Origin: a virus
IMG/VR virus record: IMGVR_UViG_3300009146_000018
Span: 1 to 47,110 of that record
Direction: 5' to 3' (one strand)
Length of the DNA stretch: 47,110 bases
Part shown: positions 1 through 47,110 of the stretch, in pieces
Layout of the letters: each line of letters begins with the position of its first letter
Numbering within the stretch: position 1 is the stretch's first letter
The notes under the pieces: generated by a model
The model's database searches: none
The model's input: only the letters and a program-made list of their open reading frames with translations
Told to the model about the DNA's origin: nothing
Translations under genes and position numbers: made by a program

Positions 1-1
1 A

Positions 2-1618
2 GATGGTTCATTATCTGTATCTAATGTAGGTGTTAGTTTAATTACTCCTATAAAAGCAGTAGGTCAAGTTGCTACAATTAATAATGTAGTTATTGATGCT
101 GCATTTAATGATGCTACTGAAAAAACTGCTACTATAAATGGTGTTAAGTATAAAATAAATAGAAATAACACTGGTAATATTATTTCATTATCTTATAATA
201 TTAATGATCAAAAAATTGCTGATATTGAAGCTCAAACCAAAGAGTTATCAGAAAAAAATAGTAGAAGAAGAGCTGAAGTAAATACATTAACATTAAAAAA
301 TGTAGACTTAAAAGATGAAAACTTAAAACAATATAATTATAAAATAAATTCTTTAATAAAATTAATTGCACAAGATGAGATTAAACTTAAAGGTCTTAAT
401 GCTGAAAGACTTGCTCTGGTTGAAAATAATATAGAAAGAACTGTTAAAGGTGAGAATGCAAATGATTATATCTTTGCATTAAATAGATTACCTAACAGTT
501 TCCAAAAAGGTTACAAAACTAAAAGCAAAGCAGTACAAAAAGCAGAGTTAAAAGATATTGATAGATTATCTTTGTCAGAATCAACATCTAAAGCAATAAC
601 TGAAATATTAGAAACTGACTTTCCAGAAGCTGTAAATACACTTATAGAAGAAGGAATAGGAAGTGTTAGCACTGCTGATTTATTAAGAATAACTTTATGG
701 GCTCAACAAACTATTGGTAATCTTGAACAATTAGGATTTACAGTAATAAACAGAGGAGATTTAGTAGATGATATAACTAATCAAATCAATGCTATTAATG
801 ACTTACTTAATGATATTAACTTAATTAAACTTAACAAAGATGGAAGAATCAGCAAAGTCCAAAGAAAAGAAGTTAAACAAGCCTTCGGACCAACAAGAAC
901 AGAAGTACCAGACAGGACTAATGTACCTAAGGTTCAAGAGCCTACCACTAGAAAAACAGAGGGAGTTCTTAGACCTGCAACAGAAACGGAACTCAAAGAC
1001 CTTGTAAAACAAGCAAGAGGTGGTCAAGATATAGGTTTAGAATCTCTTACAGAAGAAGTAGTTGATGAAACTAATCCTTTCATAACTGCAATGATAAACA
1101 CTAAAGATCTTGAAGAGTTGGATACTGCATATACTAAAGCTGTAGTTGAAGCATCAAGAGAAGGTTCAACCCTAGACTTAGGTAATGTAACTAAGGTATA
1201 TGATCAAAGAAAAATTGATCTGCAAACCATTGTTTCATCTGACAATTTAAAGGCTGAAAGTGAATATTTAACAAGTATTGTTCCTATCTTTACAGAAGCT
1301 CCGGGTGAGATTTTTCTAGTTAAAAGTGTTAAGAATGGTGTAACAACTGTTCAAGATTTACAAACAAAAAAAACTAAAGATTTTACTGAAGAAGAGCTTA
1401 AACAAAGTTTTGAAAAAATAACTAAAGAAGCAACAGAAATGGGAACAGAAACTATAATCACTGAAGAAGACAAAACAAATTCAGAAGAATCAGGAAAAAC
1501 ATTTAAAGAATTTGTAGAGGATAAAGAATTAATTGCTAAATTAAAAGCAGAAGCTGCTAATATTTCTAGCTCTGATATATTAAACAAATTAAAAAATAAT
1601 TCTAAACTTTGTAAATAA
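2..1618 (+). CDS. 5'-truncated large protein upstream of the virion RNA polymerase
   Basis: The reading frame is open from the first full codon in the window (base 2) to the TAA at 1616-1618, so the gene starts outside the window. A TTG at 572 could be taken as a start, but there is no stop upstream of it and coding character continues. The visible 538 residues are rich in Lys, Glu and Asn, with helical stretches such as EIDKELSEK-type charged segments and no recognised catalytic motif. The stop overlaps the next ATG (TAATG), which suggests translational coupling with the polymerase gene. By analogy with crAss-like phages it may be another virion or ejection-associated protein of the same module; that is inference from position only. 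Confidence 0.75.
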   Translation, partial: DGSLSVSNVGVSLITPIKAVGQVATINNVVIDAAFNDATEKTATINGVKYKINRNNTGNIISLSYNINDQKIADIEAQTKELSEKNSRRRAEVNTLTLKNVDLKDENLKQYNYKINSLIKLIAQDEIKLKGLNAERLALVENNIERTVKGENANDYIFALNRLPNSFQKGYKTKSKAVQKAELKDIDRLSLSESTSKAITEILETDFPEAVNTLIEEGIGSVSTADLLRITLWAQQTIGNLEQLGFTVINRGDLVDDITNQINAINDLLNDINLIKLNKDGRISKVQRKEVKQAFGPTRTEVPDRTNVPKVQEPTTRKTEGVLRPATETELKDLVKQARGGQDIGLESLTEEVVDETNPFITAMINTKDLEELDTAYTKAVVEASREGSTLDLGNVTKVYDQRKIDLQTIVSSDNLKAESEYLTSIVPIFTEAPGEIFLVKSVKNGVTTVQDLQTKKTKDFTEEELKQSFEKITKEATEMGTETIITEEDKTNSEESGKTFKEFVEDKELIAKLKAEAANISSSDILNKLKNNSKLCK

Positions 1619-4600
1619 TGGCTTGTGCTCTTAATACTGATCAAATTGGTGATGTATACCAATTATTATATAAAACAATATCTGAAACAAAAACTGGTTT
1701 TGATTTAGGAAAACTAATCAAAGAAGTATATAATGCAGTAAAAGAAGCTTCTGATGAAAAAAAAGCTTTATTATATGCACAAGCTATGCCTGATATCTTA
1801 CAAGTTGTTACTACTGATAGTGATATAAATGATAAGTTAGTTGACTTAAATTTTAATTTTACTGCTTTAGCTATAATGAGAAAGCAGTTTAATGAGATTA
1901 AAAATGTACTCATAGAAGTTGCTGTTGAAAAAAAAAGTGCTAAAGAAATTAAACAAGAGATTAAACAAATTAACAGATCTTCTCAGAATAAAAAAGTTGC
2001 AGAACCTTTAAGTCCAGAAATGCAATGGTCTTATAATGAAAACAATGGTTCTAAAGTTGTTTATCCTTTAGCTACATCATTCCAAATAGCTTACTCTGCA
2101 AATCCTGAGACTGTTTCAGAAGATATGAGAAACAAAAAGGATCCAGAGAAGAAACTTTTCTATGATGTAATTAAAGATATAGTATACATTGCAAGACAAA
2201 GAGGAGCAAGTTCAGATGAAATTATCTACCAAGGTAAATCATTAGCATTAACTGCTATAAAATCATCTAAGTTTCCATCTGAATATCTTACAGCATATGA
2301 TAAAGAACATAAAGTAAAATATCCAGATTATCAAGGTATAATTTCTGTAATAACTGATACTGATGGAAACTTTATCTACTTTAAAGAAGATGGTAGCATA
2401 ACTGATAATCCTGCAGATGGTAGATTAGTATATCAGTATCTAAGAAAAGTAGAAAAAGTAAATAATAAATTATACTTATCTAATAGAGCAGATAGATATA
2501 CATCATTAGTTGAACCTGAAATAGTTGCTGAAAGAGAAAAGAAAGCTTTAGAAGCTAAAAATATAAAAGTTTCTGATGAACAGTTTCAATTTATGGTTAA
2601 AGAAATTGCTGATAAACAAGAAAAGCAATTAAATGATTTATACAATCTTAGAAATTATATATTAGAATCTGAAGGAGAAGTTTTATTATCTATTACCAAT
2701 GGTACATTTGGTATAAATAGTAAAAATATAAAAACAATGCCTTTATCTGAAACAGATATTAAAGCTGAAGAAATAAAAAATGCTACGTTAATTACTTCGG
2801 GAGAATTAAGGGGTCAAAAGGTTTTAGATATAAGTAAAGAAAAACCTGGTGTAACAATAGATCAGCAAATATTTCTACAAAGAGGAGATATGACAGCTGA
2901 ATTAGCTAATAAAATTGCTACTATATTAACAACAGATGCTAAATTACTTGGTAAACAACTTTCTCCTCAAGATAAACAAACTTATTTTGAAGTATTTATT
3001 AGTAATTCTATTCCTAAAGGTGAAAAAAATAATAGAGATAGAATAACAGTTAATGTTAAATATAAAGATAATATACCTTATTTATCAGTTAAAATTAAAG
3101 GTATAGAAATTCCAAAAGATAAACTACAAACAGATATTACTAAAAAGAAAATTGAACAACATTTATTAAAAGAGGCAGTATTAGCAAAAAATGGTAAACT
3201 TTATCCTGCTAATATACAGTACAATGAAACCTATCACAAGAAATCTTATACAGATTATGAAGTAGAAGATGGTAAAATTAAAGCAACAAAAAAAGATTAC
3301 TTTGAGTTTATCAAACCTTTGGCTAAAGTAACTTATGGGCAAGAAACATCTGAGTATTTTTATGGACTAAATGCTTACTTAACTTATAATATTCCACAAA
3401 ATCTTGAAGAGTCTTTAAAAGCTGAAGAAGTTTATGAAGTTGGAAGACCTGTTTCTGCTAAAAAAGAACCAGTAAAAGAAAAACCGGCTCCAGTTGAAAA
3501 GAAACCAATAGTAAAAACACCGGTAGCTAAGACAACACCTGCAGAAAAAAAGGTAGCAGATAAAGCTTTTAATATAGATACTATAGGAGATATTTTAAAT
3601 AGGCCAAATCAAACTATATTCAAAAGAGAAAAAGCATTAGATTCATTTCTTGATAGAGTATTTACTAGTAAAGCAGATAGAGATGCTGCTGAAAAATGGT
3701 GGGCAAGTTCTCCATTAAGTAGATTTATTACTCTTGAAAGAATTACAGAAGTTGTTAACTCAGATGCATTTGCTACTTGGTCAAAGTTTGGTATTACATT
3801 ATATGAAGCTGATGGTGGTACTGCAGTAGATCTTTATCATGAAGCTTGGCACGGATTCTCTCAGTTATTCTTAACTAAAGATGAAAAGGTAAGATTATAT
3901 GATGATCTAAGAAAATTACCTAAATGGACAAATGCAGAATACTTTGATATAGAAGAAGCAATAGCTGAAGACTTCAGAGATTATGCAAGAAGCCGTGGTA
4001 AAAAAGAAGCTCCAAAAGGATTACTTGGTAGAATATTCAAGAAAATATATAACTTCTTAAATAACTTGTTCTCAAAAGTTACCAAAGAACAGATGGCTAC
4101 TAGACCAAGAGATGTAGCTTCTATTGCAGAAATGTATGATAAGTTATACAGAGCTTCAGAAGATCCTTCAATCTTGCAGAATTTAAAGCCTAGTATGGAG
4201 AATATTATGTTTACTCAAATGAATAGAGCTAAACATATACAACCTGTTAAAGCTGAAGTTAAAAACTATGCACCATTTACTATTGATGAATCAGTTAAGA
4301 TAGCTAATTCAATTGATAATATGATTGCTGTTGTATTTCAAGCATATAACAGAGAAAAAGAAACTACTTCAGGTGCTATAAAAATATTACAAAACCCTGA
4401 AAATAGACTAAATCTATATGGTGAAGTTAAAAATAGATTCATAGAGTTAAGAAAAGCTTATTCAGATGCTTATGTAGGAACATTAGAAGCTAATAAAGAA
4501 TCAGATACTCCAAACTTATTCAGAGAAAAACAACTAGCAGACAGAGTAGAACTACTTAATAAGATAGTTTTAAACTTTGGAAACATTAAACAATCTGTAG

Positions 4601-7600
4601 AAGGTGATCAAAAAGTAGGTGTGATAGCTTACCACATGCAAAAATCTAAATTTACCACACTGAAAGAAAGTTATAAAGAACTTGCAGAAGATCCAACTAA
4701 CTTAGATCAGACTACACTGTTTAAAACTGACGGTGGTAACAAAGTAGCATCAAGAGATATTGCTAGTGAAGATACTATGACTATATTATCTAGTATTTTT
4801 AAAACAAGCAAAGATGAAAATGGTAATTTAGTAAATGAAAAAGACTTCTTAGGTTTACCTCAGCTAGAAGATGCTGATATAATGTGGAACAGACTTGCTA
4901 AAATATTAGAAGGTTCTTTTGATGAAACAGAAATGTATAGAAGAATAGTTGAAAACTCTGGTAATTATCCTGAGTTATATCAATTACAAAACCTATTACC
5001 AAATCCTGCTACTAATAAATACAATACTACTAATGAGTTTACTGCTGAGACTAAATTCTGGCAAGATCTTAAGAAACCAAGAATACCTTATATCCAACTT
5101 AACTTAAACAAAGAAGGTAAAGGAGACAAAGTTGCTTTTGAAGCTAGACTTGCTAATGCAAGCTTTGATGTTTATAAAGTAATCAGAGATTGGAAAAATA
5201 ACTTTGTTACACAAACTCATGAAACTAATCCATATTTACATTCTTTAAAAGATGGTTATAGAAAAAATACATTAAACACTCAAAAAGTTGTTGATGACTT
5301 TGGTAATAATGGAGTTTTTAAATTTAAAAAAGGTCTTGAGTTTTTAGAAGCTATTGGTATACACTTAGACACAAGTAGTGCAGCTATTAGATCTATAGTA
5401 GGTAAATCATCATTCTCTATAGAATATGGTATAGATAGGATGTATGAAGTTATTAAAAAAGTAAATAAAGCTGGAGATACTCTTGAAGCTCTTGAGTTTA
5501 AACAAGATCCTATTAAATATTTACAAAAAGGATTACAAAAAGAACTTAGAGAAATAGAAAAAGAAAGTGAAGAAGTAAGTGGAAGATTAAGAGTATTGGC
5601 TGAAATACAAAATATGTATTCAGATTCTTATTCTAATTTTAGTGTAAACAGTCCTGAGAAAAACAGAGTATGGGAACATTTCTTAGATAATACTATTACT
5701 AGAGTTGTTACATCAATTAATAAAGCTGAAAACTGGCAAGAATTAACAAGTAATGAAGCTGATCCTAATGGTTTATTTAAACACATGAGATGGCTAGGTT
5801 TTGATAATAATACATTTACACCATTTTCTAAATTATTAGGTTCAATATTTGAACTTGATGAGCTTTCTCCAAACTTTGGAAAAAAGAAAGAAGGAGCTAA
5901 GCTTACACTTCAGAATGTTTCTGGTACACAAGTTGTATCTAAAAAAGATAATGAAACTATGGGTGTCTCTACAGCTTCTATGGATGCAACAAGTAAGTTC
6001 CTACAAGAGTTACATACTATGTTGCTTAATGGAGTTGAGGAGTTCATGAGACATGCTTCTAAGCAAACCTCTATGGGTATTACTGTTAATGATAAAATTA
6101 ATACCTATGATAATAAACAAGCAAATAAGTTATATGTAGATATTGAAGCTTTCAGACCAGGTAACTTTGGTGAAGATAAAGCATTTGATATTATATCTGG
6201 ATATATCTCAGGTGAAGCAAACAGAATCTTTAGATTTAATTCTGATGAAGATAAATATAAAAACTGGGCTGGTTACAACAGAGAGGTAAAGAGAAAATCA
6301 GATGGTAAAACAGTAATGGCTGGACAAGCATTTACTGCATTTGATGATGTCCTTAAAGCAGATACTCAAAAAGAAATATATGCTATTATACAAAAAGCTA
6401 ATGATAACAATGAGCAAGACTTTGATCTTTCTGAAGTATTAAAAGAAAACCTAGATTTAAGAGAGAAAGTTAGTAAAGATGTTATTGACTACTTTGATAA
6501 GCTAACAGAAAATAATAATAAAAAACTTAACAAAACTAAGTTTGTTGATCAAGGTTTAAAAAGTAGAGCAGATAGATCTGATCAAAAATTAACACCTGCA
6601 GAAGTTCAAGAAACATTAGTTAAAGCTTATAGTTATAACTCTTGGATACACAAGTTTGAGACTGCAATTATTGCATATGGAGATTTTGTACAGTATAATC
6701 ATGAGAAAGAAGAGTTCCATAAAAGGAATGCTGGTTTAGGTTCTGGTGGAAGAAGTTTCCGTGCAGACTTAAGAGCACAATCTTTTGTTAATGGATTCCA
6801 ATTTAAAAAGTATTATGCTGATAAAATGGGTATTCCTATTAAAGCTTATGATGGTACTTTAACTTCAGCAATTATTAAAGAAGCTAAGTTTGATTCAATA
6901 TATCATGATGAGTATAGAAAAGAACTAATCAAAGTATATACCAAAAGATTAGGTAGTGCAGTTAAAGCAACTGAACTTGCTGATAAAGCATTGGGTGAAT
7001 ATTTTGGAATGAAGATTGGTGATGGTCAAGGTCATATTGGCTTTGAAGCATATAGAATGCTTAAAGTTTTAGAAGGTAATTGGTCAGATCCTCAAGAATT
7101 GTTATACAGAAAAGTAGCAATGGGAGAAAATGTAGCTATGGAAGATGTAGTAGAATTTTTTCCTCCATATAAGTTACAGTATTATGGTAACATGCAAACA
7201 ACAGGATTACCTCTTGTATCATTTCATAAGTTTTCATTAGCACCAATTATACCTGGTGTAGCAAAACCTGGTACAGTTTTATATGACATGCATCAGAAGA
7301 TGATGAAAGATGGTTTAGACTATGTGTTATATGAATCAGGCTCTAAGGTAGGACATATAGGTAATGGTGATGAAATACTAACTCCAGAAGGCACTTTTAA
7401 CAAAAATGTAGAGTTTACTAAAAATGTTGTATTTGCTGAGTTCTTAAAAAACCAAACTGAAGTTAACTCTTCTTTCAAAGGTAAATCTATATTCTCTACT
7501 CAGATGAGAAAATTAATCCTTGAAGGATTATATGAACAAGGTTTTATAGATACTACAGATGAAACTAAGATAGTTCAACCATTAGTAACAAAATATCTAG

Positions 7601-10600
7601 ATGATGTATCTGAATACACTGAGTTGTTAAAACTTGAGTTACTTGAAGAGATTGGTTATGAAGAAACTCCTTCAGGTGAATATGTTGCTAGAGATAAAAG
7701 CAGCATGGGTAAACTAGTTAATTTAATTAGAACCAACTTAGAAAGAGAAGATGTATTAAGTGATGAGTTAATTGACTTCATAGATACACTTGATAATGGT
7801 GACTTAGAAAATGATCTTTCTTTACATCCAGAATCTGGTAAAATTGAGAAGCTTTTACTATCTATGATTAATAAAAGAATCATAAAACAAAAAGTAAAAG
7901 GTGAACCACTTGTACAAGTATCTTCATCAATGTATGAGAACAATATCAAGTTACCTCTTAAAGCAGCCACTGAAGCTGATATAAAAAAATGGGTAGGTAC
8001 TAACCTTCTTCCAACTTATCATAAAGGTAAAGATGGTAAAACTGCAGCTATGAAAGTAATGATAGCAATGCAAGGTGATTACCAAAACTTATTTAATCTA
8101 GAGTATAAAGATCAAGAAACTATAGCTGTATACTTTGAAGATGGTATTATAGATATGAATAATAGTTTAGCCAGACTAAATGAAAAAATAAAAGATGATG
8201 AATGGCTAGATGCAGATAATAAAGCAAATAGAAAAGCTATTACATTAGTGGGTGTTAGGATTCCAGTACAAGGTCTAAACTCTATGGAATTTATGGAAGT
8301 GTATGAGTTCTTACCTCCACAAGCAGGTAATATCATTGTGCCTCCAGCTGAGATAGTAGCTAAATCAGGGGGTGACTTTGATATTGATAAACTTACTATA
8401 TTCATGACTAATATAGATAAGCAAGGTAAATTAAAGAAAAAAGTACATCAAGATAATTCTTGGATAAAAGAACAGGTGAAAGAACTAAACCAAAAAGGTG
8501 AATCTTTAGATAAATTATTTAAAGATCAAAAAGCTGGTTTGGAAAATGATCTTATTGAAGATATCAAGAACATATTAGAGTTACCTGATAACTATGCTTC
8601 TCTTATAACTCCAAATGGTACTTTCTTACTTAAAGACATTGCTGAAAATTTATCAGATGATGTTACAGACTATAACAGGTTTGAAAACATAATGACTGAT
8701 GGTAACACAAATGCTAAAGGAAAAAGAATAATAAGCCCAACAAGAGTTTTAGAAACTGAGTATAACATATACAAACATGAATCTAATATAGTTGGTAAAA
8801 GAACATTAGGTTTAGGTGCTATTGAAAATACATTCAATGTATTGTTAAATTCAATTGGTGCTTATATGCCAAATTCTTATGCAGCTAAAGATTACATTAA
8901 AAATGTAAATCTACATTTAAGACATAATACTATTGATGTAAAAGGAGAGAAAAGAATTTCTTTATCTAATCAGTATGATGTAGACAATGTAAATAAAGTA
9001 GCAGATATCTATTCTCAAGCAATGAATGGTTGGGTGGATGTTGAGAAAGATGCATGGATCTTCTTTATACAAGGTAATTATGAAGTATCTCCAATATTAT
9101 TATACTTGGTTAAAACTGGTGTACCTGTTGAAGAAGCAATTTATTTTGTATCTCAACCATTAGTAAGAGAGTATGTTAATGAACAAAGAGCATATACATC
9201 AACTTTTGCTGAATTATTAGGTAAAGTAAGTGGTGGTAGAGGTTTAGTAAAATATAAAGCAGCATCAGATGTAATTACAAAACATTATAATCCTGCAGTA
9301 TACGGTAAACTTAATAAGAATATTGATAGATATGAAGTTGGTAATCAATCTGTAGAAAAGTTATTCAAGAACAGAGCTGAAGGTAAAAAACATTTTACTG
9401 AGTCAGAGATGAGAAAACTTATTTCTGATACTAAAAAGAACCCAGCTGCAGCAGATAGTGAATTATCACTTGCAATGTTCTTGCATTACTTACAGATTGA
9501 AGACAATATCAAAGGAATTACTAAGTTAAAAATGAATTCTAATCCAGATACTAGTACTAAATCAGTACTATCTGATATAGAACAAACTGAAGCTAATATT
9601 GAGAATCTTAAGTATGATGAAAGTGTTTCTGAATTACTTGGTAAACTTATGAATGACTCAGTTATTAAATCATTCTTTAACGGACCTTTAGCTTTAGCAA
9701 TCAGTAGACCTTTGTTTAAACTAAGATATCATAAAGCAATTAGTGATTTCATCATAACAAAAGGTGATTCTATAAGAGAAGATGTAGAAAGTACATTTGG
9801 TGAAGGTAAAAGAGAAGTATTTGTTAATACTTTCAGAAATGATATAGTTAGCTTTATCTTACAAAATGCAATCAGAAGATATAGACTAGGTGATTCATAC
9901 ATGGGCTATGAGCTTACTACTGCAGTTCCTACGGCAACTATGAAATCTGAAAAATATGGAGCTTTTGTTAAGACAGATAAAGATGGTAACAAAAAATTAT
10001 TTGTTGATGAGAAGAGAATCCAAAAAGAATTCTTAAGTAAAGCTTGGGCAGAAAATTCTGAAGCAGAAAACAACTATGAGTCATTAGGATATTATCCATT
10101 AAATGAGGCTACCTTCATGAGAAATGGTACTAAGAACTATAATGAGTACTTAAGATTTGTTATTGAAAGAGAATATTTAAGGTCACTTATTCCTATAAAA
10201 GAATCTGGAGCTACTACCAGACCAGAATATGAAAAGTTCTTAGCTGAAAAAGCTTTAGATAACACCTTTAACTTTTATCATTTGTTTAAAGATAAAGATA
10301 ACTCTATGGCAATTAGATATAGTAATCTAATGAATGAATTTCCATTACTTGCTGCAGACTATGCTTTGTTATCAAAGATGAAGTTCAACACTGATAAAGA
10401 CAATAGAACTTTTAATATTGAAGTAGCAGAGAAAGAATATGATAATACTAAATCTACACTGTATACTAAAAACTTAAAAGATCTATCAGATCCTACAGTA
10501 GTTAAAGTAGAGAATGCTGAAGACAACAAAAGAATCAGTGATTTTTTTAGTAAGTTATCTATGTTTGCTTTCTTACAAACCGGATTAAATAAAACTAAAC

Positions 10601-11457
10601 TAAGCTTTACTAATATAGTTGACTACACAGACTTCTTAACTATAATGAAGAGTGAGTCTAAAGTATTTATGGATGCATTAGATTCAGATAAAGGTTTTGC
10701 TTTATTAGATAACTTCTATAAGTTGTTTATACAACAGAATGATGGTAATAACAAAGATAAAGAAAGATATAAAGACTACTTATCTACTATTAACTATTAT
10801 GAACCAGGTAAGATAAAACAAGTAGCTACTCCAACTGAAAGAAAAGGAATTGTTCAACCAGTTACTGATGTAGTAAGTGAAGAAGTTCCATTAACTACAA
10901 AAAAGTATCTTTCAGAAACTGATGTGGATAACATATTTACATTCAATGATGCTAAAGGTACTACAGAGTATTACAGAAATCTTGTTAATGAAAATTCTGA
11001 TATAGTATTTATTCCAAATGTTACTGTTAAAGAGATACAATCAGAGTATACAATATCTTTTGGAGGTCAAACTAATATCATCAAAGAAACTCCTGATATG
11101 ACAATTAATATTCCTACAGGTTTATCAACTGCTAAAGATGGTTTTGCAAGTCTTGCACCTAATAAATTCCAAGATGTTAAAGATATTTTTGAAAGAAGAA
11201 TTGAAAGTATCAAGAATTTGCTTAACAAAGATGTAAAAATTGCATTTGCAGAAACAGGATACGGAGATCCAACTAGGATGCCTCAAGAATTATTTGTATA
11301 TTTAAGTAGGAGATTGTATGAAGAATTTGGATATTTGAATCCTGGTTCTATGATGTTCCAAGAAGTAAAAGAAGTATTAAGTAAAACTCAAGGTATATCT
11401 GATGAAGAAATTCTAGCAGAGTTAGAATTAACTGAAGATCCTTTTAAATGTTCATAA
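1618..11457 (+). CDS. Giant virion RNA polymerase (crAss-like, DFDID motif) with zincin-like domain
   Basis: The protein has 3279 residues. Residues 2251-2258 read GGDFDIDK, matching the DxDxD metal-binding motif of the two-barrel RNA polymerases of crAss-like phages (phi14:2 gp66 type). The upstream segment with KFSLAPIIPG (about residues 1873-1882) probably belongs to the same core. An HEAWH zinc-peptidase-like motif lies at 741-745, after a Lys/Pro/Ala-rich linker at about 610-650, so the N-terminal third is probably a separate domain set. Known family members are packaged in the virion, injected with the DNA, and transcribe early genes. The gene starts on the stop of the previous gene and is followed after 3 bases by another giant gene, so the three form one late operon. 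No in-frame stop or frameshift is seen. The polymerase call is firm; peptidase activity is unproven. Confidence 0.88.
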   Translation: MACALNTDQIGDVYQLLYKTISETKTGFDLGKLIKEVYNAVKEASDEKKALLYAQAMPDILQVVTTDSDINDKLVDLNFNFTALAIMRKQFNEIKNVLIEVAVEKKSAKEIKQEIKQINRSSQNKKVAEPLSPEMQWSYNENNGSKVVYPLATSFQIAYSANPETVSEDMRNKKDPEKKLFYDVIKDIVYIARQRGASSDEIIYQGKSLALTAIKSSKFPSEYLTAYDKEHKVKYPDYQGIISVITDTDGNFIYFKEDGSITDNPADGRLVYQYLRKVEKVNNKLYLSNRADRYTSLVEPEIVAEREKKALEAKNIKVSDEQFQFMVKEIADKQEKQLNDLYNLRNYILESEGEVLLSITNGTFGINSKNIKTMPLSETDIKAEEIKNATLITSGELRGQKVLDISKEKPGVTIDQQIFLQRGDMTAELANKIATILTTDAKLLGKQLSPQDKQTYFEVFISNSIPKGEKNNRDRITVNVKYKDNIPYLSVKIKGIEIPKDKLQTDITKKKIEQHLLKEAVLAKNGKLYPANIQYNETYHKKSYTDYEVEDGKIKATKKDYFEFIKPLAKVTYGQETSEYFYGLNAYLTYNIPQNLEESLKAEEVYEVGRPVSAKKEPVKEKPAPVEKKPIVKTPVAKTTPAEKKVADKAFNIDTIGDILNRPNQTIFKREKALDSFLDRVFTSKADRDAAEKWWASSPLSRFITLERITEVVNSDAFATWSKFGITLYEADGGTAVDLYHEAWHGFSQLFLTKDEKVRLYDDLRKLPKWTNAEYFDIEEAIAEDFRDYARSRGKKEAPKGLLGRIFKKIYNFLNNLFSKVTKEQMATRPRDVASIAEMYDKLYRASEDPSILQNLKPSMENIMFTQMNRAKHIQPVKAEVKNYAPFTIDESVKIANSIDNMIAVVFQAYNREKETTSGAIKILQNPENRLNLYGEVKNRFIELRKAYSDAYVGTLEANKESDTPNLFREKQLADRVELLNKIVLNFGNIKQSVEGDQKVGVIAYHMQKSKFTTLKESYKELAEDPTNLDQTTLFKTDGGNKVASRDIASEDTMTILSSIFKTSKDENGNLVNEKDFLGLPQLEDADIMWNRLAKILEGSFDETEMYRRIVENSGNYPELYQLQNLLPNPATNKYNTTNEFTAETKFWQDLKKPRIPYIQLNLNKEGKGDKVAFEARLANASFDVYKVIRDWKNNFVTQTHETNPYLHSLKDGYRKNTLNTQKVVDDFGNNGVFKFKKGLEFLEAIGIHLDTSSAAIRSIVGKSSFSIEYGIDRMYEVIKKVNKAGDTLEALEFKQDPIKYLQKGLQKELREIEKESEEVSGRLRVLAEIQNMYSDSYSNFSVNSPEKNRVWEHFLDNTITRVVTSINKAENWQELTSNEADPNGLFKHMRWLGFDNNTFTPFSKLLGSIFELDELSPNFGKKKEGAKLTLQNVSGTQVVSKKDNETMGVSTASMDATSKFLQELHTMLLNGVEEFMRHASKQTSMGITVNDKINTYDNKQANKLYVDIEAFRPGNFGEDKAFDIISGYISGEANRIFRFNSDEDKYKNWAGYNREVKRKSDGKTVMAGQAFTAFDDVLKADTQKEIYAIIQKANDNNEQDFDLSEVLKENLDLREKVSKDVIDYFDKLTENNNKKLNKTKFVDQGLKSRADRSDQKLTPAEVQETLVKAYSYNSWIHKFETAIIAYGDFVQYNHEKEEFHKRNAGLGSGGRSFRADLRAQSFVNGFQFKKYYADKMGIPIKAYDGTLTSAIIKEAKFDSIYHDEYRKELIKVYTKRLGSAVKATELADKALGEYFGMKIGDGQGHIGFEAYRMLKVLEGNWSDPQELLYRKVAMGENVAMEDVVEFFPPYKLQYYGNMQTTGLPLVSFHKFSLAPIIPGVAKPGTVLYDMHQKMMKDGLDYVLYESGSKVGHIGNGDEILTPEGTFNKNVEFTKNVVFAEFLKNQTEVNSSFKGKSIFSTQMRKLILEGLYEQGFIDTTDETKIVQPLVTKYLDDVSEYTELLKLELLEEIGYEETPSGEYVARDKSSMGKLVNLIRTNLEREDVLSDELIDFIDTLDNGDLENDLSLHPESGKIEKLLLSMINKRIIKQKVKGEPLVQVSSSMYENNIKLPLKAATEADIKKWVGTNLLPTYHKGKDGKTAAMKVMIAMQGDYQNLFNLEYKDQETIAVYFEDGIIDMNNSLARLNEKIKDDEWLDADNKANRKAITLVGVRIPVQGLNSMEFMEVYEFLPPQAGNIIVPPAEIVAKSGGDFDIDKLTIFMTNIDKQGKLKKKVHQDNSWIKEQVKELNQKGESLDKLFKDQKAGLENDLIEDIKNILELPDNYASLITPNGTFLLKDIAENLSDDVTDYNRFENIMTDGNTNAKGKRIISPTRVLETEYNIYKHESNIVGKRTLGLGAIENTFNVLLNSIGAYMPNSYAAKDYIKNVNLHLRHNTIDVKGEKRISLSNQYDVDNVNKVADIYSQAMNGWVDVEKDAWIFFIQGNYEVSPILLYLVKTGVPVEEAIYFVSQPLVREYVNEQRAYTSTFAELLGKVSGGRGLVKYKAASDVITKHYNPAVYGKLNKNIDRYEVGNQSVEKLFKNRAEGKKHFTESEMRKLISDTKKNPAAADSELSLAMFLHYLQIEDNIKGITKLKMNSNPDTSTKSVLSDIEQTEANIENLKYDESVSELLGKLMNDSVIKSFFNGPLALAISRPLFKLRYHKAISDFIITKGDSIREDVESTFGEGKREVFVNTFRNDIVSFILQNAIRRYRLGDSYMGYELTTAVPTATMKSEKYGAFVKTDKDGNKKLFVDEKRIQKEFLSKAWAENSEAENNYESLGYYPLNEATFMRNGTKNYNEYLRFVIEREYLRSLIPIKESGATTRPEYEKFLAEKALDNTFNFYHLFKDKDNSMAIRYSNLMNEFPLLAADYALLSKMKFNTDKDNRTFNIEVAEKEYDNTKSTLYTKNLKDLSDPTVVKVENAEDNKRISDFFSKLSMFAFLQTGLNKTKLSFTNIVDYTDFLTIMKSESKVFMDALDSDKGFALLDNFYKLFIQQNDGNNKDKERYKDYLSTINYYEPGKIKQVATPTERKGIVQPVTDVVSEEVPLTTKKYLSETDVDNIFTFNDAKGTTEYYRNLVNENSDIVFIPNVTVKEIQSEYTISFGGQTNIIKETPDMTINIPTGLSTAKDGFASLAPNKFQDVKDIFERRIESIKNLLNKDVKIAFAETGYGDPTRMPQELFVYLSRRLYEEFGYLNPGSMMFQEVKEVLSKTQGISDEEILAELELTEDPFKCS

Positions 11458-11460
11458 ACA

Positions 11461-14400
11461 ATGACTTGTCAAGTAAAACAGGAATCAATTAAACATTTGA
11501 TTAAAGAAGGTGCTATTAATAAAGATAGAAAAATTATAAAACTTGATATATTTGACAAAGCAAATTATCAACTAACAGAATATGCAGTTAGAAAATATGG
11601 CCTCAAAACAGATGGGGCCATGCTTTTTACTAACAGTGTTACTGAAAAAATTGATAAAAGAGCATCTTCAGATATAAGAAATGCATATTATGAAACAGCC
11701 AGAGCTATACCTAATGAAGTATTATTTCAAGAACTACAAGTACTGATAGATCAGTATTATAATGTAGCTAGTACTCCTACAGTATTACCTAAAGAAACTA
11801 CTAAAGAACTTAAACCAGGGATAGAAGAACTATTTAATTCTATTCCTGAATTAGCTAATATAGGAACACTTGAACAATATTCTCAATACTTAGATAGTAT
11901 ATTTCCTGACAGCAAAATAAAGGATATTGTTTATCATGGTACTTATGAAAAATTTAATAAATTTCTTAAAGAAAAAAGAGGAACTACTACAGGTTTAGGA
12001 ACATATACTGATCCAATTACAGGAGAAAAAATAGAAATAGATTCATCTTCTGCATTCTTTTTTACAAATAATAAAAATGCAGCAATAAGTTATGGTTTTA
12101 GAGGTAGACAAAATTTAATTGAAAAAGTAGAAAGAGCTTTAGAAAGTGTGTCTATAACTATAGGAAGAAGAATGCCTATACAAGAAGCTGTAGATTACTT
12201 AAAAACTATTCCTTACTATAATAATTTAATTAATACTGCTAAAAAAGAAAATAAATCTAATGCAGAAATAATTGAACTATTAAAATTAGAATGGCAAAAA
12301 GTTAGAAAACAATCAAAAAAAACTTTTGATACTTTCTCCAATTGGAAAAATAATAATGATGAGGATATTAATTCAGTTAAAACATTATTAAAAAATATTG
12401 ATAAGTTAAAAGCTAATGATCCAAATATTAATATCAGATTTGGAAATTTTAATGAAACAAAATTAAGCAGAGATATGTTTTCTGTTTATTTTGATAATAA
12501 TGAATATACTTTTGTATCACCAGAAAAAAGATTTAAAAGTAAAGATGTTTCAACAAAAGATATAGAAAATTATTTAAATAGTTTTTTAGAACATTTATTA
12601 AAGAATGATGAGGAAAGAAAATTAGAACAAAAACAAGCAGGTTATGTTGAAAATGTTATGCCTGCTGTTATAAATCTAAAAAATCCTTTAACACATGACT
12701 ATGAAAAATCTGCTTTTCCAGATGTTTATAAATTAAATGAAAAATATAAAACATCATATATAGCAGCAAGACAAGTTAAAAAAGCTTTAAAAGATGGAAA
12801 TGATGGTGTTATTTATGAAAATATACAAGATCCATTATTAATTGATTCTTATGGAGTATTTGAACCAGAACAAATACATTTATTAGGTGGTGAACAAGAT
12901 ATACAAGGATTTAAAAACTTTGTATCTGGTAGACCAATGATGATGAAAGAAACTGTTGGTGAAGCAATTCCTTTAGTTGACATAGATCTTAATACTATTA
13001 ACAGTGCAAGATCAAAAGAAGTAGCAGAAGTATTAGCTGAGAGATTATCCAGAGGATTAAAAGTAGACTATGAAAATATTACTCCTGAAGATGCTAAGAA
13101 CATATTAAAGAACTCACCTGTACCATACAGAGGAGAGCCCGCATTTTACTTTGGTGGTAAAGTATATATAGTAGGAGATAATGTAAATGTTCATACAGTG
13201 TTACATGAATTCTCACATCCATTACTACAAGGTATCAGAAAAACTAATCCTGCACTATTTAATAATTTATATACTCAGTTAGCAGGAACAGAAGAAGGCC
13301 AAGGAATAATAGAATATGTAAAAAAACATTATCCAGAACTTGATCCAGAAGGACAATTGTTTAAAGAAGAAGCATTAGCTTTTGCTTTACAGTTAAAATC
13401 TCTTAACAAAGTAAACAATCAAATAGAGACTGAAGGTTTTGATAACTTCATAAACAAACTACTTGCTGCTATTAAACAAATGCTCCGTGGAATATTTGGT
13501 AATACAGTTACTGTATCTAAATTAGATGTAGATACTACACTGGATGAGCTAGCAGACATGTTACTGGAGAAAGATTTTGAGTTTGAAACTGATAAAATTA
13601 CTGAGGATGACTTAGTAATGTACGGCAGATTTGTTGTTGAAAGAGCTGATGAGTTAGTCAAGCTGTCTAACACAGAAGCAATGCAGAAAGTAGTAAATGA
13701 AGTATTTGCTACTAACAAAGCTTTGTTAATAAGAGCAAAAGAATTTAAGACTGATAAAGCTGTAAGAGCTATGGTTGAAAAGGCCTTATTAAAAGAAGGT
13801 ACTACAGAGCTATTACCTGCTATTGCTGAAAGTTTGAGAAGTTACCAAGATATACTAGTATCAGATAAGCTTAATTCATCACAGATTATTGATAATGCAT
13901 TAGATGCTGAAGGTAAAAGACTGGATGAGATGAGAAATAGAGCTATTGCATTAGTAAATAGTCTTGATAAAATCAATTCTATAAGTCAGAATATGATGAA
14001 AGATCTAAGTAAGATCTATCTTGAAAAAAATATAAATGCTAGAAATACTATTGGTCTTGTTAATTTGTATAAAAACAATGCTTATGCATGGCAGAATACA
14101 ATAAATGAGATAAACAATATACTTAGTGATTTTGAAATTGATACAGCTAATCCATTCTATCAAGTAATAAATGAAATAACCACTAACTTATCAAAGGTTC
14201 AAACAAAAATTGCAGACATATATAAGAAAAATAATGTGCAGTTCTTTGTTGAGATAACTGGTTATATGAATGAATTTGTAAACAATGAATTGAAGTCTAA
14301 CCTTGGAATTGCCTTAAAGAAAGCTTTTCCTGAAGGGGAACTGGAGAAGGCTGTAAGTACCTTGTATAATTCAGTAATACAACAAACTTTATCTGATGTT

Positions 14401-17400
14401 GAAATTGATGAATTGGTTAAGAAAGGTGTTCCAAAAGATATACTAGATAAGTTTATCAAAAAATACAATGACTATCTTGTTAATGAAGATAAAATAAAAG
14501 ATGCATTAACAGGACATGCTAAAGATGTATCTTGGTTTAATAGATGGTTAGAAAGTTATAGCTCAAGTAATGACATCATTGTTGGGCCTTTATCTATGTT
14601 TATACAGGATCAGAAAACTGAGGTAGAGAATGAAGTATGGAAAAAGTCCATGGAGTTTAGAAAAAAATTGGAAACATTACTTCCTAAAGTAGGATTCAGT
14701 AAGTTAGACTCAACTCAAATAAGAGACATGGTATCCGGTTTAGATACTATAATGAGCTTTGACAAAAAAACAGGTAAACCTGTTGCCAAAGAAATATATA
14801 CTTTCTTGAATGAGTTTAACAATGGCTGGAGATATACACAAGATTTGTTAGAATATAACTATGAAGAGGCTAAGAAAACTGGTGATAAAAATGCTATTGC
14901 AAAAGCATTAACAGAGCTAAGACAGTTTAACTCTGATTATATGTGGCAAGAATTCACTCCTGAGTTCTATGAGAAAGATGATATCTTTAAAAACTCTGAG
15001 ATAGGTGGATTAGCTTATGTTGCAAGAAAACAAGCCTTAGATAACTATAACAACATACAAAATCAGTTTGATAAAGAGTTAGAAAGATTTGATAACTACA
15101 GTACAATTGAGGGTGCATGGAGACAATACCAACAATTATATTCTTTGTATTATGAAGATGGTAGTCAAAAAGTAGATGATCCAGCTAAAGGTATACATGA
15201 TTTAAGTATTGCTAAGTTATTACTTGAACATAGACAAGCTACAAGAGGTTTTTATGAGTTTATTCCTATTCCAGGTTCATTACAAACATCATATAATGAG
15301 TTTGTTACATTACTTGAAGCTCAAAAAATTACAAGAGGTTCTGCTGAGTTTATAGATAAACTTAAAAAATGGAAGAGACAAAATATTAAAGTAGTATATA
15401 CTGATGAGTATTATGCAGAGATAAAAAGACTGCAAACTAGAAGACAAGAATTGCAAAGTAGAATAAATGAAATAATGCAATCTGACTTTGATATAAGTGG
15501 TGCTTATCAAACTATAAGAGATTTAATATTTAGTTATAAAGATGAATTAGGTCAACCTAATCCTGATGAACTTGGTCCAGAGAGACTAAAAATGATTAGA
15601 GATTTAGAACAAGAAATTCTAGATTTTAAAAGAAAATTTGATAAAAAAACTGGTTTAACAAAAGAACAGTCTGCTGAGTTAGAACTTTTATCTGAAAAAG
15701 CTAAGAGAACAGAAATGAATGAAGCAGAATCAAAAAGATATGTATATCTACTACAGCTTTTAAAAAATGCAGGTATTGATATTAAAGAAGCATTAGAACT
15801 TAAAGGTATTTTTGAAGAGTTAAAAAGTTTGTCAAATAAAGTACCTACTGAATATTATTTAGATAGATTAAATACTAACTTATCTAAATTAGATATTAAG
15901 GAGGTTGATGAAGATACTGTAGATGCATTTATAAACACTCCAGATTTTCAAAATATAGTAGATTCAGATAAAAACTTCCGTGAGTGGTTTGATTTAAATC
16001 ATGTTATTACTTATAGATTTAATACTAAAACAAAACTTGAAGAGCCTTATTATCAAAGATCTGCTGCTAACTCATTAACAATTCCTAGTAATCCTAAGTT
16101 TTATAAAACAACTACTATAGTTGATACTGAGACAGGAGAGAATATAACTCTAATGGGTACACCTAATTCCCGTCACTCTAGATTTGAAGTAAAAAATCAG
16201 TATAGAACAATTCCAAGAGGAGCTGTAAGACAAGAATATGTAGGTAAGTATATAGATAACAAAGGTAATAACTTACCAAGACCGTTTGTACCTGGTGCTA
16301 AGAACAGTGCTAAAGATGATAAATTCATTGATAAAAGATATGCACAGTTAAAAGCATCAAATTCAGCAGAATACCAATTGCTTGAAGCAATGAAAGAATA
16401 TCATTTGCAAGCACAAGAAGGTCAGAGTAACTATGGTAAGTTATACTTGGATATGCCAAGATATGCTACTAAAGCTAGTGATGTTTACCAAATAATTCAA
16501 AGAGGTAAATATGGTGAGAGATACAAAGAGATGGGTAAAAACATTTATGAAGGTCTTAAACAAACATTTGGAAATTCAGTTGCAGATAATGAAAATGGTT
16601 ATAACTACAATCCTGAAAATAACTTAGTAAATACTGATATGGCTGGTAATGAAATCAGTTATATTCCAGTAACTGGTGTTTATAATCTTGATAAAGAAGT
16701 AACAGATGCTGATGTAATACAAGGTATATTTAAATATTCTATGTCTCTTCAGACTCAAGGTAAGTTACTAGAAAGTTTACCACTTGTGGAATCTATTCTT
16801 TCTACATTAGAAGATCCAGCCAACAAACCAAAGAATGTTGACAGATTCAGTAAAGCTGCTTTCAATGTAAGAAACAAATTACAAAACACTAATAAACAAG
16901 GAGCTGAAAACAACAGACTTGGTCAAGTAAGATCTTTACTAGAAAGAGAATACTATGGTAAACAAGTAGTAGGTTTAGAAGAGAACTATCCAAGATTAGG
17001 TAAATGGTTAGGTGTTTTACAAAAACTATCTTCTAGAGGTTCATTAATGTTAAACATACCTTCAGATATAAAGAATCAATTCTCTGGTTATATTCAGACA
17101 ATAATTGAAGGTTCTGGTGGAGAGTTTATAACACTTAAAGATATTGCTTTAGCAACTCCATGGGCTACTAAAGCTATGTTAGATTGGACTACTAAAGGTA
17201 TATACCAAGTTGGACCAGGAGAAATGTCTACACAATTAGTAGAAATCTTTGATCCTACATTCAAAGCTGAAGATAGCTTTGGTAGATCAGTTACAAGAAG
17301 TTTAGCAAAAGATTTAGTAAATGGAGAATGGTTATACATGCACCGTAAGTTTGGTGAGATGGATGTAGCTATGAAACTATTTGGTTCTTTCTTACATGGT

Positions 17401-18516
17401 CAAAAAATAGATCAAACTCTTTCTAATGGTAAAAAGATATCTATAAGATATGTTGATGCTTGGGAAAAAGATGCTAATGGTGTTGCTAAGTTAAAAGATG
17501 GTATACATCCAGGTTGGAATAATACTGCAGTATACCATACTTATACTAAAGGAGAAACCTTAGAACAAATAGCTAAGAAATATAATATAGACTTAGAAGA
17601 ACTACAAGCTAAAAATCATATCAAATCTACTACTCAGTTAGAAGATGGTCAAGAAATAATAATAGCCAAGTCTGAAAAGTTTAAAGCCTTTAAAAACAAA
17701 ATGCAAGGAACTTCAAGAAGACTATTTGGGGTTTATGATAAATTTGGACAACCAGAAGGTAATAAGTACATTATGTACAGAATGTTTTTCTTCATGAGAA
17801 AATGGTTTACTCCTATGTTAGTAAACAGATTTGGAATGGATGTATCTAAAGAAAACTTTGGTGGAGCAAGATATGATTGGGCTCTAGGTAAAACTACTAA
17901 AGGTTACTATGTTAATGCATTCCAAACATTAGTTGGTTTACTTAAAAGTAAAGGTAGTAGTTATGCATACATGACACCTCAAGAGAAAACTGATTTAAAA
18001 AGAACAATGTCAGAAGGTTTAACTATTATCATGACTGCATTATTAGCATCTGCTTTATTAGGTTTTGATGATGATGATGAAGATAAATGGAAAAAAATAG
18101 CTGCAAGATCTGAAGCTATTGGTCAAGAAGGATTTAATACTTATGGATTCTTAACTAATCATGCTCTCTTACTAATATTAGGTTTACAAGCTGAAACAGG
18201 TGCATTTGTTCCATTACCAAAAGTATTTGGATTAAACTTAGGAGCTGATGATTATACTAAAATGATTACATCAACTTCATCAGCTTTTTATAATACAGTT
18301 ATATTATATACTGAGATCTTTGGAGATTTCTTAAACTTTATAACATTAGATGATGCTGCTAGATACAAGAAAGATACTGGTCCTTACTGGTGGCAACAAA
18401 AAGATGAGCTTAAGATATGGAAAAGATTGTTCTCTACTGTAGGATTTACAGGTGGAACAGGAGATCCGGAAACAGCCATCAAAAATATATCTAAGAGTTC
18501 AGGCAAGTTGAGATAA
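11461..18516 (+). CDS. Giant polyvalent virion protein: ART-like, zincin and LysM domains
   Basis: The protein has 2351 residues. Near the N terminus YHGT (158-161) followed by AFFFT (198-202) fits the start of an ADP-ribosyltransferase-like domain of the type found in phage polyvalent proteins. HEFSH at 582-586, preceded by VHTVL, is a zinc-peptidase-like motif. Residues about 2025-2070 are a LysM-like repeat (YTKGETLEQIAKKYNID, then NHIKSTTQLEDGQEIIIA), which usually binds peptidoglycan or chitin. A hydrophobic stretch ending in a run of Asp (about 2187-2208) could be membrane-active. The middle is long, helical and charged. Such proteins are packaged with the genome and enter the host at injection, so a role in ejection, wall passage or early host modification fits. 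It starts 3 bases after the polymerase gene and ends just before a strong terminator. Confidence 0.75.
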   Translation: MTCQVKQESIKHLIKEGAINKDRKIIKLDIFDKANYQLTEYAVRKYGLKTDGAMLFTNSVTEKIDKRASSDIRNAYYETARAIPNEVLFQELQVLIDQYYNVASTPTVLPKETTKELKPGIEELFNSIPELANIGTLEQYSQYLDSIFPDSKIKDIVYHGTYEKFNKFLKEKRGTTTGLGTYTDPITGEKIEIDSSSAFFFTNNKNAAISYGFRGRQNLIEKVERALESVSITIGRRMPIQEAVDYLKTIPYYNNLINTAKKENKSNAEIIELLKLEWQKVRKQSKKTFDTFSNWKNNNDEDINSVKTLLKNIDKLKANDPNINIRFGNFNETKLSRDMFSVYFDNNEYTFVSPEKRFKSKDVSTKDIENYLNSFLEHLLKNDEERKLEQKQAGYVENVMPAVINLKNPLTHDYEKSAFPDVYKLNEKYKTSYIAARQVKKALKDGNDGVIYENIQDPLLIDSYGVFEPEQIHLLGGEQDIQGFKNFVSGRPMMMKETVGEAIPLVDIDLNTINSARSKEVAEVLAERLSRGLKVDYENITPEDAKNILKNSPVPYRGEPAFYFGGKVYIVGDNVNVHTVLHEFSHPLLQGIRKTNPALFNNLYTQLAGTEEGQGIIEYVKKHYPELDPEGQLFKEEALAFALQLKSLNKVNNQIETEGFDNFINKLLAAIKQMLRGIFGNTVTVSKLDVDTTLDELADMLLEKDFEFETDKITEDDLVMYGRFVVERADELVKLSNTEAMQKVVNEVFATNKALLIRAKEFKTDKAVRAMVEKALLKEGTTELLPAIAESLRSYQDILVSDKLNSSQIIDNALDAEGKRLDEMRNRAIALVNSLDKINSISQNMMKDLSKIYLEKNINARNTIGLVNLYKNNAYAWQNTINEINNILSDFEIDTANPFYQVINEITTNLSKVQTKIADIYKKNNVQFFVEITGYMNEFVNNELKSNLGIALKKAFPEGELEKAVSTLYNSVIQQTLSDVEIDELVKKGVPKDILDKFIKKYNDYLVNEDKIKDALTGHAKDVSWFNRWLESYSSSNDIIVGPLSMFIQDQKTEVENEVWKKSMEFRKKLETLLPKVGFSKLDSTQIRDMVSGLDTIMSFDKKTGKPVAKEIYTFLNEFNNGWRYTQDLLEYNYEEAKKTGDKNAIAKALTELRQFNSDYMWQEFTPEFYEKDDIFKNSEIGGLAYVARKQALDNYNNIQNQFDKELERFDNYSTIEGAWRQYQQLYSLYYEDGSQKVDDPAKGIHDLSIAKLLLEHRQATRGFYEFIPIPGSLQTSYNEFVTLLEAQKITRGSAEFIDKLKKWKRQNIKVVYTDEYYAEIKRLQTRRQELQSRINEIMQSDFDISGAYQTIRDLIFSYKDELGQPNPDELGPERLKMIRDLEQEILDFKRKFDKKTGLTKEQSAELELLSEKAKRTEMNEAESKRYVYLLQLLKNAGIDIKEALELKGIFEELKSLSNKVPTEYYLDRLNTNLSKLDIKEVDEDTVDAFINTPDFQNIVDSDKNFREWFDLNHVITYRFNTKTKLEEPYYQRSAANSLTIPSNPKFYKTTTIVDTETGENITLMGTPNSRHSRFEVKNQYRTIPRGAVRQEYVGKYIDNKGNNLPRPFVPGAKNSAKDDKFIDKRYAQLKASNSAEYQLLEAMKEYHLQAQEGQSNYGKLYLDMPRYATKASDVYQIIQRGKYGERYKEMGKNIYEGLKQTFGNSVADNENGYNYNPENNLVNTDMAGNEISYIPVTGVYNLDKEVTDADVIQGIFKYSMSLQTQGKLLESLPLVESILSTLEDPANKPKNVDRFSKAAFNVRNKLQNTNKQGAENNRLGQVRSLLEREYYGKQVVGLEENYPRLGKWLGVLQKLSSRGSLMLNIPSDIKNQFSGYIQTIIEGSGGEFITLKDIALATPWATKAMLDWTTKGIYQVGPGEMSTQLVEIFDPTFKAEDSFGRSVTRSLAKDLVNGEWLYMHRKFGEMDVAMKLFGSFLHGQKIDQTLSNGKKISIRYVDAWEKDANGVAKLKDGIHPGWNNTAVYHTYTKGETLEQIAKKYNIDLEELQAKNHIKSTTQLEDGQEIIIAKSEKFKAFKNKMQGTSRRLFGVYDKFGQPEGNKYIMYRMFFFMRKWFTPMLVNRFGMDVSKENFGGARYDWALGKTTKGYYVNAFQTLVGLLKSKGSSYAYMTPQEKTDLKRTMSEGLTIIMTALLASALLGFDDDDEDKWKKIAARSEAIGQEGFNTYGFLTNHALLLILGLQAETGAFVPLPKVFGLNLGADDYTKMITSTSSAFYNTVILYTEIFGDFLNFITLDDAARYKKDTGPYWWQQKDELKIWKRLFSTVGFTGGTGDPETAIKNISKSSGKLR

Positions 18517-18543
18517 TAAGTAATTGCTGCAAGGAAAAAAAAA

Positions 18544-18563
18544 GGGGAGCTTAGTAGCTCCCC
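18544..18563. terminator. Bidirectional terminator between convergent halves
   Basis: GGGGAGCT, loop TAGT, AGCTCCCC forms a perfect 8-bp stem. It is flanked by nine A on the left and GGTTTTTT on the right, so it can terminate the plus-strand late operon and the minus-strand operon alike. The hairpin also encodes the last residues and the TAA stop of the minus-strand gene ending at 18551. Confidence 0.9.
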
Positions 18564-18736
18564 GGTTTTTTAAACTTTAAAAATTTGTTTGTAATATACT
18601 CTTCATAATCAGGTAAATCTGATAAGTTTACCTTAAATAATCCATTATTTAAATTTTTATCTTTTGTCAATAATACATATGATAGGTTGTCTGCTAAGTA
18701 TGCAACAAACAACTTCTTATTATTATATTTTACCAT
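18551..18736 (-). CDS. Small hypothetical protein
   Basis: A 61-residue protein, mostly beta-prone (NKKLFVAYLADNLSYVLLTK) with a basic end FLKFKKPGSY. I do not recognise the family. Its start overlaps the last base of the stop of the MazG-like gene upstream, which supports coupling. Its final codons lie inside the convergent terminator hairpin, so it is the last gene of the minus-strand transcript. Confidence 0.65.
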   Translation of the reverse strand: MVKYNNKKLFVAYLADNLSYVLLTKDKNLNNGLFKVNLSDLPDYEEYITNKFLKFKKPGSY

Positions 18737-19113
18737 TATAAAAACTTTTCAAGATTTGGTTTAAAATAATCTGGACCTTTTAATATTTTACCATCTTCTC
18801 TAAGAATAGCTTTACCATCTTCACCAACTTTGCTCATGTTACTGCTATGGATTTCATCAAATACTTTCTCTATTACATCTTGCATACCATGTTTAAGGAT
18901 AGTTCCGCAAAGAATATATAGTTTATCACCTAATGCATCAGCAATACCGACTAATGAACCTTCTTCACAAGCTTCTAAATACTCATCATTTTCCTCAGCC
19001 ATCAAGTTATATCTTAAAATAGAATCCTTAGCATCAATAAGACGGGGAGTTACTCCATTTTCTTGCATAAATGTTGTGTGGAATTCTTCCACTGCTTTTA
19101 ATTGTTTTTCCAT
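18736..19113 (-). CDS. MazG/HisE-like NTP pyrophosphohydrolase
   Basis: The 125 residues match the all-alpha NTP-pyrophosphatase superfamily (phosphoribosyl-ATP pyrophosphohydrolase or MazG-like). The acidic pair motif is EENDEY at 40-45 and the second metal motif is DALGD at 59-63, with the typical continuation KLYILCGTILKHGM. The tail FDEIHSSNMSK and ILKGPDYFKPNL is typical of the phage-encoded members. These enzymes hydrolyse (d)NTPs or alarmone-like nucleotides to monophosphates using Mg2+, and phages use them to adjust nucleotide pools or blunt starvation signalling. It is one of the few small genes in this cassette with a clear enzymatic signature. Substrate cannot be told from sequence. 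Confidence 0.82.
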   Translation of the reverse strand: MEKQLKAVEEFHTTFMQENGVTPRLIDAKDSILRYNLMAEENDEYLEACEEGSLVGIADALGDKLYILCGTILKHGMQDVIEKVFDEIHSSNMSKVGEDGKAILREDGKILKGPDYFKPNLEKFL

Positions 19114-19136
19114 GTTGGGGTTGTTGTTGTTAATTT

Positions 19137-19361
19137 TTAATATCCATTACCATCTGTAAAGGAATCTTTAGATAAATCCACTGTTGAATTCCATTCTATA
19201 CTAGTAAGTGGACTTTCTAGTATTTGTAGACTATTATTTCTACTAGATTGAATTAAATATGCAAGAATATACTGTTGTTGTTGTTCACTAACCAGTATTT
19301 GATGGATAGCACCATTATCAAATTGAGCTAATATACCTAGATCTTTTATTTTTTTAGACAT
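19137..19361 (-). CDS. Small hypothetical protein
   Basis: A 74-residue protein of mixed composition with a Gln run (SEQQQQYILAY) and a polar, acidic end (DLSKDSFTDGNGY). No family recognised, no membrane segment. It lies in the same orientation and tight spacing as its neighbours, 23 bases before the MazG-like gene. Confidence 0.6.
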   Translation of the reverse strand: MSKKIKDLGILAQFDNGAIHQILVSEQQQQYILAYLIQSSRNNSLQILESPLTSIEWNSTVDLSKDSFTDGNGY

Positions 19362-19373
19362 AACAATAAGTTT

Positions 19374-19559
19374 TTAAGATCCACAATTAAGACAGCCCTC
19401 ATCATTATCCTCTTCAGGATGTTCTGCTATTCTTGGGTTAAGTATTTTCTTTAAATCATAAATCTCTTGCTGTATTTCTCCATCAGCAAACAGGTTACCA
19501 GTCAGTTCTTTTTTTAACTGTTCAATTTTTCTTTCAATTTTGTCTTTTAAATCTTCCAT
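19374..19559 (-). CDS. Small coiled-coil protein with C-terminal CxxC
   Basis: A 61-residue protein whose first half is a heptad-like charged helix (LKDKIERKIEQLKKEL), followed by another helix, an acidic stretch (EEDNDEG) and CLNCGS at the end. A single CxxC is not enough for a zinc site unless the protein dimerises through the helix, which is possible. Function unknown. Confidence 0.6.
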   Translation of the reverse strand: MEDLKDKIERKIEQLKKELTGNLFADGEIQQEIYDLKKILNPRIAEHPEEDNDEGCLNCGS

Positions 19560-19602
19560 CTTTTGTTTTTTCTATAAAAATAATAATATTCATAATACAA
19601 AA

Positions 19603-19773
19603 CTAGTGTATCTTTAATTTAAGTTCATCAACCACCATCCAGCTAGAACCCTTGATAGTGTGACCTTTTGATGTAATAAAGTTTTCCATTTCACCATCCT
19701 TAAGATGAAATTTATAAATGTGTATTTCTTGAGTACTATAGTCAAGTACAATAACGGAGCCTTTCTTTATCAT
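19603..19773 (-). CDS. 56-residue hypothetical protein
   Basis: Read on the reverse strand from ATG at 19773-19771 to TAG at 19605-19603. The product begins MIKKGSVIVLDYSTQEIHIY and has a beta-rich composition (VIVLDYS, EIHIYKFHLKDGEMENF). It is preceded by the element AACAAGACTAAT directly before ATG, which two other genes here also have (starts at 20221 and 20460). The stop of the upstream 48-residue ORF lies inside that element. It uses TAG, rare in this window. Possibly a small regulatory protein; no family recognised. Confidence 0.6.
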   Translation of the reverse strand: MIKKGSVIVLDYSTQEIHIYKFHLKDGEMENFITSKGHTIKGSSWMVVDELKLKIH

Positions 19774-19774
19774 A

Positions 19775-19921
19775 TTAGTCTTGTTTGTTTACTTTGTTTT
19801 TCCAATAAAATCTTGAATAATTCCTATAAAAATCTATACCACTAATTGTATAAAAACTAAATTCTATAATTCTTATATAACTAATTATTATAAATTCTTT
19901 TAATCTTTTTATAAAACTCAT
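19775..19921 (-). CDS. 48-residue basic hydrophobic protein
   Basis: An ATG at 19921-19919 opens a 48-codon frame ending with TAA at 19777-19775. The product begins MSFIKRLKEFIIISYIRIIE and continues with aromatic residues (FYTISG, FYRNYSRFYW) and a basic tail. It looks like a small membrane-associated protein with one amphipathic or weak transmembrane segment. It fills what would otherwise be a 210-base gap and ends one base before the next ATG, which supports it. Could be chance coding in AT-rich DNA. Confidence 0.45.
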   Translation of the reverse strand: MSFIKRLKEFIIISYIRIIEFSFYTISGIDFYRNYSRFYWKNKVNKQD

Positions 19922-19935
19922 AATTATTTGTTTTT

Positions 19936-19961
19936 ACAGAGTATCATTGATGACACTCTGT
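19936..19961. promoter_or_regulatory. Imperfect hairpin in a short intergenic gap
   Basis: ACAGAGT, a mismatch, TCA, loop TTGA, TGA, a mismatch, ACTCTGT. The 7-bp outer stem is perfect. It lies between the gene ending at 19985 and the small ORF starting at 19921. Neither side has a clear U-run, so it is not a classical terminator; an RNA processing or translation-control site is possible. Confidence 0.4.
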
Positions 19962-19984
19962 TCTATTTCTTCTTTAGTTTATAA

Positions 19985-20221
19985 TTATTGATATTTACAT
20001 AATTCTTTAATAGCTTCTGATATTGCTTCATCCCATCCTTTTTTCCATTGTTCTATTAATTGGTTTTGTTCCATTTCTAAAAATTTATGTAACTCACTAG
20101 CGGATTCAAGATAACCTCTTCTTGTACCAGCACTAAATGAATCTAAAACTTCATCATCAGTTCCCATCTGATATGCTAAATCTCTTAACCTATCAATTGC
20201 TTGTTGCATAGGTGTTTTCAT
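19985..20221 (-). CDS. Helical hypothetical protein
   Basis: A 78-residue, largely helical protein (MQQAIDRLRDLAYQMG, then ESASELHKFLEMEQNQL and EAISEAIKELCKY). The type is common among small phage genes in Bacteroidetes phages but has no known function. Its ATG follows the AACAAGACTAAT element directly. No signal peptide or catalytic motif. Confidence 0.65.
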   Translation of the reverse strand: MKTPMQQAIDRLRDLAYQMGTDDEVLDSFSAGTRRGYLESASELHKFLEMEQNQLIEQWKKGWDEAISEAIKELCKYQ

Positions 20222-20232
20222 ATTAGTCTTGT

Positions 20233-20460
20233 TTAAATTTGATAACCTTCAGGATATTTTGTTTGTACTTGTTTAACATCTCCTCCTTTAGATATTGTAG
20301 ATTCTCCACAAATTTTACATTTCATATTGGGTGTAACATTTGTATGAAAGTAATTATCATCATATCCTGATACTTTTTTTTCTACATGGTTACAAAATTC
20401 ACATTCATAAGTCCCCCAAAAATCTCTTCTGGATTGACTTGTAATTTTTATTAGTTTCAT
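20233..20460 (-). CDS. Small zinc-ribbon protein
   Basis: I place the start at 20460 (MKLIKITSQS, 75 residues) rather than the longer in-frame ATG at 20532. The 20460 ATG directly follows the AACAAGACTAAT element seen before two neighbouring genes, and the longer form would overlap a separate 32-residue ORF in another frame. CEFC (20-23) and CKIC (48-51) are two CxxC pairs 25 residues apart, a zinc-ribbon arrangement. A nucleic-acid or protein binding role is likely; the exact job is unknown. Confidence 0.65.
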   Translation of the reverse strand: MKLIKITSQSRRDFWGTYECEFCNHVEKKVSGYDDNYFHTNVTPNMKCKICGESTISKGGDVKQVQTKYPEGYQI

Positions 20461-20482
20461 ATTAGTCTTGTTTGTTTCATAA

Positions 20483-20581
20483 TTATTTCTTTTTAAATTG
20501 TTCAAATTCTTTTTTGAGTAAGTAAATTGCATAAAAACAAAAACAATTACATATTAGACTTAGTATTATTAAATTTCCCAT
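20483..20581 (-). CDS. 32-residue single-pass membrane micro-protein
   Basis: ATG at 20581-20579, stop TAA at 20485-20483. The product starts MGNLIILSLI, continues with a Cys/Phe-rich hydrophobic stretch to about residue 22, and ends KKEFEQFKKK. The ATG lies two bases after the stop of the upstream gene, typical spacing here. The last eight codons plus flanking bases repeat the 3' end of the upstream gene, which also ends FEQFKKK. It may be a real micro-protein or a remnant of a duplicated gene end. Confidence 0.4.
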   Translation of the reverse strand: MGNLIILSLICNCFCFYAIYLLKKEFEQFKKK

Positions 20582-20583
20582 TG

Positions 20584-20988
20584 TTATTTCTTTTTAAATT
20601 GTTCAAACCATTCTCTAAAACATCCTTTATCCTCACCAATAAACATCATTCCTGCTTCAAAAGCACTTAATAAATCTTCTTCACTATACATTCTTTCTGT
20701 TTGCCAGTTAGCACCTTCAATAAATGCTAATCTTTCGTTTCTATCCCAATCATCAGGATATAATTTTAATGTAGCTTCTTCTAGTGAGTTAAATTCTTTT
20801 ACCCAATCAATACCACTATTTATTGGTTTGTTGTTATTTCTTAATTCATAACCATATTCAATAGCTTTTTCTAATTGTTTATGTTCCATTTCCTTGGCTT
20901 TATTAAATAATACATTATCAGGATTAGTTCCTTCAGGAACTAATTCATATTTAATTATTTGCTCAATTAACCATTCTACTGCTGTCAT
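20584..20988 (-). CDS. Conserved phage hypothetical protein
   Basis: A 134-residue protein with the segments AFIEGANWQTERMYSEEDLL and AFEAGMMFIGEDKGCFREWF, a pattern I know from many uncharacterised Bacteroidetes phage proteins. It is mostly helical and acidic with a basic end FEQFKKK. Its start overlaps the stop of the gene upstream by 4 bases (ATGA type), indicating coupling. No enzymatic motif is visible. Confidence 0.7.
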   Translation of the reverse strand: MTAVEWLIEQIIKYELVPEGTNPDNVLFNKAKEMEHKQLEKAIEYGYELRNNNKPINSGIDWVKEFNSLEEATLKLYPDDWDRNERLAFIEGANWQTERMYSEEDLLSAFEAGMMFIGEDKGCFREWFEQFKKK

Positions 20989-21230
20989 AAATGTTTATCT
21001 AATAGTTTTAATATATTAAGCCAATTATTTTTTGTTTTAAAGTATATTTCCATAGTGGTTGCACCACCTTTTTCATTCATTAAGTATACATCAATACCAT
21101 AAAGGTCTGTATCATCTTTATATGAATAATAGCCTTTAAAATCTATTTGGTTAAAAGTAAACATTACATAACCATCTACATATACTTTTACTCTTCCATT
21201 ATAAATCTTTAAATCATATTTATGTTTCAT
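20985..21230 (-). CDS. Hypothetical protein
   Basis: An 81-residue beta-rich protein (YDLKIYNGRVKVYVDGYVMF, then DLYGIDVYLMNEKGG) ending in a helix (NILKLLDKHL). No family recognised. It is the first gene after the tRNA-like element at 21262-21354 in transcription order and overlaps the next gene by 4 bases. Confidence 0.65.
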   Translation of the reverse strand: MKHKYDLKIYNGRVKVYVDGYVMFTFNQIDFKGYYSYKDDTDLYGIDVYLMNEKGGATTMEIYFKTKNNWLNILKLLDKHL

Positions 21231-21261
21231 AGTTTTTAGTTTTAGTTTAAATTATTAATTG

Positions 21262-21354
21262 CAGTCAGGACAGGATTTGAACCTGTATAGTGGAAGAAAT
21301 TACAGAATCAGTATCTGTGTCATCTACTTGCTCTACCAATTGCGCCACCTGACT
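21262..21354 (-). tRNA. Aberrant tRNA-like gene, anticodon uncertain (possibly CTG)
   Basis: The 7-bp acceptor stem (AGTCAGG with CCTGACT), the D arm (GCGCAATTGGTAGAGC) and the T arm (ACAGG, TTCAAAT, CCTGT) are all good. The part between D and T arms is about 20 bases too long for a class I tRNA. It contains a perfect hairpin ACAGA, TACTGAT, TCTGT with CTG in the anticodon place, resembling tRNA-Gln, but base 33 would be A instead of U. About ten extra bases on each side can partly pair and lengthen the arm. No CCA is encoded. It may be a functional odd tRNA, a decoy or a decaying copy. Confidence 0.55.
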
Positions 21355-21359
21355 ATTTA

Positions 21360-21545
21360 TTATTTTTTAATTATGCTAGCATAAACTCTATCAGTTGAAT
21401 TTCCCATCCTATCATAAGCTTTGCCTTGCTCAATCCATTCTGTCTTTATCCAGTTATCGTCATGATACCAAGTTTCCCAACCGTTTTCTTGAAGAACTTT
21501 TGACTTGTCTTCATAGTTTTCTATTTCATTCTTTTGTTTCATCAT
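21360..21545 (-). CDS. Small hypothetical protein between two tRNA-like genes
   Basis: A 61-residue polar, Trp-rich protein (VLQENGWETWYHDDNWIKTEW) ending RVYASIIKK. It sits between the two tRNA-like elements, with its stop 5 bases from the longer one. Family not recognised. The Trp-rich core suggests a small folded domain, not chance coding. Confidence 0.6.
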   Translation of the reverse strand: MMKQKNEIENYEDKSKVLQENGWETWYHDDNWIKTEWIEQGKAYDRMGNSTDRVYASIIKK

Positions 21546-21567
21546 AATTTTATTTTTTAGTTTTTAG

Positions 21568-21642
21568 TTGTCAGGACAGGACTCGAACCTGCATGGCCTC
21601 TGTAACTATTGTTCCAGCCGTCAACCTTTGCGCCACCTGACT
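21568..21642 (-). tRNA. tRNA-like gene or tRNA pseudogene, anticodon not assignable
   Basis: This 75-base element has a T arm (GCAGG, TTCGAGT, CCTGT) and an acceptor stem AGTCAGG/CCTGACA (6 of 7 pairs). It begins with the same bases as the other tRNA-like gene (AGTCAGGTGGCGCAA). The total length is normal, but the D stem does not close well. The middle folds best as CTG, mismatch, AAC, loop AATA, GTT, mismatch, CAG, which leaves no standard 7-base anticodon loop. I cannot name an isotype. Confidence 0.45.
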
Positions 21643-21649
21643 ATTGTTA

Positions 21650-21832
21650 TTACATAAAGAATATCCAAAGTAAACCTTTAACTTCTCCTACTATAGGAGA
21701 TATAAATATTGCATAAAGTATACTATCTGAAGCTTTTATAGACTGGATAAAGTGATACACTGCTGCAAACTGACTGATTATTAGATATACTAAGGCTACA
21801 TAGTATAAAAATGATTTTGAATTATCTTCCAT
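21650..21832 (-). CDS. Small two-helix membrane protein
   Basis: A 60-residue protein with two hydrophobic segments: about 9-27 (YYVALVYLIISQFAAVYHF) and about 37-59 (SILYAIFISPIVGEV to LLWIFF), separated by IQSIKASD. A short charged N terminus (MEDNSKS) precedes them. Probably an inner-membrane protein; phage proteins of this type include superinfection-exclusion and holin-like factors, but no specific function can be assigned. Its start overlaps the end of the 40-residue ORF upstream. Confidence 0.6.
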   Translation of the reverse strand: MEDNSKSFLYYVALVYLIISQFAAVYHFIQSIKASDSILYAIFISPIVGEVKGLLWIFFM

Positions 21833-21944
21833 AAAAAATTTTGTTATAAAGTTTAATTAATAAATAAAGAATGATTAGTGGTAATGAACACACTATAAGC
21901 ATAATAGCTACTAAGTGTATGATAATTTTGTTTTGTATTTTCAT
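21822..21944 (-). CDS. 40-residue single-pass membrane micro-protein
   Basis: ATG at 21944-21942 and TAA at 21824-21822. The product begins MKIQNKIIIHLVAIMLIVCS, has one long hydrophobic span (about 7-31), and ends KLYNKIFYGR, a basic tail expected to face the cytoplasm. The ATG overlaps the stop of the upstream gene (TAATG), and the end overlaps the start of the next membrane-protein gene by 11 bases. This three-gene overlap chain is the main evidence that it is translated. Confidence 0.55.
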   Translation of the reverse strand: MKIQNKIIIHLVAIMLIVCSLPLIILYLLIKLYNKIFYGR

Positions 21945-22216
21945 TAGCTGCGGGTATTAAGTAGATTAATATACCTATCAAGCTCTACTATTGCACTAGC
22001 ACAACCCATGTTTGTTAAAGCACCATCTATTAACATGTTTCTGATATATGTTATATCATCATCAGTGTATTTTTTTTCAGGTTCTTTTTTCTGTTTTTGA
22101 TTTTCAATATAAGCTTTTCTAATGTTCAGATTCCAGTCAATTACTCCTTCCATATATGCATCAATGCGGGGAGGATATAATTCTAAAGCTATTTTTTCAA
22201 TGTCTATGTTTTCCAT
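21944..22216 (-). CDS. Conserved small phage protein
   Basis: A 90-residue protein opening with IEKIALELYPPRID, a start often seen in small proteins of gut Bacteroidetes phages. A basic middle (NQKQKKEPEKKY) and a helical end (ASAIVELDRYINLLN) follow. No function known to me. It is the first gene after the terminator at 22241-22269, so it probably starts a transcription unit or depends on read-through. Confidence 0.65.
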   Translation of the reverse strand: MENIDIEKIALELYPPRIDAYMEGVIDWNLNIRKAYIENQKQKKEPEKKYTDDDITYIRNMLIDGALTNMGCASAIVELDRYINLLNTRS

Positions 22217-22240
22217 AATAATCAGATTTTTTGCAAAGAT

Positions 22241-22269
22241 AAAAAAAGGGACAGTATTTAAACTATCCC
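22241..22269 (-). terminator. Rho-independent terminator after the DUF932-like gene
   Basis: On the minus strand GGGATAGT, loop TTAAAT, ACTGTCCC (8 pairs, one G-U) is followed by seven T. It lies just past the stop at 22311 and ends the polymerase-containing transcript. Confidence 0.8.
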
Positions 22270-22310
22270 TCTTTTAATTGATAACAACCTTGTCAACCAC
22301 AACAAGATTT

Positions 22311-23444
22311 TTAGAAGAAATCAGGAATATCATTCTTGTTCTCTTCAAAACTTTCTATATTATTTAGAGATAACTCATCATCTAAAGAAAATGGATCTTT
22401 CTCAGTTACTTCATAACTTGGAGTTTCAAAAGTATTACCAGCAGCATCAGTATATGATACCGCTTCAACAACTTCATTTATTATAGGTTCTTCAATAGAA
22501 ATAACTTCAACTTCTTCTACTACATCTTCAAATACAGTAGTTGTAATTTCCTCTTCCTCTTCTTCTACAGTATTAACTTCTTCTATAATAAAGTCATCAG
22601 GTTCAACTTCAGTTACTATAACTCCAGCCTCAACTTCAGCAATTTGATCTAGTAAATTAGTCTGATTAGGAATAGCATATAAAGAATCAACAGCTATTGT
22701 TTCTTCTACAGCTTCAACTACTGTAGGTTTTTGAGAAGAAAGTACAGAAGTAATAAAATAATGTAATATTCTTTGATCTTCCATCCAGGTTTTAGGATGA
22801 GACTCTTGTAAAGAAACAGTTACATAATTATAAAACTGCCATAGACTATCAGTATTAGTAAAACTAAATGTTGGTTTTTTCATTAATTGCTTTACTATAT
22901 TTACTTGTTCAGTAGAAAGAATATCATATTCAGCAAATAAAATACCAAGCATTTGAGCTTGTCTTCTTTTATTCAGAATAATATTCTCCATACTTGCTTT
23001 ATCAAGTACTAACTGATCATAGTACATATTAGCATTTTGTACTTGATTATCTATTGTCTTCTTAGTATCAGTATCAGCAGTTCCCATGTGTTTTCTAATC
23101 CATGTACCAATATCACCGGATGTCATTACTGTTCCAGTTTTATTAATATAGGCTCCAATACCACATCTAAACTTAACTTGTTTGTTATAACTATTTGTCC
23201 ATGCAAACATCATTGATAACTCAGGATCACTATTATAATTTAATTTATAAACTCCTTGAGCAATTTGACCATCTGCATTACATCTATATTCTTCATCTAC
23301 AACTATAAACCCTGCAGCAGCAAGGGCTTGATATGAATAATTAATTACAAACTCATGTGATATAACAGTGTATGTGTCAGCATGAGTAGGCAAAGCAACA
23401 CTTAATAAATGTGCTTTTGTACAATCTTGTGTTTTTCTTGGCAT
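22311..23444 (-). CDS. DUF932-like protein with SSB-type acidic tail
   Basis: A 377-residue protein in two parts. Residues about 1-245 form a globular domain with segments FVINYSYQALAAAGF and CGIGAYINKTGTVMTSGDIG, reminiscent of phage/plasmid DUF932 or DUF3871 proteins; that match is tentative. Residues about 265-377 are very acidic, with a run of Glu at about 296-301, and end NDIPDFF. An acidic tail closing with an aromatic or hydrophobic tip is how SSB proteins recruit replication partners. The gene starts one base after the stop of the DNA polymerase gene, so the two are co-expressed. A DNA-binding or replisome accessory role is inferred, not shown. Confidence 0.6.
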   Translation of the reverse strand: MPRKTQDCTKAHLLSVALPTHADTYTVISHEFVINYSYQALAAAGFIVVDEEYRCNADGQIAQGVYKLNYNSDPELSMMFAWTNSYNKQVKFRCGIGAYINKTGTVMTSGDIGTWIRKHMGTADTDTKKTIDNQVQNANMYYDQLVLDKASMENIILNKRRQAQMLGILFAEYDILSTEQVNIVKQLMKKPTFSFTNTDSLWQFYNYVTVSLQESHPKTWMEDQRILHYFITSVLSSQKPTVVEAVEETIAVDSLYAIPNQTNLLDQIAEVEAGVIVTEVEPDDFIIEEVNTVEEEEEEITTTVFEDVVEEVEVISIEEPIINEVVEAVSYTDAAGNTFETPSYEVTEKDPFSLDDELSLNNIESFEENKNDIPDFF

Positions 23445-23445
23445 C

Positions 23446-25440
23446 TTAAAATAAGGTTAGTTGGTTTTTATTTGGTTCTAAACTTTCTATTTCTTTTCTT
23501 ACATTTTCCAGATAATAACTATAATTAATATTATAATCTTCAAAATCTTTGTTTACATAATTTATAAATGTAGTCTGCATCCATTTGCCAGATTCAACTT
23601 GAATCTCTCTTCCATCAAGTAAATTGGTTTTAACAATCTTGGAACCTGATTTAGAAATATAATACCTAATAGTATGTTGTAATGGTTCTTTCTTATAAGT
23701 ACCTTCATCAACATTATGTTCATAAAACTTCCAATCTCCTTTAATCTTTACACCACCACAATAATCAAATATGTTTGTGTTGTTCTTAAAGAATTCTTCA
23801 GGCTTTATATCATGTACAAAATAATGATAGATAGCTTTAGGAATAATAAGAAAGCTTTTGTTTTTATGTAGGGCCAGATTATTAAATTCAAATCTACCTT
23901 TGGCTTTTACACTTGAATAATAAAATTTACCATCTTTTTCCTGGAACATATCATACAGAGAGCTTTGTAACAAGTCTCTATACTTATCTTCTTTTACCTC
24001 AGATAACTCAGTAGTTGCAATATAATTATTAACATCTCCTAGAACAATCTTATCATATGTACCATGTTCAAGTTCTAACATAGTTAGCTTTTCCCATCTC
24101 TCACATATTTCTAAATACTTATCTACATACTTTCTAGGAATGATAGTTTCTAAACCATCTGTATTTTGCATCAATGGAATACATCCGGGGATTTCTTCAC
24201 ATATCATCTCATACAACATAATTAGACTTAACTGACCATTAATAGTTATCCTCATAGTAAATTCAGGATCATATAGGAAACTATTCTCATCATTACTTAA
24301 ACCATAAGTAGAATTCAGAATAATCTTATATACATAATTCTTAGGATCCTTCTTAGGTATCTTCTTTCTTTCTTCAAAGAACCACTCATACAATTCAGAA
24401 AAGTCTTCTTTAGGTAAATGTGCGGGAGACCATTTATTTCTAATAGCAAGATTAGGATAAAAACTTACAACATCTGAGGACATTATAACATTATCAGCAT
24501 CTGATTTATACACTTTACTACTTCTAGCACCATGCACACCACCAAGACCAAAATCTGTTTTTACTCCTTTATACTGTACAGAATATTTAAATCCTCCTTT
24601 TGTTTCACCTGGAAAGATAACAACATCATTAAATTTATCAAGTAAATTTTGAAATGTGGCTGTAGAAAATTTAATATAAGGTAGAATGATATCCTTAACT
24701 ACAATTTTAGGTCTGTGGGTTCTCATCTGCCTTAACTCATACTTCTTTATACCAGTTTGCTTACTCAAGAAATGCAAGAATAACTCTTTAGATATTCTAG
24801 GCTCAGAAGCACTAAACAAATCTATATTATATTCTTCAGTTAAATTCTTTCTTAATTCTATTTGGCTTTTGCTCAAATACATGATTGCTTTAGTAGAAAG
24901 CACATCATTAATACAATAATCTATAACTTGATCTATTTCTGCTTTAATCTTAATCTCTGTACTATGATGGATAGGCATATCTTTTATGTTTTTCCAATCC
25001 ATACTATACTGAATCCACTTCAAAGAACTTCTCTTAGCTGGATTATCCCAATGATTCAATTTAAATACATCAACCTGTTTTATCTGAAGATCTCTTGGAC
25101 TAAACTCAAGAAATTCATCTTCATTTTGTTTTCTAATAATAGTTTGGGCTTTATCATAAGCAAATCTTGCAATATATTCTCCATCCTGGTGTAATAAATC
25201 ATCTTTACTCCTTAGAAAATACTCAGTGATTTGACTATCAAATCCTAAACCATTAAAACTTACATGCCATTCATTAAGAGATATGTTTCTCTCTAGAAAT
25301 GCTATAAACTCTACAATATCATTTTGTGTTTTATGACAAACAAATATCTTTCTCTCAGCCTCTTCTTTTTTAATACTTTCAAATACTGCTATGAAACAAT
25401 TACCAAGAGTTTCATAATCCATTACCCAATGTGTTTTCAT
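23446..25440 (-). CDS. Family B DNA polymerase with 3'-5' exonuclease
   Basis: 664 residues. Exonuclease motifs: DYE (8-10), NGLGFD (63-68) and YCIND (175-179). Polymerase motifs: the LGGVHGA turn (299-305), motif A DVVSFYP (323-329), motif B KIILNSTYG (372-380), and motif C region QNTDG (425-429), where the usual first Asp of DTD is Asn. It lacks a long N-terminal domain, in keeping with compact phage PolB. The C terminus is QLTLF (660-664), a textbook bacterial sliding-clamp binding motif, suggesting use of the host beta clamp. It is followed immediately by the acidic-tail protein and preceded by a terminator and a short leader. The polymerase assignment is very secure. Confidence 0.95.
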   Translation of the reverse strand: MKTHWVMDYETLGNCFIAVFESIKKEEAERKIFVCHKTQNDIVEFIAFLERNISLNEWHVSFNGLGFDSQITEYFLRSKDDLLHQDGEYIARFAYDKAQTIIRKQNEDEFLEFSPRDLQIKQVDVFKLNHWDNPAKRSSLKWIQYSMDWKNIKDMPIHHSTEIKIKAEIDQVIDYCINDVLSTKAIMYLSKSQIELRKNLTEEYNIDLFSASEPRISKELFLHFLSKQTGIKKYELRQMRTHRPKIVVKDIILPYIKFSTATFQNLLDKFNDVVIFPGETKGGFKYSVQYKGVKTDFGLGGVHGARSSKVYKSDADNVIMSSDVVSFYPNLAIRNKWSPAHLPKEDFSELYEWFFEERKKIPKKDPKNYVYKIILNSTYGLSNDENSFLYDPEFTMRITINGQLSLIMLYEMICEEIPGCIPLMQNTDGLETIIPRKYVDKYLEICERWEKLTMLELEHGTYDKIVLGDVNNYIATTELSEVKEDKYRDLLQSSLYDMFQEKDGKFYYSSVKAKGRFEFNNLALHKNKSFLIIPKAIYHYFVHDIKPEEFFKNNTNIFDYCGGVKIKGDWKFYEHNVDEGTYKKEPLQHTIRYYISKSGSKIVKTNLLDGREIQVESGKWMQTTFINYVNKDFEDYNINYSYYLENVRKEIESLEPNKNQLTLF

Positions 25441-25481
25441 ACTAATTTATTCAGTTAAGCTGTTTCCCCGTATTAGTTAAT

Positions 25482-25510
25482 AAAAAACCCCAGGGTAACT
25501 AAATACCCTG
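25482..25510 (-). terminator. Rho-independent terminator upstream of the polymerase gene
   Basis: Minus-strand stem CAGGGTA, loop TTTAGT, TACCCTG, extended by CC/GG beyond a mismatch, then TTTTTT. It separates the small gene ending at 25523 from the polymerase gene; partial read-through or a promoter in 25441-25481 must drive the polymerase. Confidence 0.82.
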
Positions 25511-25522
25511 AGGTATTTAATC

Positions 25523-25882
25523 TTACATAAATTTACTATAGTCAAAAGTCTCTACATTTGTAGCAAATATGTGCAACAAATCTTTAATAGCAACTTTATC
25601 TTCTATATAAAATTCTTGGAACACTTCAATCTTGTGTCTTTCTTCTCTGAAGGTTCTGCCATTTGGTCTAACATGTTTAACTGCAATAGTATCACCATTG
25701 TCATCTATTTTAGGTAACATGTGCAAACTTTGTTTACTTATCTTAGAAATGATTACAAGAACCTTAGTATCAGGATCCATAATACATTCTACATAAGGAC
25801 AAGATTCTGTTAAAGGAATCAATCTAAAAGTTTGTTTGTCATTCCAAGTTGCTTGAACTAACATCATTGATTTTTCACTCAT
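25523..25882 (-). CDS. Conserved hypothetical protein
   Basis: A 119-residue, beta-rich N-terminal part (MMLVQATWNDKQTFRLIPLT, then KVLVIISKISKQ), a basic loop (NGRTFREERHKIEV) and a helical end. The fold could be a small DNA- or nucleotide-binding domain, but I recognise no family. It lies between the nuclease cluster and the polymerase and has its own terminator directly downstream, suggesting it is abundant or separately regulated. Confidence 0.65.
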   Translation of the reverse strand: MSEKSMMLVQATWNDKQTFRLIPLTESCPYVECIMDPDTKVLVIISKISKQSLHMLPKIDDNGDTIAVKHVRPNGRTFREERHKIEVFQEFYIEDKVAIKDLLHIFATNVETFDYSKFM

Positions 25883-25900
25883 AATAAATTAGGTTTTAGT

Positions 25901-26476
25901 TTATAAATTTAGTTTACTTTTTTCAATATTTTCAAAATCTGCAACAGCCATTGTAAAGTTTTCACTTTCCATATCTGGTTTACTGCAAAGTTCTCCAACA
26001 GATTTTAATATTTCAATATCTACTTGTAATAATTCTGCATATTCTCCAAAATGTTTTTCAGGAAACAAATATGTAGACATATAAGCATAATTACCACTGT
26101 ATTTATCAAAAAAGTTTAATATTTTTTGTTTCAGATTCATATCAATTTTGCTATACTTTCCTTCTAGAAAGTTATACCAATCAGTTCCCATATCAGAAAA
26201 ATTAAATATAAACACACTAGTTTCACTATTTATCTTGATATACTCAGTAAGTCTTGTATGTCTTAAGAGAGTGTTCTTCTCAAAATACAAATACTCATTA
26301 TCCTTTCTAACATTATAAACACAAACTAGTTTCATATCCTCAGGAGCATAGTGGTCTTCCCATGAAACATAAGTTTCTGTTGGGACTACACTAGTTCCTC
26401 GTTTTATTCCAAGGAGCGGATAGATAAATACCTTGGACTTTTGGAAATACTTCCTGTACACTGAATTTAAAGCCAT
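25901..26476 (-). CDS. Conserved hypothetical protein of the replication cluster
   Basis: A 191-residue protein with a beta-rich N-terminal half (SKVFIYPLLGIKRGTSVVPT, LVCVYNVRKDNEYLYF) and a helical C-terminal half (LKQKILNFFDKYSGNYAYMS). Its place directly downstream of the RecE-like nuclease (7-base gap) suggests a role in replication or recombination. No catalytic motif recognised. Confidence 0.65.
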   Translation of the reverse strand: MALNSVYRKYFQKSKVFIYPLLGIKRGTSVVPTETYVSWEDHYAPEDMKLVCVYNVRKDNEYLYFEKNTLLRHTRLTEYIKINSETSVFIFNFSDMGTDWYNFLEGKYSKIDMNLKQKILNFFDKYSGNYAYMSTYLFPEKHFGEYAELLQVDIEILKSVGELCSKPDMESENFTMAVADFENIEKSKLNL

Positions 26477-26483
26477 AACTTTT

Positions 26484-27503
26484 TTATAATTTTACATTAC
26501 CAATAGCTAGTTCATAAGGTAAGTCATATCTTTTATTCTCATAGTGCCATTTTACTTTGGTCACTAGTTCTTTAAAATCAAACTTCCATTTCTCTAGCGT
26601 TTCCACACTAACTTGGAAAGGATAAACTTGGTTGTACTTATCAATTACTATATAAGTAACTTGAAATTTCCACTCATCTTTATCTTCTCTTCCTTTCAGA
26701 TATTTGTCAGTAGCTAGTAAAACATAGATAACTCCTTGGAGCCAATATCTATAATATTCTACAGTTTCTGGAAAATCCTGAATGGATTTGTTTGTTGTTT
26801 TAAGGTCATTTATAAAAATAATTTTTGCTTGAGTATCAATAATGATATTATCAAGAACACCATGGAAACCAAAAGGCAGTTGAGAATGATCTACTTTTAG
26901 AAACATCTCATTGTGTATTTCTAAATGGTCATCAGTAGCAGATTTATCTAGCTGTAGTAAAGCTCTAACATCTTTGTTAGCTCTTAATACTTGAACTTGA
27001 GCTCTACAATTTTCTAGAGTGGGTTGATCTACTACAGTCTTATCTAAGCTAGCTTTTAGGAATTCAAAGTACTCTTTGTTCTCATCAGTAATAATCTTTT
27101 CTAATCTTTGTTGATCAGTTTTGAGAGTCTGGTATAAGTTAGCAGTAAGTAGATGTGTGAGTATATCTTGTGAGTAGTCTTCCAAAGATAAGGAATTATT
27201 TCCTAAACTCATATGGAATTTAAAGATAGAATCAATAATTTTTTTCTGACTATCAGTAGGCAGTTTACCCGGTAAGGATAAAAAGTTATCATCATATTTC
27301 TCTTCCTCAAATAAGAGACAATGCAGAACGCGCCCTGCAACTAGGTGCGCGTCTGTACTATCTTCTCTTTGGTTCAAAACATAATGATTGTAAAACATTA
27401 CAGGAGAATACAATAACTTATTGATTCCACTATAACTAAAGTAAAACTTCTTTTTGTAAAATTGTTCTAACTCTTCATTAGAACCAATCAATGTCTGAAT
27501 CAT
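26484..27503 (-). CDS. RecE/ExoVIII-like PD-(D/E)XK nuclease
   Basis: 339 residues. The start FSYSGINKLLYSPVMFY, then AGRVLHCLLFEE (56-67, with H61), matches the N-terminal region of phage exodeoxyribonuclease VIII-like proteins. The core shows D218 in GVLDNIII, D233 and K235 in INDLKT, and a following QGVIYVLL helix, the PD-(D/E)XK pattern. Such enzymes resect double-stranded ends to give single strands for annealing by partners such as the Sak4-like ATPase encoded at 36713-37432. It overlaps the upstream gene by 26 bases. A GC-rich inverted repeat lies inside it at 27328-27352. Whether it acts as exo- or endonuclease cannot be told here. Confidence 0.82.
   Translation of the reverse strand: MIQTLIGSNEELEQFYKKKFYFSYSGINKLLYSPVMFYNHYVLNQREDSTDAHLVAGRVLHCLLFEEEKYDDNFLSLPGKLPTDSQKKIIDSIFKFHMSLGNNSLSLEDYSQDILTHLLTANLYQTLKTDQQRLEKIITDENKEYFEFLKASLDKTVVDQPTLENCRAQVQVLRANKDVRALLQLDKSATDDHLEIHNEMFLKVDHSQLPFGFHGVLDNIIIDTQAKIIFINDLKTTNKSIQDFPETVEYYRYWLQGVIYVLLATDKYLKGREDKDEWKFQVTYIVIDKYNQVYPFQVSVETLEKWKFDFKELVTKVKWHYENKRYDLPYELAIGNVKL
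27328..27352. repeat. GC-rich inverted repeat inside the nuclease gene
   Basis: ACGCGC and GCGCGT are separated by 13 bases, extended by CAG/CTG outside with one bulged A. CG-rich words are almost absent elsewhere in this AT-rich window, so the island stands out. It encodes part of the segment DAHLVAGRVLHC. Confidence 0.55.
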
Positions 27504-28797
27504 TTGTTGTTATGTTGGTTTGATTAGTAAATACTTCTGTTTCCGGTGTTATTACCTCTTCTTCAGATTCCTGTATCTCTACACTTTCTATACTAGCAAC
27601 TAATTCATCATCTGAAGTTTCAAAATTGTCTTCAGCTGCAAATTCTGATACTGGTTCTTCAATTACTTCTGGTTCTTGAGCTATTACCTCTTCTATATGT
27701 TCAATTACATTAACAACAGGTGTAAAATCAACTGCTGTTTCATACATATAGTTAGTATTTAATATACCTAGTAGTTCAGGATTAACAGTAACTGTTTTTA
27801 CTTGAAACACACTTGTTGTATTTCTACCAATAACCTCTTCATTATACTTATCAAGAAGAACATTTAACATATCTGTTGTAAGTACATTTCTAGTCTTAAG
27901 TCTTTCTACTATATAATCAAGATCAATTCTATCATAGTGAAAACTTTTAATATTAAAATAAGTAACTAAAGATTTAAAGTTTACATGGTTCTTAGTTGAT
28001 TGATTACACATTACATTTTGGAATTCTTTAAATAAAATACCTAAATACAACATGCTTTCTTTATACTTTGAATTAGCCATTATCTCCATAGCTAATACAT
28101 GATTATCAGTATCAGAACTTTTAAATAAGTTAGACAGCTGGTCAAAAGTAGTAGCATCAATAACAACTGCATCATCACCGTTAAGTATATCTAGTAAATG
28201 TACTTCATCAGTAATTGTTTTACCTTTTATCTCATCAAATAAATTAACATATTCTTTATCAAGCATATATACTCTTTGACTATTTACAGTTTCATCATCA
28301 TGAATAATAGTTAAATTTGAAAAGTTTGGTAAATCTTCATCAGTCAAATCTGCTCTGGTACTATGTTCACAGATAACATATTCTTCAGTATAGAATTCTA
28401 AAGCTTGCCTCACATTTTCTACATGTTGCTCATCCATATAAGATTTATATTCTTCTACATATTCTTTAAAATAACTTGTTGGTATTTTATAATACCAATT
28501 TCTTGTAGTTACTTTATTTATAGTATTCTTACTTGCAAAAATATGGGTTGCATTTTCAGGATCTCTTGTAACTTTAATTCCATAGTTTGTAGCTAAATCT
28601 TTTAGTTTTATTCTAGGAATGTTTACATCTGGTAAGAAATAGAATCTATCACCTTTTTGAGGTACATAAGGTGTATTATCTAAACTAAATAAATCATTTT
28701 CAAAAGATCCAGCAAATGGATTAATATGTATATCAATACTCTGAAGTGAATTATTATTCCATCTTAATGTTGTATTAATTTTTAATAGCATTTTCAT
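27478..28797 (-). CDS. Hypothetical protein with acidic C-terminal tail
   Basis: 439 residues. The N-terminal part contains YGIKVTRDPENATHIFAS (about 72-89), faintly like a BRCT strand-helix pattern. A short repeat-like motif SSDTDNHVLAMEIM is at 227-240; the same pattern occurs in the proteins at 32447-32842 and 41524-41955. Residues from about 365 on are acidic and end NDSDIDWF, an SSB-like tip. It precedes the RecE-like nuclease and overlaps it by 26 bases. The tail suggests protein-protein recruitment in the replisome; the biochemical function is unknown. Confidence 0.7.
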   Translation of the reverse strand: MKMLLKINTTLRWNNNSLQSIDIHINPFAGSFENDLFSLDNTPYVPQKGDRFYFLPDVNIPRIKLKDLATNYGIKVTRDPENATHIFASKNTINKVTTRNWYYKIPTSYFKEYVEEYKSYMDEQHVENVRQALEFYTEEYVICEHSTRADLTDEDLPNFSNLTIIHDDETVNSQRVYMLDKEYVNLFDEIKGKTITDEVHLLDILNGDDAVVIDATTFDQLSNLFKSSDTDNHVLAMEIMANSKYKESMLYLGILFKEFQNVMCNQSTKNHVNFKSLVTYFNIKSFHYDRIDLDYIVERLKTRNVLTTDMLNVLLDKYNEEVIGRNTTSVFQVKTVTVNPELLGILNTNYMYETAVDFTPVVNVIEHIEEVIAQEPEVIEEPVSEFAAEDNFETSDDELVASIESVEIQESEEEVITPETEVFTNQTNITTNDSDIDWF

Positions 28798-28813
28798 ATT
28801 AGTTTTAATTAAT

Positions 28814-28844
28814 AAAAAATAGAGGAGGAATTACCCTCCTCTAT
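28814..28844 (-). terminator. Strong terminator after the MoxR-type gene
   Basis: A perfect 10-bp stem on the minus strand, ATAGAGGAGG, loop GTAATT, CCTCCTCTAT, followed by TTTTTATT. It lies 55 bases past the stop at 28899 and just before the gene starting at 28797. Apart from it the 28798-28898 gap holds nothing I recognise. Confidence 0.88.
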
Positions 28845-28898
28845 ATTTGATTTGTAACTTAATTATTGTTTTTAAACAGGGGACTGATTTACCATTAA

Positions 28899-29648
28899 TT
28901 ACTTAACAGCCATCTTCACCACATTCTGATTCATCATCAATGGTGCAAACTTAACCTTGTTACCATTAACTATCTCTTTAATCATATAATATCTAAGATC
29001 ATCAGTGAATGCATCACAATCAGTAGTTAACTTTATAATTCTCTGAATCATTGGTGCAGGAATAGCTTTCTTCTCTGCAAATACAAGAGAATAATTTATC
29101 AACCTAGTTGCAATTATACTTGAGATATCAGCACGGAAGTCATTATCTTTTCCTACAGCAGAAGACAATGCTCCCATTACATATGCTTCATCTTTGGTTA
29201 AGGTATCTTCTGGAGAAATAATCCTATCTAGTTTATTATTAATAAACATAGTAAACATTGCTGCAAAATCAGAACCAACAGAACCTTCACCAATCATTTG
29301 GATAATAGGTAAGTTATCTTCAAACTTTGGTATAGAGCTAATACCATTAAAGAATGTAGTTATAGCTCTTGGATTAATTCTTTGAGTAACTAATTCAGGA
29401 TGCATTAACATAAAATTTATACATCTACCATCAATGTTTGCAAGCTCTGCCCATTTAGCCCATACATTTATATCAAATTTTAATTCTGTAGATATAAATC
29501 TAGTCTTTTGAGCAACATCTAAGCTAGTTACATTATAATCTCCATTATCTGGATTAGTAGTTAAGATTACATGCCAGTTTTTTGGTAATTTCCATGAAAC
29601 ATACTCTTGTCTGTCAAGAATCTCCATAGTTGCTTGCATAAAGCGGTG
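28899..29648 (-). CDS. MoxR-type AAA+ ATPase, exon 2
   Basis: The 3' exon encodes 249 residues from HRFMQATMEIL. The segment WHVILTTNP is the sensor-1 strand, followed by VAQKTRF and a helical lid domain. Read alone, an ATG at 29651 would give a 250-residue protein lacking a P-loop; joined to exon 1 (30697-31116) it gives a 389-residue ATPase reading TRAD-HRFMQ across the junction, as expected for the family. MoxR-type ATPases act with VWA-domain partners as remodelling chaperones, and that partner is encoded just upstream at 31137-32447. The splice sites are supported by P1 and P10 pairings of the intron. Confidence 0.85.
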   Translation of the reverse strand, partial: HRFMQATMEILDRQEYVSWKLPKNWHVILTTNPDNGDYNVTSLDVAQKTRFISTELKFDINVWAKWAELANIDGRCINFMLMHPELVTQRINPRAITTFFNGISSIPKFEDNLPIIQMIGEGSVGSDFAAMFTMFINNKLDRIISPEDTLTKDEAYVMGALSSAVGKDNDFRADISSIIATRLINYSLVFAEKKAIPAPMIQRIIKLTTDCDAFTDDLRYYMIKEIVNGNKVKFAPLMMNQNVVKMAVK

Positions 29649-30696
29649 CATTATTGTTAACTCATAGGCTCTTTATCCTATGATTCTGTAGTTTCTTTTA
29701 GATTATATCTACAGGTCAGACTATATCATCACATATTCCTATGTGTCATGCGCTCTTGGTATTTTACTGCCTGTTCTAGGCTCCATATACTAGTCGTTGC
29801 ACCTTCCTTACATCCCTATAAGGCTTGGCTCAGGATTGTCCATCTCTGGAGTTTCCCTGAATTCACATGATTTATTGCGGACCACCCGCTTTATGCTTTT
29901 TTCCATCTATAACCACCAGCAGTTAAGTCTTTAGATATTGCTCTATTAATATTAGAGATACCAAGTTTCTTATTTGCTTGAGTTATAGACTCCCATCTTT
30001 TGATAAAAATATTATCATTAGTATATTGTACTACTGGTTCCAACTTATATTTTGTATCTCTAGAAAAAACTAGATCAACTTTATTATAAGCCCAAACATA
30101 ACCTCCGGCAGAAGTTTGTTTTCCATCACATACTGCTTTTATACTATTAACACTTTTGGCATTAATAGATTTAACAGCAGCCGTAAGAGATTCAAAACTT
30201 TCTAAATACTCACCTTTATCAAGTGAATACTTATGTACTGCTTTAAGATTATGAGGTTTTAGACCATTTGCATAAGCTTTTTTCTTAGCTACACTTATCC
30301 TTTGTTTACATACATCATCTCTAACTAAAGTTTGAGGATCTAATATGTGATTTATATAAGGATTAATTGTACTAATGTAGTAAGCTTCTCTTTCTATTAA
30401 AATATCATCAGAACATTCTTCTATAACAGTAAAATAAATTTCTTCTTTACTATACTTATTATATAAGTTTTGCATTGTTCTGTTATGATGTTTTAGATTT
30501 TCAAGAGACCACAAATGGTGTTTTAACCTATGACCAATATTACAAGAGCTACCAATGTACTCTTTATCATTAATTTTAATTTTGTAGATTCCTATACTCT
30601 TTAATGCTGTCTTAAGAGTTTGTGTATTTAATTTTTCCATATCACAAAGATAATTAAATTATTCACACTAACACTAGTAGACTGCATATTTTGTTA
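29649..30696 (-). mobile_element. Group I self-splicing intron with homing endonuclease in the P1 loop
   Basis: The intron is 1048 bases. Core elements on the minus strand: P-like AATTCAGGGAAACT (29850-29863), Q-like AATCCTGAGCC (29827-29837), R-like GTGCAACGACTAG (29790-29802) and S-like GATATAGTC (29719-29727). Exon 1 ends TGCGGAT and pairs with the guide GTCCGCA (7 bp with U-G at the splice site). Bases GGTG directly before the guide pair with exon 2 CACC (P10). The intron ends with G at 29649. The guide lies after the endonuclease ORF, so that ORF sits inside the P1 loop. Confidence 0.9.
29891..30640 (-). CDS. GIY-YIG homing endonuclease (intron-encoded)
   Basis: 249 residues. GIYKI at 17-21 and KEYIGSS at 26-32 are the GIY and YIG elements, followed by HRLKHHLW (catalytic Arg region) and EREAYYIS, carrying the conserved Glu. 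The C-terminal half has two similar DNA-binding modules: VHKYSLDKGEYLESFESL to TSAGGYVW and VVQYTNDNIFIKRWESI to TAGGYRW, typical NUMOD-like repeats. It would cut intronless alleles of the ATPase gene and spread the intron. It lies wholly inside the intron, in the same direction as the host gene. Confidence 0.93.
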   Translation of the reverse strand: MEKLNTQTLKTALKSIGIYKIKINDKEYIGSSCNIGHRLKHHLWSLENLKHHNRTMQNLYNKYSKEEIYFTVIEECSDDILIEREAYYISTINPYINHILDPQTLVRDDVCKQRISVAKKKAYANGLKPHNLKAVHKYSLDKGEYLESFESLTAAVKSINAKSVNSIKAVCDGKQTSAGGYVWAYNKVDLVFSRDTKYKLEPVVQYTNDNIFIKRWESITQANKKLGISNINRAISKDLTAGGYRWKKA

Positions 30697-31116
30697 ATCC
30701 GCACGAGTATAGTCATCTAATATAAGAAAGCCACCTTCTCCCTTACCTTGAATCCACTCAGGAGCAGCATGCGCCATTCTCTTATCTATAACTTTATAAC
30801 CTTTTGCACTAGCTGCACTTATCTGAGCTTCATTAATCCAAGTTGTTTTACCTTCTGCATTCTGGATCTGAAATTCTTTAACAGGAAAACCAACCAAGTC
30901 ACCTAATTCTTCTAATTGAGACAAGTTAAGTTTAACAACTTGCATATTAAGTTCTTTACCTAACTGCATAATTGCTGAAGTTTTACCCAAACCAGCATCA
31001 CCTTCAATATTTATAGCCACAGGAACTTTACCTTCAGACTGAATATGTTGGTTATTCTTAACCATGTGTTTAATAAAACTTTTTAACTCTTCTACATTTA
31101 ATTTAACTTGACTCAT
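30697..31116 (-). CDS. MoxR-type AAA+ ATPase, exon 1
   Basis: The 5' exon encodes 140 residues. Walker A is GDAGLGKT (39-46) and Walker B is FLILDDYTRAD (130-140). Without splicing the frame runs into TAA at 30696-30694, giving an inactive fragment. With splicing it continues in frame into exon 2. The intron sits immediately after Walker B, a highly conserved site, as homing introns prefer. The gene follows the VWA/zincin gene by 20 bases. The pair may remodel a phage or host complex; in related bacterial pairs the target is usually a metal-dependent enzyme or complex. Confidence 0.88.
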
Positions 31117-31136
31117 CTTCTTTAATTTTTAATATT

Positions 31137-32447
31137 TTATAACTCTAATTTAATAATTCTACCCGGTAAACTATCATTCATGTGAGATCTTTCTGAAAGA
31201 ACCCAAAGTACATTTCCTTTAGGAACAACCTCAGTTGTACATTCACCGTCAGTGAAATAAACTAAACTAGTATATTTCCTTAAGTTACCATTATAATACT
31301 CTAAGACAGGATCAAATTCAGTTCCTCCTCTACCTTTTATATCTATCTCATGTTTACCTCTATAAGGTTCAACACTATTAATTTTTGTATCACATTGAAT
31401 TACTGTGATATCAACACCTGCTTTATAGATATGATGTATCTCATTCATAAATTCTGCTAATTCAGCATCACATACAGAACCTGATGTATCTATACCTAAC
31501 AACATATGTTGTCTCATTTTAATCTTTAAACCAGGATTATCAGAAAATCTTTTATTCTCTTTTCTCCTTATTTTCTTAGTATATATCTTTGTACTTACAC
31601 CTGTAAATCTTCTGATATAACCTCTCCAATCAAACTTAGCTACTTTAATTTCTTCAATAACAATAACACTTTGAATTTCTCCTGGAACATTACCTCTTTT
31701 CTTTATAGTTTGTTCCTGAGCATCATTAAGTACTTTTTGTAATTGCTTTTCTATTAGCTTTTGCTCAGCTTCACTTAAATTTTCAAATTCTTCCCATGTA
31801 GGATGTTCAGCACCAGTGTTCATTTCATTATCCATCTGATCACATAATTGATCAAACATCTCTGAACCACTAGTTCCATCTTTGTCTTTTTTATCTTTAG
31901 CTTCTTTCAATTTATCATAATAATATCTTGAACCAGCTTTAAGATCTAAGTCTAACTCATCATAATCTTCAATCATAATACCACGAGACGGGATCTTACT
32001 ATTAATAAGCTCCAACTCTTCAGTAGATGCACCAGCTTCTTTTGCTGTTTTATATTCATTGATTACAGCTTCTTTAAGAGCTTTATACTCTTCAGTGGAT
32101 AGTTCTCCACCAGGAAGCCAAGATGTATCAATATATTGATTAATTTCCATGTCCATAGCAATGTTGGCCAATCTCTTATCACTAAACTTAAAATAAGTAG
32201 TGAGATGACCAAATGCAATGTGTAATAACTCATGTTTTAACAGACCAAGTCTATGTTGTTCACTAAGACCTATCCAAAAATCATCATTTATAGTTAACTG
32301 ATAATTTATTCCATTTTTACTAACACCTGCAGTAGGGACTCTTTTCATGTCCCATACTTTATTTAACATAATAAGAAAGAAACCATAATAAGGTTCTTTC
32401 AACATTAAGTCTTTACTTGTTCTACTTAAACTATCTACTTTATCCAT
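31137..32447 (-). CDS. Zincin-like plus VWA-domain partner of the MoxR ATPase
   Basis: 436 residues. HELLHIAFGH at 72-81 is a zincin motif (HExxH plus a further His), as in the N-terminal putative metallopeptidase region of DUF2201 proteins. DTSGSV at 320-325 is the MIDAS motif of a C-terminal VWA-like domain, with TDGE at about 399-402. A charged helical linker (KEAKDKKDKDGTSGSEM) joins them. DUF2201 proteins are usually encoded next to MoxR ATPases, as here. The complex probably uses ATP to remodel a client bound through the VWA domain. Whether the HExxH site cleaves peptide bonds is unknown. Confidence 0.85.
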   Translation of the reverse strand: MDKVDSLSRTSKDLMLKEPYYGFFLIMLNKVWDMKRVPTAGVSKNGINYQLTINDDFWIGLSEQHRLGLLKHELLHIAFGHLTTYFKFSDKRLANIAMDMEINQYIDTSWLPGGELSTEEYKALKEAVINEYKTAKEAGASTEELELINSKIPSRGIMIEDYDELDLDLKAGSRYYYDKLKEAKDKKDKDGTSGSEMFDQLCDQMDNEMNTGAEHPTWEEFENLSEAEQKLIEKQLQKVLNDAQEQTIKKRGNVPGEIQSVIVIEEIKVAKFDWRGYIRRFTGVSTKIYTKKIRRKENKRFSDNPGLKIKMRQHMLLGIDTSGSVCDAELAEFMNEIHHIYKAGVDITVIQCDTKINSVEPYRGKHEIDIKGRGGTEFDPVLEYYNGNLRKYTSLVYFTDGECTTEVVPKGNVLWVLSERSHMNDSLPGRIIKLEL

Positions 32448-32842
32448 TAATTTTTAAATTTTATACTTATATCAAATTTATCAGTAGGATATCCTAAATC
32501 ATTTAAATAACCTATCATATCTCTAATGAACAATTCCATGAATAATTCCATACAGTCATTAGTAGCTTTAACATTTTTTAGTAATGTTAAGCACTTAGGA
32601 CTTGTTAATGGACCTGCCTCAAGTATTATATCTTTAATTTTTTTCCAGATTGAAGAACAATTAGTTTCCCAATCTTCATTTTTCATCTTAGAATATCTAT
32701 ACAACAAAATCAGATTACCTTTATACTTTTCTACATCAGAATTATTAATCAGTTGATATGCTAAATACTTATTATCAGTATCAGAAGATAATAACATATT
32801 TAGAATATTCTCTGTTTCTTTTTTATCATAAACCATTTTCAT
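32447..32842 (-). CDS. Hypothetical helical protein with SxDxDN motif
   Basis: 131 residues, helical throughout. SSDTDNKYLAYQLI (19-32) matches a motif in two other proteins of the window (27478-28797 and 41524-41955) and resembles the short helical repeats of Bacteroidetes proteins beginning LLxSxDxxNxxLA. The stop overlaps the start of the VWA gene by one base (TAATG), so it may be functionally tied to it. Confidence 0.65.
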   Translation of the reverse strand: MKMVYDKKETENILNMLLSSDTDNKYLAYQLINNSDVEKYKGNLILLYRYSKMKNEDWETNCSSIWKKIKDIILEAGPLTSPKCLTLLKNVKATNDCMELFMELFIRDMIGYLNDLGYPTDKFDISIKFKN

Positions 32843-32934
32843 ATTCTTGATATTACTAAATAATTTGCATATGCATCTTCATATGTCATAGCCCAGATTC
32901 TGTAGCCATCAATTATAAACAGTTGTTTTTCCAT
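32839..32934 (-). CDS. 31-residue micro-protein
   Basis: ATG at 32934-32932, TGA at 32841-32839. The product begins MEKQLFIIDGYRIWAMTYED. It overlaps the stop of the gene upstream (TGATG) and the start of the gene downstream by four bases (ATGA), exactly the pattern of real genes here. The start MEK with a Lys/Glu/Gln next is shared by several neighbours. Function unknown. Confidence 0.5.
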   Translation of the reverse strand: MEKQLFIIDGYRIWAMTYEDAYANYLVISRI

Positions 32935-33134
32935 CAGTCTTCTATTTTAAAAGTTTTAATCATAATTTCTTTGTCAGTTTTAAATAATTCTACAGCTTTT
33001 AAAAATCCAGCTTCATAACCTTCTTTAACTTCTTCATATCTCTCATATTTAGAAATATGATCTCCTTTTTCCATTTTATGTTTTGAGGTGGCATATTCAT
33101 CTGCTAATCCCCAATAATTAATTTCTTTTTCCAT
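32934..33134 (-). CDS. Small hypothetical protein
   Basis: A 66-residue charged helical protein (YERYEEVKEGYEAGFLKAVELF) ending MIKTFKIED. The ending is nearly the same as that of the next upstream gene (MIKTLKIED), and the DNA of the two 3' ends is similar as well, which points to a duplication of gene ends. Start overlaps the previous stop by one base. Confidence 0.65.
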   Translation of the reverse strand: MEKEINYWGLADEYATSKHKMEKGDHISKYERYEEVKEGYEAGFLKAVELFKTDKEIMIKTFKIED

Positions 33135-33475
33135 TAGTCTTCAATTTTTAAAGTTTTAATCATCCATTCCTTAGGTGTATTTATATTATCTACCCATTCT
33201 TTTGCACTTGGGATATAATTATTACAATCCTCTTTTACATGTTGTTCTCCAACATATCTTGTATATACAGTTTTACCATCTGAGTTGACAAAAGACATCC
33301 CAAATATCTTTTCACATTCAAATATACCTTCACTATGATGTCTAAACATTCTATGTTTACTATGACCAATCCATTTTTTAGTTTCATCAAACCAATTATG
33401 AATTGCAATGTAATCACTCCATTCTCCACCCCATTTTTTTACTGAGGATTTACAATGTTCTAGAGGATGTGCCAT
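33134..33475 (-). CDS. DUF6915-like phage protein
   Basis: 113 residues. The start MAHPLEHCKSSVKKWGGEWS, then YIAIHNWFDETKKW, HRMFRHHSEGIFECEKIFG and GEQHVKEDC, is a pattern I recognise from phage and bacterial proteins grouped as DUF6915. Conserved His and Cys residues (HRMFRHH, GEQHV, DC) could bind a metal or form an active site, but no activity is established to my knowledge. The C-terminal MIKTLKIED is shared with the neighbour downstream and may be an appended tail. Confidence 0.7.
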   Translation of the reverse strand: MAHPLEHCKSSVKKWGGEWSDYIAIHNWFDETKKWIGHSKHRMFRHHSEGIFECEKIFGMSFVNSDGKTVYTRYVGEQHVKEDCNNYIPSAKEWVDNINTPKEWMIKTLKIED

Positions 33476-33752
33476 TTTTTAATTTTTTAATTAAATTTTT
33501 TAAAACAATTAGTCTTTGTTTTTCTTCAAGAATCATAACACCTTTTGCATCTAGTTGTTCAAACAACCATTTAAATGCCTGCTGGTATAAAGGTGCTGAA
33601 CAATTAATACAATAACTTTGTATGTCTGTATTATGATAATTTACTGAATAGTAAAAGCTACCATTCAAATCATATTTACCAAAACATGGTTCATTAAAAC
33701 CTAGTTTTTTAAGCTTTAAAGCTTGTTTGTAGGGTACAAATTCTTTTTCCAT
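33450..33752 (-). CDS. Conserved hypothetical protein, paralogue of the next gene
   Basis: 100 residues beginning MEKEFVPYKQALKLKKLGFN, with EPCFG and APLYQQAFKWLFEQ following. This YKQAL-LGF-EPC-APLYQQ pattern is common in phage and prophage proteins of Bacteroidetes. The neighbour 33754-34131 has the same layout, so the two are tandem paralogues. The end overlaps the next gene by 26 bases. Function unknown. Confidence 0.7.
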   Translation of the reverse strand: MEKEFVPYKQALKLKKLGFNEPCFGKYDLNGSFYYSVNYHNTDIQSYCINCSAPLYQQAFKWLFEQLDAKGVMILEEKQRLIVLKNLIKKLKNGTSSRTL

Positions 33753-33753
33753 A

Positions 33754-34131
33754 TTATTTGTTTTTAATAAGTTCTATTAATTTATCTAAACAAGCTAATT
33801 CTGCTTCTTCATATGTTTTAACTATACCTGATACTTTAGCTTCATCATTCCATGTTATAGACCAATGATATTCTCCAGGTTTTACAATATTATAACTGAT
33901 AAAGTTAAACACTAGATTATGCTTCTCTCTAAACCATCTAAATACTTGTTGGTAAAGTGGTGCTTTAACAAGATTTCTATCAGAATTTAAGCAATCTACC
34001 ATTTGAAGTATTATTTGTCCTGTAGGTTTTCCCCATTCGGTCATAATAATATGTCTAGCTAAACAAGGTTCACCAAATCCTAACTCTTTAAGAGCTAATG
34101 CCTGTTTATATATTACAAACTCTTTTTCCAT
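33754..34131 (-). CDS. Conserved hypothetical protein (YKQAL/LGF/APLYQQ family)
   Basis: 125 residues. Begins MEKEFVIYKQALALKELGFG, then EPCLA, APLYQQVFRWFREKHNL and a C-terminal beta-helix part with YHWSITWNDEA. It is longer than its paralogue downstream and probably the intact form of the family. Often found in temperate and lytic Bacteroidetes phages without assigned function. Directly coupled to its neighbours with gaps of one base. Confidence 0.7.
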   Translation of the reverse strand: MEKEFVIYKQALALKELGFGEPCLARHIIMTEWGKPTGQIILQMVDCLNSDRNLVKAPLYQQVFRWFREKHNLVFNFISYNIVKPGEYHWSITWNDEAKVSGIVKTYEEAELACLDKLIELIKNK

Positions 34132-34132
34132 A

Positions 34133-34531
34133 TTATTTATTTACTATTGCTGCAGTTTCTATTAAATTACCATTGTGTACACTGTTTTCATATTCAGTAA
34201 CTCTTACACTAGTTTCCAATACAAATTTACCAGAAGGCACCATTATTTTTAAATTACCAAATCCACCATCATTGTTCCACCAATCTTCATATTCTTGAAT
34301 TATATGATGATCAGCAAACTTTTCAATTTGATCACATAATTCTTTTGATAAATTTCCTAGTGCAAATTCAAAATTATAATAATCAAAATCAAAACTTGTA
34401 TATTCATTTTTAGTATACAATATTTCTTCTATGGCTCCTGAGTCTCCTCCACCTTCAAAAGTTATATAAACACCTGTTACACCTAAATCTGCTAATTGCA
34501 GTAATGTGCTTGTCATTATAATATCATTCAT
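34133..34531 (-). CDS. DUF6878-like hypothetical protein
   Basis: 132 residues. The segments ITFEGGGDSGAIEEI (about 23-37) and EDWWNNDGGFGNLKIMV with SGKFVLETSVRV (about 81-110) resemble a widespread phage-associated family with GDSG and NNDGG motifs (DUF6878-like). Acidic surface overall. Proteins of this type lack a confirmed function. The family call is tentative. Confidence 0.6.
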   Translation of the reverse strand: MNDIIMTSTLLQLADLGVTGVYITFEGGGDSGAIEEILYTKNEYTSFDFDYYNFEFALGNLSKELCDQIEKFADHHIIQEYEDWWNNDGGFGNLKIMVPSGKFVLETSVRVTEYENSVHNGNLIETAAIVNK

Positions 34532-34533
34532 AA

Positions 34534-34959
34534 CTATTTAATTTTATAGAATCTTCCTAATATATTACCATTAAGATATTCTGGTTTTTCTAATACTTCA
34601 TACATAAACTGATGTTTTACTTCTTGGTATGTTAGCTCCATTGATGAGTAACATATTTTTAACATCTCTCTTTTAATCAGTACTCCTTTTTTGTAAGCTT
34701 CTTTTAATGTTATATTACTACTGTAATATCTCATAAAGTCAGGTTTAAGTTCTCTTTTATACTTTTTAAGCCTTTTATCAGTAGTCATAGCAAGTGCTTT
34801 CTTACCCAGAGGCTTTTTAATATTAGCAAAAAAGTTCTTTTTACCTATATACATAACAGACTTATTATCTATAATAGCTGTCATAATATAAACAAAACCT
34901 ACTGCTCCTTTTGGAATATCAATTTCATTAAAATCTACACCATTAATTGTCCAGCTCAT
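34534..34959 (-). CDS. SegE-like GIY-YIG endonuclease domain protein
   Basis: 141 residues. GFVYIMTAI followed by SVMYIGKKNFF is a GIY-YIG element of the SegE type. DFMRYYSSN and LTYQEVKHQFMYEVL, with a conserved Glu in the final helix, fit the rest of the fold. Freestanding enzymes of this type nick or cut phage DNA and can drive marker replacement. It overlaps the start of the primase gene region by four bases on the upstream side, so it is translated as part of the replication operon instead of as an independent insertion. Confidence 0.75.
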   Translation of the reverse strand: MSWTINGVDFNEIDIPKGAVGFVYIMTAIIDNKSVMYIGKKNFFANIKKPLGKKALAMTTDKRLKKYKRELKPDFMRYYSSNITLKEAYKKGVLIKREMLKICYSSMELTYQEVKHQFMYEVLEKPEYLNGNILGRFYKIK

Positions 34960-35933
34960 AATAATTCTTGTTTTAGTAAAAATAATAATGCATTTCTAGT
35001 TTTTTCAATACCAAATTTACAAACTGAATCTGAAATATCTTTATCTAGATCAAGTACTACATAAGGAAGATCATATTTCTGTTTATAAGTTTTGGCAGCT
35101 TTAATACCAGCCTCATCATTATCAAAAGCAACACAGATTTTATGATACTTGTTCTTCAGTGTATGCATTACTGTTTCAGGCATCATAGAATTTTCACTAT
35201 CTGGTGCAATTGCTTCAATATTCTTAATACCCAGTTTCATAAAAGACATAACATCTTTTAGAGAAGAAGTTATTAATAAATACTTAGTACTAAAAGTAAG
35301 TTGATCAAGACCTTGAGTATAGTCTTTAAGCTTCAGAAACTTTTTCTCTTTCTGTTTTGGCTGATAAATCTTATACAAAGTACCATCAGTTCTGAAATAA
35401 CCATAAATATACTGTCCTTTAAATGTTAAAGTCTTAGTAGTACCATCAGCTAAATCTTTACTTAGTTCATAATAACCTAATGGACATACATTATATTGTT
35501 TAAGTAAACCAGAACTAATCTCAAAATCAGTCCAGAACTTTACATCTAATGTATTCCAATGCCTCATTTCATAATCAGTAACTTGATATCTGTTCTCTGG
35601 TATATAAGATTTAACAACATGACCATTTTTAGATATATAATCTGTATAGTCATGCATGATTTTTTGTGTAGCAGCACCTCTTGTAGAAAGATTAAACAGC
35701 TGCACAACTAAATCTATACCATCTCCACCTTTGCCAGATGAAAAATCTTTGTATTTATAGTTAGTTTTACCCTCTATATAAACACACATAGAAGGAGTCT
35801 TTTCTTTTACAAAAACAGAATGTATTTTTAAGTCTTGACCATTTAATGATTCAGGTAATGTTAAATAATTTTCAAATACCCATTCTTTAGGTACATCTGC
35901 TAAATCAGATACAATTGTTCTTGTTGAAATCAT
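34956..35933 (-). CDS. DnaG-type primase with TOPRIM domain
   Basis: 325 residues. The C-terminal half carries a TOPRIM fold: YLLITSSLKDVMSF (with Ser where many primases have Glu), then VAFDNDEAG (268-276), supplying the acidic metal ligands D271 and D273. The N-terminal part has KEKTPSMCVYIEG and YKDFSSGKGGDGIDLV, typical of DnaG catalytic cores. No zinc-binding domain is seen at the N terminus, so template recognition may differ from bacterial DnaG. It would make RNA primers for PolB next to the DnaB-type helicase encoded at 38101-39108. Confidence 0.88.
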   Translation of the reverse strand: MISTRTIVSDLADVPKEWVFENYLTLPESLNGQDLKIHSVFVKEKTPSMCVYIEGKTNYKYKDFSSGKGGDGIDLVVQLFNLSTRGAATQKIMHDYTDYISKNGHVVKSYIPENRYQVTDYEMRHWNTLDVKFWTDFEISSGLLKQYNVCPLGYYELSKDLADGTTKTLTFKGQYIYGYFRTDGTLYKIYQPKQKEKKFLKLKDYTQGLDQLTFSTKYLLITSSLKDVMSFMKLGIKNIEAIAPDSENSMMPETVMHTLKNKYHKICVAFDNDEAGIKAAKTYKQKYDLPYVVLDLDKDISDSVCKFGIEKTRNALLFLLKQELL

Positions 35934-35956
35934 AATTGAAAAAGTTTAGAGATAAT

Positions 35957-35982
35957 AAAAGGGGAGACTATTAAGACTCCCC
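35957..35982 (-). terminator. Hairpin between the putative SSB and primase genes
   Basis: Minus strand GGGGAG, mismatch, CT, loop TAAT, AG, mismatch, CTCCCC, then TTTTATT. It lies 24 bases past the putative SSB stop and 24 before the primase start. It probably lets the SSB-like gene be transcribed in excess over the primase. Confidence 0.78.
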
Positions 35983-36005
35983 TTAGTATTATCAAAAGTA
36001 TGTTA

Positions 36006-36692
36006 CTAATCTAACATGAAGTCACTAGAAGATTTACTTGGAATTGATAAATCATCATCTTTGCTTCCAAATTGTTTTACTTCAGCTACTTCCATCTTTT
36101 TAAGATGTTTTTCTTCACTATATGCTACTACTTTACCAGTTGAAATATCACCATAAGAATATTTTCCATTATCTGCTTTTGGTAAATACATATCAAAGTT
36201 TACATAACCTGATTTGCTCATATACTCTTTACCAGCAACACAATAGTTTAAGAATTTATCTTTAATTGGTGCATTTTTACTGAAATTTTTAACAAAATCT
36301 TCAATAGTGTCAAATTTGTTATCTTGTTCTACAAACCAGTTGTTAATACCAAAGGTAGAAGATAAATTCTTTAAGAAGATCATTATAGATCTATCTCTCT
36401 GAATTTTAATACCTGATTTAGTTTCACCATCAGCAAATGCATACTGACTAGCTTTTACTCTACCAATTTGACCTGCATGATGACCTTTACTTGCATCATC
36501 TTTATCAATCATAAAACCTTCAAAACCTTCAATTGGTTCTGTTTCTACATTAAGAACTAAATGATATGCTCCAGGAATGAATGAATATTCATCTAAAGAG
36601 ATACTATTAATTTTCAATGTATGGTTACCTGGTGCAATTGTTTTTGGTAATCCTGAACCACTATTTCCTAAATCTGTTGTACTTAATCCCAT
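36006..36692 (-). CDS. Putative single-stranded DNA-binding protein
   Basis: 228 residues with a beta-rich core (HTLKINSISLDEYSF, YHLVLNVETEPIEGF) and a flexible acidic/Ser-rich end (SKDDDLSIPS to SSSDFMLD). Layout and position between primase and the Sak4-like ATPase fit the SSB of crAss-like phages. The terminator directly downstream suggests high expression, as expected of an SSB. There is no classical OB-fold motif I can point to, so the call rests on composition and context. Confidence 0.65.
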   Translation of the reverse strand: MGLSTTDLGNSGSGLPKTIAPGNHTLKINSISLDEYSFIPGAYHLVLNVETEPIEGFEGFMIDKDDASKGHHAGQIGRVKASQYAFADGETKSGIKIQRDRSIMIFLKNLSSTFGINNWFVEQDNKFDTIEDFVKNFSKNAPIKDKFLNYCVAGKEYMSKSGYVNFDMYLPKADNGKYSYGDISTGKVVAYSEEKHLKKMEVAEVKQFGSKDDDLSIPSKSSSDFMLD

Positions 36693-36712
36693 TTTTCTTA
36701 TTTTTTAAATTA

Positions 36713-37432
36713 TTAAATAAACACTTTTTCCCATGATGTAATTATCTTTCCATCAATTAACTCTGTAATCACTATTTCTTCATTTCTTAAATGCTCAGGT
36801 CTTGCACCACAAGTTACTTCATCATTGGTTTTAAATGATAGAATGGTTTTGTTACCTTTTCTATACATATAACCAATAGCATCAGCATTAGCACAAATTA
36901 GAGATTTTATTTTACCTGTTAGATCTATGTTAGCAGACATAACTAACTCACCTTTATCATCTACCTGTTTATCTTTTATGTGACCAGATAAAATTATAGT
37001 GGGAGCTAAGTTATCAATAAAATCTAAAACTTGAAAAAATGCTTGACGGATATATAAATACCCAGCACCATTTGGTAAGCTTGCAACAGTTTCTCCATCA
37101 AAGTTTTTACCCATAGGCGTGGCTCTGTAAAGTTTTATTGCAAGAGGCATCACCATATCTTCTAATGCTGTTACAGTATCTATAGTAACATACTTATATG
37201 GTTTACCAGCTTCTTTTATTGCATTACCAGTATCAATTAGTTCTTTTAATGAACCAATTTTCATTTTAAGAGCATCTATGTAATCAGCACCATTCTCTAA
37301 ATCCAAAATTAAATTGTTTTCTAAACCAGCATAAGCAGTAGTTTTACCGGTTTTAGGCTTAGAATAAATTACTATTCTCTTAGGATTCTTTCTTGTTGCA
37401 GCTACTTTACTTGTTGGAAGTACTATGCTCAT
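36713..37432 (-). CDS. Sak4-like RecA-fold ATPase (AAA_24)
   Basis: 239 residues. Walker A SKPKTGKTT (24-32), then LENGADYI, Walker B YVTIDTVTAL (about 79-88) and IILSGHIKDK (about 150) are the pattern of phage single-strand annealing ATPases of the Sak4 type. The C-terminal RPEHLRN is also typical. These proteins anneal or exchange single strands with SSB help, and a putative SSB gene lies directly downstream. Overlaps the upstream gene by four bases. Confidence 0.87.
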   Translation of the reverse strand: MSIVLPTSKVAATRKNPKRIVIYSKPKTGKTTAYAGLENNLILDLENGADYIDALKMKIGSLKELIDTGNAIKEAGKPYKYVTIDTVTALEDMVMPLAIKLYRATPMGKNFDGETVASLPNGAGYLYIRQAFFQVLDFIDNLAPTIILSGHIKDKQVDDKGELVMSANIDLTGKIKSLICANADAIGYMYRKGNKTILSFKTNDEVTCGARPEHLRNEEIVITELIDGKIITSWEKVFI

Positions 37433-38091
37433 ATTTGTTTTACTTTTAAGATTAAATCATTTAACCATTGTTTTTTACTTACAGGAGATTTTAACATAAT
37501 GGCCGCAAAGTCTCTAACTGACATACTTTGTAAATCAGAATCATCTTCACTTATTAGTTCAATCTCCTTAGGCTTAATAGCATTAAACTGTTCATCAAAG
37601 TCAGGAAACAAACTTAAACTATTTTGTAGTTTTGGAAGTTCCTCATCTTCTTTCTTAGCTTCTGCTTCAGCTTTCCTTTTTTCATATAGTGCATAAGTTA
37701 TCTCAGTACCATTTGGTAGTACAGCTAGTAATTCTGCCATAGGAACTGTATAAAGATTATAAGGTTCACCTTTATAATTAGTTCCACTCTTTGTTTCATA
37801 TTCTTCAGCATAAAACGGATTATGTCTATACTTAAATAACTGTCTGTCTGTAAAAAATGGTGTTATATCTATAACAGAACCATTAGCATCAGTGACATTA
37901 TCATAAAATTCAAGGTAAATGTCTTCACCTTTACTGAGTTCAGATTCAAAGAACTGAACTTGCCTACCATACTTACCTTTCTGAAAAAAAGCTGTTTTAA
38001 TCAGGAAGAAAGGATCAGATAGCTTAAGCTTTTTGAAAGTTTCTATATGTTTCACATAGAAGTCTTTCTCTTTTTCTTTTCTAATTGTCAT
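37429..38091 (-). CDS. Conserved hypothetical protein of the replication operon
   Basis: 220 residues, beginning MTIRKEKEKDFYVKHIETFK. A central basic helix (YEKRKAEAEAKKEDEEL) is followed by QNSLSLFPDFDEQF (about 161-174), where SLSLF resembles a sliding-clamp binding motif. The end is helical (VRDFAAIMLKSPVSKKQW). It sits between helicase and Sak4-like ATPase with minimal spacing, so a replication or recombination accessory role is likely. Confidence 0.65.
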   Translation of the reverse strand: MTIRKEKEKDFYVKHIETFKKLKLSDPFFLIKTAFFQKGKYGRQVQFFESELSKGEDIYLEFYDNVTDANGSVIDITPFFTDRQLFKYRHNPFYAEEYETKSGTNYKGEPYNLYTVPMAELLAVLPNGTEITYALYEKRKAEAEAKKEDEELPKLQNSLSLFPDFDEQFNAIKPKEIELISEDDSDLQSMSVRDFAAIMLKSPVSKKQWLNDLILKVKQI

Positions 38092-38100
38092 AATTTAGTT

Positions 38101-39108
38101 TTAAATTGAAGAAATCTTTTGTTTAATTGCTTGAGGTGGAGTATCAATTTCTATAATTCTCATAGTTGTTCTATCTAATTTAAAGAAACTGATTCTAGTG
38201 GTACCATTTCTAGACTTTAAGAAGTGAAATACTAACACATCTTCATCTTCAATGATATACTTATCAGGACCATACTGCCTTATCTTTCTTATAGAAGGCT
38301 TATTAATACCCATAACCACATCAGCATGTTGTAATAAAGCATCAGAACCATAGATATCAGAATCTAATACATAATTACCATATACTCCATCCTCTTGTCT
38401 TTTAGGATCATCAATGTTTCTATTTAACTGACTTAGAACAATAAATGCTATTGGATATTTTTTCTTCATCATAGTGAGTGATTCACCAAGACCTCCTAAC
38501 ATCTCAAATTTATCTTTTTGTCCTTTGCCATTCTTAAATAAAGCAGAGTGATCTATTGCAACAAGCATGTTGGAATAAGTACCATCAGATTTTTTGTATT
38601 TCTCCATTTCATAATGAATGGTTGCACACATCTCATCTACAGTACAAGAATCATAAACTACATTAATAAAATCTTTATTTGCACTTGCTTTGTAGTAATC
38701 TACACACTTCTCAAATATAGTTTTATCAACTTGTTTACCTCCTTTACTCATTAATGTATTGTAATCAGACCCCGTACTCAGACTTAATTTTCTTATACCA
38801 CTGGTTTCATCAACCATTTCCATTTGAAACTTCAATACTCTAAACTCTTGATCAGTGTTATATTCTATAATATCACTGATTAATTGTTCCATGAATAAAG
38901 TTTTACCAGTTCCAGGTCTAGCACCTACTACGGTGATAGTTCTCCATTCTAACCCATCACAAAAAGCATCATTAAACTTAGGCCAAGAACTTTTCAGAGA
39001 CCTTAATTGTCCCTGTCTTCTAGCTTTCATTTTATAAAGAGCTTTTTCTAAAGCCTGTCTTTCACTTACAGGCAATAAGGGTCTTGCACCATTAAATAAT
39101 TCAGACAT
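38101..39108 (-). CDS. DnaB-type replicative helicase
   Basis: 335 residues. Walker A GARPGTGKT (62-70), Walker B in MLVAIDHSAL, and FIVLSQLNRNIDD define a RecA-fold SF4 helicase, with DADVVMG-like strand QHADVVMGI further on. It corresponds to the C-terminal motor domain; the N-terminal DnaG-interaction domain of bacterial DnaB is missing or reduced to about 50 residues. It should unwind the fork together with the primase at 34956-35933. Followed by two base-tight genes downstream, preceded by a small membrane-protein ORF. Confidence 0.9.
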   Translation of the reverse strand: MSELFNGARPLLPVSERQALEKALYKMKARRQGQLRSLKSSWPKFNDAFCDGLEWRTITVVGARPGTGKTLFMEQLISDIIEYNTDQEFRVLKFQMEMVDETSGIRKLSLSTGSDYNTLMSKGGKQVDKTIFEKCVDYYKASANKDFINVVYDSCTVDEMCATIHYEMEKYKKSDGTYSNMLVAIDHSALFKNGKGQKDKFEMLGGLGESLTMMKKKYPIAFIVLSQLNRNIDDPKRQEDGVYGNYVLDSDIYGSDALLQHADVVMGINKPSIRKIRQYGPDKYIIEDEDVLVFHFLKSRNGTTRISFFKLDRTTMRIIEIDTPPQAIKQKISSI

Positions 39109-39109
39109 T

Positions 39110-39286
39110 TTATTCTTGTTTAGTTTGTATATCTTTTTTACTTAAAGTATATACAAAATGCATAATGGTTGTAATAAACTCAATACCTAGCCATTTCCAA
39201 AAAGAAAGTTCTATAATAAATTCATTAACAGCTAAATAGCTTATTACTGTTGACATTAATGCAATCAGTATAATCTTTACATTCAT
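39110..39286 (-). CDS. 58-residue membrane protein
   Basis: ATG at 39286-39284, TAA at 39112-39110. Begins MNVKIILIALMSTVISYLAV and has a second hydrophobic segment (about 33-47, WLGIEFITTIMHFVY), then a basic tail KDIQTKQE. The ATG overlaps the upstream stop (TAATG), and the stop lies one base before the helicase start region. It fills the only gap in this operon, so I consider it real. Likely inner-membrane; function unknown. Confidence 0.6.
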   Translation of the reverse strand: MNVKIILIALMSTVISYLAVNEFIIELSFWKWLGIEFITTIMHFVYTLSKKDIQTKQE

Positions 39287-39879
39287 TAAACTACCCTTTC
39301 TTTAAAATAAACTACTTCTCCGTCTGGATTATCTCTAACAATTTCACAATAAGTGGCTAAATCTGATTCATAAGACTTATCTAAGTTTTGTTTTCTGAGG
39401 AAATATTGTGCAGTTCTCATGAACTCATATCTCTTTACCTCATATTCACTTACATATTTCTCTGTTGCAGCAAAAATAGTAACCCAGTCATAGTCATAGG
39501 TCTCAAAAAACCACCTGAATGGTGCTTCTAGATTCTTAGGATTTACTCTGGCATACTTTCCGGAAGATAGTTTCTTATTTGGAAATATTTCTACATAACC
39601 CTCAATGTTCTGTACAAAGGCTGTACCCATCAAGTCTATAGAAGCTTTTTTCTTAGTTTTCTTAAAATAACCGTTTAGTTCTTCAATAAAAATAAGACTT
39701 TTACTAGTTAATTGCAAATTTTCATCCAACCAATTATCAGATATTAATCTAGAAATTTCTAAATCTTTACTAACAAATTTAAATGGAACAATCTTTTCTT
39801 TTATACAGTGTAATACATAATAAGTATTTGGAGTAATTTTCTCCTGGATTAATCTTGCAAATATTTCTGTCATCACCAA
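39286..39879 (-). CDS. Conserved hypothetical protein
   Basis: 197 residues, helical N terminus (IFARLIQEKITPNTYYVLHC) with a winged-helix-like feel (LISDNWLDENLQLTSKSLIF), a basic loop (FKKTKKKASI) and a helical C-terminal half. A DNA-binding role is possible but unproven. It overlaps the glycosylase gene by seven bases. Its position between helicase and UDG suggests replication or repair. Confidence 0.65.
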   Translation of the reverse strand: MVMTEIFARLIQEKITPNTYYVLHCIKEKIVPFKFVSKDLEISRLISDNWLDENLQLTSKSLIFIEELNGYFKKTKKKASIDLMGTAFVQNIEGYVEIFPNKKLSSGKYARVNPKNLEAPFRWFFETYDYDWVTIFAATEKYVSEYEVKRYEFMRTAQYFLRKQNLDKSYESDLATYCEIVRDNPDGEVVYFKERVV

Positions 39880-40586
39880 ATCATTTTTTTGTTATTGTTC
39901 TTTAATAAAATGTCACTTGTTTTTACAAATACTAATTGAGAATCCCAAGCTGTTAAATTATTATATGCTGCACTAGCAGGATGTGTAAGATAAAACTTGT
40001 AGTTATTATCATTAACAGCCTCTGACCATTCTTTAGCTTGTTTACCTAAGTAGATATAAACTAATCCTGTATTATTCCATGTCAAGTAATCAAATAAATA
40101 TGCAAGAAATGGTTTCCAGATATTATAATGTTGTCCCATCTTTCCTATTGTAGTAGTAAGAGCAGTATTCAACAGTAATACACCTTGATTAGACCATCTG
40201 GCTAAATTTACATCTTTACTTTCTTCATGACCATTATATACTGAACGGTTAATCTCTTCTAGTATAAACTTAAGACTTGGTTGTAATTCATTTGTCTTAC
40301 TGCAACTAAATGCAATACCATCTGCAACACCAAACTGTGGATATGGATCTTGACCAACAATAACAATACTTAAATCTTTATAAGAACATTCCTCAAAAGC
40401 TCTAAATATATCTTTTAATGGAGGAGTAAATCTTTTACCATCTAAAGACAATCTTGCTAACTGAGTAATAATATTATCAAAATCTGCACTGTATATAAAT
40501 GACTTAAGTACTCTTCCCCATCCTGATGGTACTAACTTTTCATACAATTTTTCTTTAATTTCTTCTATATCTAGTTTTTGTTTCAT
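39873..40586 (-). CDS. ung: Uracil-DNA glycosylase
   Basis: 237 residues. VGQDPYP (77-83) with the catalytic Asp at 80, GIAFSC, LLLNTALT (137-144) and HPAS (202-205, for the usual HPSP) are the family 1 UDG motifs. The enzyme removes uracil from DNA, starting base-excision repair; in phages it can also support replication. UDG is a usual neighbour of the replication genes in crAss-like phages. It faces the plus-strand gene at 40620 across a 33-base gap. The Ala in the HPxS loop is a minor change. Confidence 0.93.
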   Translation of the reverse strand: MKQKLDIEEIKEKLYEKLVPSGWGRVLKSFIYSADFDNIITQLARLSLDGKRFTPPLKDIFRAFEECSYKDLSIVIVGQDPYPQFGVADGIAFSCSKTNELQPSLKFILEEINRSVYNGHEESKDVNLARWSNQGVLLLNTALTTTIGKMGQHYNIWKPFLAYLFDYLTWNNTGLVYIYLGKQAKEWSEAVNDNNYKFYLTHPASAAYNNLTAWDSQLVFVKTSDILLKNNNKKMIW

Positions 40587-40619
40587 AATTTTATCTAAAA
40601 TAATTTAATAATAACCAAC
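40587..40619. promoter_or_regulatory. Divergent intergenic gap between UDG and the lone plus-strand gene
   Basis: Only 33 bases, all but five A or T, lie between two divergent starts. The gap is too short to hold two full promoters, so the promoter of at least one gene must extend into the other. No inverted repeat is visible in the gap. Confidence 0.35.
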
Positions 40620-40934
40620 ATGGTCAAAGTAAAAGAAATGAAAGAAGATGCAATCATAAGCATCAAAGTAAACAGAAATTTTTATCTAATGGTAAAAGCT
40701 TTATCCTTTAACATTGTAAAGGACATGCATTCCAAAAATCCTGAAGAATCTTATTTAAAGGACTGTGTTACCAAACCTTATAATGAACTTGATGATTTAC
40801 AAAGATCTTTTTACACTACAGCTTTACTTTTAAGTGAAATAGAAACACAATCTAAAGAACAAGAAATGTATGTAGAAAAAGAAGTATTAGAACCTGGTGA
40901 TGAAGGATTTGTAGCACCTGTTATCCAAGATTAA
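40620..40934 (+). CDS. Conserved hypothetical protein on the opposite strand
   Basis: 104 residues, beginning MVKVKEMKEDAIISIKVNRN and ending with an acidic tail (EKEVLEPGDEGFVAPVIQD). Composition is helical, with a pattern like many small phage regulators, but no family is recognised. It is the only plus-strand gene in the minus-strand half. Its last 14 bases overlap the 3' end of the minus-strand gene at 40921. Codon use looks like its neighbours. A regulator needing its own promoter is one idea. Confidence 0.75.
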   Translation: MVKVKEMKEDAIISIKVNRNFYLMVKALSFNIVKDMHSKNPEESYLKDCVTKPYNELDDLQRSFYTTALLLSEIETQSKEQEMYVEKEVLEPGDEGFVAPVIQD

Positions 40935-41295
40935 CATTCATAATTTTTCCAATTTCAATACAAGATTCAATAGCTAATAAAAGTTCATCTTTGCTACAAT
41001 CTCCAAATGATTTACATTCAAGCTGGCCTTCTGCTTCATAACAGAGACCAGCTTGTTCTTTTACAAGTAACTTCATTGCTTCAAAAGTATACCCTGATTC
41101 CTTTGCAAGTTCTCTAATACATGCATGTACTTTATTTATCTGAGCTCTACTATGATCGGCATTTGCAAGATCAATATAGATATCTACTTCCTGACCTTCA
41201 GAAAGTTTTTGAATAAATAATTCATATGCTAATTTATTCTGTGGATTTGAATAAACTAACTTACCATCTTTCTTAATTAATTTACCTGAGAACAT
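40921..41295 (-). CDS. NinB-like recombination protein (tentative)
   Basis: 124 residues. The pattern DLANADHSRAQINKVHACIR, then ELAKESGYTFEAMKLLVKEQ and ECKSFGDCSKDELLLAIESC, recalls the phage NinB-like/Orf helical proteins, but the match is by general shape. NinB-like proteins bind single strands and help RecA-like exchange. The 3' end overlaps the plus-strand gene in opposite direction, and the start overlaps the upstream gene by 14 bases. Confidence 0.5.
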   Translation of the reverse strand: MFSGKLIKKDGKLVYSNPQNKLAYELFIQKLSEGQEVDIYIDLANADHSRAQINKVHACIRELAKESGYTFEAMKLLVKEQAGLCYEAEGQLECKSFGDCSKDELLLAIESCIEIGKIMNVNLG

Positions 41296-41542
41296 TTGTA
41301 CAATTTTTTAATACTTCTAATAAATTTTCAAAGTCATATCTACTTGTTATGTGCATATTAGGCACTTCAAAAGATTTTATGAATACATTACCATCAATCA
41401 TCTCATCATTACTAGATGAATAAAAAGCAATACCTTCCATTAAATCTAATGTATAATAGTAATAATCATATTCATTACCACTTTCTTTAACAAGAACAAC
41501 TTGTTTACTAAAACCTAATTCAATTAAATCTTGTTCAGACAT
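41282..41542 (-). CDS. Small conserved hypothetical protein
   Basis: 86 residues with a Tyr run (YDYYYYTLDLMEGIAFYSSS) and a beta-rich core. The layout LGF-K-V-ES-YDYYYYTL is a pattern seen in small Bacteroidetes phage proteins of unknown function. Overlaps both neighbours (14 and 19 bases). Confidence 0.65.
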   Translation of the reverse strand: MSEQDLIELGFSKQVVLVKESGNEYDYYYYTLDLMEGIAFYSSSNDEMIDGNVFIKSFEVPNMHITSRYDFENLLEVLKNCTNVLR

Positions 41543-41955
41543 ATGCTATTATAATTGTTAAACATATTAAAATTAATAATATTATGAGTGTAATCTTTTA
41601 TAACATCATAATTAGGATCTTCTAAAGACTTAAACTCACCATACTTCTTAACTCTAGCAGTTCTAAAATAATTTATTCCAGTAGCTGCAATATATCTATT
41701 GTCTATATCTTCAGATTCTAATAGTTTAATAAAACTATTCTTTTCTTCTTCAGTAATGAATTTCATCACTGTAAGCAGATTAATTTCTGCTAAGAATATA
41801 AATAGTTTGTAGTTACCTTTATTTTCACCTGTTTTTCTCATATTCCATAGATAAGCAATACTGACATCAACATTTTTACTCATTGCATAATGTTCATCAC
41901 ATATACTTTCTATAAGATTTAATATTTGTTTATTTATCTTTTTTCCCATTGTCAT
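41524..41955 (-). CDS. Hypothetical helical protein with SxDxDN motif
   Basis: 143 residues, helical. SEDIDNRYIAATGI (81-94) is the third case in this window of the SxDxDNxxxA motif, found also at 27478-28797 and 32447-32842. Asn/Lys-rich end (NNYNSICLNKI). Its start lies inside the 32-residue membrane ORF upstream. No function assignable. Confidence 0.65.
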   Translation of the reverse strand: MTMGKKINKQILNLIESICDEHYAMSKNVDVSIAYLWNMRKTGENKGNYKLFIFLAEINLLTVMKFITEEEKNSFIKLLESEDIDNRYIAATGINYFRTARVKKYGEFKSLEDPNYDVIKDYTHNIINFNMFNNYNSICLNKI

Positions 41956-42028
41956 CAGAATTATTTGTTACAATAAGAATAACTAACATAGCAGTGATAA
42001 AAATCAACATTACAATTGCTACCTTCAT
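41930..42028 (-). CDS. 32-residue single-pass membrane micro-protein
   Basis: ATG at 42028-42026, TAA at 41932-41930. The product begins MKVAIVMLIFITAMLVILIV, one clean transmembrane segment, and ends NNSDDNGKKDK. The ATG overlaps the TGA of the gene upstream (ATGA), and the 3' part overlaps the next gene by 26 bases. Clean hydrophobic core and coupling support translation. Likely a bitopic inner-membrane protein of unknown role. Confidence 0.6.
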   Translation of the reverse strand: MKVAIVMLIFITAMLVILIVTNNSDDNGKKDK

Positions 42029-42252
42029 AAATCTAATATTAAATTGTTGTCATTAGTTATTTCTCTAATTTTTTCTCTAATACTTTCTGCAAAAGCAAGT
42101 TCATCATCAGTATGTGCTCCAGAGTATTTAACAATACCTCTTAAGTGTTGATCTAATTCATAAAGAGCAGACCACCATTTCATACCATCAATTGCAAACC
42201 TTAAATCCTGAGATTCTTCTATAGGATCAAATTCTAATATTACCTTAGCCAT
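42025..42252 (-). CDS. Conserved small phage protein (AKVILEFD type)
   Basis: 75 residues from the ATG at 42252 (MAKVILEFDPIEESQDLRFA). I chose this start because the family normally begins MAKV and because it overlaps the stop of the 57-residue ORF by eight bases, the usual coupling here; an in-frame ATG at 42279 would add nine residues. AIDGMKWWSALYELDQHLR and EKIREI are typical of an uncharacterised family common in Bacteroidetes phages. Function unknown. Confidence 0.7.
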   Translation of the reverse strand: MAKVILEFDPIEESQDLRFAIDGMKWWSALYELDQHLRGIVKYSGAHTDDELAFAESIREKIREITNDNNLILDL

Positions 42253-42418
42253 TTCCTTTTTCATGTTTTGTTTGTTCAATATCAGTTAGAATACTTTTTA
42301 ATTTACTATTCATCATAACCAAAGCTCTATGTTTACTTGTTGGAGAAAAACATTCAGCCATTTCAGATATAACTTTATAGTTTGCTTTAAGCACTTTTAA
42401 TTTTGTTTTTGGTTTCAT
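42245..42418 (-). CDS. 57-residue basic hypothetical protein
   Basis: ATG at 42418-42416 and TAA at 42247-42245. Product begins MKPKTKLKVLKANYKVISEM, helical and basic, ending with a charged tail (EQTKHEKGNG). The ATG overlaps the TGA of the zinc-binding gene upstream (ATGA) and its end overlaps the next gene, so it fills the gap exactly. Could be a small DNA- or RNA-binding protein. Confidence 0.6.
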   Translation of the reverse strand: MKPKTKLKVLKANYKVISEMAECFSPTSKHRALVMMNSKLKSILTDIEQTKHEKGNG

Positions 42419-42669
42419 AATTCTCCTTTTTCTTTATACCAGTTAACTAATTCATTTAAATCTGCAAAGTGATTAACTTCAAAATTCTTAATTTCAAAGT
42501 TGTATCTTACATTACTTAGGTCTTTAATAGCTTTTCTAAATTCACACATTTTACATACATATACTACACCTTTCTGACTAGCATTCTTGTATAGTCTATT
42601 GTTAACTGCATATTCAGTAAGCTCTAATTCCATTTTACATGTAAAACATGGTTTAGTCTCCCTCTTCAT
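42415..42669 (-). CDS. Small zinc-binding protein with two CxxC motifs
   Basis: 84 residues. CFTC at 8-11 and CKMC at 39-42 form a four-Cys zinc site, separated by LTEYAVNNRLYK, a pattern known from small HNH-like or zinc-ribbon phage proteins. The second half (FEVNHFADLNELVNWYKEKG) is helical. No catalytic residues for a nuclease are seen. Likely nucleic-acid or protein binding. Confidence 0.65.
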   Translation of the reverse strand: MKRETKPCFTCKMELELTEYAVNNRLYKNASQKGVVYVCKMCEFRKAIKDLSNVRYNFEIKNFEVNHFADLNELVNWYKEKGEL

Positions 42670-42719
42670 TATTAGTTCTAATGTTAGAAGTATTATTTAC
42701 AAGTTTAAACTTTAAAGAT

Positions 42720-42926
42720 TTACAAGTTATTACTTTTTTTGGTTTTTCTTTTATCTGGTTCTCCAGACTCCAGATGTTTTCTTGTTCTTTCTGCTTCTTC
42801 ATACACTTCCCAGTTTAATGTTTTTATACCTATTATTTTTTGTGCTTCTTCTATAGTAATATCTTCAGGTATTTCTCCATCATATATTTCTAACAGCTGC
42901 ATATAAAGTTCTTTCATTCTTCCCAT
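42720..42926 (-). CDS. Small charged hypothetical protein
   Basis: 68 residues, helical (MGRMKELYMQLLEIYDGEIP, EEAQKIIGIKTL), ending in a basic stretch (DKRKTKKSNNL). Overlaps the HTH gene upstream by 13 bases. The 42670-42719 gap before the next gene has no ORF or hairpin I can see. No family recognised. Confidence 0.6.
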   Translation of the reverse strand: MGRMKELYMQLLEIYDGEIPEDITIEEAQKIIGIKTLNWEVYEEAERTRKHLESGEPDKRKTKKSNNL

Positions 42927-43369
42927 AATTTTAATGTTGTTAATAAGAGTTGTTGAACAGCTAAATTATCTTCTCCAATTTTCTTTGCTTTCATATACTT
43001 AGTAAGCCTAGCATAATTTTTATAATTTAACTTGATTGTTACTTCTACTGTAGAGTGGGTATAATGTACCACTTTACCACAAGCCTCTGTAAAGTCAAAA
43101 GGAAACTTTTCAATTAGGTCAGATACATTATCAATAAATCTTGCATCTCCTGTTCTTAATCTATCAATTGCAATCTTTTTAGTATAATTAATTGCTGATC
43201 TACTCAACAAATTAGTATGAGTAAATATTTCTTGTTCAGTAAGTTTAAACTTATAGTAAAGAATACCTATTAGATAGCTTCTTCTTTCTATAATTTCATT
43301 TGTTTTTTCTTTTTTAGCTAGAAACAATTTTTTAAATTCTTGCACTACATCATATGTGGTGTATTCCAT
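42914..43369 (-). CDS. Probable helix-turn-helix DNA-binding protein
   Basis: 151 residues. YLIGILYYKFKLTEQEIF (about 32-49), then LLSRSAINYTKKIAIDRL, has the spacing of a helix-turn-helix unit, reminiscent of DnaA domain IV or HTH repressors of Bacteroidetes phages. A beta segment (TVEVTIKLNYKNYARL) and helix follow. DNA binding at an origin or operator is a reasonable guess. Family not certain. Confidence 0.6.
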   Translation of the reverse strand: MEYTTYDVVQEFKKLFLAKKEKTNEIIERRSYLIGILYYKFKLTEQEIFTHTNLLSRSAINYTKKIAIDRLRTGDARFIDNVSDLIEKFPFDFTEACGKVVHYTHSTVEVTIKLNYKNYARLTKYMKAKKIGEDNLAVQQLLLTTLKLWEE

Positions 43370-43378
43370 AAAATAGGG

Positions 43379-43406
43379 TAAATAAAAGGAGGCAGAACAC
43401 CTCCTT
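43379..43406 (-). terminator. Rho-independent terminator
   Basis: Minus strand AAGGAGG, loop TGTTCTG, CCTCCTT, then TTATTTACCC. A perfect 7-bp stem directly before the HTH gene start and 5 bases past the stop at 43411. Confidence 0.8.
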
Positions 43407-43410
43407 AGGA

Positions 43411-43677
43411 TTAGATATCAAATAATACTTCTTCTTCTTTTATTGCTTCTTCTTTAACTACATTGTTGTCAAAAATAGCAAATCTGGTTGAGTCATAAAA
43501 CTCATAGGGAAAAGACATTTCAGATAACTGGACTTCTTTGAGTAAAAATCCAAACTTACCAGCCTGCAACCCCATTCTTACAGCTTTAATTACTGTGTAC
43601 ACTTCACCTTTCTTAATCCATTCACTAGATGATATTCTTACAGGTTTATTTTCATCATTAATACATATCACCTGCAT
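43411..43677 (-). CDS. Hypothetical protein downstream of the ClpS-like gene
   Basis: 88 residues. KKGEVYTVIKAV and FGFLLKEVQL suggest a small beta-barrel domain of a type often seen in phages (MQVICINDENKP start), with an acidic tail (KEEAIKEEEVLFDI). It overlaps the ClpS-like gene by 20 bases and is followed by a terminator, so the two are co-expressed at the end of the unit. Confidence 0.65.
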   Translation of the reverse strand: MQVICINDENKPVRISSSEWIKKGEVYTVIKAVRMGLQAGKFGFLLKEVQLSEMSFPYEFYDSTRFAIFDNNVVKEEAIKEEEVLFDI

Positions 43678-43912
43678 ATTCTTCTATTTCTGATTGGATG
43701 TATACTAAATCAAATCTACTTTTTAAGTCATACATATCATCAAAATTTCCAGTTTTAACTGTACATTTTCCTGTATGATGAGCTATAACAGCACATTGTT
43801 CAGCTTGAATAGGTTCATGGTCACAAAATTTAATTAAACAAGCAGCTACATAAGGAAATGAATTACTTTCATCATTTATTATGTTTACTTTATGTGTTTT
43901 AGTAGTTTCCAT
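43658..43912 (-). CDS. ClpS-like N-degron adaptor
   Basis: 84 residues from the ATG at 43912 (METTKTHKVNIINDESNSF). A longer frame from 43975 exists but would overlap the helicase gene by 47 bases, and family similarity starts only after the 43912 ATG. NDE at 13-15 aligns with the NDD of ClpS that binds the N-terminal amine, and IAHHTGKC (43-50) aligns with the VHxxG motif, whose His also contacts the N-degron. ClpS proteins deliver substrates with destabilising N termini to ClpAP/ClpCP. A phage copy could redirect or block host proteolysis. Alignment done by eye; the fold length is that of a bare ClpS core without the N-terminal delivery arm. Confidence 0.78.
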   Translation of the reverse strand: METTKTHKVNIINDESNSFPYVAACLIKFCDHEPIQAEQCAVIAHHTGKCTVKTGNFDDMYDLKSRFDLVYIQSEIEEYAGDMY

Positions 43913-43928
43913 AATGTAATATAAGCAT

Positions 43929-45026
43929 TTATAGTTTAATATTAAAATCCTTCCATAGTATTTTGTTTTGATCAAAACCTTCTAATGCATCTGTAACCCA
44001 CTTCTGATCAACAGTATCCACATAACATAGTATATGAATGATTGCTTTATCATCTGGATTAAGTCTTAGTAATCTACCAATTCTCTGACTAGCCTTTCTC
44101 TCATTACCATAAGCATGCATTATTATTCCTTGTTTTAAATTTGGAATATTAACACCTTCACTTAATTGTAATACAGTAGATAACTTGTTTACAGTACCTT
44201 CTTTAAAGAGTTCTAGGTTTCTATCAGAATCAGGATTATTACTATGATAACTATAGTCACAAAGTTTATCAGCTTGATCTTGAGTATTTGCAAATAAGAT
44301 ACATTTACTATCTATATTATTAAATAATATCTTAGCATACTTTTCTTTAGTTGGATACTCCATCATTGCTTTCATTCTCATTACTCTAAGAATATGTATA
44401 GGACCGGAACCAACATCAATTCTTCTAGACCAATAATTATAATTATCAACCTCTGAAGTTTTAAATGTAAGATTCTTGTTCTTTACTGCATAATTCTTAT
44501 CAGTACCAAGACTAATCTCATGAACAATAATCTGATAATCATTAATGATTTTGTTTTCTATAGCTTCATCTGCTTTGAAAGTATATACTACAGGACAAAA
44601 CTCTTTTACAAGTTGTCCTTTCTCAGATCCTCCATGTTTAGGCGGAGTACCTGTAAGACCTAGTATCTTACCTTTATAGTTCTCAAGAAAGTTTCTATGA
44701 GAATTAAGTAAACTGTGAGCTTCATCAAGATATACAATATCATAATCTCTTGGATTATGTTTATTTAAACTGAGGTAGGTAGAAAATACAATCCTTCCAA
44801 GTAAATGTTGCAATTCAAATTTCTCTGCATCATCAATCCAGGATTGAAAGATAGATCTCTTTGGTGCTACAACTAATACTTTATTCAAAGGAGTAGTATT
44901 TCTTTCCATATGATTTAAACCTACCAGTGTCTTTCCTACACCAGTACCTAATACTACAGTACATCTCTTTTTTGTATCAGTGGTAGCTAAAGCTTCCATC
45001 TGAATTTCTTGCCTATCTTTTATCAT
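43929..45026 (-). CDS. SF2 DNA/RNA helicase
   Basis: 365 residues. Motif I GTGVGKT (27-33), Ia VVAPKRSIF, motif II DEAH (101-104), motif III LTGTP (124-128), and in the second RecA lobe ILFANT, VLQLSEGVNIP and motif VI SQRIGRLLRL. It is compact, like phage UvsW-type helicases that remodel branched DNA, and may drive recombination-dependent replication or R-loop removal. It is flanked by an HNH protein gene upstream and the ClpS-like gene downstream. Confidence 0.92.
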   Translation of the reverse strand: MIKDRQEIQMEALATTDTKKRCTVVLGTGVGKTLVGLNHMERNTTPLNKVLVVAPKRSIFQSWIDDAEKFELQHLLGRIVFSTYLSLNKHNPRDYDIVYLDEAHSLLNSHRNFLENYKGKILGLTGTPPKHGGSEKGQLVKEFCPVVYTFKADEAIENKIINDYQIIVHEISLGTDKNYAVKNKNLTFKTSEVDNYNYWSRRIDVGSGPIHILRVMRMKAMMEYPTKEKYAKILFNNIDSKCILFANTQDQADKLCDYSYHSNNPDSDRNLELFKEGTVNKLSTVLQLSEGVNIPNLKQGIIMHAYGNERKASQRIGRLLRLNPDDKAIIHILCYVDTVDQKWVTDALEGFDQNKILWKDFNIKL

Positions 45027-45032
45027 ATCATA

Positions 45033-45443
45033 TTATTTTAACCAGTTCATAATTTTTGCTTGTTCAGGATTATTGTGTATCCAATTATGACAATTTCTAC
45101 ATACTGCTTTCCAAGTACTTTGTACTAGATAGAATGCTTCTCTGTTAGCACCTGCGTAAGTGTGATGCACATCAGTTGCATTGTAACTACAACCTTGAAC
45201 AGCTACTTCACACATAGAATGATCATTAAAGAATCTTTGTCTTAATTTAAGATACTCAGTATCCTTTTTCTTTCTCTTAGATGATACTTGAGGTATTTTA
45301 TATACTATAGATTTAATTGGTTTGTCTTCATCAATTGCTTTCTGAGCACTCCAACAGTATTTACAGTATTTAAAACCTTCATGGTTTTTCCAAATATGTG
45401 ACGGCTTATTACAGCCATCACATTCTTTGAGTTTAGTCTTCAT
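45033..45443 (-). CDS. HNH/NinG-like protein with N-terminal zinc finger
   Basis: 136 residues. C8, C11, C27 and C30 form an N-terminal zinc site. A basic linker (SSKRKKKDTEYLKLRQ) leads to a HNH-like core: C78, C85, DVHHTYAG (91-98), CRNCH (115-119) and H123. This arrangement is like NinG/Rap-type or HNH endonucleases. It could be a structure-specific nuclease acting with the helicase downstream. Confidence 0.78.
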   Translation of the reverse strand: MKTKLKECDGCNKPSHIWKNHEGFKYCKYCWSAQKAIDEDKPIKSIVYKIPQVSSKRKKKDTEYLKLRQRFFNDHSMCEVAVQGCSYNATDVHHTYAGANREAFYLVQSTWKAVCRNCHNWIHNNPEQAKIMNWLK

Positions 45444-45932
45444 TTATAGAGTTTGTTTTAATCTTGGTAGTTCATTAGGTCCTATTTGTAAACTCATAAA
45501 GTTTTTAGGCAAAATACCTTCTTCTATAAAAATACTAATAATTTGATCCTTTTTAATGTTTAACTCCTTAAAAGTTAATACATTTTTAAAATTATCATCA
45601 GTCTCAGTATCTTGTAAAAAAGCATCTGTTAATGGACTCTTTGGAAAGAAGGCTTTAAAGAAATCATTAGTATATTTAATAGTAGCTTGTTGTTTAATTT
45701 TGTTTACAACAATTTGTGCTCTCTTATATACATTAACTATTCTTTGTTTCTTCTTACTACACATTCCTGTAAGCTCTTGTTCTGTTATTGAATCTAATCC
45801 ATACAATGCTCTTTTGTATAGATAGTTTTGATATTGACTGTAATTGTCTTGTTCATACTGCATATAGGTTTTACCTGCATACAACTGATAATTTCTGATG
45901 TCTTGTTTTAGCTTTTCCATAATCATATACAT
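45444..45932 (-). CDS. Conserved hypothetical protein
   Basis: 162 residues from the longest start; a second ATG at 45920 (MEKLKQDIRNYQLYAG) is a likely real start. Basic and helical (CSKKKQRIVNVYKRAQIVVN), then FFPKSPLTDAFLQDTETD and a helical end. I recall similar proteins in crAss-like genomes but no function. Ends one base before the HNH gene. Confidence 0.65.
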   Translation of the reverse strand: MYMIMEKLKQDIRNYQLYAGKTYMQYEQDNYSQYQNYLYKRALYGLDSITEQELTGMCSKKKQRIVNVYKRAQIVVNKIKQQATIKYTNDFFKAFFPKSPLTDAFLQDTETDDNFKNVLTFKELNIKKDQIISIFIEEGILPKNFMSLQIGPNELPRLKQTL

Positions 45933-45942
45933 TTAATCATAA

Positions 45943-45974
45943 ATAAAAAAAGGGAACTAGTCTCCTAGCTCCCT
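45943..45974 (-). terminator. Rho-independent terminator
   Basis: Minus strand AGGGAGCTAG, loop GAGA, CTAGTTCCCT (10 bp with one mismatch), followed by TTTTTTTATTTA. Sits between the gene ending at 45995 and the next start at 45932. Confidence 0.85.
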
Positions 45975-45994
45975 TATAATTGGGTTAATTTTAA

Positions 45995-46462
45995 TTAGAT
46001 AGAGAAATCTCCATTTGGTTTGATTGCCGTATTAGTAGCCTTATTACTATAAGCACTTCTTAACTCATCAACATTGTCATGTTTAATTAAATTGTCTGCA
46101 ACATTAGAAGTAAATGTAAATTTAGTTCTTCTGTAGATAGGTAATCCACCTAATGTACATACAATATTAGTATCACCTGCTACCTTAAGATCTTTCTCAG
46201 GAGTTTTTTTGTTGAATGGTTGTAATGCTTCTTCTATTACAATTTTACCATCCATTTGTTGTCCAGCATAAAATCCAGCTTCTCTTAGCTCTTCAATTTT
46301 ACCTTGAATTAATGCATTAACTGGTTTTCTTTTCAAGAAACCATTGTCATCAATCATAGTTCTTACTTGTTGAACTTTTACAAATCCAAATTCTGGGTTG
46401 TTAGCAGATAAATTGATTACTGCACCTGTTTCATCTGCAATTACTGTTACTTTAGAGTCCAT
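45995..46462 (-). CDS. Conserved hypothetical protein, probably abundant
   Basis: 155 residues. Beta-rich core (MDSKVTVIADETGAVINLSA, then FGFVKVQQVRTMIDDNGF) and two basic patches (LKRKPVN, YRRTKFTF). It might be an OB-like nucleic-acid binding protein, but no motif proves it. It stands alone between a structured 111-base leader and a strong terminator, the layout of a separately regulated, highly expressed gene. Confidence 0.65.
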   Translation of the reverse strand: MDSKVTVIADETGAVINLSANNPEFGFVKVQQVRTMIDDNGFLKRKPVNALIQGKIEELREAGFYAGQQMDGKIVIEEALQPFNKKTPEKDLKVAGDTNIVCTLGGLPIYRRTKFTFTSNVADNLIKHDNVDELRSAYSNKATNTAIKPNGDFSI

Positions 46463-46573
46463 AACTTTAAGTTTTAAAAATAAATAAATAAATAATTAGA
46501 TTGTTTTGAGTAGAGTGTACTATATCATTTAGGTACTCTGTCTAAATGATAAGTGATAATACTAGGGCTAGTA
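46463..46573 (-). promoter_or_regulatory. Structured leader with two inverted repeats
   Basis: ATCATTTAG (46524-46532) and CTAAATGAT (46542-46550) form a perfect 9-bp stem with a 9-base loop. TAATACTAG (46557-46565) and CTAGTATTA (46568-46576) form a second 9-bp stem with a 2-base spacer, overlapping the stop of the upstream gene. TACTC (46534-46538), in the first loop, can pair with GAGTA (46508-46512), so alternative folds exist. An operator, a terminator of weak type or a translation-control RNA are all possible. Confidence 0.55.
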
Positions 46574-46846
46574 TTATAAATCCAAAGGGGTAATTATGTC
46601 AATTATTTCATCAAATCCTTCATCATCAGGACCTGACTTGTTATTTTCATCATCATCATCATGAAGATAATCAAAATCATAAAATTTTTCTTTGGCATTC
46701 TGAACTATAGCTGAATCTGTAAAAGGATTGTGGCAATAATCACCACTATTTCTTGATACCATAAATTGGATATCTTCATCAGTAAGATCTAGGTATTGAT
46801 CTATTGTTAGAAATATAACTTTTCCATTAGGAAGCTGATACAACAT
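46574..46846 (-). CDS. Conserved small crAss-like protein with acidic tail
   Basis: 90 residues. Starts MLYQLPNGKVIFLTIDQYLD, a start I recognise from small proteins of crAss-like phages. The second half is strongly acidic (HDDDDENN, PDDEGFDEIIDIITPLDL). Role unknown; the tail could mimic DNA or recruit partners. The stop lies inside the palindrome at 46557-46576. Confidence 0.7.
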   Translation of the reverse strand: MLYQLPNGKVIFLTIDQYLDLTDEDIQFMVSRNSGDYCHNPFTDSAIVQNAKEKFYDFDYLHDDDDENNKSGPDDEGFDEIIDIITPLDL

Positions 46847-46938
46847 TGTTAAAACTTAAAGTTCAGTAAATATATAATTTTATAGATTATATTGTACTGC
46901 TTAAATTAAATATTTGACATTATATAGCTAAGTACAAT

Positions 46939-46961
46939 AAAAAGGGAGTCATTTGACCCCC
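46939..46961 (-). terminator. Rho-independent terminator
   Basis: Minus strand GGGGGTC, loop AAAT, GACTCCC with one G-U pair, then TTTTTATT. It ends the transcript of the gene that stops at 47002. The rest of 46847-47001 shows no ORF. Confidence 0.8.
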
Positions 46962-47001
46962 TTATTATTTAGGAAAAGCATATCCATAGATACACAATAT
47001 C

Positions 47002-47109
47002 TTAAAATTCTTCTATTACTGTTAATGATTTATAAGAAGTGCCTGAAATTGAATATTTTATTTCACCGGATTCTAAAATTACTTTATGTTTAATATCATA
47101 AGTATAGAA
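47002..47109 (-). CDS. 3' end of a gene that continues outside the window
   Basis: An open frame runs from the window edge to TAA at 47004-47002, 35 residues, beta-rich (KHKVILESGEIKYSIS) and ending SLTVIEEF. A terminator follows 41 bases on. Too short to identify. Confidence 0.5.
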   Translation of the reverse strand, partial: FYTYDIKHKVILESGEIKYSISGTSYKSLTVIEEF

Positions 47110-47110
47110 A

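Follow-up and report, generated by a model that had tools for sequence, protein, structure and literature searches.

An armless ClpS-family protein in a crAss-like phage lineage and its possible role as a decoy in the N-degron pathway

The window analyzed here, a 47,110-nucleotide stretch of viral DNA (IMG/VR record IMGVR_UViG_3300009146_000018, positions 1 to 47,110), encodes an 84-residue protein that belongs to the ClpS family by sequence and by fold. Phage-encoded ClpS as such is not new: it was described in jumbo phages by Iyer, Burroughs and Aravind, who regarded it as probably serving host ClpAP as an adaptor (PMC7824862), and INPHARED records of several cultured jumbo phages list it among their annotations. 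What is new is its occurrence in a crAss-like lineage, its uniformly armless form, the repeated change of a pocket His to Asp, and its strict pairing with a second small gene. A preliminary description of this DNA had knowledge of no characterized phage ClpS of this kind, which is correct as far as function is concerned (no functional study of a phage ClpS was found in the literature searched) but not with regard to the reports and annotations just mentioned. Based on the conserved pocket and on the anatomy of the protein under E. coli rules, we give roughly even chances to the idea that it serves as an N-degron-binding decoy or shield restraining host ClpS-Clp proteolysis. The features concerned are the following:

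43658..43912, minus strand: clpS, encoding an 84-residue ClpS core protein without N-terminal extension
43859..43882, minus strand: β1-loop, codons 11-18 (IINDESNS), with the aligned α-amine contacts N13, D14, and E15 and the pocket residue N17
43856..43858, minus strand: codon 19 (F19), aligned with the gatekeeper M40 of E. coli ClpS
43778..43780, minus strand: codon 45 (H45), aligned with E. coli H66
43706..43744, minus strand: codons 57-69, predicted helix α3 (AF2 model and alignment), the site of the ClpA-contacting helix in E. coli ClpS
43658..43677, minus strand: 20-nt overlap of the clpS 3' end with the start of the next gene
43411..43677, minus strand: partner gene of 88 codons, a small β-rich protein of no named family
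43929..45026, minus strand: SF2 DNA helicase (ResIII and Helicase_C), the upstream neighbor, 16 nt before clpS

The clpS reading frame extends from an ATG at 43912 to a TAA at 43658 and encodes METTKTHKVNIINDESNSFPYVAACLIKFCDHEPIQAEQCAVIAHHTGKCTVKTGNFDDMYDLKSRFDLVYIQSEIEEYAGDMY. ClpS (PF02617) is the single Pfam family matched by this protein (residues 3-63, E=1.6e-12), and the score of 47.5 bits is twice the curated cut-off of 23 bits. An NCBIfam search returned ClpS models only, with scores under their strict cut-offs, and no ClpS-type family matching the protein was found in PHROGs. Its AF2 model (pLDDT 89.7; modeled secondary structure E7-12 H19-30 H34-47 E49-55 H57-69 E74-78) retrieved 38 PDB chains in Foldseek at E<=0.001, all of which are ClpS or ClpS-like, before unrelated folds start. 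The best match is Mycolicibacterium 9ayo (rmsd 0.6, TM 0.95), and E. coli ClpS 2wa8 aligns with a TM of 0.85. The gene has 55 distinct phage relatives and is under purifying selection, with a median pairwise dN/dS of 0.31 and values below 1 in 329 of 329 usable pairs. A chance motif match as the source of the ClpS likeness is ruled out by profile, fold, conservation, and dN/dS, and so is an identity as L7/L12 C-terminal domain, whose Foldseek matches are about three orders of magnitude weaker than those of ClpS. The ClpS-like nature proposed in the preliminary description, which also suggested an AlphaFold comparison, is borne out by profile, modeled fold, tree, and comparative data.

Within the phage ClpS sequences, mean entropy amounts to 0.73 bits in the N-degron pocket, compared to 1.16 in the remaining core and 2.03 in helix α3. 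The NDE motif, earlier assigned to the amine-binding positions of ClpS, indeed falls there in the alignment (N13-D14-E15 corresponding to E. coli N34-D35-D36). N13 and D14 are invariant in 55/55 sequences, and position 15 is Asp in 44/55 and Glu in 2/55, the window protein carrying Glu. In the HHxG motif (HHTG), the first His (H45) corresponds to E. coli H66, and the second (H46) is not conserved. Position 45 is His in 45 of the 55 sequences, Asp in nine, and Asn in one, which takes at least five changes on the tree, whereas the equivalent His is invariant in host Bacteroidota ClpS (79/79). The ten carriers of the replacement are L028, L032, L034, L061, L071, L072, L074, L084, L086, and L087. 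The gate residue is Phe in 40/55 and Tyr in 15/55 phage proteins and Phe in all 79 aligned Bacteroidota-type ClpS, and A41 is kept in 54/55. The predicted hydrophobic pocket of the window protein (F19, V22, A41, and A44) is of the host Bacteroidota type. As the Phe gate and the Ala at the M62 position are present already in host Bacteroidota ClpS, the pocket is inherited from the host. A pocket remodeled by the phage is mostly ruled out, since the phage-specific changes are confined to the His-to-Asp/Asn replacement and to position 15.

The N-terminus, on the other hand, sets the phage proteins apart. Only six residues lie ahead of β1 in the window protein, and the leader before the NDD motif counts 12 residues in phage ClpS versus 24-28 in host ClpS, the Asn of the motif being residue 13 in the former and residue 25-29 in most bacterial relatives. 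In 42 of 58 phage clpS reading frames, no ATG, GTG, or TTG start is present upstream of the 12-residue leader. A TTG at 43975 in the window would lengthen the protein by 21 residues, but those codons lie mostly within the helicase reading frame, and a hidden arm is ruled out on both grounds. The earlier notion of a core-length ClpS with its arm missing is thus upheld, and, as judged from the reading frames, the disordered N-terminal arm has been lost uniformly across the phage clade. The extension that is needed for delivery in E. coli, and that is outside the Pfam core definition, is absent from the window protein. In E. coli, the ClpS arm enters the ClpA channel, where the pore loops grip it, and ClpS-assisted degradation is inhibited when this entry is blocked (PMC9663308). 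Helix α3 of E. coli ClpS touches ClpA through E79, E82, and K84 (PMC12493166). The aligned residues in the window protein are N56, D59, and Y61, although host Bacteroidota ClpS departs from E. coli here too. Position 61 is mostly Leu, Phe, or Tyr in phage ClpS versus Glu, Lys, or Gln in host ClpS, and, on the alignment, helix α3 of the phage proteins has diverged from that of the host.

The nearest cellular relatives of phage ClpS are chromosomal ClpS proteins of Flavobacteriia and other Bacteroidota, with 37-57% identity. In a ClpS tree of 91 sequences and 75 columns, whose inner forks are weak, the 25 representatives of the phage proteins group together in a single clade with support of 100/94, nested within Bacteroidota ClpS. 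The ClpS proteins of the jumbo phages Phosso, PA5oct, Atu_ph07, SCTP-2, and Vibrio 2.275.O are placed elsewhere, and those of three phages of 634-642 kb are not joined to the crAss-like phage clade. The simplest reading of this tree would be one capture of a Bacteroidota ClpS by an ancestor of the crAss-like group, separate from the jumbo-phage captures, followed by vertical descent as a near-constant gene.

The window carries a DNA polymerase, helicases, and two adjacent giant reading frames of 3279 and 2351 residues (1618-11457 and 11461-18516, plus strand), and no structural module was found in it. The 3279-residue protein has no PHROGs or PDB match and the second one contains a LysM/endolysin-like segment; their probable identity is that of crAss-type RNA polymerase or of proteins packaged in the virion. 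The structural genes were read in G006, a relative of 118 kb with the same helicase-clpS synteny, which encodes a Crassvirus muzzle protein (PF25731, 1.6e-27) as well as portal, large terminase (TerL), and major head proteins (MCP) matched in PHROGs. Its TerL matches are mainly from Crassvirales and from Flavobacterium, Bacteroides, and Azobacteroides phages. More generally, the phages that carry clpS reach ~120 kb, and their muzzle, portal, and terminase proteins are of the crAss-like type. Because of these families and TerL matches, the carriers are crAss-like in a broad sense, in agreement with the preliminary description, and their hosts are probably Bacteroidota. A SET-domain match (PF00856, 9.4e-9), unusual in a phage, was obtained for a 932-residue protein of G006 (L260:14751-17546, minus strand).

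Flavobacterium phage Fpv20 and all five Crassvirales genomes examined lack ClpS. As a general crAss gene it is therefore ruled out, and it is a trait of the present phage group rather than of the order. The ClpS/Clp pathway is present in the likely hosts, given that ClpS is encoded in 146 of 148 Bacteroidota genomes and Clp_N proteins in all 60 sampled Flavobacteriales genomes. No ClpP was found in eight relatives of 112-123 kb, which dismisses a phage-encoded ClpP as partner there and means that any proteolysis must go through host machinery.

The locus has a constant layout. In a search based on the upstream helicase, 80 loci were retrieved, 79 of which had room to test for clpS. It adjoins the helicase in 74 of these 79, with a start between 13 nt inside the helicase gene and 29 nt past its end, and in the other five the helicase is directly followed by the next conserved gene, clpS and the 88-codon gene both being missing. 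The two small genes overlap in 161 loci carrying both, mostly by 20 or 29 nt (136 of the 158 related loci counted, among which are 98 different clpS DNA sequences), and all 80 loci found with the 88-residue family also contain clpS; the helicase-, pair-, and partner-based sets overlap in some contigs. Neither gene was seen without the other in the loci examined. Overlap, joint loss, and the lack of single genes point to translational coupling of clpS and its partner, and perhaps to a joint role. The partner protein (beginning MQVICINDENKPVRISSSEWIKKG...) has no Pfam or INPHARED match, and its AF2 model (pLDDT 77) is a small β-rich fold. Reading a function from it was rejected, as it has no family and its Foldseek matches are weak only.

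The conserved pocket, the missing arm, and the divergent docking helix lead us to favor the decoy or shield, which the preliminary description had offered as an alternative, over a working adaptor. In this mechanism, phage ClpS would bind proteins with a bulky hydrophobic first residue via N13, D14, E15, H45, and the hydrophobic pocket, but, having no arm to thread into the ClpA/ClpC pore, would not release this cargo for degradation. During infection, phage and host ClpS would be rivals for N-degron proteins or for the Clp N-domain, and phage proteins (or those of the host) would thereby be protected against ClpS-dependent degradation, while the 88-residue partner may be co-translated and act together with it. 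Several points speak against this. The loss of the arm is judged by E. coli rules and delivery in Bacteroidota may need less of an arm; no study of a Bacteroidota ClpS, alone or with its unfoldase, was found in the literature. Moreover, the partner could provide a delivery element, the divergence of helix α3 may be a matched compensation instead of a loss of docking, and the Asp or Asn at position 45 in 10/55 relatives could weaken their N-degron binding, although Asp at this position also occurs in Leptospira ClpS1 (PMC12493166).

A true adaptor, which would dock on host ClpA/ClpC and redirect degradation to chosen host or phage proteins, is the less probable alternative. It fits the family membership, the conserved pocket, and the Clp_N proteins of the hosts, and the same role has been proposed for jumbo-phage ClpS (PMC7824862). 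Against it stand a helix α3 unlike that of host ClpS and the clade-wide lack of the delivery arm, which is mostly retained in the ClpS of jumbo phages and of the 640-kb phages. It is improbable that the protein simply occupies the Clp N-domain and so protects phage proteins, ssrA-tagged or otherwise, from the host protease, with the N-degron pocket being irrelevant. E. coli ClpS does inhibit the degradation of ssrA-tagged proteins by ClpAP (PMC9663308, PMC12493166), yet the arm itself suppresses the ClpA ATPase activity there (PMC12493166), and a pocket more conserved than the remaining core combined with a less conserved helix α3 is the opposite of what such a blocker predicts. Least probable of all is a reuse of the ClpS fold, e.g., for binding free amino termini in a regulatory or ribosome-linked (L7/L12-like) complex: the distantly shared fold of L7/L12 C-terminal domains (Foldseek E 5e-3 and worse) and the recurrent His-to-Asp/Asn change would suit it, but all 38 PDB matches at E<=0.001 are ClpS or ClpS-like, the sequence profiles match ClpS only, and N13 and D14, which contact the amine, never vary.

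In a more specific form of the decoy reading, to which we give somewhat less than even chances, the phage protein would be a dominant-negative N-recognin, i.e., an armless ClpS, fixed in an overlapping pair with the gene of a small β-rich protein, that would sequester N-degron proteins and thereby shut down this pathway in the host. We know of no earlier phage countermeasure against this pathway, so that such an N-recognin, if confirmed, would be the first, and it would imply that the N-degron pathway limits these phages. An armless ClpS with a conserved pocket, retained across a large group of crAss-like phages, offers a direct test of any influence that the N-degron pathway of bacteria may have on infection by phages, including the questions whether such a ClpS protects phage proteins and which of them bear an N-degron. 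Should it bind tightly, phage ClpS, with its altered pocket residues, would moreover provide a naturally occurring binder of N-terminal amino acids that may be of use as a reagent.

Among known systems, the chromosomal ClpS of Bacteroidota (Flavobacteriia) is closest, sharing the QAEQCA and GKC signatures, the Phe gate at the M40 position, and the Ala at the M62 position. It differs by its 24-28-residue leader, its invariant His, and charged residues at position 61 of helix α3, where phage ClpS has a 12-residue leader, His/Asp/Asn, and mostly Leu/Phe/Tyr, respectively. The ClpS proteins of E. coli (2wa8, 3o2b) and Caulobacter (3dnj) share the fold (TM 0.83-0.85) and the N, D, D/E, and H amine-contact positions with the phage protein, but only ~15-18% identity. 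Here, phage ClpS has no N-terminal extension, E. coli Met40 and Met62 are replaced by Phe and Ala, and E79, E82, and K84 are not kept as a set. Jumbo-phage ClpS (PA5oct, Phosso, Atu_ph07, SCTP-2, and GAP32; AMM43882.1 in PMC7824862) is likewise phage-encoded and a putative feeder of host ClpAP, but it occupies separate places in the tree (GAP32 being outside the tree) and mostly retains the arm. The exception is Vibrio phage 2.275.O, whose ClpS has an equally short N-terminus and Asp at the His position. In Salicola phage SCTP-2 (L309), another phage gene, with the annotation ClpX, is located two genes away from clpS. The unannotated 634-642 kb phages LR745206, LR756502, and LR756504 (L006, L007, and L008) encode ClpS proteins with Bacteroidota-type signatures and 35-42% identity to the window protein, which are, however, 93-94 residues long, with a longer N-terminus, outside the crAss-like clade, and with different gene neighbors. 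In LR745206, clpS lies between a HAD-phosphatase-like frame and a terminase-like frame of 710 residues. Finally, Leptospira ClpS1 resembles some of the phage proteins in its aromatic gate (Tyr36), its Ala58 at the M62 position, and its Asp62 at the His position (PMC12493166), but it is chromosomal and retains a 22-residue N-terminal arm.
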